Positions 1-64,000 are shown, numbered from the stretch's first letter. The stretch is DNA of 64,000 nt from Bdellovibrionia bacterium (GCA_030427805.1 JAUICP010000002.1:248001-312000); one strand, 5' to 3'. A program made the numbers and translations. The notes: a model not told the origin generated them from the letters alone.

Positions 1-298
<298 letters not shown>

Positions 299-420
299 AA
301 AAAATATTTACATATTTCAGTACTCTGGAAAGAAAGTACAAAATGTTTCTCAAAAAAACTTGTAATAACGCTAAGTTATTACGAGTCCCATCACATTTAT
401 TGGCTTCTAGCTATTCATTT

Positions 421-431
421 TTCAAAGAGCA
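421..431 (-). promoter_or_regulatory. boxA-like antitermination site in rRNA leader
   Basis: On the minus strand the leader reads TTGCTCTTTGAAAA, close to the boxA consensus TGCTCTTTAACA that loads the Nus antitermination complex on rRNA transcripts. It lies between the rrn promoter and the 16S 5' end, as expected. The site is seen in the sequence; its role is inferred from other bacteria. Confidence 0.6.
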
Positions 432-449
432 ATTAAGAACGTGAAGGGA

Positions 450-479
450 GTTATAAGGAAAATAGGGGGTCAGAGTCAA
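450..479 (-). promoter_or_regulatory. Sigma-70 promoter of the rRNA operon
   Basis: The minus strand has a -35 box TTGACT (474-479) and a -10 box TATAAC (450-455) separated by 18 nt, about 150 nt upstream of the 16S 5' end. Immediately upstream of the -35 box are A and T tracts (491-498 and 513-521) that resemble an UP element. This is the only strong promoter-like pair between the tRNA terminator and the 16S gene. Confidence 0.65.
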
Positions 480-521
480 TAGCCAAGGCGAAAAAAAATG
501 CGATTCGGTGATTTTTTTTTG

Positions 522-862
522 ACCATCCTCGTCAGAAAGGAGTTTATATCAATATTATATGTGTATTCGCTTTTTAACCTAATTTAGGTAGTGAATTGAT
601 TACTTTTTAAGCCTGTACTGCATTAAATTTTAATCTAATTTTTAGGGTCCATACTTTTTTACCCCTGAAAATGAGTCGGATCCTTCATGAGAATGAATAA
701 ATGGACCTGAAGAGATATATTAAGTATTTAATATTACTAGAAAAAATAAAAACATTTTTATAAAAACTGTACGCATACACCGAAAAAGAAACAGCTAAGT
801 TATGGATCTTACAGAAGGTTTTCGGAACGATTGATAAAAAAGCGAGTAAAAACTCATTGGGA
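522..862. other. AT-rich intergenic stretch with no recognised gene
   Basis: Between the upstream elements of the rRNA promoter and the tRNA-Ala terminator there are about 340 nt of AT-rich DNA. I see no convincing open reading frame, RNA gene or repeat; the short frames here overlap the tRNA or rRNA regions and lack ribosome binding sites. Confidence 0.6.
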
Positions 863-897
863 CAAAAAAAAAGCAGCCCCGTGGACTGCGTTTTTTT
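863..897 (-). terminator. Rho-independent terminator after tRNA-Ala
   Basis: The minus strand forms a stem GCAGTCC paired with GGGCTGC (one G-T pair) followed by nine T residues, directly after the tRNA 3' end. On the plus strand the same stem is followed by seven T residues, so it could work in both directions. It separates tRNA-Ala from the rRNA operon. Confidence 0.85.
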
Positions 898-901
898 AAT
901 T

Positions 902-977
<76 letters not shown>

Positions 978-999
978 ACATGGAAATATGAAGACGTAG

Positions 1000-1027
1000 T
1001 TTTTAATCAAAAGAGGAAAAAAATCAA
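1000..1027 (-). promoter_or_regulatory. Possible promoter of tRNA-Ala
   Basis: On the minus strand TTGATT (1022-1027) and TAAAAA (1000-1005) are 16 nt apart, about 22 nt upstream of the mature tRNA start. The match to consensus is only moderate in AT-rich DNA, so this is tentative. Confidence 0.3.
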
Positions 1028-1186
1028 AGCTTTTGTGAGTTCATAAGAAATTTTTTTGAGAAAAGGACTCCAAAAGGGCCAACACCGAATTTTCGATAAA
1101 AAATGCTAATGGAAAGTAGGTTAAAAAAAGAGCGAGTCGGTTCTAAATAATATCTAATCTTTTATATTTTGGGGTCACTCGATTTG

Positions 1187-1723
1187 TTAAGCGCTCGCTT
1201 TTATAGACATGGCTGGTATTCGACTCATCCACTCTCTTTCGCGAGTTAAATCAAAACCAACTTCTTCGCCACCAGCTAGTACCGATTCAAAAACACGTCT
1301 TAAAACTTCGATCTCTTCAAAGCCTTCAAGACTGTCAGCGTGTAAGGCTTCTTGAATCGCTTCAAAAACACTAACGATGTCTGGAGTTGTTACCACTTTA
1401 GGAAGTTTATCCATGTTAATTGTGGAAAGTTCAGAAGGTCTAAAGCCAATTAGAGTATCCGTAAGTAGAATCTTTTTTTCATGACCAAAATTAATCTGTA
1501 AAAAAGGTTCTCCCTTAGAGTCAACTCGCTGAATGACATTCTTAATGTCGACGTAAGCAATACCTAAACACTTACCATCAAGAATTTGAGAAACCTCAAA
1601 GTGATCCTCAAAACAGACTAGGGCAAGGCCCGAAGACTTTTTAATATAAGAGATTATCTGCTCTGCTTTGTTATTATGTTGTGTTTGTCCAGAAAAGCTC
1701 AAAATTTCTCCTTCAGAACTCAC
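1187..1723 (-). CDS. Conserved hypothetical protein, 178 aa
   Basis: I do not recognise a named domain. The protein is soluble, without signal peptide or membrane segment. Its first half is predicted beta-rich (around residues 30-90, including a charged ILLTDTLIGF-type stretch) and its second half alpha-helical, with a PKVVTTPD motif near residue 108 and a VFESVLAGGEEVGFDL stretch near the C-terminus that looks strongly conserved. The start is a GTG at 1723 without a strong ribosome binding site. It stands alone on the minus strand, divergent from the cupin gene, between tRNA-Ala and a hairpin-rich intergenic region. The coding frame is clean and long, so I believe the gene; the function is unknown. 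Confidence 0.75.
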   Translation of the reverse strand: MSSEGEILSFSGQTQHNNKAEQIISYIKKSSGLALVCFEDHFEVSQILDGKCLGIAYVDIKNVIQRVDSKGEPFLQINFGHEKKILLTDTLIGFRPSELSTINMDKLPKVVTTPDIVSVFEAIQEALHADSLEGFEEIEVLRRVFESVLAGGEEVGFDLTREREWMSRIPAMSIKASA

Positions 1724-1771
1724 ATTATTAATCGTCGATGCCTAACAAAGACTTTACGTTTCTGAATTGAT

Positions 1772-1821
1772 AAATTGCGAAAAACGCAATTTTCTGGTCT
1801 CTCTGTTTCAAGAAAAAACAG
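1772..1821. repeat. Two adjacent perfect inverted repeats between divergent genes
   Basis: AAATTGCG (1772-1779) and CGCAATTT (1785-1792) form an 8-bp perfect stem with a 5-nt A loop; CTGTTT (1803-1808) and AAACAG (1816-1821) form a second 6-bp stem. Neither is followed by a clear T run, and both lie in the divergent gap between the hypothetical gene and the cupin gene, so operator sites or 5' leader hairpins are more likely than terminators. Confidence 0.5.
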
Positions 1822-1925
1822 GACCTGATTAGTTGTTTTACAATCTGCTAGAAGATTGACCTAGACCTCATAATAATCTTGCCCATTGGGCTAGACAGTA
1901 CTAATTAAAAGGAATAGGAGGCCCA

Positions 1926-2231
1926 ATGCTCATTTCAAGATGGCAAGCCAAGGTTTTGCCGAGTTATGAACAAATTCGCACCATATTTTTAGCCGAAGAA
2001 TTACGCCCATTTGAAGAAGAGTATGAGCCCGGTGATATTGTTGAAGACCACCGTCACCCTTTTGATGAAATTCGCATGATCGTCTCAGGCGAATTGAAGA
2101 TGAATATCGCTGGAAACAACTTACTTCTCCGAGCAGGGGATCGAATCATCATTCCTTCCAACACCAAACACTCAATGGAAAACGATGGAAATGAACTCTG
2201 TGTTTGTCTCGTTGCAAATAGGCCCTTTTAA
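1926..2231 (+). CDS. Small single-domain cupin protein
   Basis: A 101-aa protein made of one cupin barrel. The metal-binding motif 1 is visible as H42-R-H44 followed by E48 (DHRHPFDEI), and the second-motif histidine is H82 in NTKHSM. The conserved 'RAGDRIIIPSNTKH' type stretch is typical of small mononuclear cupins that sense or bind a ligand or act as dioxygenase/isomerase; the substrate cannot be told. It has a strong ribosome binding site (AGGAGG, about 6 nt before ATG). Its TAA stop is directly followed by the ATG of the thioesterase gene, so the two are co-transcribed. Confidence 0.85.
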   Translation: MLISRWQAKVLPSYEQIRTIFLAEELRPFEEEYEPGDIVEDHRHPFDEIRMIVSGELKMNIAGNNLLLRAGDRIIIPSNTKHSMENDGNELCVCLVANRPF

Positions 2232-2690
2232 ATGACGACTTCTGAAATTTTCCAAGAATACATCGAAAAAGAAATTCCTCTTGCCCAATCACTTAATCTA
2301 AAAGTAACCCAGGTTGCACCTAAAGTTGTTATCGAGCTACCCATAGACGGAAATAACAATAACAAAGCCACCGCATTTGCCGGCAGTATTTCGTCGGCCC
2401 TATCTCTTGGTGGATGGATCGCGAGCCAATTTCTTGCGGATAATACTTTATCCTCAAAAACTATTGATGTTTTCATCGCTGAATCCAATATTAAATACAC
2501 CAAACCAGTACTTAAGGATTTTAAAATAGAGATTGACCCTTTTACCGAGAAATCCGTTGAATTGTTTAAAAAAATGCTCACACAAAAGTCTCGAGCAAAG
2601 ATTAAACTAACAGGAAGAGTGCTCTCAGATGGCCAACAATGTGCTGATTTCAAAGCGACCTATGCGGCCCTCGTTCAAGACTACACCTAG
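2232..2690 (+). CDS. YiiD C-terminal-type thioesterase
   Basis: A 152-aa hotdog-fold protein resembling the putative thioesterase domain of E. coli YiiD (FabY C-terminal half). The pattern 'GNNNNKATAFAGSISSAL.L.GW' around residues 40-63 matches the hotdog signature in which an N/K-x-G-T-x-F-x-G segment lines the active site. It starts immediately after the cupin stop codon. The family is thought to hydrolyse acyl-CoA or acyl-ACP; the substrate is not known. The gene is convergent to rarA with only 9 nt between the stops. Confidence 0.75.
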   Translation: MTTSEIFQEYIEKEIPLAQSLNLKVTQVAPKVVIELPIDGNNNNKATAFAGSISSALSLGGWIASQFLADNTLSSKTIDVFIAESNIKYTKPVLKDFKIEIDPFTEKSVELFKKMLTQKSRAKIKLTGRVLSDGQQCADFKATYAALVQDYT

Positions 2691-2699
2691 ACAATTCTT

Positions 2700-4001
2700 T
2701 TAGTTATCTTTCTTTCCGCGCATCCAATTTCGGTATTCATCAAGATTCTTTTCGAACCCGCGCCCCGAAGACTGGTAAAATTTTTGATCCCGAGCTTTTT
2801 CAGGTAGGTAGTCCTGCTCGATCCATCCGGTGGGACCATCTTGAGTATACTGATAGTCCTTTCCATAGCCCAACTTTTTCATTAACGGTGTCTTTGAAGA
2901 TCTTAAATGAAGTGGTACGGGCAGAGCACCGGTTTTTTCTACAAAGGAATAGGCACTGTTGATTGCCTGATAAGAAGCATTCGACTTAGGGGCGCAACTT
3001 AAATAAATCACTAACTGTGACAAATTAATACGAGCTTCAGGAAGCCCCACTGCCTCTACTGCATCTTTAGCCGCAATCGCCAAACTCAAGGCTCTCGGGT
3101 CGGCATTACCGATGTCTTCACTACTTAAAACGATCAGTCGACGAGCAATTAATATTGGATTCTCTCCAGCGATTAACATCCGTGCCAAATAGTATACTGA
3201 AGCATCTGGGTCACTCCCCCGAATACTCTTTATTAATGCTGAGAGGCAGTCGTAATGTTGATCACCATTTTTGTCATACTGAAGACTCTGATCAGAAAAA
3301 AATTGGGCTAAGTCTTCTTTAGTTAAGGAGGGAGAGTTCTCTTTGTAATCATAAAAAAGATGTTCAACGGAGTTTATAAGTTTTCTTGCGTCACCTTGAG
3401 CCCACTCGACAAGGGCCTGTCTTGCACCTTCTGTTAAACTCTCTTCAGGGATCGACAACTCAGTTAAAGCCCTATCAATGAGTTTAAGTAAATCTTTTTC
3501 TTCAATATGATTTAAAACTAACAAACGAGATCGACTCAGAAGGGCCGAGTTAACTTCATAGGAAGGATTCTCGGTGGTAGCGCCTATAAAAACGAGATCT
3601 CCACTTTCTACAAAAGGAAGTAGAACATCTTGTTGTGATTTATTAAGTTGGTGGATTTCATCGATGAAAAGTATAGTTTGTCGACCAAATTCTATGCGGT
3701 TTCGATGTCCTTGATTTCCGACTTCGCGCATTCTCTTAACTCCGAGAACCGCAGCATTTTCCGCCACAAACTCACTATCAAGTTCTTTAGATATGAGACG
3801 CGCTAAGGTGGTTTTGCCCGTTCCTGGAGGCCCCCAAAGTACGAGACTTGGAATTCTTTTTTGCTTAAGGAAGCGACTGAGAATTCCCTTTTCCCCCACC
3901 ATATGATCTTGGCCAATAACGTCTTGTAAAACTTTGGGTCGCAGTTTTTCTGCAAGTGGAATGAGACTGGAGTTTTCTTCGGTTTGTGAGAATAAGTCCA
4001 T
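2700..4001 (-). CDS. rarA: Replication-associated recombination protein A (RarA/MgsA)
   Basis: A 433-aa AAA+ ATPase of the clamp-loader family acting at stalled replication forks. Walker A GPPGTGKT is at residues 57-64 and Walker B LFIDEIH at 111-117; an ATTENPS sensor-1 segment follows, and the C-terminal half has the MgsA tetramerisation region ('[12 protein letters not shown]'-like, here [13 protein letters not shown]) typical of the family. Length matches the usual ~430-450 aa. It is transcribed on its own; about 110 nt separate it from the pil operon end upstream. Confidence 0.95.
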
Positions 4002-4111
4002 GGGTCAAATAATCAGTTTTGCCGAGCCTTTTCAATGATAAAGAAATAACTCGAAATATCAAAATTTCGAGCTCTAAATCATTAGTACAATCAGGGCTCT
4101 AAGCCCCAAAC

Positions 4112-4729
4112 CTATTCTTTTTGCAGCTTAATATTGACCGTGTCTCTTTGAGGACGCTGAGTGTTATCTTCCAGATTGACCGAAAACCCAATGATAGTCA
4201 CAGTCGCAGAAGTAATAAACCGGTCATCGATATCGGGAATATCGATACCTCCAAATCTCAAGCCACATTCGATGAGAGGAACTGGCTTTGTCGCGTTGTC
4301 GTCAGATAAGATTTCACGACACCCTTCAATGCTTCCGCCATCGCAATTAACTGTTGTTAAGGCGGCGGGTACTCTTCCCCCTGATAATCCAAGCATCACA
4401 TCTAATTCGTCACCAGTAATACTGTACTCGTAATTATCAATATTGGGATCACCTTCTGGAGTTCTAACTCTAATTTCTGATACGTAGAGATCTTCAGTGG
4501 TACTCGTCCAACGAAGTCTAAAACTTGCAAAGTTAATTGAGTAGGGAGGAATTGAATCACTTCGATCGACTATGCTTTCAGCGAGATCCTGACAGTTAGG
4601 CCCCGCTCCTGGCACGAGGAGGGCTGTTTCCGGTACGATCTGTATGGAAACATCGAATTCCTGATCGTCTCCACAATAGGATAGAAGAAAGGGAACAAAA
4701 ATTAGTGTGGCTATCTTTAAGATTTTCAT
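4112..4729 (-). CDS. Hypothetical lipoprotein at the end of the pil operon
   Basis: A 205-aa protein with a lipoprotein signal peptide: hydrophobic stretch at residues 4-17 and a lipobox LLSYC with Cys19, followed by GDDQ. Asp at +3 rather than +2 does not predict inner-membrane retention in the usual rule. The mature part has even numbers of cysteines and looks beta-rich and secreted. The start ATG overlaps the pilQ stop by 4 nt, so it is the last gene of pilMNOPQ. I do not recognise the family; a role as an outer-membrane accessory of the pilus secretin is a guess from position. Confidence 0.75.
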   Translation of the reverse strand: MKILKIATLIFVPFLLSYCGDDQEFDVSIQIVPETALLVPGAGPNCQDLAESIVDRSDSIPPYSINFASFRLRWTSTTEDLYVSEIRVRTPEGDPNIDNYEYSITGDELDVMLGLSGGRVPAALTTVNCDGGSIEGCREILSDDNATKPVPLIECGLRFGGIDIPDIDDRFITSATVTIIGFSVNLEDNTQRPQRDTVNIKLQKE

Positions 4730-7041
4730 AACTCTGCAGTACTTCCTTGTAAGTCAGCGTCATCACCCAATGTTCTGTTTTTGGTGTTGAGAATCCTTGG
4801 AGTCAAAAATATGAGTAACTCATTTTTCTCTCTTGTCATATTTCTAGATTTAAACAAATTACCTATAATTGGAACATTTCTCAGCCAAGGGACTCCAAAT
4901 TCCCCTTCAGTTGCATCACTTTGATATATTCCGCCAATAACGGCGGTTTGACCGTTTCTCACGAGAACCTTGGTTTTCGCATTTCTCGTGTTAACTTCTC
5001 TCGCACCAGAGGCATCAATAGCAGCACTTGCGAAATCTCTTTGTACGTTGACATCAAGAATAACATTTCCCTCGAAGGTAATCTGTGGAGTGACATTCAA
5101 AGAAAGGGTCACATCTTTAAAGGTGACAGAAGCCTCTTCCTCTTCTCCGCCGCTTCCACTTCCTCCCGAAGATCCAGTGCTCGATGTGGCTATGATTGGA
5201 AAAGATGTTGTCTGGGCGATACTCGCCGCTTGATTGTTCAAGGTAACGATTCTCGGTGAAGATACAACTTTCACCATTGATTCACCCTCGAAAATACCTA
5301 AAAACGCGGATAAGTCGCCAATGGTATCAAACGTACCAACGTTCAATCCCGTTCGCAAACCACTCGCAGCGGACCCGGCACTAAAAGGCGTCACGTTAAA
5401 CGAAGGCCTAATACTCGCGCCTCCGCCAATATCAATATCTGTTCCGTTAAGACCAAAGTTAATTCCAAAAACTCTCGTAAAACTCTCACGAGCCTCAACG
5501 ACTTTACCTTCAATCAAAACCTGCAACGGAGGAACATCAAGGGCTCGAATCAGACGACTCGCTCGATCGATAATTTCTTGAATGTCCGTGATGATCAATG
5601 AACTCGTTCGTTCATCAGCAGTTACTTTTCCTCGAGAAGAAAGAAAGTTCTGAACCTTACCTTGAAGGTCCGAAACCTGCGCATAACTTACTGGAATCAC
5701 TTTTACTTTGAGGTTCTCAGAAATCCTGCGATTCTCTTCATCTTGTCTTTCTTTTTCTTCTTCTCCTCTCAACTTTTCTTCGGGAGCAATCCTTAAGACG
5801 ATTCCTTCTCTTCGAAATGCGAGAGCTTTCGACTTCATAACAAGAACCAAGGCTTGGTCCCAAGGTACTTCTCTCAATTTCAATGTGACGTTTCCACCAA
5901 CTTCGTCATCGAGAACCATGTTGATTCCGGCTTCTTCAGCGATCAGGTTGAGAACTGTTCTGACATCAGTATTTTGCACTTCAATACTTATTGGATTTCC
6001 AAAAAATTTATCCGAGTCTCTTTTAAGAAGAGAAATAGGGCGATTCGCAATATCGTCGGCACTGAGGGCTTGCCCCGGTATTGATTGATCGGTGGCAAGC
6101 GGTTTTTCATCAGCCGCTAAGGTCGTACCTGTTTCTTCAGGAAGTTCTTCGGCAATTTCATCTCTCAAAAATTCTTCTGAATCACTCTGAATGTCCCCAA
6201 GGTCGCTTCCGATGATCTCATCGCTAAAACCACCACCATCATCACCAACGACACCGCCATTGAGGTCGTCACCTAGGTCATTAGCAGCAACTTGAGACCC
6301 AACTACCATGATAGAATTTCCTTGCTGCTCAACAATTGCATCCGCCCCAGTTTGAAGCTGCAATACAAAGCGTGCCGTCGTTGCTCCAGAGTTTTGATAG
6401 GCATTAACGTTGGCAATCTTTTGTTGAAAGTCTTTTGTTACATAGGGTCTTTTGAATCGCGAGGGTAACTCTGTATTGGGCAGCTCTATAACTACTTGAT
6501 TTCTTTCAATTTCCCGTTGGACTCTATACTTTACCGGAGTCGAAGTTTTTATAACTAGGGTTCCACCCTTTTTAAAGGAAACGTATTGCAAGTCAGTGAC
6601 CTGGGAGTTGTAACCACCCACAGAAGAGGCTCCGACAGATGAGTTTACAACATCAGATTCTGTAATGAGGTCCGAGTCATCAGCTTGGTTTTCACCCACG
6701 AAAATATCCTGATCATCTGCTAAATCAGCAGTTAATCCATCATCTAAATCGTCATCCGCCGGAACATCTGAACCTATAATATCGGAGTCGCCAAGTTCTT
6801 CTCGAGCAAGGTCCGTCTCGATACTATCAATATCTTCTTCATCGTCGATATCTTCATCGTCATCTTCGAAATTATCATCGGTAGCACCCGACACTTCGGC
6901 CAAAGCTTCTCCGAGATCATCTTGTCCGCTTTCTTGAGCAGCAGCGGCAGCTCCTTCTTCATCTTTACTTTTAGAACTACAGGAAACACCCAGTGCGAGG
7001 CATACCGCTAAAGCGAGTATTAATTGTAACATCCTTGTCAT
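4726..7041 (-). CDS. pilQ: Type IV pilus secretin PilQ
   Basis: The 771-aa outer-membrane channel of the type IV pilus. It begins with a signal peptide ending in a lipobox (ALGVS-C21), then a very acidic Asp/Glu-rich linker (about residues 30-125), an AMIN peptidoglycan-binding domain (about 150-255), a second acidic linker, an STN/secretin N0 domain (about 350-430, with VGGNVTLKLREVPWDQAL), an N1-type domain (about 445-505) and the C-terminal secretin pore (about 560-760, with VVSSPRIVTLNNQ). The order matches PilQ of deltaproteobacteria. It follows pilP by 12 nt. The lipobox and the length of acidic sequence are unusual for PilQ. Confidence 0.95.
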   Translation of the reverse strand: MTRMLQLILALAVCLALGVSCSSKSKDEEGAAAAAQESGQDDLGEALAEVSGATDDNFEDDDEDIDDEEDIDSIETDLAREELGDSDIIGSDVPADDDLDDGLTADLADDQDIFVGENQADDSDLITESDVVNSSVGASSVGGYNSQVTDLQYVSFKKGGTLVIKTSTPVKYRVQREIERNQVVIELPNTELPSRFKRPYVTKDFQQKIANVNAYQNSGATTARFVLQLQTGADAIVEQQGNSIMVVGSQVAANDLGDDLNGGVVGDDGGGFSDEIIGSDLGDIQSDSEEFLRDEIAEELPEETGTTLAADEKPLATDQSIPGQALSADDIANRPISLLKRDSDKFFGNPISIEVQNTDVRTVLNLIAEEAGINMVLDDEVGGNVTLKLREVPWDQALVLVMKSKALAFRREGIVLRIAPEEKLRGEEEKERQDEENRRISENLKVKVIPVSYAQVSDLQGKVQNFLSSRGKVTADERTSSLIITDIQEIIDRASRLIRALDVPPLQVLIEGKVVEARESFTRVFGINFGLNGTDIDIGGGASIRPSFNVTPFSAGSAASGLRTGLNVGTFDTIGDLSAFLGIFEGESMVKVVSSPRIVTLNNQAASIAQTTSFPIIATSSTGSSGGSGSGGEEEEASVTFKDVTLSLNVTPQITFEGNVILDVNVQRDFASAAIDASGAREVNTRNAKTKVLVRNGQTAVIGGIYQSDATEGEFGVPWLRNVPIIGNLFKSRNMTREKNELLIFLTPRILNTKNRTLGDDADLQGSTAEL

Positions 7042-7053
7042 AATTCGTTCCTA

Positions 7054-7737
7054 TCATTGGTTTAGAGTCAAAATTCTCGTGTTGGAAAAAACCTTTCCTT
7101 GTTCTTCCACTGTCTCCACAAGTATGACTTCGCCCTCTCTAATGGCAGCTACATAGCCATTTCGATTTCCAAGGCGATCTTTTAATTTTACCGTTATAAT
7201 ATTCCCGTCGGGCAATTGAATAATTGCTTTTGGCTTGGCCACATTCCAAAGAATGGCCTTAACTTGTATTTGGTCTAGATTCACGGTTTGAAGAGGCAAA
7301 ACGGGCCCATGAATCGGCAAGGGTTCGAGCGGCTTTTCAACCACCGGTTGCGCGAATGGATCTTTCCTACCTTCGGCCCCATATTCATAGACGGGTAGAA
7401 ACTCTCTAACCAACTCTTTTCTAAGTTCATTGGTATCAACAAGATTGAGATCTTCTTTAAAAGGGTTGAGGATGTCTTTTGCACTGACCGGTGCTCCTTT
7501 TGGCTGAGCGACCTCAGCTGCGGGAGCCTCTTCATTTGAGCCAGCCTGTTGTGCTGCCTCTTGCCCTTTAGGGGATTTACCCTGAGTACTAGTACCATCT
7601 TGATTTTGTTCCTGACCTTCTGGACTCTGCGCAGCTCCAGTGGGCGGTTCGGGAGGAACCTCAAGAGGAGGTGGTTCTTGCGCCAAAGCAACTACTGAAC
7701 CAAAAAATAGGACTAAAAAGCAAGTTAACTTAATCAA
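7054..7737 (-). CDS. pilP: Type IV pilus assembly lipoprotein-type PilP
   Basis: A 227-aa periplasmic protein linking the PilN-PilO inner-membrane complex to PilQ. A signal peptide (residues 1-19, ending ALAQ) is followed by a long Pro/Gln/Ala-rich linker (about 20-85) and the PilP beta-domain with 'GRKDPFAQP' (the family's conserved RDPF-type motif) and 'AILWNVAKPKAIIQLPDG'. There is no cysteine lipobox, unlike classical PilP. The start overlaps the pilO stop by 4 nt. Confidence 0.92.
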   Translation of the reverse strand: MIKLTCFLVLFFGSVVALAQEPPPLEVPPEPPTGAAQSPEGQEQNQDGTSTQGKSPKGQEAAQQAGSNEEAPAAEVAQPKGAPVSAKDILNPFKEDLNLVDTNELRKELVREFLPVYEYGAEGRKDPFAQPVVEKPLEPLPIHGPVLPLQTVNLDQIQVKAILWNVAKPKAIIQLPDGNIITVKLKDRLGNRNGYVAAIREGEVILVETVEEQGKVFSNTRILTLNQ

Positions 7738-8333
7738 TTCCCATCTCCTCCGTCTGAAGAAGCCTGAGACTCAATATTATAGCGATAACCATAAACAACA
7801 GTTTGAAAGCGAAGAACAGGAGAAATAGGATCAGCCTCAATGGTACTCAGCCTGATTCCTCCCATATTAATGATACGATTAATCTTTGTTAAACGAGATA
7901 AAAAAGTCAGAATCTGCGAGTAAGTTCCCTCGATTGTCAGTTCAACGAGTAACTCTTCATAAAGAGCCGGCTCTTGATCGGTCAAGCGAGGTTGAATCTG
8001 CACTACTTTGTTACCAGACGATTCAGCCTCGGTACTGAGCAATTGCATAAAGTCCGCAATACTAAAATCAACCGGAATAAATTCGAGCATTTCCTTAAAG
8101 CGGGCATTGGTTCTACGTACTTCCTCCTGGAATTTCGCCGCATTTTGCATGGCCATTTCTGTATTAATAAGAGTCTGCTCTTTCGTCTTAAAATCTTTTT
8201 TAGACTTCTTAATCTGATCATCAATTCGACCGCCCCCATCAAATACGAGAAAGAAGTAAGCGGCTGCAATTACAAAGGTAGCTATGATCGTCTGCTGGGT
8301 CGTTAGATTCTTGATGCGATCTTCAAGTTTCAA
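7734..8333 (-). CDS. pilO: Type IV pilus assembly protein PilO
   Basis: A 199-aa bitopic inner-membrane protein: one N-terminal membrane segment (about residues 15-32, IIATFVIAAAYFFLVF), a coiled coil (about 35-90) and a ferredoxin-like periplasmic domain with 'ELTIEGTYSQILTFLSRL' typical of PilO. It forms a heterodimer with PilN. Start and stop overlap pilN and pilP by 4 nt each, indicating translational coupling. Confidence 0.92.
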   Translation of the reverse strand: MKLEDRIKNLTTQQTIIATFVIAAAYFFLVFDGGGRIDDQIKKSKKDFKTKEQTLINTEMAMQNAAKFQEEVRRTNARFKEMLEFIPVDFSIADFMQLLSTEAESSGNKVVQIQPRLTDQEPALYEELLVELTIEGTYSQILTFLSRLTKINRIINMGGIRLSTIEADPISPVLRFQTVVYGYRYNIESQASSDGGDGN

Positions 8334-8917
8334 ATCTGACCCCCCAATTTACAGGTGATTTCAAACTTGTTGAAAGTTCCGTCAGCGGTCTTCTCTTGGG
8401 CCGCCGTTTTAACATCGATTTCTTTAAAAAAGACACTCTCGTCGAGAGCTCTAATTAGCAATGGAATACCATCAGAATTAAGAGAATAGCCGATGAGCGT
8501 AAGGTCAGTACCTTCCAATACAATACCTTTCAACCAGGTTTTATCCGGCATTAGGGATTGGAGTGCGTCGAGAACTTTTAGCTGTGTGAGTCGCGCTTGG
8601 GATAACAAACGAATTTGTTCAATCTGACCTTCGATTTCCTTTTTCTTGGAGGTTACTTTTTGTACAACCTCCGAAACTTTACCAAATTTAGATATCTTTT
8701 GATTCAAGGTCGCGAGTTCTTTATTGATTTGCTTTAACTCATCCTTTTTCGAACTTACCGACATGTTTTCATAGATAAAGAGAATGATGACTAAAGAAAA
8801 CATAGTCCCAACTTTAATAATAATTTCTTTATTATTATTTTCACTCGCCTCCATGACCATATTGGTTTCATTAGGTACGGCAAGGGACATGTCTTTAGCT
8901 AAATTAACTTTAATCAC
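8330..8917 (-). CDS. pilN: Type IV pilus assembly protein PilN
   Basis: A bitopic inner-membrane protein of 195 aa. I choose the GTG at 8917 as start because it gives the family's N-terminal MIKVNLA-type PilM-binding motif and is preceded at 6 nt by a perfect AGGAGG; it overlaps the pilM stop by 8 nt. A longer frame to 8947 is possible but less likely. One membrane segment lies near residues 45-60, followed by a coiled coil and a ferredoxin-like domain. PilN contacts PilM through its N-terminus and PilO through the periplasmic part. Confidence 0.92.
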   Translation of the reverse strand: MIKVNLAKDMSLAVPNETNMVMEASENNNKEIIIKVGTMFSLVIILFIYENMSVSSKKDELKQINKELATLNQKISKFGKVSEVVQKVTSKKKEIEGQIEQIRLLSQARLTQLKVLDALQSLMPDKTWLKGIVLEGTDLTLIGYSLNSDGIPLLIRALDESVFFKEIDVKTAAQEKTADGTFNKFEITCKLGGQI

Positions 8918-9983
8918 TATCGCCCTCCTTACGGAGAGCAAGCCCAATTACAATTGATGCAAATGGCTTAATTGACTCAATGTAGTCGTCTGAAAATGCT
9001 TTTTTATTGTAAGTCACTTTGCGCAGGGGATCTATGATCTCATAGGGTACGCCAACGCTGTTTGAAATAGAATCAAGGAGCCCTGGAACGTAAATAGACC
9101 CACCAGAAGCATAAAATTTAGAAATCGATAAACCACTCGATGTAGCAGCATAAAACTCAAAGCTATTATTTATCTCTTCACAAACGATTTCGTTAGTTGA
9201 CGCTATTGTTGTATTTACTTCGGGCGGAACCTCGGACTTATGGGATGCATTGAGTTTTAATACTTCAGCCTCATCAAAGCTAATCCCCATTTCTTTTGAA
9301 ATATCACTTGTGTATGTTAAGCCGCCAACAGGTATGTCGCGAGCGAAAATGACTTCTCCCTTTTCGACGACGACAAAATTTGTGACGCCCGCTCCAACAT
9401 TAAGAAGAGCAATAACATCGTCCTTAAAGGATCCATAGTTAAACTCGAAACAGTTTGCCAGTGCAAAACCAGCGACATCAATCATTGATGGATTCAGTCC
9501 TGCACCCTGAACGGTTTCTAAATAACGATAGATAAACTCTTGCTTTGCGGCGATGAGAAGCACATCCATGTTCTCAGAGCTCGATTGATTCGATTGAATA
9601 ATATGAAAATCTAAGTTGATTTCATTGAGGTCGAAAGGAATATACTGCTCAGCCTCCCAACGAATCTGCTCGCCAACCATGTTGGCTTCCATTCGTGGCA
9701 TATTAATTTTTTTGGTAATGACTGAGGTTCCAAACATTCCTGTATTGCAGGATTTTCGGCGGAAACCTCCTTCAGAAAAAAGAGTTCTAATGGCTTCCGC
9801 AACACTGGGGACATCGTTAATTTCTCCGCCGGCGACTGCTCCTTGAACAATTGGAGAATATCCAAAGCGCACAAGTGTCGCTCCCTTTTTAGAGATATCA
9901 AGTTCTGCCATCTTGATAGAACTCGTACCAATATCCAGGCCGAGGATTTTCTTTGATGATAAAATTGCTAAGAGTTGCCTCAT
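8910..9983 (-). CDS. pilM: Type IV pilus assembly ATPase-like protein PilM
   Basis: A 357-aa cytoplasmic actin/FtsA-fold protein that forms the ring docking on PilN. The phosphate-1 motif LDIGTSSIKMAEL is at about residues 15-27, with the expected central 'LLNVGAGVTNFVVVEKG' phosphate-2 region and 'YASGGSIYVPGL' adenosine motif. It is the first gene of pilMNOPQ and sits about 45 nt downstream of a good sigma-70 promoter. Length is typical of the family. Confidence 0.95.
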   Translation of the reverse strand: MRQLLAILSSKKILGLDIGTSSIKMAELDISKKGATLVRFGYSPIVQGAVAGGEINDVPSVAEAIRTLFSEGGFRRKSCNTGMFGTSVITKKINMPRMEANMVGEQIRWEAEQYIPFDLNEINLDFHIIQSNQSSSENMDVLLIAAKQEFIYRYLETVQGAGLNPSMIDVAGFALANCFEFNYGSFKDDVIALLNVGAGVTNFVVVEKGEVIFARDIPVGGLTYTSDISKEMGISFDEAEVLKLNASHKSEVPPEVNTTIASTNEIVCEEINNSFEFYAATSSGLSISKFYASGGSIYVPGLLDSISNSVGVPYEIIDPLRKVTYNKKAFSDDYIESIKPFASIVIGLALRKEGDSD

Positions 9984-10024
9984 CCGTGTGGCTCCCTAGA
10001 CCGAGTTACTTTAGTCCCGATTTA

Positions 10025-10053
10025 ATTAAATATGACACGTCTATTAATGTCAA
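10025..10053 (-). promoter_or_regulatory. Sigma-70 promoter of pilMNOPQ
   Basis: On the minus strand a perfect -35 box TTGACA (10048-10053) and a -10 box TTTAAT (10025-10030) are separated by 17 nt, about 42 nt upstream of the pilM ATG. This lies in the only sizeable gap (131 nt) between pilD and pilM, so the pil genes can be transcribed apart from the upstream array. Confidence 0.6.
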
Positions 10054-10114
10054 ATCTGTCTCAGACTGAATCAATAAAAGTTAAAAAATTTTAATGGGTT
10101 AGATCTAAAAGGGG

Positions 10115-10894
10115 CTAAAATCCATGAAGAGACAAATACCACTCCGACAGAACTTGACCTTCGCCCAGCAAATAAATGAGTGCACCGAGTGCGATATAGG
10201 GACCAAAGGGAATTGTGGACTGCATTCCGCCTTTGCGACTTAGTATAAGACCTATTCCTATCAAACTCCCCAAGACACTTGAGCTCAATATGACAAATGG
10301 AATGGATTTCCAGCCGGCAACGGCACCGATCCAGGCAAGCAACTTTATATCGCCTCCGCCAAGGCCATTTTTCTTTCTAATGAGTGAGTAAATCGCTGCG
10401 ACTCCCCAGAAAAAACCACCACCCATTAATAAACCGACAAAACCATCCCACCAAATTCGCTCCGGATTAAGAATGGACCCTATTAACCCAATAATGATTC
10501 CTGGGTATGAGAGCTTATTAGGAATGATCATATGATCGAGATCGATGAAACTAATCACGACCAAGCCAAAAACAAGAATTAGAACTTCTAAAAGGGTCCA
10601 ACTCAGTCCAAATTGGTAATAGGCGAGAGCAAATAGGACACCTGTTAAAAGCTCTACAAAAGAGTAACGAAATGAAAATTTAGCCTTACAATTACGACAT
10701 CTGCCACCAAGAATAAACCAACCCAAAATAGGAATATTATCGTGCCACTTAATCTTTCTATGACAACTCATGCAGGCGCTTCCGGGATGAATCACGCTCT
10801 TTTTAAGAGGAAGACGGTAGATTACGACGTTGCCAAAGCTTCCCCAAATAGCTCCGAGCCAGAAAAATAAGAAGTAATATATCGATTCAGACAA
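10115..10894 (-). CDS. pilD: Prepilin peptidase / N-methyltransferase PilD
   Basis: A 259-aa polytopic membrane aspartyl protease that cleaves and N-methylates type IV prepilins. The cytoplasmic zinc site is C41-x2-C44 and C66-x2-C69; the catalytic aspartates are in FIDLDHMIIPN (D118/D120) and GGGDIKLL (D182). Six to eight membrane segments are visible. It is the last gene of the upstream array, overlapping the ABC permease gene by 8 nt, and is followed by the pilM promoter. Length fits the family. Confidence 0.96.
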   Translation of the reverse strand: MSESIYYFLFFWLGAIWGSFGNVVIYRLPLKKSVIHPGSACMSCHRKIKWHDNIPILGWFILGGRCRNCKAKFSFRYSFVELLTGVLFALAYYQFGLSWTLLEVLILVFGLVVISFIDLDHMIIPNKLSYPGIIIGLIGSILNPERIWWDGFVGLLMGGGFFWGVAAIYSLIRKKNGLGGGDIKLLAWIGAVAGWKSIPFVILSSSVLGSLIGIGLILSRKGGMQSTIPFGPYIALGALIYLLGEGQVLSEWYLSLHGF

Positions 10895-11657
10895 AGTCTC
10901 TCCTGCGAAAACTCAAAGAAGTTATCGATAAAACTAACATCAACCAACCCATCGTATAAGTTAAGGCAAAGGCTACTTCACTTAGTGAAAGAACATCACC
11001 AAATACTGGAGCGGCCCTCCAATTGAAAATTTCAAAATTGGGCATGATCGTATTTATAAATTTGCTAAACAGCATAAACTCGTCGCTTTTACTACGTTCT
11101 GCGAAAAAGTTGAGACTATCGAGCCAATGCCCGATCAAAAAGATTCCTATTACAAAAACAACAGACATCGTAGGTCGCGCGAAAGTCCCGAAAAGCAGAG
11201 AAAATGAGAGGAGAATCAAGGCTTCAAAATACATGCCGAGAAGAGCGATAAAAAATGACGACGACATCTCAAAACCTATTGCTAATACAACAAAAAGGAG
11301 GACCAGAGCTAGAAGAACCATTGCCGTAAAAATAACTAAGGATAGACCTATAAATTTACCAACAATAAATTGAGTTCTCGATATTGGGCGTGCTAGCAAA
11401 GTTAAAATGGTTTGCTTCTCTATCTCTCGATAAACGAGTGTACTACCGACAAAAATAGCAAGCATGACTAAACTAAGGTGGATTCCAGAGAACCCAAAAT
11501 TTATGGCAATTCGAGTTTGCTCCTTAAAACTGAGTTGACCCAAGGCCAGACTGACAGCGATCAACAAAACGGCAAATACGAGAAGTCCATAGAGAATTCT
11601 GTCTCGAACAATCTCTCTAAAAGTGTTTGAAGCAATTACTCCCACCGCTTTAATCAT
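10887..11657 (-). CDS. ABC-2 type transporter permease
   Basis: A 256-aa integral membrane protein with six predicted membrane segments and the ABC-2/NosY-like pattern (IASNTFREIVRDRILYGL near the N-terminus; 'TLLARPISRTQFIVGKF' near the middle). I chose the ATG at 11657 because it overlaps the stop of the ATPase gene by 8 nt (ATGATTAA); a frame nine codons longer exists. It forms an exporter with the upstream ATPase. The substrate cannot be deduced; the overlap with pilD suggests co-transcription, not necessarily a shared role. Confidence 0.85.
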   Translation of the reverse strand: MIKAVGVIASNTFREIVRDRILYGLLVFAVLLIAVSLALGQLSFKEQTRIAINFGFSGIHLSLVMLAIFVGSTLVYREIEKQTILTLLARPISRTQFIVGKFIGLSLVIFTAMVLLALVLLFVVLAIGFEMSSSFFIALLGMYFEALILLSFSLLFGTFARPTMSVVFVIGIFLIGHWLDSLNFFAERSKSDEFMLFSKFINTIMPNFEIFNWRAAPVFGDVLSLSEVAFALTYTMGWLMLVLSITSLSFRRRDFV

Positions 11658-12543
11658 TTTTGTCTCCAAATGCAATATTAACAAAGGCCTCTTCGAGGCT
11701 GAGACGCTTATTCTTTACTTCTATGATTTTGAACCCCTGATTTCTGAGTTGGTCGATTTCCCCTTGAACCTCTTCAATCGATGAGGCCACTTTCGTGTGT
11801 ATCTCAGATTGGTTGTTTTCAAAAACAAGCTCATGGCTATAATCGACTTTATTGAGTAATTCGACCGTAGACCCCTGATAGACAACTTCTCCCAGCTTCA
11901 TGATGACTAGATTGTCGCAAAGTTTTTCAGCATCGTGAAGAAGGTGACTACTAAAAAATACAGTCGTTCCCATACTGGCGGTTTCTTGGATTAGTTCAGT
12001 CACTTCCATTCGCCCATCTGGATCAAGACCTGTCATGGGCTCATCAAGAATAATGAAATCAGGTTCGTGAATTAAGGCTTGTGCAATACCAATTCTTTGC
12101 AACATTCCTTTTGAAAAATTACGCAACGAACGGTCCTTTGCGTGACCAAGTCCGACCCGATCTAAAAGCTTATCCACTCGCTCGACTAACACTTTATCTT
12201 TTAGTTTTTCCGACAGTTGGCCGTAAAACCGCAAAAATTCTCTTCCTGTTAAGTATTCGTAAAAGTAGGGCCTTTCTGGCAAAAAACCAATTCTTCTTCG
12301 AACGGCCGAAGACCAATCATTTTCACCAAAAAACCGAATTTGCCCCTCTGATGGATGGGCTAACCGAAGTAGACATTTAATTGTTGTGGTTTTACCAGCG
12401 CCATTGGCTCCTAAAAAACCTGTGACCTTTCCTTTTTCAACGGAAAAATCAAAGCCTTTTAAAACCTCTAGCTTTTGCATAGAAAAGGGATGTTTGCGAA
12501 ATGACTTCCTCAAACCTTGGACTTCTAAAATACTATTAGTCAT
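11650..12543 (-). CDS. ABC transporter ATP-binding protein (ABC-2 exporter type)
   Basis: A 297-aa nucleotide-binding subunit. Walker A GANGAGKTT, signature FSKGMLQRIGIAQAL (an LSGGQ variant common in ABC-2 exporters), Walker B DFIILDEPMTGLDP and a switch histidine in FFSSHLL are all present. The C-terminal ~70 residues form the extra domain typical of NatA/CcmA-like exporters. The ATG at 12543 overlaps the PhnD-like gene; a TTG at 12552 is an alternative. With the following permease gene it makes a complete ABC-2 unit. Confidence 0.9.
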   Translation of the reverse strand: MTNSILEVQGLRKSFRKHPFSMQKLEVLKGFDFSVEKGKVTGFLGANGAGKTTTIKCLLRLAHPSEGQIRFFGENDWSSAVRRRIGFLPERPYFYEYLTGREFLRFYGQLSEKLKDKVLVERVDKLLDRVGLGHAKDRSLRNFSKGMLQRIGIAQALIHEPDFIILDEPMTGLDPDGRMEVTELIQETASMGTTVFFSSHLLHDAEKLCDNLVIMKLGEVVYQGSTVELLNKVDYSHELVFENNQSEIHTKVASSIEEVQGEIDQLRNQGFKIIEVKNKRLSLEEAFVNIAFGDKND

Positions 12544-13444
12544 TAAACCCAACTCCCAATACTTTAACTAACTCCCGGACCGGATTGTACTGTTGGCTCG
12601 TAGCCAGTTCCATTCTCTTTACCCCGAGAAGACTTTGTAGGTGATTCTGTCCATCTTTTTTTCCCAACTCGAAAAGTGCAAACATCATGTCATGGGATAT
12701 TTTAGGGAACTTATCGTAGAACTCCTGTCTCACGCAAAATGGATCATTCGGTATCGGTTCACTCACCCACAAAGAACGGACATCTCCAGTTCTAGAGCTC
12801 CCTAAATGTTTAGTCCAAGCATTAACGCTAGCCTGTCTATCATTTGCAAATACTGCGACCGCATCGACTTTACCGTCTCGCAAAAGCTCTACTGACCGGT
12901 CGTGATTCCCAGAAAACACGGTTTTTTTAAAGAATTTTTCTATCTTAATATTTTGCTTTTTCAGAAAGAGACGAGGATAGAGATAACCCGAAGCACTTTT
13001 CTTATCTACAAATGCAATTCTTTTATTTTTTAAGTCTTTAATAGATCGAAATTGGCTCTTCTTTAGTGTCAAAATTGAAGAATAGTAAAAAGGTTCTTCA
13101 TAAACCTTTTTCAAGAGCACCTTCACACCGAGTTTCTTTTCTGCATTTACAAAGGTAATTGGAGAGAAAAATGCAAAGTCGACCTTCTTTTTCTTCATGG
13201 CTTGAGCCAGCCCTGAATAGTCTTTCGAAATATAGACAGACATGGGTACTCCGACCTCTTTTTGCAAAAGGTCTACCAGTTCAACAGCATTCTTTTTGAG
13301 GGACCCCGGATCAAGACCGGGTATGAATCCAATTCTTATGACCTCTGGTTTTGCAAAAACCGAGTTACAAAACAGAAATAAAAGCCAGGCCAAAAGTCCA
13401 GCGCGAAACTTTTTAGCTCTTCCCACGAACAATCCTTTGTTCAA
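12536..13444 (-). CDS. PhnD-like periplasmic phosphate/phosphonate-type binding protein
   Basis: A 302-aa protein with a signal peptide (about residues 15-31, ending VFA-KP) and the periplasmic-binding fold of the PhnD/PtxB family: IRIGFIPGLDPG at the mature N-terminus, 'VDFAFFSPITFVNA' near residue 100 and 'RIAFVDKKSASGYLYPRLFL' split around residue 150 (the S-x-S-G-Y phosphonate-binding loop). It follows carB by 29 nt and overlaps an ABC-2 exporter ATPase, whereas PhnD proteins normally pair with a PhnC/PhnE importer. The ligand is unknown; some family members serve as sensor domains. Confidence 0.8.
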   Translation of the reverse strand: MNKGLFVGRAKKFRAGLLAWLLFLFCNSVFAKPEVIRIGFIPGLDPGSLKKNAVELVDLLQKEVGVPMSVYISKDYSGLAQAMKKKKVDFAFFSPITFVNAEKKLGVKVLLKKVYEEPFYYSSILTLKKSQFRSIKDLKNKRIAFVDKKSASGYLYPRLFLKKQNIKIEKFFKKTVFSGNHDRSVELLRDGKVDAVAVFANDRQASVNAWTKHLGSSRTGDVRSLWVSEPIPNDPFCVRQEFYDKFPKISHDMMFALFELGKKDGQNHLQSLLGVKRMELATSQQYNPVRELVKVLGVGFND

Positions 13445-13473
13445 AAAAGTCTTAAACTTATAACAGCTTTAGA

Positions 13474-16400
13474 TTAGATCATTTTTTCAAGAGGCGAAAC
13501 ACTAATTGTTCCATCCCTTTGGCTTCTCAAAGCTAGAATTGTAGCAAGTGCTGCCTGACGCTCGGTGATGCAGGGCACCGAGTAATCTATGCAACTTCTG
13601 CGAATTCCAAAACTCGCTTCGATGGAACGTCTTCCGGAAGTGGTGTTAATAACCAAAGCTATGTCCCCAGATCGGATTCGATCCACACAATGGGGCCGCC
13701 CTTCGTGAACCTTTTTAATGACTTCGACATTTAAGCCATGGTCTTTAAGATACTTTGCGGTTCCTGAAGTCGCCGTTAAGGAGTATCCCATTTCACTCAA
13801 TTGCTTGATCGAAGAGAGTAAAATATCTTTATCCTTATCACGTAAAGACAAAAAGACTTCGCCTTCTTTCGGGAGGAAGTTCTGTGATGAGATCAATGCC
13901 TTTAAAAGGGCGTCAGAGTATTCTTTTCCTCGCCCCATGCATTCCCCAGTAGACTTCATCTCGGGACCTAAAATCGAATCGGAATCCCTGAATTTTTTAA
14001 AGGGAAACACCACCCCTTTTACCGACACATACTCCGTGGCCGCCCAATCGTACTTTTCAGGCTGAACTCGGGCTTTGTCATATCCCAACATCGCCATAAC
14101 AGCTAGATCGACTATGGGGACCCTCGAGGCCTTCGCAACAAAAGGAACGGACCTAGAACTTCTAGGGTTAGCTTCGATCATATATACCTGGTCATTTTTA
14201 ACGGCGAGTTGAAGATTGAGATGACCAATAATGTTCATTTTATTGGCTAAATCAATGCTCATTTTTTCGATGTTCGCAGTTGTATCAACTTTCAGCTTTT
14301 GCGGAGGCAACACTCCCATACTGTCTCCAGAGTGAACTCCAGCGGCCTCAATATGCTCGACGATTCCACCGATCACAACCCAATCCACGCCACGTACAAG
14401 ATCGACATCAACCTCTAGTGCATTTTCCAAAAACTCATCCATCAGACATGGAGTTGGAGCGGAAATGTATTTGTCGTACTTAGTAAAGTAATCGCGGAGT
14501 TCCTCTTCGTTTTCTACGACCTCCATACGACGGCCACCAAGAACATAACTCGGTCTCACCATAATGGGGTAGCTAATTGTTTGGGCAATCTTTAGGGCCT
14601 CGTTAATCCCTCCAGCAATTCCCGCCTTTGGAATTTTAAAGTTTAACTCCTGACAAAGGTTTGAAAACAACGCCCGGTCTTCAGCCAAATCGATAGTTTG
14701 CAAATCAGAGCCCAAAATCTGGTACCCCTCTGCAACCAAATCATCTGCAATTGTAATGGGCGTCTGACCACCCAGCTGTGCAACGAATCCTTTGGGCTGA
14801 GTATAATCCAAAACTTCGGCGACGTACTCGGCATTGAGAGGCTCGAAAAACAACTCGTCAGAGGTGTCATAGTCTGTTGATACAGTTTCGGGATTGGTAT
14901 TGATCATCACTACTCTATTGTTTTCACTTCGAAATTTCTTAACTCCGCGAACACATGAGTAATCAAATTCGATCCCTTGGCCAATTCGGTTAGGTCCACT
15001 GCCAAGAATCGCAACTGTATCTTGAATGGCATCCCTTTTTTCACGGCGCGACCAATAGGTCGAATAGAAATAAGGTGTTTCAGATTTAAATTCCCCAGCA
15101 CAGGTATCGACCCTTAGATATCCGGGACGAACTCCATGTTTAATGCGAAGGTTTCGAACCTCTTTTTCGGATAACCCACAAACGTCGGCCAAACGCATAT
15201 CACTTATGCCGTACCGTTTGGCTAACAAAATGTTGTCTGGATTAAGACCCCGTTTTTTTATTTCTAACTCGCAATCGATAATATCTTTAAGCTGTTCAAG
15301 AAACCAATGATTCACCTGGCAGAGTTGATGAATATCATCGACACTTTTTCCATCTCTAAAGGCCTGTGCAATATGAAAAATTCTTTGAGAATTGGGATAC
15401 GAAATAAGCTCTTCATCGAACTGAACGTCTTCAAATCCGCGATAGTTTTCAAGTGATGATATCGCCTTACCTAAGGATTCCTTAAAAGTTCGGCCGATAC
15501 TCATTACCTCACCAACACTCTTCATCTGCGTCGTTAGCAAATCCTTAGTCCCCTCAAACTTTTCAAAGGCAAATCGAGGGATCTTAGTCACAACATAATC
15601 GAGAGCCGGTTCATAACATGAAGGCGTTGTCTTGGTAATATCGTTGGTAATTTCGTCGAGTGTATGCCCCATTGCCACGAGAGCAGCAATCTTCGCAATA
15701 GGAAATCCCGTGGCTTTACTGGCCAAGGCTGAAGAGCGACTGACTCGAGGGTTCATCTCGATAACAATTCTATCGCCATTTTCGGGATTAACTGCGAACT
15801 GAATATTAGCACCACCCGTTTCTAGACCGACGGCATCCACAATCTTACGAGCTTCATCCCTCATATCTTGATACTGACGATCCGTCAGTGTCTGCTGAGG
15901 AGCTATTGTAATACTATCCCCCGTGTGAACACCGCAGGGATCAAAGTTCTCAATACTACAAATAACGACAAAAGTTCCATTCTTGTCGCGCATAACTTCT
16001 AGCTCGTACTCTTTCCAACCAAGAATACTTTCCTCAACTAGAACCTCAGAGGTTGGACTCTCTTGGAGAGCATTGGCTAGCATTCTTTCATACTCTTCTT
16101 GTGAGTATGCGATACCTCCACCGCCTCCACCGAGGGTGTAGTTGGGGCGAAGAATAATCGGAAATCCAAGGTCTTTACCGGCAGCGATCCCGTCGGCGAA
16201 GTTACGAACAAGTTCAGACCGACAATACTTACCACCGACACGGTCTAATAGAGCTCTAAATTTTTCACGATCTTCGGCCGCTTCGATGGTCTCTCGAGTT
16301 GATCCTAACATTCTAATGTCGAGCTCTTTTAGGGTGCCGTCGGCATCAAGCTCTAAAGCCAAGTTCAAAGCGGTTTGACCACCAAGAGTCGGAATAATCG

Positions 16401-16653
16401 CATCAGGCTTTTCAGCCTCAAGTATCTTTCTAACGAATGGAGCTTTCAATGGCTCAACATAAACTTTAGTTGCTAAATCTGGATCCGTCATGATCGTAGC
16501 CGGATTAGAATTGATAAGTACCACTTCTAGTCCGAGCCCCATTAAAGCTTTACACGCCTGTGTACCCGAGTAATCAAACTCACAAGCCTGACCAATTACA
16601 ATGGGACCACTACCAAAAATAACAACCTTTTTGATTTTATCCATGTCAGTCAT
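13474..16653 (-). CDS. carB: Carbamoyl-phosphate synthase large subunit
   Basis: The 1059-aa large subunit making carbamoyl phosphate from bicarbonate, ammonia and two ATP for pyrimidine and arginine synthesis. It shows two homologous halves, each with a pre-ATP-grasp motif ([32 protein letters not shown]) and an ATP-grasp domain ([28 protein letters not shown]), a middle oligomerisation domain, and a C-terminal MGS-like allosteric domain. Length is close to the usual ~1070 aa. Its ATG overlaps the stop of the small preceding gene by 1 nt, so carA, the unknown gene and carB form one unit. Confidence 0.97.
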
Positions 16654-17312
16654 TAAAACTTCACCTTCATTTCTTTCGAATAGACATCATCAATTTTTAG
16701 ATGCTTGTACTGCTCAACCTTAAATCTCATCTTCATCAATTTAAGCATAAGACTCTCTTGCTCTTCCCTCTCCGCCTTGCGCACAGCTTTGATCTCTTTC
16801 AAGATAAAGCGTCGAGCTTGGGGTGGGTGAAAACAAAATCCTTTGCAGAAAAAATTCTTATCTTGATATTTAAAAATTCGACCATCGAAAATTTCATCTT
16901 TATTGAAGCCAATGGAGTACCTTGAATCCGACATTAAAATCTTTTTCCCTGTGAACAAGTCTTTAACCGTAACGGATTCTCCCCGAATTTTAACGATTTC
17001 AAAAATACTGTGATAGGTTTTTGCAAGAGACTCGTAGAGTTCCCTCTCTTCGGATGACATCTCGAAATCTGCCAATTCGAGAACGTACTCAGCAGGACAC
17101 AAACCCACACTTGAAAGTTCTCGAGAAAACAAATACCAATCAAAGAATAAATTCAATCGCTGCTCGTAACCTTCTGAGTCTTCTTCGTAGTGACCGAGCT
17201 CGCCGTAAAACAGATCCTTACCGGCCAGAATATCTTCGTGGTAATTATCTCCCGAAAAGTAAATGAGGAGCTTTTCAAAATATTTTTCGAACTCAGATTC
17301 ACTTACAGGCAT
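16653..17312 (-). CDS. Unknown protein encoded between carA and carB
   Basis: A 219-aa soluble acidic protein with no signal or membrane segment. An N-terminal helical part carries several aromatic and acidic residues ([10 protein letters not shown] near residue 52); a beta-rich centre (about 105-165) reads '[19 protein letters not shown]' and resembles small barrel segments of SEC-C/YecA-type hypothetical proteins, but this is only an impression; the C-terminal 50 residues are a basic helix. It overlaps the end of carA by 14 nt and the start of carB by 1 nt, so it is translationally coupled to both subunits. I do not recognise the function. Confidence 0.8.
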
Positions 17313-18378
17313 TTATAAACTCGTCAAAAAGGGTTACGGCATCCCGTGGACCAGGATGACTCTCTGGATGAAACTGGACACTAAAGGCCGACCGACTTGG
17401 ACACTCAAGGCCCGAGACAGTTTGATCATTTAAATTAATGTGACTCACCTTAACATCAGAAGGCAGTCCTTTTTCTTCTACGGCATAACCATGATTTTGG
17501 CTGGTTACGTATATTTGTCCATTGCGGATATCTTTTACCGGATGGTTTGCACCTCGGTGACCAAATTTTAATTTAAAAGTTTTAGCTCCAAGAGCTCTTC
17601 CCAAGAGCTGGTGTCCCATGCATATTCCAAAAATAGGAGTTTCACCGAGGAGGTCTTTAATGGTATCAACGGCGACTTCGACATCCGCAGGGTCTCCCGG
17701 TCCGTTCGAAAGTAAGACCCCTTGTACTTTGAGCTCTTTTATTTCTTTTGCCGTTGTTCTCGACGGAACGATATGAATAAGAGAACAGCGTTTCTTTAGT
17801 TCTCTTAGGATGTTCTTCTTATAACCAAAATTCATCAAGCAAACGCGGGGACCGTCGGCTTTATCGCCCTTAACCTCTTCTATGGTTCGAGTCGTTACTC
17901 GAAATGGCCAGTCCTTTTCTTGGGAGCGAGTTTCGGAGATTAATTCTTGGGCCTTTTGTTTGGCTTCGTTTTCGTCCGATGCATGAACAATTGCCCCCCA
18001 AGAAGCGCCTCGGTCGCGAATATAAGTGACAATTCCCCGGGTATCTATTTCCGAGAGAACGGGCACCTTGAATTCATTTAAGCGGTGAAGCCATGTCTGA
18101 TCTCTACCGGTCTCTTGAATATCGAGCGCGATAAATCCACTAATAAAATAGTGTTCTGACTCCCAAACATCATTGTCGATTCCATAGTTACCCATCATAG
18201 GGGCTGTCATCACCATAATTTGATTAAAGTAACTGGGGTCTGTGGCAATTTCCTCGTAACCCGAGTGCGAGGTATTGAAAACGATTTCTCCGGCTCTCTC
18301 ATGATCATTCCTCTTAACTCCCGCAAAGCACGGGCCATTTTCGATGACTAGATAAGATTTATCCAAGATTGCCTCCAT
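17299..18378 (-). CDS. carA: Carbamoyl-phosphate synthase small (glutaminase) subunit
   Basis: The 359-aa glutamine amidotransferase subunit delivering ammonia to CarB. The N-terminal CarA domain has GEIVFNTSHSGYEEI and the C-terminal class I amidotransferase domain has the nucleophile C253 in FGICMGHQ with H337 and E339 in FHPES. It overlaps pyrB by 20 nt upstream and the unknown gene by 14 nt downstream. Length is normal (about 360-380 aa). Confidence 0.97.
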   Translation of the reverse strand: MEAILDKSYLVIENGPCFAGVKRNDHERAGEIVFNTSHSGYEEIATDPSYFNQIMVMTAPMMGNYGIDNDVWESEHYFISGFIALDIQETGRDQTWLHRLNEFKVPVLSEIDTRGIVTYIRDRGASWGAIVHASDENEAKQKAQELISETRSQEKDWPFRVTTRTIEEVKGDKADGPRVCLMNFGYKKNILRELKKRCSLIHIVPSRTTAKEIKELKVQGVLLSNGPGDPADVEVAVDTIKDLLGETPIFGICMGHQLLGRALGAKTFKLKFGHRGANHPVKDIRNGQIYVTSQNHGYAVEEKGLPSDVKVSHINLNDQTVSGLECPSRSAFSVQFHPESHPGPRDAVTLFDEFINACK

Positions 18379-19315
18379 TATTCGAACTAAGAATGATATC
18401 TTCCATTAGAGCAGCTCGGGTATAAACACCGTTTTCTACTTGATTGAGAACCACACATCGAGGGTCTTTCAAAGTTTCCGTCGACATTTCCACCCCGTGA
18501 TTGATGGGGCCCGGATGCATGATAATTCCATCGGAGTCAAAAGCCTTCAAGCGCTCTGGAGTGACTCCAAAAATTTCGTGATAACTCGAAAGTGATGGCA
18601 GTTTTAAAGAGCCCGCATCGTGTCTTTCTAGTTGAATTCGTAAGATCATACATACATTGGCCCAATCGAGCCCCTCATCGAGTTTTTTGAAAACCTTAAC
18701 ATGGGGGAACTTCTCTTGATCAGGCATTAGGCTTTCTGGCCCACAAACACCAACTTCCGCCCCCATTTGCTGAAGAAGATTGAAGTTCGAAGATGCCACA
18801 CGACTAAATCGAACATCGCCGACGATCAGTACCCGAAACTGGCTCATTGGCCTTCTGGTTTCATAGAGAGTAAAGCAGTCCAGAAGTGCTTGAGTTGGGT
18901 GAGCTGTCGCTCCACTTCCCGCATTAATGGTGGGGACACTCAATTGGGGAGCAATTTCTTTGAGATTAAAACTATCCCCACAACGAATCACAAATAGATC
19001 GGGTTTCATGGCGTCGATATTTAAAATGGTATCGAGTTGCGACTCCCCTTTTGTGATGCTCGAGTTCGTGATTGAATCCATAGAGATCACTTTGAGACCC
19101 AAACGAAACGCTGCCATTTGAAAACTCATACGGGTGCGCGTGCTATTCTCAAAAAAAACAAAGGCTAGAGTCTTATTTAAACTCTCGAAGTTCTTTTGCA
19201 AAAATTGATTATTTTTTTTGAACTCGCTCTTAAAAAGGCTGGCTCTCGAAAAAAGACGGTGGATCTTTTCTTTACTCAGGTCTTTTGTTGTCAGTAAAGA
19301 ATATGGGGAAGACAT
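18359..19315 (-). CDS. pyrB: Aspartate carbamoyltransferase catalytic subunit
   Basis: A 318-aa enzyme joining carbamoyl phosphate and aspartate, the committed step of pyrimidine synthesis. The carbamoyl-phosphate loop STRTR is at residues 58-62 (ENSTRTRMSF), and the aspartate-side 'HPGPINHGVEM' stretch lies near residue 270. It heads pyrB-carA-(unknown)-carB. No pyrI is next to it. A 45-nt gap separates it from the third lepB upstream with no terminator visible. Confidence 0.96.
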   Translation of the reverse strand: MSSPYSLLTTKDLSKEKIHRLFSRASLFKSEFKKNNQFLQKNFESLNKTLAFVFFENSTRTRMSFQMAAFRLGLKVISMDSITNSSITKGESQLDTILNIDAMKPDLFVIRCGDSFNLKEIAPQLSVPTINAGSGATAHPTQALLDCFTLYETRRPMSQFRVLIVGDVRFSRVASSNFNLLQQMGAEVGVCGPESLMPDQEKFPHVKVFKKLDEGLDWANVCMILRIQLERHDAGSLKLPSLSSYHEIFGVTPERLKAFDSDGIIMHPGPINHGVEMSTETLKDPRCVVLNQVENGVYTRAALMEDIILSSNNGGNLG

Positions 19316-19360
19316 TAGGGGAAAAGTTATCCAAAAAGCTTTCGCTAGTCAAAATTTATA

Positions 19361-20089
19361 CTAGTCGACAGACTGAAAAATTCTCTCCCAGCGGACTTGC
19401 GGAAGTTTGTCTCCAGCCCAACGGTGCACCCAATCAAAAGACAGCCAAATCAAAATTACACGGCCCTCAAGATTGCGACTGGGCACCATCCCCCAATAGC
19501 GCGAGTCCTCACTGGAATCTCTATTGTCGCCTAGCACAAAAACATGCTCAGGAGGCACAATTACGGGGCCAAAAAACTCAGTTTCACCGTCCTCAGAGAC
19601 CAGTATTTCGCGGTTCGAATCCATAATCGTTTCTTTACGAACCTTAAAATTGCCCTTCATTTCTTCGGCGGGAAAGTAATCCTTTAGATCTAAATCTGTG
19701 TACTGAGCTCCCTTATCGTTAATAAAAAGCTGCTTATCTCGGATCTCGACGCGATCCCCTGGTAGGGCTACGACACGCTTCACGTAGTGAATCGATTCAT
19801 CTGCAGGAAAGCGAAACACAATAACATCCCCTCGCGAGGGAAGACTGTCACCGATTCGCGCACCCCCAGAAAAAGGCACGTGAAATCCATAACTCAACTT
19901 AGAAGCCAAAATAAAGTCGCCAACTTTAAGAGTCGGCACCATAGAGCCGGTTGGAATTTTATAGGCAGAAATGACAAAAAAACGAAAAATTAAAGCCAAG
20001 ATAATAGCAACACTGAGACTTTCAATGTACTCGCGAAAAATAAGGCGCGATGGTAATTTTCGTTTTTCTTGAGATTCCTTAGTCGACAT
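19361..20089 (-). CDS. lepB: Signal peptidase I, third tandem copy
   Basis: A 242-aa membrane protease cleaving Sec and Tat signal peptides. One N-terminal membrane segment (about residues 25-42) is followed by the catalytic serine S49 in PTGSM and the general-base lysine K104 in YVKRVVALPGD; the GDNRDSSEDSR box is present. It follows the second lepB by 1 nt. It differs from the other two copies by a shorter insertion and by PTGSM in place of PSGSM. Confidence 0.93.
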   Translation of the reverse strand: MSTKESQEKRKLPSRLIFREYIESLSVAIILALIFRFFVISAYKIPTGSMVPTLKVGDFILASKLSYGFHVPFSGGARIGDSLPSRGDVIVFRFPADESIHYVKRVVALPGDRVEIRDKQLFINDKGAQYTDLDLKDYFPAEEMKGNFKVRKETIMDSNREILVSEDGETEFFGPVIVPPEHVFVLGDNRDSSEDSRYWGMVPSRNLEGRVILIWLSFDWVHRWAGDKLPQVRWERIFQSVD

Positions 20090-20090
20090 C

Positions 20091-20828
20091 TTAATTGACT
20101 CTTTTGAATATTCGATTCCACCTCAAATGAGCTGGATGACACACGTTTTGCGCCCCTTCTAATGTTTCCGAACAACTCATCCATATAAACATAGCTCGCC
20201 CCAAAACATTTTCAAGTGGTACAAAACCGTAGCTACGACTATCGACCGAATTATCGCGATTGTCCCCAACGACCATCATGTGCCCGTCAGGCACTTCGTA
20301 AGGACCTTGATAACTGCGCTCTATGTCTTTTTCCCTGATCGTTAAATAGGGCTCTTCTTTGGTCTCTTCACCGAAGATCGCATAGGTTTCCGCAAATTCT
20401 TCTTTCTCGTACTCATCAATAAACTGCATAATCCAGGCTTGTGCCTCATCATTAGCAGCAAAGGAAATGACTTCACCATTGAGTCGCATATCTCCCTTTT
20501 TACTAAACTCCAACGTATCGCCCGGAAGACCGACAACCCTTTTCACAAGAAAATAACTGTCCTTGTCCTTCGAGCGAAAGACTACGACCTCTCCCCTTTG
20601 CGGCTGATCGTACTTTAAAAGCCAATTTTTTGTGAATGGAATACGAATGCCGTAGGCCATTTTATTAACGAGAATAAAATCATGTATTAATAAATTGGGG
20701 ATCATTGAGCCTGAGGGAATGACATAGGGCTCGAAACTAGCCCAGCGAATTGTCATTATAAAAAGTATGGAACCAAACAGAGATAAAAGCGCTCGGCCCC
20801 ACGTGCCTTTTTTTGAGGTCTTAGCCAC
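20091..20828 (-). CDS. lepB: Signal peptidase I, second tandem copy
   Basis: A 245-aa paralogue with a single membrane segment (about residues 14-32), catalytic S41 in PSGSM, lysine K96 in LVKRVVGLPGD and a GDNRDNSVDSR box, so it should be active. Between the lysine motif and the GDNRD box lies an acidic insertion of about 60 residues (around 118-155, EYEKEEFAE) that is also present, in different sequence, in the first copy. Seventeen nt separate it from the first copy. Confidence 0.93.
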   Translation of the reverse strand: MAKTSKKGTWGRALLSLFGSILFIMTIRWASFEPYVIPSGSMIPNLLIHDFILVNKMAYGIRIPFTKNWLLKYDQPQRGEVVVFRSKDKDSYFLVKRVVGLPGDTLEFSKKGDMRLNGEVISFAANDEAQAWIMQFIDEYEKEEFAETYAIFGEETKEEPYLTIREKDIERSYQGPYEVPDGHMMVVGDNRDNSVDSRSYGFVPLENVLGRAMFIWMSCSETLEGAQNVCHPAHLRWNRIFKRVN

Positions 20829-20845
20829 GATTCCCCCAAGAAACT

Positions 20846-21568
20846 CTAATGAATTGAATCAAAGAGTCTCCCCCACCGCAAGGTTAAAGGGTTACAGAGA
20901 AAGCTTGCAACGGGCATCATATCGTCACAAGAAAGCCACACAAACATCGCTTTGCCCAGGATATTTTCCATAGGCACAAACCCCCACTTTCGAGAATCTG
21001 CACTATTATCCCGATTATCTCCCATTACGAATAATTGGTTATCGGGCACATAGGTTGGTCCATAGGTTGGACCACCATTGATATATTTATTGAGGAGGAT
21101 CGAGTGCTTGTACTCCCCTAATGATTCAGTGAAATGATTAAAATTCGTAGGACTATCACCCAAGTCTTTATCCCTGAGACGGTTGAAAAGCTTGGTCGAC
21201 TCGGGATCTGTTGTTTGCACCAACTCATCGTTTATATAGAGCTGACCTTTATCCCAAAAAACCTTATCGCCGGGCAATCCGACAACTCTCTTGATAAAAA
21301 AGTTATCTTTTTCGTGGGGATACTTGAATACAATAACTTCGCCTCTTTCGGGAGTTCTAAACTGAAAAAGCCAGGTCTCAGAAAATGGAACTCGAACACC
21401 GTATGTCAGTTTATTGACGAAAATATGATCGTGAATGAGAAGTGATGGCAGCATCGATCCTGAAGGAATTACGTATGCCTCCATAAATGCCCAGCGAATC
21501 GTCAATGCAATCAATATAGCAACTAAAGTCGATCCCCAGCCTTCTGTCCAAAATGATTTCTTAAACAT
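20846..21568 (-). CDS. lepB: Signal peptidase I, first tandem copy
   Basis: A 240-aa paralogue with a membrane segment at about residues 13-30, catalytic S38 in PSGSM, lysine K93 in FIKRVVGLPGD and GDNRDNSADSR. The conserved residues are complete. It follows lepA by 3 nt, the common lepA-lepB order, and is followed by the two other copies. The second copy is clearly its closest relative (shared PSGSM, TIRWA and C-terminal LRWGR/LRWNR patterns), which suggests a local duplication. Confidence 0.94.
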   Translation of the reverse strand: MFKKSFWTEGWGSTLVAILIALTIRWAFMEAYVIPSGSMLPSLLIHDHIFVNKLTYGVRVPFSETWLFQFRTPERGEVIVFKYPHEKDNFFIKRVVGLPGDKVFWDKGQLYINDELVQTTDPESTKLFNRLRDKDLGDSPTNFNHFTESLGEYKHSILLNKYINGGPTYGPTYVPDNQLFVMGDNRDNSADSRKWGFVPMENILGKAMFVWLSCDDMMPVASFLCNPLTLRWGRLFDSIH

Positions 21569-21571
21569 TCT

Positions 21572-23374
21572 CTATTCCTCTACTTTTAATATCGCAAGAA
21601 AAGCTTCCTGCGGAACTTCAACATTTCCAACCTGTTTCATCCGCTTTTTACCTTCTTTTTGCTTCTCTAAAAGTTTTCGCTTTCTTGAAATGTCACCACC
21701 ATAACACTTTGCTGTCACATCTTTTCTCAAAGCGCTCAGGGTCTCTCTAGCAATAACTTTAGCGCCAATGGCCGCCTGGATGGCAATTTGGAATTGTTGC
21801 CTTGGGATGAGCTCTTTCATTTTCTTGGTCAATGCTCGACCTCGAGGGGTCGCTCGAGAGCGATGGACGATTAATGAAAGTGCATCTACCGGGTCACCAT
21901 TAAGAAGAATGTCCAGTTTGACGAGATCAGCTTCTTCATACTCCATGAAGTCGTATTCCAGTGAGGCGTAACCCCGAGAAATACTTTTCAATCGATCATA
22001 AAAATCCATGACCATTTCGTTCATGGGCAATTTATATTCTATGATGACTTTTGCTTCAGCAATGTAATCCATCGAAAGCTGAGTACCGCGCTTATCTTCG
22101 CAAAGCTTTAAAATGGAGCCAATATAATCAGAAGGCGTATGTATCGTGACTTTTACATAGGGCTCTTTCAAAGTCTTAATCAAGGTCGGGTCAGGTAAGT
22201 CGCTCGGGTTCTCGAGATCAAACTGTTCTCCACTATTCATCACAACTTTATATACAACAGTTGGTGCTGTCGTAATTAAATTAAGGTCGAATTCACGTTC
22301 GAGACGCTCTTGAACGATTTCCATATGAAGAAGCCCCAGAAACCCACAGCGACAACCAAATCCAAGGGCCGCAGACTTTTCAACTTCATAGGTCAGACTC
22401 GAATCATTGAGCATTAGTTTATCGAGAGCTCCCTTGAGCTCTTCGTAATCGGGCGACTCCACCGGATAGATTCCGGCAAAAACCATTGGCTTAATTTTTT
22501 TAAACCCCGGGAGGGGCGTTTCAGCACCTTTTTTATTAAGAGTTACTGTATCACCCACTTTTACATCACGAATGTCTTTAATCCCGCAAATCAGAAATCC
22601 AACTTCACCAGCGTGGAGATCTTTGAGTTCCACCGGGTGAGGATGAAAAGATCCCAACTTGAGAACTTCATAATCTCTATCGGTCGCCATAAAGCGAATT
22701 CGATCCCCTTTAGAGACCTTTCCTTCGACAATACGTAAAAGAGTTACAACCCCTTGGTAGGAGTCGAACCAGGAATCAAAAACCAAGGCTCTTAGGGGCT
22801 TTGTCACGTCTCCACTGGGTGGAGGTACCTTTTCAATCACGGCCTCGAGAATATCTTCGATCCCAATTTTTTCTTTAGCTGAGGCGTGAATAATTTCGCT
22901 ACAATCAAGACCGATACCATCTTCGATTTGCTGGGTGACCCCTTCCGGGTCTGCCGCGGGCAGATCAATCTTATTAAGCACCGGTATGATTTCTAAATTA
23001 TTGTCTAATGCTAAGTAAACATTTGCCAAAGTTTGCGCCTCAACACCTTGAGCCGCATCGACCACGAGCAAAGCTCCTTCACAAGCTTGCAGCGACCTTG
23101 AAACTTCATAACTAAAATCGACGTGCCCGGGAGTATCAATCAAATTCAATTGATAGGTTTGACCGTCTTTTTTTGATTTATAATTGAGTCGAACGGTTTG
23201 TGCCTTAATCGTAATACCGCGTTCTCTTTCGATATCCATCGAATCAAGATATTGATCTTTCATTTCACGATCGCTTAAGGCTCCCGTAAAAGTTAACATG
23301 CCATCGGCGAGTGAAGATTTACCGTGATCAATATGGGCGATGATCGAAAAGTTTCGAATAAATTTAGAATCCAT
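21572..23374 (-). CDS. lepA: Elongation factor 4 (LepA)
   Basis: A 600-aa ribosome-associated GTPase. G1 AHIDHGKSS at about residue 12, G3 DTPGHVDF and G4 NKID are visible, followed by EF-G-like domains II, III and V and the unique LepA C-terminal domain ('[20 protein letters not shown]', positions about 545-564). Length matches the family exactly. It lies between an RHH regulator (4-nt gap) and three lepB genes. Confidence 0.98.
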
Positions 23375-23378
23375 TTAA

Positions 23379-23594
23379 TTATAACTCTGCTGGTTTATCA
23401 GTTGGGCTCTGCCCTTCAGGCAGCGGACGTAATTCCATTTGACCCGGAAGTCTATGGCTATTTTTGTGTAAAACCAAATCAATTCCTTCTCGAATGAATT
23501 CAGCGATGGGAACTTTGGTCCGCCGATTGAGCTCTTTGAGAGCGAGTTGTTGTTCTTCGGTAATATAAATAGTGGTTGCTAGCTTCTTTGCCAT
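23379..23594 (-). CDS. Ribbon-helix-helix (CopG/Arc-type) small DNA-binding protein
   Basis: A 71-aa protein with the RHH pattern: a basic strand (KKLATTIYIT), helix 1 (EEQQLALKELNRRT) and helix 2 (PIAEFIREGIDLVL), then a Pro-rich tail. I chose the ATG at 23594 (MAKKLATT); a frame ten codons longer (start 23624) has no better ribosome binding site. It sits 4 nt before lepA. An inverted repeat 50-75 nt upstream could be its own operator. Target genes are unknown; lepA-lepB co-regulation is possible but unproven. Confidence 0.75.
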   Translation of the reverse strand: MAKKLATTIYITEEQQLALKELNRRTKVPIAEFIREGIDLVLHKNSHRLPGQMELRPLPEGQSPTDKPAEL

Positions 23595-23644
23595 AAGAAG
23601 GTTGTAGATCAGCTTGCCATACATTGCAATATGTCTGTGGAGTT

Positions 23645-23669
23645 GGCCAGATGTTTAATAACTCTGGCC
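23645..23669. promoter_or_regulatory. Inverted repeat upstream of the RHH gene (possible operator)
   Basis: GGCCAGA (23645-23651) and TCTGGCC (23663-23669) form a perfect 7-bp inverted repeat with an 11-nt AT-rich spacer, between the metK terminator and the RHH start codon. RHH repressors commonly bind such repeats at their own promoter; a simple leader hairpin is the alternative. Confidence 0.45.
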
Positions 23670-23684
23670 CACTCGGCTCAGAAA

Positions 23685-23709
23685 CAAAAAAAGGGGCCCT
23701 AAGCCCCTT
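23685..23709 (-). terminator. Rho-independent terminator after metK
   Basis: The minus strand forms the stem AAGGGGC / GCCCCTT with a 5-nt loop followed by a run of T residues, 25-50 nt after the metK stop codon. It isolates metK from the downstream RHH-lepA array. Confidence 0.85.
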
Positions 23710-23733
23710 AAATTTCTTAATTTTATAAATACT

Positions 23734-24885
23734 TTAGAAGAAACCCTTGAGAGCGTCGACCATGTCTGTTTTCTCCCAAGTGAAGCTATCTTCAGAACGA
23801 CCAAAGTGCCCATAGGCAGCAGTCGCGCTATAGCGAGGCTTAAGAAGGTCAAAGCGCTTCACAATTTCAGCTGGCTTCAAATTCCAAAGTTCGCGAACAG
23901 CATCCTTCAACTTATCAGGACCATGCTTGCTCGTACCGTAATCGTTTACCATGATACTTACTGGGTCAGCGACACCAATAGCGTAAGCCACTTGAACAAG
24001 GCACTTCTCAGCGAGACCGGCAGCTACGATGTTCTTCGCCACGTGACGAGAGGCATAGGCCGCTGAACGATCCACCTTAGAGGGGTCCTTTCCGGAGAAC
24101 GCGCCTCCACCATGGGCACCATGTCCACCATAGGTATCTACAATAATTTTTCGCCCCGTTAGACCGCAATCTCCCTGGGGACCACCGACGACAAATCGAC
24201 CCGTCGGATTGATGTGAAATTTCGTTTTGTCATCGATCAACTGAGTCGGAATTGTTTTGTTAATGAGTTCTTCCCGAACCGCCTCTTGAATGTCTTTAAG
24301 CGAAATATCAGCGTCATGTTGAGTAGAAATTACGATAGCATCGATTCTTTTTAACTTTCCGTTATCGTATTCAACAGTGACCTGACTCTTGCTGTCTGGA
24401 CGCAACCAAGGAAGTTTTTTCGAGTGTCTCAGTGTCGCTAAATCGCGAACCAACTTATGTGATAAATCGATACTCAAAGGCATGAACTCTTCAGTTTCAT
24501 TACAGGCGTAACCAAACATTAAACCTTGATCACCAGCTCCTTGCTCCTTTTCTGTGGAAGAATCAACACCCATAGCGATATCTGGGCTCTGTTGATCAAG
24601 GGCTGTCAGCACAGCACAAGAATTATAATCGAGACCTTTTTCGGGGTGATCATAACCAATTTTTTTAAGTGTATTTCGAATGATTGAGTTTGTTTCGATC
24701 TGGCTTTTTGTAGTGACTTCACCGGCGACAACACACATTCCTGTGGTGACCATGGTTTCGGCTGCAACACGTCCATGGGGATCTTTCTCTAAGATCGCGT
24801 CAAGAATCGCGTCGCTGACTTGATCGGCGACTTTATCGGGATGTCCCTCGGACACTGATTCACTAGTGAATAAATAATTATTCAT
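23734..24885 (-). CDS. metK: S-adenosylmethionine synthetase
   Basis: A 383-aa enzyme making S-adenosylmethionine from methionine and ATP. Signatures are [16 protein letters not shown] near the N-terminus, [12 protein letters not shown] (family signature 1) near residue 115 and [19 protein letters not shown] (signature 2) near residue 260. Length is normal. It is a single-gene unit with its own terminator; I see no SAM riboswitch in the 109-nt upstream gap. Confidence 0.98.
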
Positions 24886-24994
24886 CGAGCACCTGCCTTC
24901 TATTTATGTTCAAACACAAATCGGTAGCAAATGCCCATAACTAGGTCAAATAATTAGTGAAAATATAATATGAGAAGCTCTCTAGTGATTCTAG

Positions 24995-25384
24995 CTAAGC
25001 TGCCTTTGAGCTACGCCGCCCTGGCTGCCACTGGTGGTCATACTCCATATTCGCTTTCATTCGCGCCAGACGCCCGGTTTTCGACTGCTGAGGACGCTTG
25101 TGGTTGGCCATTTTAGACTGACTTCGAGCGAGTTGTCGGTTGATTTTATTTACCGCTTTTTCGATCGATGCCTGGAAGTTATCAGCTGAAGCAACAGATT
25201 GAACGACTCCTGAAGGTCCACTCAGTATGATCTCCGTGAAGTGCAGATGCCTTTGCATGCTAAACACTACATGTGCCTTTGTCGCATTAAAGAAAAACTT
25301 AGTCAGCTTTTCTATCTTGGCACTGGCAAACTCAATGGCTGCCTCGGATTTTTCAATCTGCTTAAAAGTATAGTTCAGCTTCAT
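24995..25384 (-). CDS. hpf: Ribosome hibernation-promoting factor, HPF/YfiA-type
   Basis: A 129-aa protein of the short HPF/RaiA family that binds in the 30S decoding channel and stalls ribosomes in resting cells. The N-terminal ~95 residues show the family's beta-alpha-beta layout (IEFASAKIEKLTKFF; HFTEIILSGPSG; DNFQASIEKAVNKINRQL), and the C-terminal tail is basic without the long-HPF dimerisation domain. It lies downstream of rpoN, as in many proteobacteria, but here a PilZ gene separates the two. Confidence 0.88.
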   Translation of the reverse strand: MKLNYTFKQIEKSEAAIEFASAKIEKLTKFFFNATKAHVVFSMQRHLHFTEIILSGPSGVVQSVASADNFQASIEKAVNKINRQLARSQSKMANHKRPQQSKTGRLARMKANMEYDHQWQPGRRSSKAA

Positions 25385-25519
25385 CTAGACCCCTTTCATC
25401 TCTTTAATTCATTACTTTAGATATCGGTCGAACCTAGATTAAAGCCGAGCATTCTGTTTGATTTTTGTTAAAAAACAGGGAGTCCCAAGGGATTCGTCTC
25501 AATTTGATACGAATGTATA

Positions 25520-26167
25520 TTACTGATTTTTTCCATCGTTTGCGATGTCGCGCTTTATCTCATGAAGGCGCTCTTTCATGGTCTTAACGCGCAAACTTTG
25601 GTACTCACGAATTTCGTAAGCATCAGGATTGTAGATCGACATATTTTTCATTTCACTCGCCGGCTGGGGAGTGTATGGATTGATCAACATAAAAAAGAGA
25701 GCCGCAGCCACGAGAAGCCCCAGCAACCCGCCCATTAGGTATTCCCGAGAACTCGTCTTTACCTTCTTAGAACTGTAAGTTACTTGTTTTTCTTGCTCTT
25801 CTTGAGCGATTTCAAACTGCCTGCGCAGTCCACGCTCTAGGCTAGATGAAAAAACTTCTGGCATTTCATCAAAGTGAATTCCCGCAAGAATGTCTTTCTC
25901 TTCGTGAACGAGTCGAGCGACTTTACCCTTCCAAACGACAGTTTCTGGGATTCCCGGGACTTTAAATTCAAAGAGGAGTGTTTCGTTCTTCAAGGGAACA
26001 TTTTCAGAATCAACCTTGAGGAGTGCCCCTGATTTAGAGAGATCAACTAAGTGGGCTACTCGCATTGAATGAGTCGAGGAGGCGCGAACATACTGAAACT
26101 TGGTATCGTCATTATCGGACAACTTATACCTTCGAGCCCTTTGATTTAATCCCCTAACAATATTCAT
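25520..26167 (-). CDS. PilZ-domain membrane protein
   Basis: A 215-aa protein with an N-terminal PilZ-like domain (about residues 10-115) holding an R-rich start (NQRARRYKL) and the DLSKSGALL motif that corresponds to the (D/N)xSxxG c-di-GMP motif, then a charged linker, a membrane segment (about 147-165, GGLLGLLVAAALFFML) and a short C-terminal helix. It is probably a c-di-GMP-responsive inner-membrane protein. It lies between rpoN and hpf. Confidence 0.75.
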   Translation of the reverse strand: MNIVRGLNQRARRYKLSDNDDTKFQYVRASSTHSMRVAHLVDLSKSGALLKVDSENVPLKNETLLFEFKVPGIPETVVWKGKVARLVHEEKDILAGIHFDEMPEVFSSSLERGLRRQFEIAQEEQEKQVTYSSKKVKTSSREYLMGGLLGLLVAAALFFMLINPYTPQPASEMKNMSIYNPDAYEIREYQSLRVKTMKERLHEIKRDIANDGKNQ

Positions 26168-26277
26168 TCGATCCTCCCAAACAAATCTATCCCTAGAAAG
26201 TTAAAGATGCAAAATGGGGCCCAAGCTATTGCGCCAGCGACTCATTATGATTCTTTGAGGATCAATTAGAATTGAAA

Positions 26278-26304
26278 GGAGATCTCATTTTGAAAGAGAT
26301 CCCC
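26278..26304. terminator. Hairpin between rpoN and the PilZ gene (possible terminator)
   Basis: GGAGATCTC (26278-26286) pairs with GAGATCCCC (26296-26304) over 9 bp with one G-T wobble and a 9-nt loop. On the minus strand it is followed by TTTCAATTC, a poor T run, so termination of the rpoN transcript is plausible but not certain. Confidence 0.5.
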
Positions 26305-26361
26305 AAAATATTACTTTAAAACGTCGAAAACATGGGCAGCGCCAAAGATTTCTGCAAAATT

Positions 26362-27783
26362 TTAGAAATACTTTTTCCGCTTACTCGAAGGTAAGATCTT
26401 TAGGACATCTCTATATTTTGCAACGGTTCTCCGAGCAATCTGAATCCCTTCTTTCTTGAGCAAATCAACAATCTTTTGATCAGAAAGCGGGGATTTTGGA
26501 TTTTCCTCGGCGATCAACTGTTTGATCTTCAGCTTAACCGATTCACTCGCCAAAGAGTCACCATTTGACTTAGAAATACCAGAATTAAAAAAGTATTTTA
26601 ACTCAAATATTCCCCTTGGAGAGTGCATATACTTCGCGGTAGTTACGCGACTCACGGTCGATTCGTGCATTCCAATGTCATTGGCAATATCTCTTAAAAT
26701 CATTGGCTTGATAAAGGCGGGGCCTTTTTCAAAAAAGTCTTTTTGATGTTTAACGATACTTTCCGTCACCTTATAAATGGTTCTTTGTCTTTGGTGAATT
26801 GACTTAATCAACCAAACTGCCGAACGAAGTTTCTCCTGAATATACTCCTGAGTTGAGTTATTTTGCTGTCCAGCCTTAAGAACATTTTTATAAAAATTCG
26901 AAATTCTCAAGCGTGGAAGCCCATCTTCGTTCAACGAAACCATGTACTCGTCACCAACTTTATAGACATAAACATCGGGAGTAACATAGTGAGTATCATT
27001 ACTCATAAAAGCACGACCCGGCTTCGGATCCATACTATAAATAATTTTACACATTTCGATGACGTCTTCGAGATCGACGCTCATCGCTTTTGCAATACCT
27101 TCGTAATTTTTCTTTTCGAGATCTTTCAGATGATTTGAAATCAGAGTTACGAGATCATTCGTATCTTCTTGAAGGTGTTTCGCTTGCACGAGAAGACATT
27201 CCTTCAAGTTTCTCGCACAAACTCCTGGTGGATCGAACTCTTGCAGAAAAGGAACAATCTCTTCGAGTTCTTTGGCTTCAATACCCTCGTCATCGGCTAC
27301 TTTTTCGATATCAACTTTTAAATACCCATCGTCATCCACATAGGAAATGAGTATGTTCGCTAAAGCGAGTTCCTCTTCGTTAAAACCATACATTTGCGCT
27401 TGCCAAGTGAGGTGATCGTGAAGAGTTTCGGTCGTAGAAATCACATTTTCATAATTCATGATCTCTTCATTACCGGAGCCACCGCTTTGGGCTGGCTTAT
27501 AATTATTATCGACGTAGTTCTCCCAGTCGAATTCATCTTGTTTTTGTGGATCCTGATCGTTTGACGATTGCTCTTGGCTTTGGGCTCCATCTGCCTCTTG
27601 GCTCGCCTCTGAATTAGGTAACTCAAGTCCCTCTTCAAGAATTGGGTTTTCTTCGAGTTCTTTTCTAACTGCGGTTTCGAGTTCTAAGCGAGAAAGCTGC
27701 AGGAGCTTAATAGCTTGCTGTAGCTGAGGGGTCATCCTCAACGACTGCCTTAACTCCATACTCTGTTTCATCTGGATCGCCAT
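26362..27783 (-). CDS. rpoN: RNA polymerase sigma-54 factor
   Basis: A 473-aa sigma factor recognising -24/-12 promoters. Region I is glutamine/leucine-rich (RMTPQLQQAIKLLQLSRLEL), region II is acidic (about 60-110), the core-binding domain and HTH follow, and the RpoN box ARRTVAKYR is near residue 450. The order lptC/A-lptB-rpoN matches the standard proteobacterial locus. The gene starts 8 nt after lptB. An FHA-type activator and candidate -24/-12 sites are found elsewhere in the window. Confidence 0.98.
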   Translation of the reverse strand: MAIQMKQSMELRQSLRMTPQLQQAIKLLQLSRLELETAVRKELEENPILEEGLELPNSEASQEADGAQSQEQSSNDQDPQKQDEFDWENYVDNNYKPAQSGGSGNEEIMNYENVISTTETLHDHLTWQAQMYGFNEEELALANILISYVDDDGYLKVDIEKVADDEGIEAKELEEIVPFLQEFDPPGVCARNLKECLLVQAKHLQEDTNDLVTLISNHLKDLEKKNYEGIAKAMSVDLEDVIEMCKIIYSMDPKPGRAFMSNDTHYVTPDVYVYKVGDEYMVSLNEDGLPRLRISNFYKNVLKAGQQNNSTQEYIQEKLRSAVWLIKSIHQRQRTIYKVTESIVKHQKDFFEKGPAFIKPMILRDIANDIGMHESTVSRVTTAKYMHSPRGIFELKYFFNSGISKSNGDSLASESVKLKIKQLIAEENPKSPLSDQKIVDLLKKEGIQIARRTVAKYRDVLKILPSSKRKKYF

Positions 27784-27791
27784 TCGACCTC

Positions 27792-28517
27792 CTAATTCAG
27801 CTGAAAGTTTTCACCGAGGTAAAACTTCCGAGCCGTTTCTGAATTGGCAATTTCTTCAGGCGTACCTTTTACCTGAACTTGCCCTTCCTTTAATATATAT
27901 CCAAAATCACAAATCCCTAAGGTTTCTCTTACGTTGTGATCTGTAATTAGAATACCTATACCTTTGTCTTTAAGACCGAGTATCATTTGCTGGATGTCTC
28001 CGACCGCGATCGGGTCAATCCCGGCAAAAGGTTCATCTAAGAGGAGGAATTTGGGGTCTCCAGCCAAAGATCTGGCAATTTCTACCCTCCGTCTTTCTCC
28101 TCCAGAGAGAGCATAGCCGTAGCTATCTCTTATGTGTCCGAGGTTAAATTCATTGAGTAGTGTTTCAAGACGCTCCATCTTAGAGGCTCCCACAACACCA
28201 TGGGCCTCCAAAGCAACCAGAATATTTTCTCGAACAGTTAGCTTGCGAAAAATTGATGCTTCTTGCGGCAAATAACTCAATCCGGTTCGAGCTCTCTGAA
28301 ACATCGGAAAGTCAGTAATCGACTGACCATTAAGAATTATATCTCCCTCATCGGGATTAATCAGTCCAACCACCATATAGAAACTCGTAGTTTTACCGGC
28401 TCCATTAGGACCCAATAAACCTATGACTTGCCCCGAATGGACTTCAATAGAGACTTTCTTGACGACTTGCCTCTTTTTAAAAGACTTTGAAATGTCACTT
28501 ACAATCAATTCACTCAA
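27792..28517 (-). CDS. lptB: LPS export ABC transporter ATP-binding protein LptB
   Basis: A 241-aa ATPase powering lipopolysaccharide transport from the inner to the outer membrane. Walker A GPNGAGKT is at residues 36-43, the ABC signature LSGGERRR begins at 137, and Walker B LLLDEP at 158-163. It lies between the lptC-lptA fusion (14-nt gap) and rpoN, the conserved arrangement. Confidence 0.97.
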
Positions 28518-28531
28518 TTCTAAAACCTTAT

Positions 28532-29503
28532 CTATTCTTCTTCGGGTTCAAATTTGGCTCGAGCATTTTCAACTCGCACCTTCTTTCCACCTTCGAGAAA
28601 TACTATTTTATCGCCTCGAAGTTCATCATTGTCTTGGACGACTCTCGGCTGACCTTGCAATACATATCGTTCATCAGCAAAAAAAACGCTCAGCTTATCA
28701 GACGTTGCCCACTTGTCTAAATCAGTCACGCGAGCTCCACCTTCAACGACCATCGATTCAATTATATCCGATCCCTTGCGATATTTAAATTCAGCCCTGG
28801 GACCCGTTATTCTCATCGAATCATAATCAATGACAACATTACCTATGAATCGAGCCGTTTTCTTTTCATTATTAAATCGGGCCTTTTTACTCTTGATCCT
28901 AACAACGTGATCCTTCTTAACAACTTTTTGAGCACTGACATCCTCACCAATCAAAATAGTGTTCGTCTTTAGGTCCGCCACAAGGTTTCTACCTGTTAAA
29001 ATGAGTCGGTCACCATTAACATCTTTGGGACCTTTCATCTTAATATTATCCGGGCTCTCTAACTGCTTCGCTTCTGAGTTGTAGACCACCTCTTCCGATT
29101 CAAAGCTAAAACCACTGGTTGACTGGGTTAGGACCTTACCTTGGACCTTCATCTTTTTCTGGTCCTCAGAAACTTGCCCTGAATTTCCAGTCACCGTGTA
29201 TTCAACTTTTTGGACACCGTAGAATTTGCTTTTAACATCTTCTAGCTGCCAAAGACTTTGAGAGCTCGTTTGATCAGCACGATCCGCCCAGAGCTCCCAA
29301 TCGATACTCTCGCCTTTAGCCTCGACAACATGAATTCCTTGGACGATCTTTTTGGTTTGATCACCAATTTCTTCAATGGAATTATTGTTTAAATTTGAAT
29401 CAGAGCGTCCGTCGAGTCCAATTTCTTTAGGTGCAAACACAATGATCTCAAATACAAGAAGTCCAAAAAGCAAAAGTAATAATATTAAGCTCTTACGACC
29501 CAT
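28532..29503 (-). CDS. Fused LptC-LptA LPS transport bridge protein
   Basis: A 323-aa protein with one N-terminal membrane anchor (about residues 5-23), an LptC-like beta-jellyroll domain (about 50-165, with 'WELWADRA' and '[17 protein letters not shown]') and a C-terminal LptA/OstA-like domain (about 170-320, with '[23 protein letters not shown]' split across two strands and '[11 protein letters not shown]'). In E. coli LptC and LptA are separate proteins forming the periplasmic bridge; here one gene upstream of lptB appears to supply both. No separate lptA is seen next to it. Confidence 0.8.
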
Positions 29504-29533
29504 TTCAGCCTACGTAACTACATCGTGACAAAT

Positions 29534-29542
29534 AGTATACCA
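29534..29542 (-). promoter_or_regulatory. Extended -10 promoter of lptCA-lptB-rpoN
   Basis: The minus strand reads TGG-TATACT, an extended -10 box, about 30 nt upstream of the lptC-lptA ATG at 29503. No good -35 box is present, as allowed for extended -10 promoters. It sits back to back with the plus-strand sigma-54-like sites. Confidence 0.45.
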
Positions 29543-29548
29543 CAATTT

Positions 29549-29564
29549 TGGCATGAGATTAGCA
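29549..29564 (+). promoter_or_regulatory. Candidate sigma-54 (-24/-12) site, distal
   Basis: TTGGCATGAGATTAGCAC has the invariant GG (29550-29551), 10-nt spacing and GC (29562-29563) of a -24/-12 promoter, with TGGCA at -24 and TAGCA at -12. It lies in the divergent gap before the GYF/PilZ gene on the plus strand. Confidence 0.4.
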
Positions 29565-29577
29565 CATTCTGCAAATT

Positions 29578-29593
29578 AGGCATCACTGTTGCA
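29578..29593 (+). promoter_or_regulatory. Candidate sigma-54 (-24/-12) promoter, proximal
   Basis: AGGCATCACTGTTGCA has GG (29579-29580), exactly 10 nt, then GC (29591-29592); the -12 half TTGCA is a perfect consensus match and the -24 half AGGCAT differs at two positions. It is about 135 nt before the GTG start of the GYF/PilZ gene. It is the best -24/-12 match I found in the window. Confidence 0.5.
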
Positions 29594-29726
29594 GATACAT
29601 TTTTCTCATTTTGATACACCTGACTTAGCATTCTTATAGGCCTTTTGCAGCCAATTAAAAAAATCTTAGTAATATGATAGCTTTAGACTTGTAAAGTTCA
29701 TTTTTACAAAGACCGATATAATTAAC

Positions 29727-30437
29727 GTGGAAAAGGTCTGGTTTCTTTATATTCAAAACACTGTTTTCGGTCCGTTTACAACGGACGAGGTGAAAGCCCG
29801 CTTGAGCCAAGGGGTTCCTGAGAATAGCTTTGCGTGGTGGAAGGGCCAAACCGAGTGGATCCCCGCAGCTGATTTTGAAGAGGTATTACCCAGGTTCCTT
29901 AACTCCCAAAATGAACAAAAAAATAATCGAGAAATGTGGACGTTTAAAAAAGATGGAGAGACTTTTGGTCCTTTTGAACTTTTAGAAGTCGTCGATATCC
30001 TGCGAAACCAAATGGCTTTTCTCGATAATATTCTGATTCGATCAAGTTTCGACACTGAATGGAAAAAAGTCTTTCTGTGGCAAGAAATCACCGACTTGCT
30101 GGGGATCTCTCGAAGAATTAACGAGCGTGTTCCGCTTATGGGGACCGTGAAGGTTTCTCTTGGTGACAATGTCTTTTCTGTTGGGAGAACAACCACTGTT
30201 AGTGTTGGCGGAATAGGTATTAAAGATGTCAAACTCGATACTCGAGTCGGTCAAATTATCTTATTAGAGATTAAGAGTCCGGACCTAACCGACATTGTTC
30301 GGGTTCAGGCTGAGATCAGATATAAGGCCCAAGATGGTATGCTTGGAGTGGTCTTTGAGAACCCCTCAGCCGAGGCACAATCTGTAATAATCGATTATAT
30401 TAAGAAGTTCAAAAATGGAATCGAAAGAGCCGCCTAG
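29727..30437 (+). CDS. GYF-like (DUF4339) and PilZ domain protein
   Basis: A 236-aa soluble protein with two N-terminal GYF_2-like repeats (about residues 3-55, WFLYIQNTVFGPFTTDEVKA; and about 70-125, WTFKKDGETFGPFELLEVVD) followed by a PilZ domain (about 128-230). The PilZ part has an RRINERVPL start that supplies an R-x3-R-like motif and VSVGGIGIKDV in place of DxSxxG. It probably links c-di-GMP to a protein partner bound by the GYF domains. The start is GTG. It faces the Glt/Agl-like operon, overlapping its last stop codon by 4 nt. Confidence 0.78.
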   Translation: MEKVWFLYIQNTVFGPFTTDEVKARLSQGVPENSFAWWKGQTEWIPAADFEEVLPRFLNSQNEQKNNREMWTFKKDGETFGPFELLEVVDILRNQMAFLDNILIRSSFDTEWKKVFLWQEITDLLGISRRINERVPLMGTVKVSLGDNVFSVGRTTTVSVGGIGIKDVKLDTRVGQIILLEIKSPDLTDIVRVQAEIRYKAQDGMLGVVFENPSAEAQSVIIDYIKKFKNGIERAA

Positions 30438-31015
30438 TTTTTATCCTCGGGGCGCTCAACAACCGCAAAATTTATCTCCGAAGCACCTGCCTCAGTCACC
30501 GTAAAAAGAACTTTTTTAACTGTCAAAAAATCTAAACTTTTACTTGCTTGAACGGTCACCCGACTGACTTCTATCTCTTTTTCTTTTAAAGCTTCGTTAA
30601 AGACATCTTCGTTCGTCACCGTTTGCTGAATTTTTAAACGGAGGTTTTCTTGAACCTTACGCTTCTCAAGCTCGATAACCGTTTGCAGCTGATTATAAAG
30701 ATTTTCAATAAGCCACTCTTCTTGATCCTGAACTCGCTGTAAATAATCAACTGGTTCATCATTAATCAAAACTTGATCATCTGTAATGACAACAACATTT
30801 GATGGTCGTAGTTTTTTGGTCGCCTGAGCTTCTGGAAGAGCTACTTTTTGTGTAATCTGAATTTCGTCGGTATTATAGTTCTGTAGAAGAAAAACCACGA
30901 GAACTGTAAACATGTCGACCATCGCAGTCAAAGAAAGGTGAGCAACAATAGTCCTTGCCGTATTATTCTTAGGCCGATTATGTCGATCTCTAATTCCTGG
31001 TACGAATATCGCCAT
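30434..31015 (-). CDS. ExbD/TolR-family proton-channel subunit (AglS-like)
   Basis: A 193-aa bitopic protein. One membrane segment (about residues 30-46, AMVDMFTVLVVFLLQ) carries the conserved proton-relaying aspartate D34, followed by a periplasmic domain of about 145 residues. With the preceding ExbD-like and ExbB-like proteins it forms an H+-driven motor of the TolQR/ExbBD/MotAB type; in Myxococcus the equivalents AglQ and AglS drive gliding. It is the last gene of the operon and overlaps the neighbouring ExbD by 1 nt. Confidence 0.85.
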   Translation of the reverse strand: MAIFVPGIRDRHNRPKNNTARTIVAHLSLTAMVDMFTVLVVFLLQNYNTDEIQITQKVALPEAQATKKLRPSNVVVITDDQVLINDEPVDYLQRVQDQEEWLIENLYNQLQTVIELEKRKVQENLRLKIQQTVTNEDVFNEALKEKEIEVSRVTVQASKSLDFLTVKKVLFTVTEAGASEINFAVVERPEDKN

Positions 31016-31488
31016 TACTGGGCCCCGCCTGTTGCAACTGAAATACTCGGAAATCCAGCCTGAATCAAAAGGTCCATGCCGTTGATTAACTTTTCATAAA
31101 AAATGTCATCTTCCATTGTAATCACTGCATCGAGTTTCTCGGGATATTTCTCTTTGATTTGTTGAAGCCGAGCTAACAAAGTCTCATCGTCAAATAAACC
31201 AGCTTGCTTCGGTACTTCGAGAGTTTCTTTTCCGATTATTATTCGATAGCCAGCATTTTTGACATCAAGACGAAATGGAAGGTCAGCCAAAGGAGGAGGT
31301 TCAACTGGCTCTTCACTCGTTTGCTTACCGTAGAGGGAACTTCCAATTTGAATCATCGAAACCTGGGTCCACACAGCTGTAATGAGTAGAAAAGTAATCA
31401 AGACACTCATCAAGTCGATAAATGGAACAAGGTTCAATTCAAAGTTTGGATTTCTAGATCCACCACCACCGGTGTCAATACTTGCCAA
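31015..31488 (-). CDS. ExbD/TolR-family proton-channel subunit (AglQ-like)
   Basis: A 157-aa bitopic protein with the membrane segment at about residues 20-42 and the conserved aspartate D25 in NLVPFIDLMSVL, followed by a periplasmic ExbD-type domain ending 'LIQAGFPSISVATGG'. It follows the ExbB-like gene by 3 nt. Two different ExbD-like genes next to one ExbB-like gene is the AglR-AglQ-AglS arrangement of the gliding motor. Confidence 0.88.
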   Translation of the reverse strand: MASIDTGGGGSRNPNFELNLVPFIDLMSVLITFLLITAVWTQVSMIQIGSSLYGKQTSEEPVEPPPLADLPFRLDVKNAGYRIIIGKETLEVPKQAGLFDDETLLARLQQIKEKYPEKLDAVITMEDDIFYEKLINGMDLLIQAGFPSISVATGGAQ

Positions 31489-31491
31489 GGT

Positions 31492-32175
31492 TTATCCTAA
31501 CTTCAGTTTATCTCTATTTGCAGTTACTAAGTTCATCATGCTCATGCTGCTCTCTTGCATATCATTGATCAATCGAGAAACACGAATCTGAAAATATCCA
31601 AAGAACAAAATGGCGATGAGGGCAACGATCAATCCAAAGGCCGTACAGTTGAGTGCTTCCGAAATACCCTGCGATAACTTTTGGGCCTTCTCGGCATCAT
31701 CAGCGGCTGACACCCCTTTAAAGGAGGTGATCATACCAATAATTGTTCCCGTCAATCCTGTTAATGTTGCTAGGTTACCAAAGACGGCAAGAAATCCCGT
31801 CCAACCTTCGACTCTGGGAGACTCCCTAAGCACCGATGCATCCATCGCAACCTGAACCTCTTCATCGGGGCGGTTGTTCATCACTTGAACAAGGCCAGCC
31901 TTCAACGTGTTCGTTAATGGTGCTGGTTTTGAATCACAAAATGCGATTGATTGCTGAACATCGCCCCTTAAAATCATTCCAAAAAGATGTTCATTAAAAT
32001 CATGCTTATCGATCGACATAGACTTTAAAGTAAGAAATCGTTCGAGTACCAACAGTATCGTTAAAATACCGATGGCGGCGATGAAGAACATGACCACTCC
32101 ACCTTCTGCAAAGGCGGTCATTACAAAGTTCATCTCTTCTGCTGCTGCGGCCGCTTGGGCTACATCTGGTTCCAC
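31492..32175 (-). CDS. MotA/TolQ/ExbB-family proton-channel subunit (AglR-like)
   Basis: A 227-aa inner-membrane protein with three membrane segments (about 28-48, 123-146 and 175-198) and the family motif LATLTGLTGTIIGMITSF and 'ALNCTAFGLIVALIAIL'. The start is a GTG with AGGAGG at 4-5 nt. It should assemble with the two ExbD-like proteins into a proton-driven stator. It lies 15 nt after the FHA-TonB-like gene. Confidence 0.9.
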   Translation of the reverse strand: MEPDVAQAAAAAEEMNFVMTAFAEGGVVMFFIAAIGILTILLVLERFLTLKSMSIDKHDFNEHLFGMILRGDVQQSIAFCDSKPAPLTNTLKAGLVQVMNNRPDEEVQVAMDASVLRESPRVEGWTGFLAVFGNLATLTGLTGTIIGMITSFKGVSAADDAEKAQKLSQGISEALNCTAFGLIVALIAILFFGYFQIRVSRLINDMQESSMSMMNLVTANRDKLKLG

Positions 32176-32190
32176 AACTCCTCCTTGTGT

Positions 32191-34341
32191 CTATCGCGAT
32201 GTAAATAGGAATGGATAAACAATTGTTACTACCTCATTCCTTGGTGGTTCTGGAAATCTCCACGTCTTCAAATTACTGATCACACACTTAGCAAGATCCT
32301 TCGAATCAGCAATTGTCGATTTATCGGGTCTCGGCTTTGCCCTTAGGACTCTACCTTGTTCTCCAATATCCCACTCGAGAACTAATTTACCAAACAAACT
32401 TGGGTTCCTATTTAATTCTCTCTCATAACAAAGTTTAATGGAACGACTATTGTTCAACACCACTCTTCGTATTGCTTCTCTATCTATTGTCCCACGAAAT
32501 TCTTCTTCTTCACCACCTGGAACAATTTTTACCGACTTTCGTCCGCCAGTGCCTAATCCACTATCACCAAAATTTGCTCGGCCTCCAGCTCGTCCTTTTG
32601 TCTGAACCCCTGAAATACCAATATTTGACTGTCCTCTTCCACCAGACCCAGTATCTTTGAATCGTGTGCCTAATTCTTCACCAGCTCTATCTTCATTCTG
32701 ACCGGCACTTCCTGTTGCCTTATCTGCAAAACCAGCGAGTTCACCAGCACCTGTGTAAGCCTTATCAATATTCTTCTTACGACCACCGCCGCCGAAGACA
32801 CTAAAAATACCTGATTTTGTAACATCTTTTGTCTGACTTTTTGCTTGAGCACCCTTTTTAGGCCCCGTCTTCTTTGCTCCACCTTTTTTAATAGAGGTGA
32901 CTCCAGGGTTTTTCTTGCGATTAAAGCTACGTGCAGATCGACCCGACCTTCGCTTTGCCGCTGGTTTTGGCGACTCCGCTTTTTTGATAGCCCTTCTATT
33001 TGGCTTTGGTACCGGCGTCGCTTTTGTTTGCGCCAACTTCGGAACTGGCGTTGGCGTCGCTTTAGGCGGTGTATTTTGAAAATCGATCTTTGGTGCTGGT
33101 GTTGGCTTCGGCTTCTTGACCTGATCTGTGATGATCAAGGCCGTACGAATGACTGGAGGCTCATCCTCCTTATTAAGACCTTCACCAGGAGTATACAAGA
33201 AATTATAAAGAGCAATGACTACAGACAAAATTACCGAAAGAACGACAGCCAAAAACTCTGATCCAGTAAGGTCAAAGAATGGGGCCGCCATTGGTCTAGG
33301 CGTGTGCGATACGTAACGCACAATTATAGAAATATCATCGGTAAGATTAATTTTAACCATCTCACCTTGTTCGAGATTGATGATATAGTTTTTGCCCTTC
33401 TTATTAAGGCGGTTTTGACGAATCAGTTCATCAAAAAAGGTCGATGTATTCCCTTTTATGAGCTCGCCATTGATATTTTCAGGCACATTGATAATAGCCA
33501 TTGAGTCTATTTTTAGGAGAGCAAACTTTCTATTAATCAATGGAAAGTGAATATCAGCGTTAGTTTGTGGGCCAACAGTTACAGTTTTCTTTTCTGAAAA
33601 ATGACTCGTGCTAATTACACGTTCTTTCCATGCAACTAGAACCTCAACTACCGTTCCCTTTGAAGGCTTAACAAACTCTTTGACATTATTATAGCTACTC
33701 GGAGGAGCATACGTGGGTTCACTTTTTTGATGGCTTTTATAGGCCCTAGCCCGCTGAATACTCTGTTGTGCACTCAATTTTGACCGTGGATCCACCAAAT
33801 CTTTTAGGGCATCTTGCGCAGTGATGACCTCGTCAGAAGGGGCCTCAATGGAACTCAAATTAACAGTACGGGTTGGTTCATTGTCGAGTGGTACATCTTT
33901 TTCAACTTGGATCCCAGCATTGATACTTGGGTTTGTGTCATCATTTCCAGGGTAGGGTTCTTCTTTTGACGAGGGCATCGAAGAAGGCAATTGAATGGCT
34001 GGATTTGTCCCGCCCGTTTTCGGTGGAGCCATTTTTGGCTTCGGAACTCCCTCGTAAAATTCCAAGGTATAAGAACCTATCTTTACGACATCACCATGCT
34101 CTAACTTTTCATCGAGAATTGGAGCTCCGTTACGAAAAGTTCCCGACTCGGAGCCGAGATCAAAAATAAAATAGCTTTGGTCCCGCTTTTCGATCGCGGC
34201 ATGAATTGGCGAAACACCTTCTTCAAGTGACAACTGAACATCAGCTTCTGGGCGACCAATAACAATTTGTTCTTCAGTAAACTGCTTTACTGAAACAAGT
34301 TGTCCCGATTTATATATGCGCAGAACAATTGGTCGGCTCAA
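32191..34341 (-). CDS. FHA-domain, TonB-like AgmX/PglI-type protein (GltG-like)
   Basis: A 716-aa inner-membrane protein. Residues 1-100 form an FHA phosphothreonine-binding domain (VIGRPEADVQL, SPIHAAI, LGSESGTFRNG). A second, weaker FHA-like region is at about 230-345, one membrane segment at 361-383, then a Pro/Lys and Gly-rich periplasmic stretch (about 390-610) and a C-terminal domain (about 615-716, 'NNSRSIKLCYERELNRNP' and WRFPEPP) of the AgmX/PglI type, analogous to TonB. This layout matches GltG/PglI of the Myxococcus gliding complex: the cytoplasmic FHA end senses a regulator, the periplasmic end reaches to the outer membrane. Confidence 0.85.
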   Translation of the reverse strand: MSRPIVLRIYKSGQLVSVKQFTEEQIVIGRPEADVQLSLEEGVSPIHAAIEKRDQSYFIFDLGSESGTFRNGAPILDEKLEHGDVVKIGSYTLEFYEGVPKPKMAPPKTGGTNPAIQLPSSMPSSKEEPYPGNDDTNPSINAGIQVEKDVPLDNEPTRTVNLSSIEAPSDEVITAQDALKDLVDPRSKLSAQQSIQRARAYKSHQKSEPTYAPPSSYNNVKEFVKPSKGTVVEVLVAWKERVISTSHFSEKKTVTVGPQTNADIHFPLINRKFALLKIDSMAIINVPENINGELIKGNTSTFFDELIRQNRLNKKGKNYIINLEQGEMVKINLTDDISIIVRYVSHTPRPMAAPFFDLTGSEFLAVVLSVILSVVIALYNFLYTPGEGLNKEDEPPVIRTALIITDQVKKPKPTPAPKIDFQNTPPKATPTPVPKLAQTKATPVPKPNRRAIKKAESPKPAAKRRSGRSARSFNRKKNPGVTSIKKGGAKKTGPKKGAQAKSQTKDVTKSGIFSVFGGGGRKKNIDKAYTGAGELAGFADKATGSAGQNEDRAGEELGTRFKDTGSGGRGQSNIGISGVQTKGRAGGRANFGDSGLGTGGRKSVKIVPGGEEEEFRGTIDREAIRRVVLNNSRSIKLCYERELNRNPSLFGKLVLEWDIGEQGRVLRAKPRPDKSTIADSKDLAKCVISNLKTWRFPEPPRNEVVTIVYPFLFTSR

Positions 34342-34628
34342 TCTCCACTTCCCTTTCGCTGAATCTCTTGTGCTGTCTTTCTCAATTCAGGGAGAAAATT
34401 GTTTCTTAATCGAATTAATCGTTCATAGTTAAATTGTTTCTGCTGGAGCAAAATAACTAACTCAGGCTTTTTAGTCTTACCTTCAACTAATTGATCTTCA
34501 AAATTTATTATGTTTCTTTTGGATTCGTCAGATTCACCATCTTCTTGTGCCCATGCAGAAACACCTATTAATGATACACAAAGAAAAAATACTTGGGCTA
34601 TTAAAAAATTGAGTTTTAAAGGCTTCAT
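34338..34628 (-). CDS. Small secreted protein, CglF-like
   Basis: A 96-aa protein with a signal peptide (residues 1-27, ending AWA-QE) and a short mature part with 'INFEDQLVEGKTKKPEL' and 'FNYERLIRLRNNFLPEL', a pattern I associate with the CglF adventurous-gliding proteins. That match is from memory and not certain. It overlaps the FHA gene by 4 nt and follows the TPR lipoprotein by 9 nt, so it is part of the operon. Confidence 0.65.
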   Translation of the reverse strand: MKPLKLNFLIAQVFFLCVSLIGVSAWAQEDGESDESKRNIINFEDQLVEGKTKKPELVILLQQKQFNYERLIRLRNNFLPELRKTAQEIQRKGSGD

Positions 34629-34637
34629 TTGACCTAC

Positions 34638-35516
34638 CTACTTCTTTTCTTTCTTCTGAGCTACTCTTTTTAATTCAATAACCTTCTTCTTTTGATCATT
34701 AGAAGCTACACCCAGAAGTTCAAGACGATTGATAACAGTTAGGCCTTCTTGATATTCTCCTAGTTCTTCAATGAGGAGGATGGCGTAGTTGAGTAAAAGA
34801 TTGGCCGACTTATTATTTTTTGACAAAGCTGAAACAATGATATCTTTTGCTTCTTTCAGTTTACCTGCCCCACGAAGGGCTACAGCATAATTTGCAGCTG
34901 CCTTTACACTTGTTTTACGTTTCTTATAGGCATTTTCCAATAATGGCAGGGCCTTAAGGAAGTCACTGTAAAATACATAAACACTTCCCAAATTGAGACA
35001 AACATAGAAATTGTCACTATCGATTCTATAGGCCTGTTTGAGGAGTGTTAATCCCGCAGAAAGGTTCCCCTGCTGCAGCTCAATCAGTGCTTTATTATTA
35101 AGCACACCAACAAATTTAGGATTCATCTTAAGAGCAAGGTCGTAGAAGTATTGAGCGGCTACCCAAGCTCCTTTTTGCATATGGTAGGTGCCCAGTGCAT
35201 TCATAGCGAGTCCGTCTTTTGGATTGGAGCCGAGAATATTTTGAGCTTCGCGCTTCACCGACTCCAAGGAATTCGATTTAATCGCACGAACTAACTGACT
35301 GTATTTAGGGTCGACTTCATCAACATCCTTAGAGACCTGATCTTTTGGGTCGACTTTATACTTCTCTTCTTCTGGCTCAGGCTTTGACTTTTCTTCGCCT
35401 GTTGCCGCAGCTTCAGTTTTTTGCTCGTTTTCTGAGGAGGATGAAGATTTATCTGAACTAGAAGCACAAGCTTGAATAAAAAGGGCCGTCAGAATGAGAA
35501 GAAAAATCCTCATCAT
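34638..35516 (-). CDS. TPR lipoprotein (GltE/AglT-like)
   Basis: A 292-aa protein with a lipoprotein signal (ALFIQAC17, followed by ASS), a charged linker (about 20-75) and five or six tetratricopeptide repeats (about 75-270), for example NALGTYHMQKGAWVAAQYFY and CLNLGSVYVFYSDFLKALPL. A TPR lipoprotein next to a large TPR protein and an FHA-TonB-like gene matches GltE. It is likely anchored in the outer membrane. Start overlaps the stop of the large TPR gene by 4 nt. Confidence 0.85.
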   Translation of the reverse strand: MMRIFLLILTALFIQACASSSDKSSSSSENEQKTEAAATGEEKSKPEPEEEKYKVDPKDQVSKDVDEVDPKYSQLVRAIKSNSLESVKREAQNILGSNPKDGLAMNALGTYHMQKGAWVAAQYFYDLALKMNPKFVGVLNNKALIELQQGNLSAGLTLLKQAYRIDSDNFYVCLNLGSVYVFYSDFLKALPLLENAYKKRKTSVKAAANYAVALRGAGKLKEAKDIIVSALSKNNKSANLLLNYAILLIEELGEYQEGLTVINRLELLGVASNDQKKKVIELKRVAQKKEKK

Positions 35517-38500
35517 TTTAAACCTCCCCAGCTCATCGTATCAGCTTCGTAGACAGATTCTTCTAATTTAAATTTTTGTTGAGAGTTATAGCGCGCGGCT
35601 CCCCTTTGAGCGACTCCAGTCCATGGCCCGTAGGCTTCAAGTTCCAGTGATCGCTCATAAGCTTTCTTAAAAAGATCACTTGCTACATTCTGCATTTCCT
35701 TAGCTTTACTCGTGTACAATTGTTTAAACTGCGCTTTTTGCTCAGGAGCATTGTAACCTTTCGGCACTGGAGCCTTAGCCCAGCGAAGAGCTATAATCTC
35801 TCGAGCTTGAGCCGATGAAGTGAGCGCCGCAACGATAAAGGGGCCATAATTATAGGCAATAACACCCTTCATTCTCTCGTCCAACTGATTAGCCAACTGG
35901 TCCAGCTTTAAAAAGGCAGCCTGGATGGACTTGTCGGTGTTCCCGATTTTCACTTTTCGCATTTCAGAGAGTTTAGAGAGTGCCAGGATAAATCGTGCCT
36001 CGGCAGCAAACTTGACTCCCACTGGGTTCCCGCGATTTTTGAAGTATTCAAAGGTTCCGCGAGTCTTCTCATACCATTTTGCAGCCTTAGAAACCTTTCC
36101 CATTCTTTGAGAAATATCGGCAACTCGGTATACGGACTTCATCAACTTAAATGCATCCGGTGGACTATTAGCTACATAGCGTTCGTAATAGCGCATTGCT
36201 GAATTCAAGTTATTGCGACGATACTCCATTTCAGCAAACTGATATTCAATATCCTTAGCTTCATTCTTCGAGATATAATTCTTATATTCACCATAGACTC
36301 GTTTAGCATTACCAAAGTCATTTAATGAATTATAGATCAGTGCCGCATTATTCAATGCCAGTTTCTTCTTAACTTTGTTGCTTTCATTCTTTGCAACAAC
36401 TTCGTATTGTCGCGCCGCTTTTGCTAATAGACCTGAGTTTCTGAACAAGTCCGCTAAGTTACTTCTGGCTTCCTTTTGCAGAGCTAGAGTCTTTTTATTA
36501 CTTGTTCGAACTTGTGCGAATCTGGAATACATTCGAATAGCGTTAGGTGTATCGCCCGCCTTTTGATAATTCAAAGCCGAGTTATAAATGGCATCAATCG
36601 AACTCGGATTCTTAGGATTCTCTTTGACAAATTTTTCAAAATTCTCCGCACTCGCCTTATACTTCCTGCCTTTTGAAAGGTTATCCGCGATCATCAAAGC
36701 CGCTTGACTCAAGTTCGCCTGAATATCGGCACCTACTTTTGAGTTTGCGATAGAAGGTACTGCGAGTAAGTCCTGGGCTGTCTTCTGAAACCCAGGTATA
36801 TCATCTTTTAGTTTATAAATATCGAGAGTTAATTCCGCAGCAATCATCGTATCTTTGCTCTTTGGGTATCTTTTTACCAATTCTCCGAAAATAACTAGAG
36901 CTTCATCAAAGTGGTTGTAGGCATAATAAAGAACCCCCACGCGTCTAAGCACCTCAGGAACTTTGTCACCATCCGGAAATTCTCTAGAGTATTTCTTTGC
37001 AGCCTCTATAAAGGCTTTAGAATTGGCATCCATTTCAAATTTTTCAGTCTTCTTGCCAAGCTGCTTTCGCTTTTCGTCGATCTGGGCTGCTGTCGGAAGT
37101 TGTTTTTCTAAAGCCAGAACATTGTTAATGACTGAAGCCTGGTAGAACTCGGACTTCTTGTCGTTATTGCTAAAATACCATTGATACTGGTCGGAGGCTT
37201 TGGCGTACTGTCCTTGATCAAAAAGAAGTTCAGCGTAGAAAAACCTCATTTGCGGATAATACTTAGATTTCTCGAAGAAGTTTAAGTATATCTCATAACT
37301 TCTCGAAGCTAACTTTTGAGAAAACTTAGCTCGCGAATTTTGCGCCGTTTGGTGTAATTGAAGAGTCTTATTACGCAAAGTTGACTCTTGAAGATTATAG
37401 GTATCTTGAACCAACTGCTCGTTTCCAGAATTCTTTTTAGCCCATTCACTCTTGGGACCAAATTCGTTAATCCAATCGTAGAGTTGGTTTTTATACTGAT
37501 CTTCATTATTTGAATTCGAATATATTTGAACAATTTGATACTTGTAGTCAGCCGACTTCTCACCCATCGGGTTTTTATCGATCAAACGCTGGAACAAATA
37601 ACGGGCGCCAGGGCGGTTTCCACTATCGGCGTAAATATAAGCTAAACCTTCAAGCATCTTGGTAACAAGGCTCGGCTTTCTCGCAACCTTAGTAAAATCT
37701 CTCTCAGCTCTTTTATACAATTCAGAAGAGGCTTTAGCTTCAGCATAAAAAGGAACATAGTCCTTGAGAGCCTCACTCACAAGTCGAATTTTATTGACCG
37801 CACGAGTTCCTGCAACTGCCTGTTCTGTCGCACTTTTTCGGCCGACCCGAATCACTTTTTCAAGCGTTTTAATAGCCGTTTCGACTCGACCCATTCTGTA
37901 AAGACACCATGCCGCTTTATAGAGTGCGAAACTATATAGTCTTGCTCGCTTTCTCTTTATGACTTTATTAAATTGGACCAGAGCCGGTCGCCACTTATCA
38001 TTTTCGAAATAATATTCGCCAAGTGCAAAATGGGATTCACTGACGTATGCACTTCGCGGATATTTGGTTGTTAGCAACTGATAATACTTTTCACCTTTAC
38101 GGGACTGCCCTACTTCAAAGTAATTGTATCCGAGAAAGAAAAGGGCCTGGTCAATTTTTGGGTCCCTTGGAAAGTCTCGAACAAACCATTCATAGAGGCG
38201 AATCGCCCTTAAGTGATAGTTTTTAGCCTCTTTGAGATTCAAACGAGGTCGACGCTTTACCTTACCTTTCTCGTAGGCTAACTGAGCTTTTTCAAATTTC
38301 TCCTGCTCTCGAAACTCAAGAATCCTTGCTTTTTCGACATAGCGTTCAGCGAGTCTTAGCCAAATTTCTCCTCGACTTTTACTGCGACGATAGGACTGAG
38401 AGAGTTTATAGTAATTGGCAATTTCCTGATCGAGAAGTCGCTCGTACTGAGCCTGAAGAGTATTGTCGTTTCGATCGTAAAAAACACTAGAGCGTGGCGG

Positions 38501-38716
38501 CTTAACCAACTTCATGTTCTTAGCTTTCACCTTTTTTTGCTTCAAAATTGCTTTTGGTAAAGCTGTACGAGAGCGAGAAAACTTTAATGAGGTCTCTTTA
38601 GATCGACGCGACTGAGCATCAACTTGATCTAAGCTGATGAGAAGCCCGAGGGCTATTAAAAATAGTATTCTCGCAAATCGAGAGATACTACTGCCTACAA
38701 GATCCAAGGCCAACAT
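35513..38716 (-). CDS. Large periplasmic TPR protein (GltD/AgmU-like)
   Basis: A 1067-aa secreted protein built almost entirely of TPR/YfgC-like helical repeats, for example 'AYVSESHFALGEYYFENDKW', 'VLRRVGVLYYAYNHFDEALV' and 'RMYSRFAQVRTSN'. I choose the ATG at 38716 because GGGGA lies 9 nt upstream and it gives a good signal peptide ending VDAQ; a longer frame starts at 38779 but would overlap the preceding gene by 92 nt. Myxococcus AgmU (GltD) is a similar >1000-aa periplasmic TPR protein in the same gene context. It probably forms a periplasmic scaffold. Confidence 0.82.
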   Translation of the reverse strand: MLALDLVGSSISRFARILFLIALGLLISLDQVDAQSRRSKETSLKFSRSRTALPKAILKQKKVKAKNMKLVKPPRSSVFYDRNDNTLQAQYERLLDQEIANYYKLSQSYRRSKSRGEIWLRLAERYVEKARILEFREQEKFEKAQLAYEKGKVKRRPRLNLKEAKNYHLRAIRLYEWFVRDFPRDPKIDQALFFLGYNYFEVGQSRKGEKYYQLLTTKYPRSAYVSESHFALGEYYFENDKWRPALVQFNKVIKRKRARLYSFALYKAAWCLYRMGRVETAIKTLEKVIRVGRKSATEQAVAGTRAVNKIRLVSEALKDYVPFYAEAKASSELYKRAERDFTKVARKPSLVTKMLEGLAYIYADSGNRPGARYLFQRLIDKNPMGEKSADYKYQIVQIYSNSNNEDQYKNQLYDWINEFGPKSEWAKKNSGNEQLVQDTYNLQESTLRNKTLQLHQTAQNSRAKFSQKLASRSYEIYLNFFEKSKYYPQMRFFYAELLFDQGQYAKASDQYQWYFSNNDKKSEFYQASVINNVLALEKQLPTAAQIDEKRKQLGKKTEKFEMDANSKAFIEAAKKYSREFPDGDKVPEVLRRVGVLYYAYNHFDEALVIFGELVKRYPKSKDTMIAAELTLDIYKLKDDIPGFQKTAQDLLAVPSIANSKVGADIQANLSQAALMIADNLSKGRKYKASAENFEKFVKENPKNPSSIDAIYNSALNYQKAGDTPNAIRMYSRFAQVRTSNKKTLALQKEARSNLADLFRNSGLLAKAARQYEVVAKNESNKVKKKLALNNAALIYNSLNDFGNAKRVYGEYKNYISKNEAKDIEYQFAEMEYRRNNLNSAMRYYERYVANSPPDAFKLMKSVYRVADISQRMGKVSKAAKWYEKTRGTFEYFKNRGNPVGVKFAAEARFILALSKLSEMRKVKIGNTDKSIQAAFLKLDQLANQLDERMKGVIAYNYGPFIVAALTSSAQAREIIALRWAKAPVPKGYNAPEQKAQFKQLYTSKAKEMQNVASDLFKKAYERSLELEAYGPWTGVAQRGAARYNSQQKFKLEESVYEADTMSWGGLK

Positions 38717-40328
38717 AATGATAGTTCCCCAATTCATCGAGCCAGTATTCACCTTCAAACGGCCAATACTCATATCCATTATCTACATAAAAATCTCTAT
38801 CAGAATCTTCATCTACCTTCTTGTCAGGCAGACCTCTTCCAGCGATTTGCTTCTTTACTAATTCTTTTTGTCCACTCACCTGTTCAAGGCGCAAAAAGTC
38901 GTTCTGCTCGCTCAGGTCACGGAGTTCAGAACGAATTTCACTAAGTCTTCTCTTTACGAGTCTTCCCGTAATACTTTGAGTGGACACCTGACGACGTTGC
39001 AAAGCTTTAATTGCAAATTGGCCAATTCCAGATCGACGCCACGATTGAGGAAGACCTGCAACAAGCTCTAGTTCGTCTCCGATTTTATTCAAGTAATTAA
39101 TACTCTGAATAATATCTCCATCTCGTAAAACTTCCCTTCCAATAATGTATGGAAGTCGAGACTTCTGACTTTTTATGCCTTTTTTACGATTATCAAAGTC
39201 GATTTTAATGCGAGCGAGCTCTCGGAGGTATGCTTCGGATGAGTCATTGTCTCGCACATAATCTATCACTCGACGGCGAACAGGATTGTAAATTCTGTTA
39301 AAAATGTTGAGGACCTTCGCCATTTCATCCCATTTACAGATGTAAAGGTATACAATTCCTCGTAAAACCAGTGATTCAGGTAAATAGTAATCTTCGTAGT
39401 AAGAGGAATGAAGAGTGTGAAAGTTACTCAAAGCGGACCTAAATTGTCCGCTTTGAAGCATTGCCCAGCTTCTTTCAAATAAACTATCATGCCATTGAAC
39501 GGTATCTCGTGGTATTTCTCGGTAAAGCTCAATGGCTCGAGCGAAGTCCTTTTTCTGATAGAAAACTCGCGCTTGACCCAGAACTGCATTGACGCGATTG
39601 GGGTCGGTAACACCATCTCCGGCACTATGCTGTTCAAGATCTTCAAACGCAGAAATTGCACGCTCCGCCCGATTCATTTCGGCATAGGCTAGCCCCTGTC
39701 GATACTTCGCGATTGGAAAGAATGAACTCGTTGATCGCACGCGACCAAAAATCTTGGCTGCATCTGCAAACTTACCAGCCTTTAATTGCACCTCACCCAA
39801 TCGAAAGTAAAATAAATCTTTCTGAACACGAGGGAAATCTCGGACCTCGATTTTCGATATGGCGAACTTCAAAAGAACATCGTTGTCTAATATATTAGTA
39901 ATTAGAGACAATTTTTCGAGAGCCTTGCGAATATATTTTCTGCTAGTTCCAGATCGTCGAGCTTCTCTTTTAATCACGTCGTAAAAGAAAAATGCAGAAA
40001 CCTGGTAGAGCTTCATTTGCAGAGTTAGCTGTCCGAGGATGTACTTAATCTCAGTATATTTTGAGCGAAAGGCTCGACTCTTCGACATTCTATAGTAGAG
40101 CTTAGAGGCCTCATCATATTGACCAGCATCCGCCAAACTTGCAGCCCTCTTTAAGAGAGCCGCATTAGTACGATTCATTGAAGAGCCTCGTCGTCGTCGT
40201 CTCGCCACGTACACCGATGAATCTTCTGCAGACTTCACAATGTCATTCAGCTTAAGATCTTGAACTGAATATCCTTCATTCGGTATGACCAAAAAAGATA
40301 GAATAAGAAATGCGATTAATAGTCTCAT
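38688..40328 (-). CDS. Periplasmic TPR protein (GltC-like)
   Basis: A 546-aa secreted protein with a signal peptide (MRLLIAFLILSFLVIP at the N-terminus) and TPR-type repeats over about residues 60-350 (AGQYDEASKLYYRM; AGKFADAAKIFGRV; 'KDFARAIELYREIP'), then a charged helical C-terminal part. I use the ATG at 40328, which overlaps the stop of the beta-barrel gene as ATGA; a TTG-started frame to 40436 would overlap by 112 nt. It may correspond to GltC, the TPR protein that works with GltE and GltD, but the assignment rests on order and repeat type. Confidence 0.78.
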   Translation of the reverse strand: MRLLIAFLILSFLVIPNEGYSVQDLKLNDIVKSAEDSSVYVARRRRRGSSMNRTNAALLKRAASLADAGQYDEASKLYYRMSKSRAFRSKYTEIKYILGQLTLQMKLYQVSAFFFYDVIKREARRSGTSRKYIRKALEKLSLITNILDNDVLLKFAISKIEVRDFPRVQKDLFYFRLGEVQLKAGKFADAAKIFGRVRSTSSFFPIAKYRQGLAYAEMNRAERAISAFEDLEQHSAGDGVTDPNRVNAVLGQARVFYQKKDFARAIELYREIPRDTVQWHDSLFERSWAMLQSGQFRSALSNFHTLHSSYYEDYYLPESLVLRGIVYLYICKWDEMAKVLNIFNRIYNPVRRRVIDYVRDNDSSEAYLRELARIKIDFDNRKKGIKSQKSRLPYIIGREVLRDGDIIQSINYLNKIGDELELVAGLPQSWRRSGIGQFAIKALQRRQVSTQSITGRLVKRRLSEIRSELRDLSEQNDFLRLEQVSGQKELVKKQIAGRGLPDKKVDEDSDRDFYVDNGYEYWPFEGEYWLDELGNYHYVGLGSCRQ

Positions 40329-41161
40329 CGGTACTTCGCCTCCGGAAAGAAGAAGCTCGCGCCAATCGTTATAAACAAGTTGTCGGTTAACTCGTCTTTT
40401 CCTGAAACTGATGATTTTGTTGTATAAAAATTCCAACTGAAATCCCAGCGTAAGGCAAAAGACTTAGATATCGCGAAAATCTGTCCAGTACCAAGATGTA
40501 TCGTCATAGGTGACTGACCTTCTTGGTTCGTCTCGGTTATACCTAGCCCTGCTGAAAAATAGAGATCAAAAGGAATAATTTTTTCATCGAGAAAGCTATA
40601 TTTTCCGTAAATGGGAGACCACTTGACATCAACTCCATAGAACATTTCCGGAGTAATGAGACTGTCTGTTAGAACACCTTTTTGGACCTTTAAATCCTCT
40701 GTGACCGAACGTTTTTCTGTTCCCAGGTACATGAGAATTCCTTCGAGACTCCACTTTTCAGTAATGTAATAACCAGCACGTCCGACCAATCCAATATTGA
40801 AAAAGAAAGCATCATTAAGGTTTGTAGATCCACCACCAAAAAATTCAAATCTTCCAGTCTTTGGTAAAAACCTTTTTTGAATAATCGCCACATCATTAAA
40901 TGGAGCAAGCCGTACAAGTCCACCAAGATCCTTTATCTTTTCTTGACTAGCTTTATCTTGTGTACGACTACTTTCTTTTTTTCTTCGATCTGATTCGTTA
41001 CGTTTCGCTTCTTGATTGAACAAGGCTTCGATATCATCTGATACTTCATCTTCTGCTTGAGCATGAACTGATTTAGAATGAGAAAAAACTACTAAAAAAA
41101 TTGTTAGCAGTAACAAAATGAATCGAGTTTTTATAATTGTTACCAAATAAATATAGCTCAA
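40325..41161 (-). CDS. Outer-membrane beta-barrel protein (gliding-cluster type)
   Basis: A 278-aa protein with a signal peptide (about residues 10-35, ending VHAQA), a charged coiled linker (about 40-80) and an eight-stranded barrel-like C-terminal region with alternating patterns such as RFEFFGGGSTNLNDAFFFNI and a terminal 'TIGASFFFPEAKYR'. The VIIQKRF...KTGRFEF...GLVGRAGYYITEKW pattern resembles the outer-membrane barrel family common next to Myxococcus and Bdellovibrio gliding genes (CglE/GltA-B type). The start is a TTG with GGAG about 8 nt upstream. Confidence 0.75.
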   Translation of the reverse strand: MSYIYLVTIIKTRFILLLLTIFLVVFSHSKSVHAQAEDEVSDDIEALFNQEAKRNESDRRKKESSRTQDKASQEKIKDLGGLVRLAPFNDVAIIQKRFLPKTGRFEFFGGGSTNLNDAFFFNIGLVGRAGYYITEKWSLEGILMYLGTEKRSVTEDLKVQKGVLTDSLITPEMFYGVDVKWSPIYGKYSFLDEKIIPFDLYFSAGLGITETNQEGQSPMTIHLGTGQIFAISKSFALRWDFSWNFYTTKSSVSGKDELTDNLFITIGASFFFPEAKYR

Positions 41162-41273
41162 GACAGAACTCCTACTTTACTCTAAGATACAGAAAAGATT
41201 AGGAAACTTGTAGGTTTACTAATCAATCTAGACTTTCAGATCCTAAGAAAAGATTTGGGAGTATGGCCAAAAG

Positions 41274-42005
41274 TTAGAGCTGAAAAACGAGTCCGACGCT
41301 TAATAAAGTTTCGAAGAATATTTTTTCATTAAAGGCGTCTGCTGGAAGTCTCTCGGTAGCATTCTCTAAAGAAGATGGGACTTTTTCATCCAAAACGTTT
41401 GGACCTTGGTATAAGAGGCCCCGTAAATCAAAGCGAATAGCGAACTTAGAAGTGAGGTAGAACTTTTGTCCCAAGCCGGCATTGACCACCGGTAATGTGC
41501 TGCCTGTGTAACTAAAAAGACCTCCCCCTGCAAAAAAGTAGAGACTCAATTGCATTACCAAGTCTTTCGTCACACTCATTTTTCCGTAGTGAGTCGTAAA
41601 CTGGTAATTGGCAGTTAGAATATATTCTGGCACCGGGGCTTGCGCCAAATTAATTGCGAAGAACTGATCGAGATCCTCGGCATAGGTGGACTGACCCTCC
41701 ATAAAAAAACTACCCCAAAGATTGAGCGCACTCGATTCAGTAAATGAATACGAAATCGTCCCACCAAAGCTAAGAGGTGAGTAGAAGGGTTCATTGAGGT
41801 TAAATCCTGAAAAAATTCCGAACTCAAACGAATCTTTGAGATTAACGATGCGGTCTTTTACAACCGGCGCTCCGTCAAAAACCGGAAGAACACTCTCTTT
41901 TGAAAGTTCCTCTTTAGGCAAGTAGACTTTGGCCGAGGCCCAATGTGTCACTGTTAACAGCACTATAGTTAATAGTTTATTGAAATTACTTAGACTTAAA
42001 GTCAC
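41274..42005 (-). CDS. Outer-membrane beta-barrel protein, second copy type
   Basis: A 243-aa protein with a signal peptide (about residues 8-25, ending ASA-KV) and a barrel-like domain parallel to the next gene's (FEFGIFSGFNLNEPFYSPLSFGG; 'GLGQKFYLTSKFAIRFDLRG'; C-terminal SVGLVFQL ending in the hydrophobic residue expected of BAM substrates). The two proteins share the layout but little sequence. It overlaps kdsC by 4 nt at its start and is 112 nt before the other barrel gene, so it could belong to either unit. Confidence 0.72.
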   Translation of the reverse strand: MTLSLSNFNKLLTIVLLTVTHWASAKVYLPKEELSKESVLPVFDGAPVVKDRIVNLKDSFEFGIFSGFNLNEPFYSPLSFGGTISYSFTESSALNLWGSFFMEGQSTYAEDLDQFFAINLAQAPVPEYILTANYQFTTHYGKMSVTKDLVMQLSLYFFAGGGLFSYTGSTLPVVNAGLGQKFYLTSKFAIRFDLRGLLYQGPNVLDEKVPSSLENATERLPADAFNEKIFFETLLSVGLVFQL

Positions 42006-42526
42006 GAAAGCCCCCTGCCTGCCCCTTGAGCATAGGCACCATACTGAATGATGAGCTCACAAAATTCACGAACTGCACCGAGTCCACCCGGGCATTGAGT
42101 TGTATAGCTCGCAACTTGTTTAACTGGAGCTACCGCATCGGGAACAGTTGCTCCGAATCCAACTTCAGCAATAATAGGAGCGTCGGGGAGGTCATCACCT
42201 ATGTAGGCGATTTCTCGATTCTCTAAGCCTGTTTTCTCTTTCAAGTCTTTAAAGGCAGGGCCTTTGTCTCCCTTGCCTTCAAAAAAGTAATCAATCTTGA
42301 GATGCTTTGCCCGGGATCGAACATCCTCCGAATGGGCACCAGTTATAATTGCGGTTAAGTATCCCTGCTCCCTCAGTCGAACAATACCGATACCATCACG
42401 CACCGAAAACATACGTTTCCACTCACCCGCTGAATCCATGAATATTTGTGCATTGGTCATGACGCCATCGACATCGAATACAACTAATTTTACAGGTGCA
42501 ATTTTAGGCGCTAAAGACTCCATCAC
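42002..42526 (-). CDS. kdsC: Kdo 8-phosphate phosphatase (HAD family)
   Basis: A 174-aa C0-type HAD phosphatase releasing Kdo from Kdo-8-phosphate for lipid A/core synthesis. The nucleophile motif is FDVDGVMT with D18 and D20; motif II is IITGAHS, motif III and IV are in KGDKGPAF and YIGDDLPD. Length matches KdsC (~170-188 aa). kdsD lies 100 nt upstream and kdsB is in the same cluster; kdsA is not in the window. Confidence 0.93.
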   Translation of the reverse strand: MMESLAPKIAPVKLVVFDVDGVMTNAQIFMDSAGEWKRMFSVRDGIGIVRLREQGYLTAIITGAHSEDVRSRAKHLKIDYFFEGKGDKGPAFKDLKEKTGLENREIAYIGDDLPDAPIIAEVGFGATVPDAVAPVKQVASYTTQCPGGLGAVREFCELIIQYGAYAQGAGRGLS

Positions 42527-42626
42527 TTAATATTTACAAGTGATTCAAGGGTGATCAACTCACACCTAAAAAATTGGACAAAACAGGGGAGTTCTCTTTA
42601 ATTTACTGCCGAAAAGTCTAGTCTTT

Positions 42627-43607
42627 TTATCGAATTTGCGCTGCGAGAAGATCTTGAAGGTGAAGAAGTCCAGTCGGACGAGACGTTTCTTCTTTTGAAC
42701 TTCCATCGACAACAAATAGAGTTTGAATCTTAAATTGCTCCATAACAAACAAGGCCTTTTCTGCAAGTTCCTCACTACTAATGGTCTTAGGATGTTTTGA
42801 CATGATATCGTGGGCTTTCTGTGTCGTTAAATCGATCTTTTTCTCTATACTTCGACGAATATCGCCATCAGTAATAACGCCTATCAAGCCGCCCGCATTA
42901 TCAACAACTCCAGCAACCCCCCTAACCTCTTTACCGGTCATCACACTGACGACATCAAGAATCTGGGTATCTAAAGATACCAATGGCAAGGCCTCACCTT
43001 GGTGCATGACATCTTTGACTCTCGTGAGAAGCCTTCTCCCAAGACTTCCACCAGGATGGAACTCAGCAAAATCCTCTTCTTGAAAACCCTTGAACTTCAA
43101 TGTTGCCATGGCTAATGCATCGGCCATGGCAAGACTGGCCGTAGAACTTGTGGTGGGCGCTAAGCCAAGTGGACAGGCTTCTTCTGAAACCTTAACACTG
43201 ATAAGGGTATTACATTCCTTTGCCAAGCGGCTCTCTAGGTTGCCCGTCATACCGATGAGAGGAATACCCTTTCGGGCACAATGGCTGAGTATCGGAACTA
43301 ATTCATCTGAGCCACCACCATAACTAATAACAATCACCAAATCATTAGAACTTAAAACTCCTAAATCACCATGGGAGCTCTCGGCTGGATGTAAAAAAAC
43401 TGAAGGTGTGCCCGTTGAACTCAATGTCGCAGACATTTTTCGCCCGATGTGGCCCGATTTGCCCATTCCGGCTACGACAACTTTTCCCTTACATTCTGCA
43501 ATTTGATGAACGGCTTTTTCAAAGGATTCTCCGATACTATCGATCAGCTCGATAATACCTTCGGATTCCATTTTTAAAACTCGCTTTGCTTCTTGAACTA
43601 AATCCAT
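42627..43607 (-). CDS. kdsD: Arabinose-5-phosphate isomerase
   Basis: A 326-aa enzyme converting ribulose-5-phosphate to arabinose-5-phosphate, the first step toward Kdo. An N-terminal SIS sugar-isomerase domain (GMGKSGHIGRKMSATLSSTG, about residues 47-66; 'HGDLGVLSSNDLVIVISYGG' following) is joined to two CBS domains (about 205-320). The pattern 'EACPLGLAPTTSSTASLAMAD' is diagnostic. It follows pyrG by 1 nt. Confidence 0.95.
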   Translation of the reverse strand: MDLVQEAKRVLKMESEGIIELIDSIGESFEKAVHQIAECKGKVVVAGMGKSGHIGRKMSATLSSTGTPSVFLHPAESSHGDLGVLSSNDLVIVISYGGGSDELVPILSHCARKGIPLIGMTGNLESRLAKECNTLISVKVSEEACPLGLAPTTSSTASLAMADALAMATLKFKGFQEEDFAEFHPGGSLGRRLLTRVKDVMHQGEALPLVSLDTQILDVVSVMTGKEVRGVAGVVDNAGGLIGVITDGDIRRSIEKKIDLTTQKAHDIMSKHPKTISSEELAEKALFVMEQFKIQTLFVVDGSSKEETSRPTGLLHLQDLLAAQIR

Positions 43608-43608
43608 T

Positions 43609-46236
<2,628 letters not shown>

Positions 46237-46240
<4 letters not shown>

Positions 46241-46857
46241 AGTTCCTCCTCCTCCTCGGGAGCAGTAGCAATCCAGTTCTTGTAGATATGATCTTCCACT
46301 TCGTAGAAACCTTGTTTTTTAAGTGATGAAGAGAGAAAACAGGGTCTCTCAATCTCTTTTTTCAATTTTCGCCTTCGATCCAAGCTCGGCCCACGCTTCA
46401 GTTTATCCGCTTTAGATAAGATCACGGCTGACGGAAGCCCTCGTTGATCCATGAGATCAACGAGCATCTGCTCATCTTCAGTCCACTTTCGACGAACATC
46501 CATGATGAGAAGAAGTCCCACCAGGTTCTCTCTTTCGAGAAGGTATGCTTCAATCATTGCCTGCCATTGCTTCATTTCTTTAGCACTGACACTGGCCCAA
46601 CCATAACCTGGCATATCTACGAGGCGGTATTTATCTTCGACTGAGAAGAAATTGAGGAGACGGGTCTTTCCGGGCTTTCCGGACACTTTCGCTATTGAAC
46701 TCCCCTGTAAACCATTGAGGAAACTCGACTTACCAGCATTAGAACGGCCAGCCAAAGCAACTTCAGGGAGGCTGTCCATTGGCCAACCACTGAGGTCGGC
46801 AGCACTTTTGATGAACTTGAGGCGCCCCGGCTTTTGCTTCACATTTTCTGGCATCAC
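46237..46857 (-). CDS. engB: Ribosome-biogenesis GTPase EngB/YsxC/YihA
   Basis: A 206-aa essential-type GTPase involved in assembling the 50S subunit. G1 GRSNAGKSSFLN begins at about residue 37, G3 DMPGYGWA at about 80, G4 is SKADKL (a serine in place of the usual T in TKxD) and G5 lies near LSSSLKKQG. The C-terminus ends in an acidic EEEEEL tail. First gene of the engB-kdsB-pyrG-kdsD unit, divergent from the FHA activator. Confidence 0.95.
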
Positions 46858-47028
46858 TGCTTTTAACCCTAAATCGTCCAGAGAAAAAGAATTTTTCTCA
46901 TATAATGGAATCTCTTCGCAGTATCGAAACTAATGTGGCCTACAGCCCCTCTATAACGTCCTCATCTCGGCATGGCATTTGAAATTGCATGAAATTACTC
47001 AAAAATTACTGATTCGAGAGGGGGAAAA

Positions 47029-48336
47029 ATGCACACTGAATCAATAGAAAAAGATAAAAGTCCAAGCCGAGCCTGGCTCATAAAAAAGAACTCAGACGGC
47101 CCCATATCTGCTGTCGAACTCGGGGAATTTAACACCCTAGGGAGGGATCCCGGCAACTCAATCCCAATTGAGTCACCCTATGTCTCAAGTCGCCATGCTC
47201 GCATTGAAAAAAAACAAAACCGATGGATTTTACGAGACTTTCAGAGTCGCAATGGTTGCTTCGTTAATGACGTAGAGGTTAAAGAGGCCATACTCATGCC
47301 CCAAGATCGAATTCGTCTCGCGCAAAGTGAATACCTCTTTGCGCAAAAGGATGATTCCGGCTTTAAATTAAAAAGTAAAAATAAAGAGTGGCAAGAACAG
47401 CTCGATCTCATGCCCGCCTTCGCACAAACCGACTTTCCTGTTCTCATGACCGGTCCTAGTGGAAGCGGAAAAGATGTTCTCGCTAATTGGATTCACCAAA
47501 ACTCAAGAAGAAGTCATCACCCGATCCTATCCATAAATTGCAGTGCACTCAGTGAAAGCCTTATCGAAAGCGAACTCTTCGGTCACATTAAAGGAAGTTT
47601 TACCGGGGCGGCCCAAGATCGCAAAGGTGCTTTCGAGTCTGCTTCAGGAGGAACACTCTTTTTGGACGAAATTGGTGATCTACCACTATCCCTACAACCT
47701 AAACTTCTTCGCGCTCTTGAGAACCAAGAAATTAAACCTGTCGGTTCCGATCAAACTAAGAAAATTAACGTAAGACTTATTGCGGGAACACACCAAAACC
47801 TAGAGTCCTTCGTTAGTCAGGGTAAGTTTCGAAACGACCTTTTCTTCCGTCTCAATGTCTGCAGAGTTCGTCTTCCGAAACTCATCGATCGCATGGAGGA
47901 CTTCGATACACTCGCCTACCAATTCGCCAAAGACCTTAGAGTTCGACTGAGTTTCGAGGCCCTTTCCCTATTAAAAAATCAGCCTTGGCCCGGAAACATA
48001 AGAGAATTAAAAAACTGTATTTCAAGAGCATCAGCCTATTTTCCGGGGGAGGAGATTAGAAAGCGGCATCTCGATCGCATTTTAGATGACCTCGGCAGTC
48101 TACATTTTGATAAAAGAGTCAATCTTCCGTCGAATGAAAGTGGTAATCTTATCAGTCGCATCGAAAAAGACCTTATTGTCGAAAAGCTGATTCACCACGA
48201 AGGTAATCAAAGAAGAGTTTCTGAGGAAATCGGTATTCCAAGGTCTACTCTCAACGATAAAATAAAAAGATACCGGATAAACATTCGAGATCTCGTCGGC
48301 AACAAACCTAGAATCCGCCGCGCCTCTTTTTCTTGA
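47029..48336 (+). CDS. FHA-domain sigma-54-dependent transcriptional activator
   Basis: A 435-aa activator with an N-terminal FHA domain (about residues 25-105: TLGRDPGNSI, SSRHARI, SRNGCFVND), a central AAA+ domain (Walker A GPSGSGKD 142-149; GSFTGA 189-194; Walker B GGTLFLDEIGDL about 207-218; arginine finger region FRNDLFFRLNV) and a C-terminal Fis-type helix-turn-helix (RRVSEEIGIPRSTLNDKI). The FHA domain suggests control by a Ser/Thr kinase rather than a two-component phosphate. The GAFTGA loop that touches sigma-54 reads GSFTGA. A GGGG-containing ribosome binding site precedes the ATG. The last 29 nt overlap the convergent FliL-like gene. Confidence 0.92.
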   Translation: MHTESIEKDKSPSRAWLIKKNSDGPISAVELGEFNTLGRDPGNSIPIESPYVSSRHARIEKKQNRWILRDFQSRNGCFVNDVEVKEAILMPQDRIRLAQSEYLFAQKDDSGFKLKSKNKEWQEQLDLMPAFAQTDFPVLMTGPSGSGKDVLANWIHQNSRRSHHPILSINCSALSESLIESELFGHIKGSFTGAAQDRKGAFESASGGTLFLDEIGDLPLSLQPKLLRALENQEIKPVGSDQTKKINVRLIAGTHQNLESFVSQGKFRNDLFFRLNVCRVRLPKLIDRMEDFDTLAYQFAKDLRVRLSFEALSLLKNQPWPGNIRELKNCISRASAYFPGEEIRKRHLDRILDDLGSLHFDKRVNLPSNESGNLISRIEKDLIVEKLIHHEGNQRRVSEEIGIPRSTLNDKIKRYRINIRDLVGNKPRIRRASFS

Positions 48337-49303
48337 GGAGGAAATTTTTAAAATAGATTTCGCGAATTCGACCGTAGTTCATGATTGAATTGATCCGAAT
48401 TCGCAGAAGTCTCTTTATTTTCATTTTGCCAGACCTCGTAGAAAGGTCCTCAAAGGTTTGCGTTTCAAGGGTCCTTTGAATGATATCTAGAATTTCACTC
48501 TTCCGGTCAGTCACCTCAATAAGGGCCCTTCGATTATTTGTCTCAACGTAGAACTCAAATCGCCCAAAGGCTCGTGGAGTTCTTCGCGTTGACCGCAATT
48601 GTACAATGACCTGATCCATACTCACAAAAAACTCGGGCTGACGAAGTGGAGAATAAAAGGACTCAAAATTTTCATCCACCGGAATAGAAATAATTCGGTC
48701 TGCAACCTCTTCTAATGAATTGATGTAGGGTCTTTCTGGCTGTAAATCAAATACGGGTTCACCAACGAGAGTTAAAAGGTAAATCACCGCTGACATACAA
48801 AGCGCAATCCCTATGAGGGGAATACTGTGCTGCTTGAAGTAATCCTTTGCGCGAATAGAATACAGCCGAGTCTTAGCAATATAAAGGGCATACTTATCTG
48901 AGAAAAGACCGACAAAATTCTTGGCCTTTGCAAAAAGATCCAGACTCTCCCAAGCATCCACTGCTTTCTGCAGAATCGTTATTTTACTGAGTACATCATC
49001 TAGTTTTTCTTGAAACTTTAAAAGAAAAGCAAAACGTGAGGGTCTATCGGGCTCAGACTGACTCTCATCTTTGACTGACTCTTCCAGCTTTTCGACGTCA
49101 TCGCTAAAGTCCCGAAATGTGTCGTCGATCTTCTGACCCTCTTTAACTCGAATGTCTGCTTGCTCGCCCAGGTCCTGGGAGCTTTCAATATCTGCCGTCG
49201 CTTCTTCAAGCAGGCTCTCTAAATTGAGAAAATCATCGAGATCCTCGTCCTCTTTTTGTTCGGCTTGAGGCTCGGTGTTTTCGTTTAATTCTTCTTCAGA
49301 CAT
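48308..49303 (-). CDS. FliL-like membrane protein with acidic cytoplasmic domain
   Basis: A 331-aa bitopic protein. Residues 1-90 are very acidic and likely disordered, 91-158 helical, one membrane segment is at about 160-180, and the C-terminal ~115 residues (about 210-325) follow the FliL pattern: 'VIVQLRSTRRTPRAFGRFEF', a charged helix with DIIQRTLETQTFEDL, 'SGKMKIKRLLRIRINSIM' and 'IREIYFKNFLLKK'. FliL surrounds the MotAB stator; here a stator-like ExbB/ExbD set is encoded in the same window and could be a partner, which is inference. It is convergent with the FHA activator. Confidence 0.7.
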   Translation of the reverse strand: MSEEELNENTEPQAEQKEDEDLDDFLNLESLLEEATADIESSQDLGEQADIRVKEGQKIDDTFRDFSDDVEKLEESVKDESQSEPDRPSRFAFLLKFQEKLDDVLSKITILQKAVDAWESLDLFAKAKNFVGLFSDKYALYIAKTRLYSIRAKDYFKQHSIPLIGIALCMSAVIYLLTLVGEPVFDLQPERPYINSLEEVADRIISIPVDENFESFYSPLRQPEFFVSMDQVIVQLRSTRRTPRAFGRFEFYVETNNRRALIEVTDRKSEILDIIQRTLETQTFEDLSTRSGKMKIKRLLRIRINSIMNYGRIREIYFKNFLLKKKRRGGF

Positions 49304-49419
49304 GAAAGGACTCCAAGCTTAAGAATACCACAGGGAAGGGTCTCAAAGAGAGCAGATTTAAACCATGGTCCTGTTGAGAAATGAGACAAATATCCCGATT
49401 AAAAATCTAGGAGGAAATA

Positions 49420-49881
49420 ATGAAACGGAATTTATTACTCTTCTTACTAGTTCTGTTCACTGCTAGTGGATGTGCAATTATTGAGGACATTCGTCGAGGT
49501 GGCAGCGCCGGAACACCAGCTTATAGCTCGATGGATCCGAGTGTAGAAAATGAGTTAAACAGAGCCAGTCGAGGACCGAGCAAACCACGTCTTGCACCGG
49601 CCCCAAGAAAGATAATTAATAGTCGACGAGCTTATCTTTCACCCCGGATGAGTTATGAAAACAGCGCTATTGCCAATCAAGATATTTTCTTGGGAATGAG
49701 TACTCGAGCCGTAAAGGCCAGTTGGGGAGAGCCAAAACTCATCGAACAAGCCGGTAATCCATCCTTAGGTTATCAGCGCTGGCAATACGAAAGTTACATT
49801 CCTTCGGTCGAAGGTTACGTGAAGGAACTTCGGATTGTCTATTTCGAAAATAACCGTGTCGTCGGCTGGGAAACCCATTAA
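49420..49881 (+). CDS. BamE/SmpA-like lipoprotein
   Basis: A 153-aa lipoprotein with a signal peptide ending in the lipobox TASGC18-AI, a Pro/Arg/Ser-rich linker (about 25-85) and a C-terminal domain of about 65 residues with 'FLGMSTRAVKASWGEPKLIE' and 'GYQRWQYES', the BamE-like pattern (G-M-T/S-x-x-x-V...W-G-x-P). True BamE supports beta-barrel assembly; this could be BamE or a paralogue. A strong ribosome binding site (AGGAGG) precedes the start. The gene is convergent to polA, overlapping its stop by 4 nt. Confidence 0.7.
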   Translation: MKRNLLLFLLVLFTASGCAIIEDIRRGGSAGTPAYSSMDPSVENELNRASRGPSKPRLAPAPRKIINSRRAYLSPRMSYENSAIANQDIFLGMSTRAVKASWGEPKLIEQAGNPSLGYQRWQYESYIPSVEGYVKELRIVYFENNRVVGWETH

Positions 49882-52448
49882 GCGTGGGCATCCTGCCAAT
49901 TTGTTCCAGTTGCGATATTCACCTTTAGCGGCACCTTAAGACTTGTACATTGCTCCATTCGTTCGCGAACGATGGGCAGAGTCTCCTCAATCTTTTCATC
50001 GGGAACCTCTAAAATCAGTTCATCATGAACCTGGAGCAGAATTGGACTATCTATATTTTGATCCACTTCTAGCATCGCCATTTTTACTAAATCGCTAGCA
50101 GTCCCCTGAATGGGAGCATTAATAGCAGCTCTTTCACCGAATGCTCGCAATTGATGACTCTTCGAATTGAGCTCAGGTAAGTAACGTCGACGACCAAATA
50201 TGGTTTCTACATAGCCATTTGTTTTAGCCTTTTCAACGATGTCACTCATATAGTTTTGAACACCACTAAAACGCTTAAAGTATCGCTCTATAATTTCTTT
50301 AGCTTCTTTTCTTGGAATCGAAAGAGCCTCAGCCAAACCATAAGCACCTTGACCGTAGGCTATTCCAAAGTTAACCGCTTTGGCTTTTCTTCGCTCTTCT
50401 GAACTCACTTTCTCTGGGGCTACTTCGAAAATTTCAGAAGCCGTGGCGGCATGAATATCGAGGTCGTTTTCAAAGGCTTTTATAAGACCAGGGTCTTCAG
50501 AAATATGTGCTAGGATACGCAATTCAATTTGACTGTAATCAACAGAAACAAGTTGTGTACCTGGACTAGCAACAAATGCTTTTCTGATTTCACGTCCCTG
50601 CTCTGTGCGTATTGGAATATTCTGTAAATTGGGGTGAACACTCGAAAGGCGACCTGTCGTCGTCGAAGCCTGATTAAATTGCGTGTGAATTCGACCCGTC
50701 TTTTTATTTACAAGTTCAGGAAGTGCATCGGCGTAGGTCGATTTTAATTTACTCAGCTCTCGGTATTTAAGAATCTTTAAAACGATTGGAAATTCACCGG
50801 CCAATTTTTCAAGAACATCCTGACTCGTAGAATAGCCAGTCTTTGTCTTTTTTCCTTTCGGCATTTTCAACTTCTCAAATAATACCGTTCCTAATTGCTT
50901 GGGACTCCCAATGTTAAACTCTTCGCCTGTCTCAGAGTAAACTTCGTTCTCTACAGACTTAATTTCTTTTTCTAATCTCTGGCTAATATCTTTGAGAACC
51001 GTAGTGTCGAGAGCGATACCTTTGCGCTCCATTTTAAAAAGAATCGGAAGAATGGGCAGGTCAATTTCGTTATAAACCCTATCAAGTTTCTTCTCGGCCA
51101 TTAACTTCTTAAGAACCTCTTCGACTTCCATATGAATCTTATACATTTGTGAAGACCTCGCGAGGTCTGGAACCTGCTTACCGCAGTATAGTGAATAGAT
51201 GGAATCTAAGTTTTCAATGGGTCCCGCACGTAAAATATAGGCAGCAAGCATACTGTCGAAGGCCGCCTCTCCAGACTCTAAATTTAATTCCTTCCATACG
51301 GATTTTAAGTCATAGCCCTTCCAACGAAAGGACTTATTGATTTTAGCCAACTCCACACCCATCTCGGCGGGATCTTCTAACTCAACAACCACGTCATTTT
51401 GCGCTAGAAAAATTCCTCGGTCGGTCTTCCAAGCCCAAAGCTCCTCTTCAAATACGAACTTATCGAGGGCCCCTTCACAGCTCATCAACTTTTCAATAAT
51501 CTCAGAATCATCTGTCGGGACTTCTTCGGTCTGCTTTTTAGATTTGAGGTCACCAATTTGTTTTCTCGACTCAAACTGACCCGTAATCGAGGAATCCTCT
51601 TCACCAAGAAGTTTGTTGGCAAAACTCTGAAAAGAAAGTTCATTCAAAAGACCTTGCAACTCATCTCTTTTTACTGCGGACATTTTTAAATCGTCGAGCT
51701 GCGATACAAGATCCAAGTCGGTCACAATAGTAACTAATTTTTTAGATAGAAAAGCTTCATCTTTAGCTTCTACCAATTTCTTGTGAGTTCCTTTTGGTCC
51801 TATATCGTCAATATTTTCGTAAATCTCTTCGATGTTCTTATATTGCGATAAAAGTTTCTGGGCACCTTTTGGCCCAATGCCTTTAACTCCAGGAATATTA
51901 TCTGAAGCATCACCAGTAATTGCCAAGTAGTCGATGAACTGATCGGGATGAATTCCCCATTTCTCTATAACCCCTTCGACATCATACTTTTTATTTTTCA
52001 TGGTGTCGTACATCGTGACATAGGGCTTTATCAATTGTCCGAAATCTTTATCACCACTGACAATTACAACTTCGAGCCCCTGATCTCTACCATAGTGAGC
52101 TAAACTCCCTATGAGATCATCTGCCTCATACCCCTCTTTATCGAGAGCCTTGATTCCGAGTAAATCTGTGAGCTCTCTAATGTATGGAATTTGTGGCTTT
52201 AAATCATCTGGCATTTCCGTTCGATTGGCCTTATAGCGCGGATCAATGTCTTTTCTAAATGAAGGCTCTTTTCGATCAAAACAATAAACCAAGTAGTCCG
52301 GCTGAATTTCTTTGAGGAGTTTTACGGTCATGGACAGATAACCGTAAATCGCATTAGTCGGTACTCCCTTATCACTCGACAGGGGGCGAATGGCGTAATA
52401 GGCCCTAAAGAACATTGCACTAACATCTACGAGATAAAGCTTTTTCAT
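49878..52448 (-). CDS. polA: DNA polymerase I
   Basis: An 856-aa family A polymerase for lagging-strand maturation and repair. The 5'-nuclease domain (about 1-290) has the expected aspartates (VYCFDRKEPSFR; VSGDKDFGQL; DYLAITGDASDNIPGV). The central region (about 310-470) corresponds to the 3'-5' exonuclease but lacks the DxE of Exo I (it reads 'DKFVFEEELWAW'), so proofreading is probably lost. The polymerase domain (about 480-856) has motif A VDYSQIELR, motif B RRKAKAVNFGIAYGQG and motif C QVHDELILE. Length is slightly below E. coli PolA (928 aa). Confidence 0.96.
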   Translation of the reverse strand: MKKLYLVDVSAMFFRAYYAIRPLSSDKGVPTNAIYGYLSMTVKLLKEIQPDYLVYCFDRKEPSFRKDIDPRYKANRTEMPDDLKPQIPYIRELTDLLGIKALDKEGYEADDLIGSLAHYGRDQGLEVVIVSGDKDFGQLIKPYVTMYDTMKNKKYDVEGVIEKWGIHPDQFIDYLAITGDASDNIPGVKGIGPKGAQKLLSQYKNIEEIYENIDDIGPKGTHKKLVEAKDEAFLSKKLVTIVTDLDLVSQLDDLKMSAVKRDELQGLLNELSFQSFANKLLGEEDSSITGQFESRKQIGDLKSKKQTEEVPTDDSEIIEKLMSCEGALDKFVFEEELWAWKTDRGIFLAQNDVVVELEDPAEMGVELAKINKSFRWKGYDLKSVWKELNLESGEAAFDSMLAAYILRAGPIENLDSIYSLYCGKQVPDLARSSQMYKIHMEVEEVLKKLMAEKKLDRVYNEIDLPILPILFKMERKGIALDTTVLKDISQRLEKEIKSVENEVYSETGEEFNIGSPKQLGTVLFEKLKMPKGKKTKTGYSTSQDVLEKLAGEFPIVLKILKYRELSKLKSTYADALPELVNKKTGRIHTQFNQASTTTGRLSSVHPNLQNIPIRTEQGREIRKAFVASPGTQLVSVDYSQIELRILAHISEDPGLIKAFENDLDIHAATASEIFEVAPEKVSSEERRKAKAVNFGIAYGQGAYGLAEALSIPRKEAKEIIERYFKRFSGVQNYMSDIVEKAKTNGYVETIFGRRRYLPELNSKSHQLRAFGERAAINAPIQGTASDLVKMAMLEVDQNIDSPILLQVHDELILEVPDEKIEETLPIVRERMEQCTSLKVPLKVNIATGTNWQDAHA

Positions 52449-52551
52449 AGACTTTTGTGTATCTAAAAGCTGCTAGTTTGTCGATGCGAAAGGGCTCAGT
52501 GTCATTATTAAGTTGGGAATATTTACTTTTTAAAGGATTGAGTCAAAGTGG

Positions 52552-52854
52552 CTATTGATCGGCTTCTTGCATAGACTCTTTATGCTCTTCGATGGCCTTC
52601 TCTTCGACAACAAGGAGATCCTGATCCTTCATGATGATTTCTGCAATCAATGCGTTCGTCATGTGATCAGCATGTTTTTCGGCCATTAAAGCGACACCTT
52701 CAAGACCTTGAATCTCGGATGCACTTGGCTCCACTTCAGAGTTCTCTATCTGAGCGATGCGCTCACAGGGAATACTAAGGCGTCGTGATAAATCAGAGCG
52801 ACTCCAACCCATTCGGTTGCGCAAACGTCGCACTTTTAATCCAGCCCATGCCAT
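52552..52854 (-). CDS. Small helix-turn-helix (XRE-type) protein
   Basis: A 100-aa protein with an XRE/Cro-type helix-turn-helix in the first ~55 residues (VRRLRNRMGWSRSDLSRRL; 'CERIAQIENSEVEPSASEI') and an acidic helical tail. A good ribosome binding site (AAGGAG, 7 nt before ATG) supports the start at 52854. It lies between the ftsB-like gene (198-nt gap) and polA (103-nt gap) on the minus strand. The target is unknown. Confidence 0.78.
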   Translation of the reverse strand: MAWAGLKVRRLRNRMGWSRSDLSRRLSIPCERIAQIENSEVEPSASEIQGLEGVALMAEKHADHMTNALIAEIIMKDQDLLVVEEKAIEEHKESMQEADQ

Positions 52855-53000
52855 TTTGCTACTCCTTAAAAGCAGAAACCATGAAATCTAATAGAAATCG
52901 ACATGTTATTTCAATAAAAAAATGAAATTCCTCTAAATTGAAGTCCGCAATTAAATCCCTTGAAAGGAGAAAATGATCAATAATTTCAGTTATTTGTGAC

Positions 53001-53058
53001 GACTAATCAAGGGGCTCGGACCTAATATTCTGCCTGAATTTTCAATTTTTGATTAGTC
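53001..53058. repeat. Perfect 10-bp inverted repeat at the ftsB-like 3' end
   Basis: GACTAATCAA (53001-53010) and TTGATTAGTC (53049-53058) are perfect reverse complements separated by 38 nt. One arm overlaps the ftsB-like stop codon. There is no T run after the structure on either strand, so a classical terminator is unlikely. Confidence 0.5.
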
Positions 53059-53349
53059 AGAAAACACAAAAAGTAGGTCCCCTTCTTCTACCAAATCCAA
53101 TTGATTTCGAGCTTTTCTTTCAATGAATTTTGGATGCTTAGCCTCTCGAATCTGCATTTTCAACTTCTTTGTTTGGGATTGAAGTTCCGCAATGTTCTTT
53201 TCTAAGTTTTCCTTCTGCTGGTATAAGGACAATATTTGAAAAATTTTACCCTCAATGACTAGCCCCATAAAGAGAATCGCAAAGCAGATCCAAAGTACTT
53301 TTTTGGGCTTCGACAGTAGATCCAATATCTTATTGATTGCGGCTTCCAT
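53053..53349 (-). CDS. FtsB/DivIC-type septum formation initiator
   Basis: A 98-aa bitopic protein with a membrane segment at about residues 18-35 (VLWICFAILFMGLVIEG), a coiled coil (about 42-72, QQKENLEKNIAELQSQTKKL) and the C-terminal pattern 'HPKFIERKARNQLDLVEEGD', which matches the conserved E-x-x-A-R-x-x-L-x-(L/M)-x-x-x-(D/G)-(E/D) end of FtsB/DivIC. It would join FtsL and FtsQ in the divisome. Usual length is ~90-110 aa. Confidence 0.85.
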   Translation of the reverse strand: MEAAINKILDLLSKPKKVLWICFAILFMGLVIEGKIFQILSLYQQKENLEKNIAELQSQTKKLKMQIREAKHPKFIERKARNQLDLVEEGDLLFVFSD

Positions 53350-53414
53350 AAACCAATTTTAGTACTTCAATTGACCAAAGTTAAACGAGAACTCAGGAGG
53401 TCCAGGGAGTAAAT

Positions 53415-53467
53415 CATAGGTAAAAATAAGTATAATATCTAAGATAAGCTGCCGATACTTACCTATG
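53415..53467. promoter_or_regulatory. Nested palindrome around a TATAAT box before the TauE-like gene
   Basis: CATAGGTAA (53415-53423) matches TTACCTATG (53459-53467); inside it TAAGTAT (53427-53433) matches ATACTTA (53455-53461) and TATCT-A-AGATA forms the centre (53436-53446). A perfect -10 box TATAAT (53431-53436) lies within it on the plus strand. The arrangement is typical of an operator over a promoter; the outer right arm contains the upstream ATG candidate of the next gene. Confidence 0.55.
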
Positions 53468-54508
53468 TCGAGGATAAATTTAGTGAATCCAAAATTGATA
53501 CACGTAGTTTTTGTTCTAGGGTTTCTAGGGGTTTGGCTATTCCTTGTTTCTAATCTCAATGTCACTGATCTTTATCAAAAGAACTGGCCAATCGCTCTCA
53601 CTATGCTTTTGGGATCATTTATCGCTGGCTCAACTTGCGCTGGAGGAGGAGCTGTTGCCTTTCCGGTAATGACACTAATCCTCGGCTTCTCTACTGTAGT
53701 CGCTAGGGATTTTTCTCTATTCATTCAATCTGTGGGTATGATTTCTGCCAGCATTTATATTTTTACCCGCCGGATCCCTGTTGATACTAAAATATTAAGC
53801 CCTTCAATATTAATTGCGAGTACCTCGGCCGTACTTGGTGTCATGATTTCTCAGGTGCTTAATCCGAGCTTTGTAAAGATTTTCTATTTGAGTTTAGGTT
53901 TTAGCTTTAGCTTTATATTTCTTTTTGTTGAATTTAAGCTAAAAAATTCTAATGGTTCTAACAGCGAATCGGATCGTCTAGGAAGCAAAAAGACTCATTT
54001 TGTCGTATGCATCTTGGGAGGATTTGTTTCGGGAATCGTCGGCTCTGGAATTGATTTCTTTCTTTTTGCCTATCTCATTCTTATGAAAAAACAAAATATT
54101 AAAATTTCAACTCCCACTTCAGTTATAGTGATGGCGGCAGTATCTTTAGTAATAAGCATATTGCGAATCAGCGTTCTCACGGAAGGACTCTCTCAACAAA
54201 CTTATTACCTTTGGTTGACTGCAAGCCCAATCGTTCTTTTTGGCGCTCCATTCGGAGTCCTCTTCGCAAAGGTGATTGGCTCGAAAGTTCTGACGACATT
54301 AATCGTTGGCGCTTTAACGATGCAATACATCTTTGGATTGTTCACCCTCCCATTAAACTTTACAACCGGACTACTCTCTTTAGTGACTATTCTTCTTTCA
54401 ATATATTGCTTTAAAAAACTACACAAACCGCCCCAACCTAAAACTAATAATGTCACTGACCTCGTTCAAGATTCAAAAGAGGAACAGAAACGGCTTCTCG
54501 CAGGCTAA
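53465..54508 (+). CDS. TauE/SafE-family membrane transporter
   Basis: A 347-aa polytopic protein with 8-9 membrane segments. The repeated family motif is visible as FIAGSTCAGGGAVAFPVMTL (about residues 52-71) and, in the second half, GGFVSGIVGSGIDFFLFAYL (about 185-204). TauE/SafE proteins export or import sulfite, sulfoacetate or other organic anions; the substrate here is unknown. The ATG at 53465 has no ribosome binding site, whereas a GTG at 53483 has GAGGA 8 nt upstream, so the protein may be 6 residues shorter. It is 77 nt before the ACP operon on the same strand. Confidence 0.82.
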   Translation: MSRINLVNPKLIHVVFVLGFLGVWLFLVSNLNVTDLYQKNWPIALTMLLGSFIAGSTCAGGGAVAFPVMTLILGFSTVVARDFSLFIQSVGMISASIYIFTRRIPVDTKILSPSILIASTSAVLGVMISQVLNPSFVKIFYLSLGFSFSFIFLFVEFKLKNSNGSNSESDRLGSKKTHFVVCILGGFVSGIVGSGIDFFLFAYLILMKKQNIKISTPTSVIVMAAVSLVISILRISVLTEGLSQQTYYLWLTASPIVLFGAPFGVLFAKVIGSKVLTTLIVGALTMQYIFGLFTLPLNFTTGLLSLVTILLSIYCFKKLHKPPQPKTNNVTDLVQDSKEEQKRLLAG

Positions 54509-54585
54509 TAAACCCCGATACAAGTCTTAATTAATATATTTTATTTTCCGATATTTAAATAAGTTAAATCCCAGGAGTTAAGAAG

Positions 54586-54822
54586 ATGGAAGTGAAAGAA
54601 CGCCTTCAAAAAGTCTTTTCTGATACATTTCGACTCGAAAACGTATCAGACATAGATCGCCTAGAGCCAGATGAAATCCCAGAATGGGACTCGCTGGGAC
54701 ACGAGTACCTTATGACTAAGGTAGCCGAAGAATTCAAAATTAAAATAAGCACTGAAGCTTCATCCAACCTCACTGATTTCAAAGAAATCCTAGACTACAT
54801 ACGGAAACAGCAGGGCCAATGA
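54586..54822 (+). CDS. Acyl carrier protein (dedicated, first gene of the accessory operon)
   Basis: A 78-aa acidic four-helix carrier protein. The phosphopantetheine serine is S36 in EWDSLGHEYLM; the usual DSL motif is kept, while the next residues (GHE) resemble stand-alone carriers of secondary pathways more than fatty acid AcpP (DSLD). AGGAG lies about 9 nt upstream. The ligase ATG overlaps its stop by 4 nt. It probably holds the pathway intermediate as a thioester and needs a phosphopantetheinyl transferase encoded elsewhere. Confidence 0.92.
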   Translation: MEVKERLQKVFSDTFRLENVSDIDRLEPDEIPEWDSLGHEYLMTKVAEEFKIKISTEASSNLTDFKEILDYIRKQQGQ

Positions 54823-56291
54823 AAAACATTGTCTCATCTTGGATAGACAGCAATTTAACCAATAGAGACATCTTTTTAATCGAGGGTGGCGAGCGGTATA
54901 GCTATATTGAAACCATAGATTCTATTAAAAAATTTGCCGGACTATTAACATCTCGGGGCATTCAATCGGAGGATAGAATTGTACTTCTTCTCCGGAACTC
55001 TTTTTCTTTCGTTTATTGTTATTTTGGATCAATTTATACGGGGGCAACTATCGTCCCACTATCAATTCAATCAGATCCAGATAGAGTCAATCAAGTTCTC
55101 AAAGAAACAAAAGCAGATCTTCTCATAGTTGAAGATCGATTCATCGACAAATTTGAATTCGATAAAGAAAGAACCGTTGGACTCTCCGAGATTCAGTCTG
55201 GCCTCTGTTCGCAAAAAACACTCGGTACACCAAATTTTCCTAGAAATGGTTATGCCTCCATAATGTTCACCTCAGGGTCAACGGGGCAAGCAAAGGGTGT
55301 CCTTGTTAGTCACACTAACATTCAAACAAACACTGACGACATAGTAAAAAGTTTAAAAATAAGGTCTAAGGATCGTGCTCACCTCGTACTTCCATTGTCT
55401 TATTGTTTTGGCACGTCTATACTGCATAGTATATTTAGCGTCGGAGCATCAATCGTTATCGACAATCGCTTTATGTTTCCTCAAAAAACACTCGACCTCA
55501 TGAATCAGCATAACTCTACTATTTTCGCAGGTGTTCCAAGTCACTATTTAAGTATTTTGAATAATACTTCGGCGGCAAAAATGACGTTTCCAAGTCTGCG
55601 CCTTCTTCAACAGGCGGGGGGAGCACTTTCTCCAGAGAAAGTCGAAGATTTAAAGAGAATTTTTTGTGATTCAGATTTCGCTGTCATGTACGGACAGACT
55701 GAAGCGACAGCTCGAATAACAATTCTCCCTCCAAACATGCTAAAGCACAAAATCGGATCTGTTGGCAAAGCTCTAGACTCAGTACAATTATTTGTCATTG
55801 ATGAGGATGGTCATTCAATTGGACCCAATAATGTAGGTGAGATCTGCGCCAAAGGTCGAAGCATTTGCGACCATTACCTGATTGACGGAAAAATTAAGGA
55901 AAGAGAGTCTTCGTTCTTAAAGACTGGAGATCTGGGTTACATAGACAAAGATGGTTTCTTATTTATAACCGGAAGGAAATCGCAGTTTATAAAACTGGCC
56001 GGAGTAAGAACTTCTCTTTTTGATTTAGAAAATCTTTATCAAGGTTTTGATCAAGCCGACGGTTACTATTTAGAGATTATCCCCGATCAATTAAAAGGGG
56101 AGGCAATCAAATTGTACCTTCTCTCGAATAAAGATGCGTCATACAACGAACCACTCGCCAAAGATGCGTGGGATTACTATCAAAGAAATTTGAAAATTGA
56201 CCTAAGACCAAAGATAATTGAGGTCATCAACAAAAAACCCCTCAATGATCGTGGAAAAGTAGATTTCAAACTTTTAAAGAAAAGTGGCTAA
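54819..56291 (+). CDS. AMP-forming acyl-CoA/acyl-ACP ligase
   Basis: A 490-aa ANL-superfamily adenylating enzyme. Motif A3 is MFTSGSTGQAKGV (about residues 149-161), A5 is MYGQTEA, A7 is KTGDLGYID, A8 is GRKSQFIKLAGVR and the A10 lysine is in LNDRGKVDF near the C-terminus. Coupled by overlap to the ACP gene, it most likely activates a carboxylic acid and loads it on that ACP. The acid cannot be told from the sequence; the enzyme is a little shorter than standard acyl-CoA synthetases (~510-550 aa). Confidence 0.9.
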   Translation: MKNIVSSWIDSNLTNRDIFLIEGGERYSYIETIDSIKKFAGLLTSRGIQSEDRIVLLLRNSFSFVYCYFGSIYTGATIVPLSIQSDPDRVNQVLKETKADLLIVEDRFIDKFEFDKERTVGLSEIQSGLCSQKTLGTPNFPRNGYASIMFTSGSTGQAKGVLVSHTNIQTNTDDIVKSLKIRSKDRAHLVLPLSYCFGTSILHSIFSVGASIVIDNRFMFPQKTLDLMNQHNSTIFAGVPSHYLSILNNTSAAKMTFPSLRLLQQAGGALSPEKVEDLKRIFCDSDFAVMYGQTEATARITILPPNMLKHKIGSVGKALDSVQLFVIDEDGHSIGPNNVGEICAKGRSICDHYLIDGKIKERESSFLKTGDLGYIDKDGFLFITGRKSQFIKLAGVRTSLFDLENLYQGFDQADGYYLEIIPDQLKGEAIKLYLLSNKDASYNEPLAKDAWDYYQRNLKIDLRPKIIEVINKKPLNDRGKVDFKLLKKSG

Positions 56292-57357
56292 AATGAAAAA
56301 AACTGATGAATCATTCGGAATTATTAGCATCGGTACAGATTTCCCTGCTTATACAATGAGTATCGCTGAAATCGCAAAAAAGCATAATTATGATGAGGAA
56401 TTTCTCAAACATAGCCTTCAGCTCAAGACAAAGAGGGTCGCCACAAGGGACGATGAACATCCCTCCGATATGGCGACCCGGGCTTGTAGAAATGCTCTAG
56501 ATTGCGCAAACATCTCTGCAGACAAGGTAGGTTTGGTGATTTACACCGGTCTTAGTAGAGACTACCTTCCGGCATGGAGCGCAGCCATGGCTGTGATGAA
56601 CAATCTCAAAATTGAAGGTGCTCTGGGCTACGACTTAACACTAGGTTGCGTGGGTTCAGTCATTGGACTACAAAATGCTAAAAGACATTCCTACTGTAGC
56701 AATAAACCCTATGCCCTAATTGTTTGTGCTGAACGCTGGACCCATACAATTTCTCCTAACAAAGAAAGTCCTACAGCTTCACTAGGCCATGGGGATGGAG
56801 CAGGAGCTATTCTCTTAGGTCCTAATTCACAAAACCCAATCTCAAGCGAGGCCTATTATAAGTCTTTTCCAGATTTTAACGACAAGCTGCTGATTCCAGC
56901 AGGCGGCACTGTTAACCCTCCGTCTCATGAAACAATTGAAATGAATATGCACTATAAGAAAGCAAAGAAATGGGATTTCAAGGGAGTTATCGAACACTAC
57001 GTTTCAAGCTACTCTGAAATCATATCAGGATCGTTGAAAAACGATCATCTAAGTACAGAAGACATGAGCTTTCTCTTGATGAATCAAGTTCCCGTGCAAA
57101 TTAGAATGGCGCTATTTAAAGAGCTCGGTCTCGACGATTCGAATACCTCGACCACATTTGAAGAGTTTGGACACGTTGGTGGTGCCGACACAATTATCGC
57201 TCTGGAAAAAGCGCTTGTAGAAAATAAGATTCAAAAAGGACATTTCGTGATTGCCTCAAGTACCTTTTCTACATTTGGAGCAATCACCGTGAATTGCAAA
57301 AAAGCCAACTCTATACTTACTCTTAAGAACAAACTGGGAGCAATTAGTGCAGCATGA
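56284..57357 (+). CDS. KASIII-like (thiolase-fold) enzyme with altered triad
   Basis: A 357-aa protein of the 3-oxoacyl-ACP synthase III family. The nucleophile C122 is in LTLGCVGSVIGLQ. The segment where FabH has HQAN reads MNQVP (N267), and the position of the second triad residue, normally Asn in GN-T-S, reads FGHVGGAD with H297. Cys-Asn-His instead of Cys-His-Asn suggests acyl transfer or condensation by a changed mechanism, as known for other secondary-metabolism KASIII-like enzymes. The GTG at 56284 overlaps the ligase stop; an ATG at 56293 is equally possible. The end overlaps the aldolase gene by 11 nt. Confidence 0.85.
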   Translation: MAKMKKTDESFGIISIGTDFPAYTMSIAEIAKKHNYDEEFLKHSLQLKTKRVATRDDEHPSDMATRACRNALDCANISADKVGLVIYTGLSRDYLPAWSAAMAVMNNLKIEGALGYDLTLGCVGSVIGLQNAKRHSYCSNKPYALIVCAERWTHTISPNKESPTASLGHGDGAGAILLGPNSQNPISSEAYYKSFPDFNDKLLIPAGGTVNPPSHETIEMNMHYKKAKKWDFKGVIEHYVSSYSEIISGSLKNDHLSTEDMSFLLMNQVPVQIRMALFKELGLDDSNTSTTFEEFGHVGGADTIIALEKALVENKIQKGHFVIASSTFSTFGAITVNCKKANSILTLKNKLGAISAA

Positions 57358-58033
57358 ACAGGATCTTCGAGAAGAATTCTGCTTCGTGCTAAAGATGATA
57401 GCATACTGGAAGCTAGACGACTTAATTTTTTCCCATGTCGGTCTTCGACTTGAAAACGATGTAATGCTTGTGAATCCACTCAATAGACTGTTTGCTTCTG
57501 TTCAACCAGATGAACTTGTGAAAGTTAACAGCCAAGGCGAAGTCTTAGAGTCTAAGGCCGGTCTTAAACCGACTGGAGTAAAATTAATAGGGTCAATACT
57601 TTCGGCCAGACTCGATATTGGCTGTGTCATTCATACACATTCAAAAAACGCCATAACAATAGGAGCTAAGAGTAACCGTCTAATGACTTTATGCCAACAG
57701 GCACTGATAATTGGCCCGACAAATTTTCATCCCTATGGAGACCCGGCTATCGGTCCAACCGAGGCTCAAAAAGTGACAAACAGTTTAGGCAGAGCCAACA
57801 ATCTCATTCTTGAACACCATGGTTTAATCACTACTGGAAAGTCTCTAAAAGACACTTTATTAAGGTTGTATTTCTTTGAATATGCAGCGGATTTACAAAT
57901 CAGGACTCTCAGCACTGAAGGACCAACTAAGGAACTTAGCCAGGATAGTGCATTTACACCCGTCTTAGACACCCCAGCCTATATCGACCCTGCATGGGAC
58001 GCTCTAAAGAGTCGATTTGACTCTTTACTTTAA
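57347..58033 (+). CDS. Class II aldolase/adducin-family protein
   Basis: A 228-aa protein with the class II aldolase fold. The zinc ligands are visible in VIHTHS (about H96 and H98) and LEHHG (about H163). The acid/base glutamate of fuculose-phosphate aldolase (in P-S-S-E) is replaced: the segment reads KPTGVKL, as in the adducin-like subgroup with NPAGF. Retro-aldol activity is thus uncertain; isomerase or decarboxylase chemistry is possible. The start is a GTG with GGGAG 8 nt upstream, inside the end of the KASIII gene. Confidence 0.85.
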   Translation: MQHEQDLREEFCFVLKMIAYWKLDDLIFSHVGLRLENDVMLVNPLNRLFASVQPDELVKVNSQGEVLESKAGLKPTGVKLIGSILSARLDIGCVIHTHSKNAITIGAKSNRLMTLCQQALIIGPTNFHPYGDPAIGPTEAQKVTNSLGRANNLILEHHGLITTGKSLKDTLLRLYFFEYAADLQIRTLSTEGPTKELSQDSAFTPVLDTPAYIDPAWDALKSRFDSLL

Positions 58034-58068
58034 TTTAGAACTCAACCTTTAAAGCCGATATAAAAGGT

Positions 58069-59001
58069 ATGAACGAGAATCGAATTAGTGATAAATTTGG
58101 TATTGTCTTGAATGCACCCTACTCCATATCCTCCAAGGAAATTCACAAATATTTGGAACAGTCTGGCTTCATAGTATTCAAGAAATGGGCAAATAATCGG
58201 GAAGATTTCAAAAATCTTTCTGAGCTTCTTTCAGACAAATTTATTACCCATGGAGCAAAAGTTCGAAGAAGCGTCGATCACGAGTCTACGCAAACTGTTA
58301 CAAAGGGACCCGACAAAATTATTTTACATTTTGAAATGCATTACTCCCCAATCGCTCCTGATTATATGTGGTTTTACTGTGAATCGGCTCCCAAGAAGGG
58401 CGGAGAAACGACTCTGGGAAGTGGCACAGAAATTTACAATGCACTATCGAGCTCAACACTAAACGTTCTGCACGAAAAAGGAATCTTATACAAAAATATT
58501 TGGGCCAAAGAAACCATAGAAAAATATTTTCCCAAAACTAAAAGGTATTCAATAATTGAGGCACTTGGAAGACTGGGAGCTCAAGCTCAGTTTCTAGACA
58601 ACGGTGAACTGCAGTTTTTTTTCAAAACGAGTCCATTCAACAGGGACAGCCGAGGTAATTGGGTCTTCGGAAACACGATTGCGATACATCACCAATATAA
58701 AAAGAACATAAAACTATTTCAGGAGCAGGATCAAACATTAAGGCATGAAGTCAGTTTTGGGGATGGTACCCCGATTCCGGATTCGATCTTTACCGAGATA
58801 GAAGAGCTTTCTGAAAAGTTTGTTCTACCCTATAAATGGGAACAGGGAGACATAGTCCTTGTCGACAATCATAGTGTTTTACATGGGCGCAATAGCTATG
58901 ACCCTAAAGAAGAACGAGAAATATTAGTTAGAATGGGAATCAAACAATCCAATCCAGCTAATTTTATTTTTGAACCGAAAAAACTGGAGAATGCTTCATG
59001 A
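58069..59001 (+). CDS. TauD/SyrP-type Fe(II)/2-oxoglutarate dioxygenase
   Basis: A 310-aa enzyme with the TauD/TfdA jellyroll. The iron ligands read H87-F-E89 (LHFEMHYSP) and H272 in VDNHSVLHGR, with R274 or R287 region binding 2-oxoglutarate; the 'CESAPKKGGETTLG' stretch is typical. HxE in place of HxD is shared with SyrP-like hydroxylases from natural-product clusters that act on carrier-bound or free amino acids. It probably hydroxylates or desaturates a pathway intermediate. It starts 35 nt after the aldolase stop and ends with ATGA overlap into the next gene. Confidence 0.9.
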   Translation: MNENRISDKFGIVLNAPYSISSKEIHKYLEQSGFIVFKKWANNREDFKNLSELLSDKFITHGAKVRRSVDHESTQTVTKGPDKIILHFEMHYSPIAPDYMWFYCESAPKKGGETTLGSGTEIYNALSSSTLNVLHEKGILYKNIWAKETIEKYFPKTKRYSIIEALGRLGAQAQFLDNGELQFFFKTSPFNRDSRGNWVFGNTIAIHHQYKKNIKLFQEQDQTLRHEVSFGDGTPIPDSIFTEIEELSEKFVLPYKWEQGDIVLVDNHSVLHGRNSYDPKEEREILVRMGIKQSNPANFIFEPKKLENAS

Positions 59002-59939
59002 AAATACTAATTGCCGGCGCGGGAGGTCTCGGCTGCTACTTTGGTGGACTTCTCAAGCACCACTCATTCGATGTTGATTTCTTAGCACGCGGAAGCCATC
59101 TAGAAGCAATTAAACGTGATGGCCTGAAAATAAAAAGTGTCCACGGTGATTTTACAGTTCCTTCGGTCGAAGCTTTTTCGGATATTGATCCCGATAGGCC
59201 CCCATATGATATTATTTTATTGTCGAGTAAAACTACAGATTTAGATTCACTTTCTCGCAAATTGAAGGATTCGCTAAAAACAGATGGAAATATATTACAC
59301 ATTCAAAACGGCCTTGATGCCTATAATAAGATAACTAAATATTTCAAGCCAAACCAAATAATAACTGGAATCGCTTACATCGTTAGTACAATAGAGTCTC
59401 CCGGCACAATACTACAAAAAAGTAATGTACGAAAACTTCAATTTGGAAACATGGACGGATCTACTCCTTCAAACGCATTTAAACAATTCGAACAGGCTTG
59501 TTTAGAAAGTGGAATTGACATTCAATGGACCAACGCAATTCAGGAACCTCTCATAGAAAAATTCATATTTATTTCAGCCTTCAGTGGCTTAACCTCCTAC
59601 TACAAATGCACTCTGGGTGAACTTCTTAGTGATCCAGTAAAATATAGTCAATTTGAAGACTGCTTAAAGGAGACCACTGAAGTCACTCAACAGATGAGAG
59701 TTAATCCCGTAATCGTCGATGACATTGTTCATTCGAAAATCGAGTTTTCGAAAAGTCTCGAAAACAACCTTACATCCTCACTCCAGGCTGACTTTGCGAA
59801 TCAAAAACAATCTGAACTCAACTCTTTAACTGGAAAAGTTGTAGAACTAGGCGATGAGCAATCGATTCCGACACCAATAAACGACATGATCTATTACAAG
59901 CTGAGAGAGGATGAGAATGGCTTCAAAAAAACAGGTTAA
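58998..59939 (+). CDS. Ketopantoate reductase-like NAD(P)H oxidoreductase
   Basis: A 313-aa protein of the ApbA/PanE fold: Rossmann motif GAGGLGCYFGG at residues 7-17, 'LLSSKTTDLD' and 'HIQNGLDAYNKI' of the N-terminal domain (the equivalent of L-x-x-Q-N-G), and an EKF segment with the lysine expected for hydride-transfer catalysis near residue 191. Housekeeping PanE would be found with panB/panC; here it sits inside an ACP operon and probably reduces another 2-oxo or 3-oxo acid, or dehydrogenates the product. It overlaps the M19 gene by 29 nt. Confidence 0.85.
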   Translation: MKILIAGAGGLGCYFGGLLKHHSFDVDFLARGSHLEAIKRDGLKIKSVHGDFTVPSVEAFSDIDPDRPPYDIILLSSKTTDLDSLSRKLKDSLKTDGNILHIQNGLDAYNKITKYFKPNQIITGIAYIVSTIESPGTILQKSNVRKLQFGNMDGSTPSNAFKQFEQACLESGIDIQWTNAIQEPLIEKFIFISAFSGLTSYYKCTLGELLSDPVKYSQFEDCLKETTEVTQQMRVNPVIVDDIVHSKIEFSKSLENNLTSSLQADFANQKQSELNSLTGKVVELGDEQSIPTPINDMIYYKLREDENGFKKTG

Positions 59940-61032
59940 TCGCAGAAAATTTATTCTTGGAATGGCAGGAATACCTCTTTTTTTAGCGACACCCGGTTTT
60001 ACATTTTCAAGCGATAAACCGGTCGTACGGTCAGATTTCCAATTCAAATCTGTCATTGATACATTGACAATAGACAACCACGAATTCGACACAAAGATTC
60101 TTATTGAATCCGGCTTTTCAAGCCTTGTAATCGATATACTTTTCAAGGTAAGAGACTATCCATCTGCAATAAATGCGCTAAAATTGTGGGATCAATCCTT
60201 CAAAGAAGATCCACTAAGACGCAAAATCTTAAAGTTTTCCGACTTTGAAAAATCTAGAAAAGAAAGACAACTGGGAGTAATAATCGCCTCGCAATACGCT
60301 TCAATTTTGGGTCCCCCTTCTTATTCTAAAAACAATGATAATCTCGTTCGTTTAGAAGAACTCCACAAGATGGGATTGCGTCTCCTGAATTTAACACACA
60401 ACGACAGGACTCTCTTAGGTGAAGGATATTGGGAAGATACTGATACTGGCTTAAGCCGACTTGGCGTCGAAGTTGTTAGACGAATGAATGAACTCGGAAT
60501 GATTGTAGACATCTCTCACTGCAGTGACAAAACAACTAATCAAACCATAGAGGTGTCGAAAAAACCCTGCATCATAAGTCACTCTGCTTGTCGAAGTCTT
60601 CGCGATTTCGAACGAAACAAAACCGATGATCAGATTAAGGCCCTTACAAAAAAAGGCGGAATGTTTTGTATCTACAATATTTCACATTGGCTTACAGACA
60701 AGAATCCGCCAAAGATTGAACATCTGATTGATCACATTGATCATGTCATAAAACTGAGTGGCGAAGACCACGTCGGATTTGGAAGTGATGGGAGAGCCGT
60801 AGAGGAACCTAATAAACCGAAAAAGTTAAGTTGGTTCAAAAATATTGTAATCGAAAGAAGGTTCCCAAATCACGATAGCACGCCAAAACATTTTCGCATC
60901 GAAGATCTAGACTCTCCCCTTAGAATGCAGAGACTTGCGGAAGCTTTACAAAAGAGAGGCTACAAAGGGCGAGTTATTGACAAAATTCTTGGCAGGAATT
61001 TTGAATTGCTATTTAAAGAAGTCATTGGATGA
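59911..61032 (+). CDS. Tat-exported M19 (membrane dipeptidase-like) protein
   Basis: A 373-aa protein with a twin-arginine signal (NRRKFILG at residues 10-17, then a hydrophobic stretch ending near residue 32) and the M19 renal-dipeptidase fold: NLTHNDRTLLGEG, 'GMIVDISHCSD' and ISHSACRSL are the conserved core, and GFGSDG near residue 290 the C-terminal Asp motif. The first metal motif H-x-D reads NHEF and the bridging glutamate region reads IASQYA, so the canonical two-zinc site seems incomplete. Some M19 homologues act in natural-product maturation. AGAGAGG just upstream supports the start. Confidence 0.85.
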   Translation: MRMASKKQVNRRKFILGMAGIPLFLATPGFTFSSDKPVVRSDFQFKSVIDTLTIDNHEFDTKILIESGFSSLVIDILFKVRDYPSAINALKLWDQSFKEDPLRRKILKFSDFEKSRKERQLGVIIASQYASILGPPSYSKNNDNLVRLEELHKMGLRLLNLTHNDRTLLGEGYWEDTDTGLSRLGVEVVRRMNELGMIVDISHCSDKTTNQTIEVSKKPCIISHSACRSLRDFERNKTDDQIKALTKKGGMFCIYNISHWLTDKNPPKIEHLIDHIDHVIKLSGEDHVGFGSDGRAVEEPNKPKKLSWFKNIVIERRFPNHDSTPKHFRIEDLDSPLRMQRLAEALQKRGYKGRVIDKILGRNFELLFKEVIG

Positions 61033-62525
61033 ATATTTTTAAGGAACTTGGAAGAATATTCCAACTTGACCTACGATCCCTTGCGGCTATGCGTATTCTA
61101 CTCGGCCTGTGCACGATCTATGACTTTTCGTATAGATTAACAGATTTGATAGGGCACTATACAGACAAGGGTGCTCTTCCAACAAAACTCTCTTCTATGA
61201 TCGTTCCAAATGACTTTATGGCCCTTGGAATATCCGAAAACGCAGGGACATTCTCGCTTTACTTTTTGTCAGGAGAGCTATGGTGGTCTTTGTCCCTTAT
61301 CCTCATTTCAATCTTTGTTGCTACAATGTACACAGTCGGCTGGAAGTTTCGATGGATGAGCATTTTCTTGTTCATACTGGTTCTTTCCGTTCAAAACAGA
61401 AATATTTTGCAGTTCTACCCTGGGGATTACCTATTAAGAAATTTACTCTTACTTAGTATTTTCCTGCCAATGAGTTGTTTTTTTTCAATTGATTTAAAGA
61501 AAAACGAATTAAAATCAGATAGAACCTACGTTACTCAAAAATATCCAGGTTTCGTCTTTCTCTTCTTCATATTTGCATTCTTTGTCATGGCAGGACTGTC
61601 TAAAACCGGCTCCTCATGGAGCGATGGCTCTGCGGTTCACTATATCATGATCCGGAAAAGATTTAGTACTGGCTTAGGCGATTGGATGATCGCCTACCCT
61701 TTGCTAATGGAAATCTTAACTTATACTTCCCTTTGGTTCGAACGACTCGGCCCACTTCTTTTGTTAGTTCCCATTCAAAATTGGCTATTTCGAACTATGG
61801 GAATCTTGGGTTTGGGCGGACTATTACTCGGGTTCGGAATTTTTCTTAACATTCATATACTTCCGTTTATCGGCATTGCCGGACTCGCGGCACTTATTCC
61901 TTCCGAAGTTTGGGAGATGCTTCGAAACAAAAAAGCCTCATGGAATGTCAATATAAACGTTGAAACTTTAGGTAAAACTGCAAAATGGCAGAAGAATCTC
62001 AGTTACTTTTTACTCACAATTTTTATTCTGTTGTTTACACTAACTGAATACAATAGATCGACTCGATTCTACCCAAATAAAGATGCAATAGAAATTCCTG
62101 ATCCAATTATTAAAGTGTCTCGGTTTTTCCGAATCGCAAATCCATGGAGAATGTTTCCGGACACTAAAAAACTAAGTGATGGTTGGCTCATTGTTGAGGG
62201 ACTAACACAGTCAGGTCGAGTCGTAGATGTTTTGACCTCAAGGGACGTGTCGGAATCCATGCCTACTAACTTCACAAGCGCCTATGGTGGCTTTAGATGG
62301 AGAAGGTACCTAAGAATGATTTTGCTTACTAAATGGGGAAGAAGCCAAGACATTCTTTTGAAAAATTTAGGGAGGTATCACTGCCAGAAGTGGAATGAAG
62401 AAAATACCAAGGATAAAATATCTGAAATCAAATACATTTTGATGAAAATTGAGTCCTACCCACCTGGTGGTAGCCCCCCTCCCCCAGTCCGGGAAGAGGT
62501 CAGTCAGTTAGCCTGCAAGGACTAA
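61029..62525 (+). CDS. HTTM-domain (vitamin K-dependent carboxylase-like) membrane protein
   Basis: A 498-aa integral membrane protein with about eight membrane segments up to residue ~345 and a soluble C-terminal part. The HTTM pattern is visible: RSLAAMRILLGL at the N-terminus, 'FYPGDYLLRNLLLLSIFLPM' (about 129-148) and FFVMAGLSKTGSSWSDGSAV (about 184-203) with K192, at the place of the catalytic-base lysine of vitamin K-dependent gamma-carboxylase. Bacterial HTTM proteins are mostly uncharacterised. Its ATG overlaps the M19 stop by 4 nt and it closes the operon. The C-terminal region ends in a Pro-rich PPGGSPPPPVR segment. Confidence 0.85.
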   Translation: MNIFKELGRIFQLDLRSLAAMRILLGLCTIYDFSYRLTDLIGHYTDKGALPTKLSSMIVPNDFMALGISENAGTFSLYFLSGELWWSLSLILISIFVATMYTVGWKFRWMSIFLFILVLSVQNRNILQFYPGDYLLRNLLLLSIFLPMSCFFSIDLKKNELKSDRTYVTQKYPGFVFLFFIFAFFVMAGLSKTGSSWSDGSAVHYIMIRKRFSTGLGDWMIAYPLLMEILTYTSLWFERLGPLLLLVPIQNWLFRTMGILGLGGLLLGFGIFLNIHILPFIGIAGLAALIPSEVWEMLRNKKASWNVNINVETLGKTAKWQKNLSYFLLTIFILLFTLTEYNRSTRFYPNKDAIEIPDPIIKVSRFFRIANPWRMFPDTKKLSDGWLIVEGLTQSGRVVDVLTSRDVSESMPTNFTSAYGGFRWRRYLRMILLTKWGRSQDILLKNLGRYHCQKWNEENTKDKISEIKYILMKIESYPPGGSPPPPVREEVSQLACKD

Positions 62526-62535
62526 TTCGATTTAA

Positions 62536-63090
62536 CTAAGCTGATTCTTTTTTTAGCTTCCATGGAAAATCAGATAGGTATCTCTTAAGAATTGGCAAAA
62601 ACTCTTCAAGTGGCTTTTCTTTATAATTTGGATCAAAAGATGATTGGTCCCAGAACCCAAACTTCTTTGCCGTATCAAACCAAGACTCATTTTCGTGCCT
62701 TAAATACTCCTTATCGTCCTTACCGACCATTGAGTAGTAATATTGTCCCTGAAAATCCTGGTGGTATTTGAGAATATTGTAATTATCGAAGGAGATGAAC
62801 GGTTTTAAAACCTCCGCGATTATAGCCCCATGATTCGCTGTTGTCATAACTTTACCCACATCATGCAGCAATGCACACATCACCAGTTCTTCGTCTGAAG
62901 CGTCCTCTAATGCCCTCGTGGCCATCTGTAATGAATGTCTGTACTGGTTTATAGCGAAACCATGATCGTAATTCTCTAATTTTTGCAGAAATTGTATCAT
63001 TCTTAGAGGCATATCAGATTGATACTCTGATACCTCCTTATATATCTTTTCCCAATCAGATGGCTTTGCTTCCGTCATTTTTTTAAACAT
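62536..63090 (-). CDS. HD-domain protein resembling MIOX/PhnZ diiron oxygenases
   Basis: A 184-aa protein whose histidine/aspartate set (H52 in HSLQ, H76-D77 in LLHDVG, H87 in NHG, H110 in KYHQDF, D148 or D153 in WDQSSFDPNY) has the order of the six metal ligands of myo-inositol oxygenase and PhnZ. These enzymes are mixed-valent diiron oxygenases in an HD fold. A plain HD phosphohydrolase is the alternative. It converges on the HTTM gene with 10 nt between stops. A TauD-like enzyme lies 3.5 kb away, reminiscent of the PhnY-PhnZ and TmpA-TmpB pairs, but no phosphonate genes are adjacent. Confidence 0.75.
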   Translation of the reverse strand: MFKKMTEAKPSDWEKIYKEVSEYQSDMPLRMIQFLQKLENYDHGFAINQYRHSLQMATRALEDASDEELVMCALLHDVGKVMTTANHGAIIAEVLKPFISFDNYNILKYHQDFQGQYYYSMVGKDDKEYLRHENESWFDTAKKFGFWDQSSFDPNYKEKPLEEFLPILKRYLSDFPWKLKKESA

Positions 63091-63145
63091 ACTAATCTAT
63101 CGACATTCATCTAAAGAGACTAAAGGGATAAGGAATCTCTGGTCA

Positions 63146-63484
63146 TCATTGAGAGAAGATATAATCTATAATTTGCTTTCTGACCTTCTCATCTGGTTCT
63201 CCCGAATAGGGCATTCTTCCTCCAGGAATTACACTTTGAGGCGCTTCTATATACTTATCCATATTAGACCTTGTCCATCGAATACTACTTCTTTTCATTG
63301 CACTAGAATAACGAAATCCGACTTGTTTCCCAGCTTGCTTACCTTTAATTTTGTATAGACTAGGTCCTAAGCCATGAACGCCTTTTTCGAGACTGTGACA
63401 TGAGGCACATTGGATAAATTGATTCTCTTTAGCTAAACCAACTATTGAAAAAAGCAAAAAAAACGAAGCTATTAAATACTTCAA
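63146..63484 (-). CDS. Small periplasmic c-type cytochrome
   Basis: A 112-aa protein with a signal peptide (residues 1-18, ending GLA-KE), a heme-binding CASCH at about residues 26-30 and an axial methionine most likely in GGRMPYSG (about 90-97). The layout is a class I cytochrome c. It overlaps the stop of the GMC oxidoreductase gene by 4 nt; it probably accepts electrons from that flavoenzyme. Confidence 0.92.
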   Translation of the reverse strand: MKYLIASFFLLFSIVGLAKENQFIQCASCHSLEKGVHGLGPSLYKIKGKQAGKQVGFRYSSAMKRSSIRWTRSNMDKYIEAPQSVIPGGRMPYSGEPDEKVRKQIIDYIFSQ

Positions 63485-64000
63485 ATCAAAGCTCCGGGTT
63501 TTTTTAAATATTTCTCCTTTACACCTTTGGCAACATAGTAACTTAAAGCTCCTAAAGGAAGAGTCGGATTGTAGCCAGTATTTTGCGGAAAAGCGCTGGC
63601 CCCAAGAATAAATAAATTCGGGTGATCCCAGCTTTGACAGTATTTATTAACTACGCTATCTGCAGGCGAAGTTCCCATAATAGCCCCCCCCGTATTGTGG
63701 GTTGATTGATATGGGACTATGTTGTAGTTATTCGAAAGTTTCTTTGGTCCAGCTGTATGCGTCGGGTTCATTTCTTTAATTATCTTTTTAAGACGAATCT
63801 GCAAAAACTCCATCATATTCCGATCATTATCAGTAAAATTAAAGGTCATGCGCAATAACTTTTGACCAAAGACGTTCTTATAGGTTGGATCCAAACTTAA
63901 GTAATTTAATCGCGATGGATAATTTGATCCATGAATTATTAAAAGCGTATTTCTATTATACCACTTTTGGACCGCTTTCTTCCATTCAGTCCCATATTTT
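63481..64000 (-). CDS. GMC-family oxidoreductase, C-terminal part (cut by window edge)
   Basis: The frame stays open from 63481 to the right edge, so the N-terminal FAD-binding part lies outside the window; an internal TTG at 63894 is not a believable start. The visible ~172 residues are the C-terminal domain of a glucose-methanol-choline oxidoreductase of the gluconate-dehydrogenase alpha-subunit type: the active-site histidine in STHNTGG and asparagine in GYNPTLPLGAL, plus the FAD-contact 'LFILGASAFPQNTG'. It is coupled to the cytochrome c gene, as in periplasmic sugar-acid or alcohol dehydrogenases. Confidence 0.9.
   Translation of the reverse strand, partial: KYGTEWKKAVQKWYNRNTLLIIHGSNYPSRLNYLSLDPTYKNVFGQKLLRMTFNFTDNDRNMMEFLQIRLKKIIKEMNPTHTAGPKKLSNNYNIVPYQSTHNTGGAIMGTSPADSVVNKYCQSWDHPNLFILGASAFPQNTGYNPTLPLGALSYYVAKGVKEKYLKKPGALI

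Follow-up and report, generated by a model that had tools for sequence, protein, structure and literature searches.

The closest described relatives of the locus considered here are the Agl/Glt machine of Myxococcus xanthus and the operon Bd0828–Bd0838 of Bdellovibrio bacteriovorus. In M. xanthus the genes are split over the loci G1, G2 and M1 (PMC3169522), as the first-pass annotation of our locus had noted. Four agl operons have been published, Bd0828–Bd0838 among them (PMC2797640); the set of this operon is reported to be the closest to M. xanthus AglRQS, and GltH, GltI, GltJ and GltK are reported to be missing from Bdellovibrio (PMC3169522). Prey attachment, killing and rounding are all lost when a transposon is inserted in Bd0838 (aglS), and predation likewise requires Bd0836; five mutants were complemented in that study, Bd0838 not being among them, which is a caveat on its phenotype (PMC6561027). 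In the paralogous cluster Bd1473–1483, the aglQ gene Bd1480 is surface-induced in HD100 (PMC9140294), and an insertion in the aglR gene Bd1481 is impaired on biofilms (PMC2277423). The enzymes of c-di-GMP govern Bdellovibrio gliding, and the PilZ gene Bd1482, at the 5′ end of Bd1473–1483, was proposed to be the receiver of DgcA signals (PMC3271064). Still, a review of 2026 calls the gliding motor of Bdellovibrio unidentified (PMC13104615).

We analysed a window of 64,000 nucleotides from an uncultured Bdellovibrionia bacterium (GCA_030427805.1 JAUICP010000002.1:248001-312000). Ten adjoining ORFs on the minus strand, omp1-omp2-gltC-gltD-gltE-gltF-gltG-aglR-aglQ-aglS, occupy positions 30434–42005, from the omp1 start at 42005 to the aglS stop at 30434 (Table 1). 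The ten genes had been placed there on one strand by the first-pass annotation, and all of them are present, the expected ones being matched by curated gliding models. The description of nearly all of them as having overlapping ends is broadly accurate: the overlapping junctions are six (kdsC/omp1, omp2/gltC with the ATG at 40328, gltC/gltD, gltD/gltE, gltF/gltG, aglQ/aglS) and the gaps at the others are 3–15 bases, but omp1 and omp2 are 112 bases apart.

Table 1. Genes of the motor operon and of its surroundings, in window coordinates.
Gene	Positions	Strand	Description	Evidence
kdsD-pyrG-kdsB	42627..46240	-	upstream	TIGR00393, TIGR00337, TIGR00466, all over cut-off
kdsC	42002..42526	-	directly upstream, 4-base overlap with omp1	TIGR01670 138 bits, over cut-off
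omp1	41274..42005	-	outer-membrane 8-strand beta-barrel, GltB-like	TIGR04565 3.3e-24, over cut-off; GltB by gene order only
omp2	40325..41161	-	outer-membrane barrel, GltA-like by position	TIGR04565 2.5e-35, over cut-off
gltC	38688..40436	-	exported TPR protein	NF033756 2.2e-57
gltD (AgmU-like)	35513..38779	-	1088-aa TPR protein	TPR matches, position, HD100 orthology
gltE (AglT-like)	34638..35516	-	TPR lipoprotein	lipobox LFIQACASS; TPR; weak GltE model 0.002
gltF/cglF	34338..34628	-	small exported protein	NF033764 3.4e-9
gltG (PglI)	32191..34341	-	FHA, one TM, AgmX/PglI tail	NF033760 4.7e-71
aglR	31492..32175	-	ExbB/TolQ-type motor subunit	PF01618 4.5e-28
aglQ	31015..31488	-	ExbD-type, proton-site Asp25	PF02472 2e-15
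aglS	30434..31015	-	ExbD-type, proton-site Asp34	PF02472 8e-11; Bd0838 orthologue by position
GYF-GYF-PilZ	29727..30437	+	candidate regulator, convergent with aglS	PF14237 1.4e-11; PF07238 8e-10
lptC(-lptA fusion)-lptB-rpoN	26362..29503	-	downstream	TIGR04409, TIGR04406, TIGR02395 over cut-off; LptC and LptA domains

The group B core, GltC, GltD, GltE and GltG, is present, GltC and GltG being identified by models, GltD and GltE by TPR matches, position and orthology to HD100. The group A members GltA, GltB and GltF are represented by two TIGR04565 matches, the CglF model and the barrel fold of omp1, which is predicted to have a signal peptide and to form an 8-strand barrel (AlphaFold, pLDDT 84.5). 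The motor trio consists of an AglR-type ExbB protein and two ExbD proteins, AglQ and AglS, each with a transmembrane aspartate. The NCBIfam scores of GltC, GltG and CglF are significant, yet lie under the strict equivalog cut-offs. The true start of gltC is probably the ATG at 40328. The gltG product also matches NF033768, the AgmX/PglI tail (4.6e-27, over cut-off), and the FHA domain (5.6e-14); the FHA protein initially labelled AgmX/PglI is GltG/PglI, with an AgmX/PglI tail, and not AgmX/GltJ. M. xanthus was compared through the NCBIfam models, the PDB entry 7z3c and published papers rather than by direct sequence. The machine is not complete, contrary to its initial description: neither family models nor ORFs yield GltH, GltI, GltJ or GltK within the operon, in line with their reported absence from Bdellovibrio, nor does the operon encode a CglB-like adhesin. 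VWA/MIDAS lipoproteins adjoin the paralogous clusters, unlike the operon, which is without a CglB-like gene.

The genome, 4.5 Mb in size, has six Glt-like clusters, of which five are full and one is partial. The window gltC is the best GltC match among them, with 194 bits vs 95, 55, 52 and 43. The AglR of this cluster shares 60% identity with its counterpart at a single HD100 locus, and no other in either genome exceeds 38%. The order of this HD100 locus is kdsC, omp1, omp2, gltC, D, E, F, G, aglR, Q, S, lptC, lptB, rpoN, and the eleven genes from kdsC through aglS fit Bd0828–Bd0838, Bd0838 being AglS (PMC6561027). The ten window genes are orthologues of Bd0829–Bd0838, and kdsC is the equivalent of Bd0828. 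Both lines of comparison, the family models for GltC, GltG, CglF and the outer-membrane proteins and the AglR match to Bd0828–Bd0838 over its paralogues, uphold the original Glt/Agl assignment. The closest named relative is the MAG JAUHWN01 ('Bdellovibrionia bacterium isolate 2_bin.24'), with GltC identity of 98%, and a GltC search of the genome contigs returned only relatives within Bdellovibrionia.

Within the order, GltC was found in 96 of 97 genomes, and the two remaining genomes of the class have it too; elsewhere in the phylum there are 17 more distant matches, with 25–29% identity. Gene order was scored in 98 distinct loci, gltE being left aside given its confusing TPR cross-matches. 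All nine scored genes are found in 75 loci, and their order and strand are the same in 74 of these, the exception having an inverted omp1. Order and strand are thus kept far beyond chance. In one group of genera gltD is apparently fused to gltE (about 1230–1310 aa), and two genomes of 1.2–1.3 Mb retain the operon with a GltG that has no FHA domain. The compact one-operon version highlighted by the first-pass annotation is real, but it is what is normally seen throughout the class, wherever contigs allow the order to be read, and it is not new, having been published for B. bacteriovorus (PMC3169522, PMC2797640). Since the operon is near-universal and collinear in the class, the 1.2-Mb genomes included, it is a core trait and not an optional motility kit.

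The channel residues of the motor are conserved as well. The membrane aspartates are invariant, D25 of AglQ in 77/77 and D34 of AglS in 76/76 sequences, and so are the threonines in TM2 and TM3 of AglR (76/76). Equivalence of such residues with those of the TolQR and ExbBD channels is established for this motor family, and by this analogy the AglRQS motor is probably proton-driven. We also considered whether the AglQ aspartate is kept solely in the window cluster; this holds for the full clusters of the present genome but not for HD100, which has two paralogues with the aspartate retained.

Given the observed gene content, orthology, class-wide order, motor residues, and barrel and domain folds, we read the operon as the core Glt/Agl trans-envelope motor of the Bdellovibrionia, orthologous to Bd0828–Bd0838. 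We give this reading a probability of about 0.75, a figure that covers motor identity, force path, use on the prey surface and the GYF-PilZ proposal jointly. An MglA-like GTPase encoded in the same genome counts for it; the reported absence from Bdellovibrio of GltH, I, J and K, all essential in M. xanthus, counts against it (PMC3169522). In the proposed mechanism, AglR, AglQ and AglS would form a stator-type motor in the inner membrane, GltG would couple to it through this membrane, with the FHA domain inside and the TonB-like tail in the periplasm, and GltC, D, E and F would bridge the periplasm. The two outer-membrane barrels (GltA/GltB-like) would then pass force to surface adhesins encoded elsewhere, and the main use of the machine would be gripping and moving on the prey surface in predation.

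An alternative for the last step is that the operon is a true gliding engine and the main one of the organism, as assumed at the first pass and by Luciano et al. This is a serious contender, to which we assign somewhat less than even odds. All of GltA/B/C/D/E/F/G and AglRQS are found, and AglRQS of Bd0828–0838, reported as the closest to M. xanthus AglRQS, was called the best candidate (PMC3169522). On the other hand, the surface-induced aglQ (Bd1480; PMC9140294) and the biofilm-impaired aglR (Bd1481; PMC2277423) belong to the paralogous cluster, and the Bd0838 mutant fails in attachment, a defect that in liquid would not be accounted for by gliding alone. That this insertion is polar on lptC and the LPS genes is made less likely by two features of HD100, a strong terminator-like hairpin after aglS and a promoter-like site ahead of lptC. 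The genes are of Glt/Agl type, but the gliding function initially ascribed to them is putative: the mutant known for this operon, in aglS, loses prey attachment and killing (PMC6561027). Gliding is better linked to Bd1473–1483 than to Bd0828–Bd0838, although ordinary gliding may be performed by the candidate operon or by a paralogous cluster. Since the gliding evidence points to Bd1473–1483 and the Bd0838 insertion abolishes attachment and killing, the role in gripping and moving along prey during predation is probably the one served by the operon.

The operon is situated inside a cluster of LPS genes. Kdo genes or pyrG are directly upstream in 74/82 loci and lptC/lptB directly downstream in 31/35, counting those loci that reach far enough. 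In the sister lineage L207 the junction is closed, kdsC-lptC-lptB-rpoN, with KdsC confirmed by the curated model, and in the sister lineages L203 and L212 it is closed as pyrG, a 282-aa gene, kdsD, lptC, lptB, rpoN; except for the L207 KdsC, these genes were read from profile matches, lengths and order. Hence the motor block holds one point within the LPS locus class-wide, between kdsD/kdsC and lptC-lptB-rpoN. A literature search for kdsC or lptC together with gliding found no report, and none of the papers searched describes this setting. The seat of the operon in the LPS gene cluster across almost the whole class is new here, as is the frequent facing GYF-GYF-PilZ gene.

The neighbours might mean that the first job of the machine is in the envelope, namely moving LPS or an LPS-linked surface polymer, similar to the Nfs spore-coat machine of M. 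xanthus. The embedding on both sides, retained in the 1.2-Mb genomes too, the junction closed in sister lineages and the retention of GltC almost throughout the order agree with this suggestion. We nevertheless consider it unlikely: the insertion in Bd0838 allows axenic growth (PMC6561027), so that LPS export does not need AglS, the HD100 hairpin parts aglS from lptC, and the gene order may be merely inherited. Inherited order would suffice to account for the position, which does not prove an LPS function. Finally, a Tol-Pal or TonB-ExbBD uptake system mistaken for Glt is very improbable, and this reading was rejected on family scores and AglR orthology: the closest solved structures to AglR are indeed TolQ/ExbB, but the TolQ model scores 75 bits vs a cut-off of 221 and ExbB 52 vs 206, no operon gene yields TolQ/TolR or ExbB/ExbD over the curated cut-offs, the TolR model too being far below, a separate ExbB-ExbD-type pair lies beside a TonB-dependent receptor on another contig (C5), and the GltC, GltG and CglF models match operon genes; the outcome named beforehand as refuting a Glt/Agl machine did not arise.

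Returning to the core motor, the gene facing aglS encodes two GYF domains and a PilZ domain (predicted structure with pLDDT 87.7, AlphaFold). The best PDB sequence match of its GYF is that of M. xanthus AgmX/GltJ, 7z3c (E-value 0.005 for a single sequence and 2e-6 for a profile), 'best' carrying limited weight as few GYF_2 structures exist. By fold comparison the PilZ part resembles c-di-GMP-bound PilZ structures; R130 and R134 of the RxxxR motif, S159 and G162 are invariant, and the D/N position of [D/N]xSxxG is not kept. GYF-PilZ genes are seen at the aglS-facing site in 18/35 loci from many families, none of them Bdellovibrionaceae; outside that family the operon usually faces one. Of 51 GYF_2 genes, 14 have an Agl-type motor within 4.5 kb, vs 0.5 expected (13 genomes with shared ancestry, so not independent); in this genome they adjoin motors at three different clusters, and in HD100 at Bd1473–1483. 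The GYF-PilZ C-terminus is Ala-Ala in 23/28 proteins vs 0/381 for AglR, AglQ, AglS, LptC and GltC of the same loci, an end that seems to resemble a ClpX-type tail. Literature searches for GYF with GltJ/MglA and for GYF with PilZ in Bdellovibrio found nothing in the papers covered.

These features suggest, tentatively, that the soluble GYF-GYF-PilZ protein is a recurrent Agl/Glt partner which, in many relatives, replaces the GYF module that GltJ, missing here, would have in the cytoplasm. It could act as a c-di-GMP clutch, perhaps proteolysed via the Ala-Ala end, so that the motor would answer to c-di-GMP. We regard this as possible but doubtful; still, the linked gene is a concrete candidate for the step by which c-di-GMP reaches the motor. 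If true, the clutch, together with the class-wide LPS seat, would connect force at the surface with envelope building and with control by a second messenger.

Compared with the known systems, the locus is most similar to Bd0828–Bd0838 of HD100: the ten genes follow kdsC in the same order and are followed by lptC-lptB-rpoN. It differs in the GYF-PilZ gene, whereas HD100 has none between aglS and lptC and has the terminator-like hairpin after aglS. Bd1482, the PilZ gene noted in PMC3271064, is likewise a GYF protein adjoining an Agl motor, but it belongs to another, paralogous cluster and is codirectional and located upstream of aglR, whereas the window gene is convergent and lies behind aglS. 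With M. xanthus the locus shares homologues of GltA–G and of AglR, Q and S in the same local order, and corresponds to G2 (gltB-A-C), G1 (gltD-E-F-G) and M1 (aglR-Q-S) joined end to end (PMC3169522); here, however, they form one operon, without GltH, I, J, K and a CglB-like gene. The GYF domains of both are of the GYF_2 type, but M. xanthus carries it on GltJ, whereas here two of them sit with PilZ on a protein encoded by a separate gene, with neither a TM segment nor a TonB-like tail.

In all four other full Glt-like clusters of the same genome (L021, L022, L023 and L024), the membrane Asp is missing from the AglQ-type subunit, the replacing residues being A, S, G and S. The paralogous Glt clusters are adjoined by VWA/MIDAS lipoproteins, mostly CglD-like, unlike the window cluster, which no such lipoprotein adjoins.

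Lipoprotein genes at paralogous Glt clusters, and the candidate regulator gene
Feature	Location	Strand	Context
VWA/MIDAS lipoprotein	L021:2291-3268		next to paralogous Glt cluster
VWA/MIDAS lipoprotein	L022:5020-6057		next to paralogous Glt cluster
VWA/MIDAS lipoprotein	L024:6153-7280		next to paralogous Glt cluster
VWA/MIDAS lipoprotein	L023:14700-16412		next to paralogous Glt cluster
VWA/MIDAS lipoprotein	L214:10758-11819		next to paralogous Glt cluster
GYF-GYF-PilZ gene	window 29727-30437	+	convergent with aglS

Several genera (loci L068, L070, L072-L074, L076, L093 and L094) have a single protein of 1230-1310 aa, apparently a GltD-GltE fusion, which suggests that GltD and GltE touch each other directly. 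The 1.2-1.3 Mb genomes (L093, L094) retain the entire motor operon, but the FHA domain has been lost from their GltG, and no GYF-PilZ gene lies at the motor locus. The GYF-GYF-PilZ protein ends in a degron-like Ala-Ala in 23 of 28 orthologues.

Elsewhere in the window, LptC and LptA domains form one fused protein (28532-29503), and three signal peptidase I-like genes stand in tandem (19361-21568). An uncommon series at 54819-61032 (AMP-ligase, KAS III-like, class II aldolase, TauD-type dioxygenase, ketopantoate reductase-like, membrane dipeptidase) is possibly a small biosynthetic operon. The series at 4726-9983, containing an AMIN-domain secretin gene, looks like pilM-pilN-pilO-pilP-pilQ of the type IV pilus.
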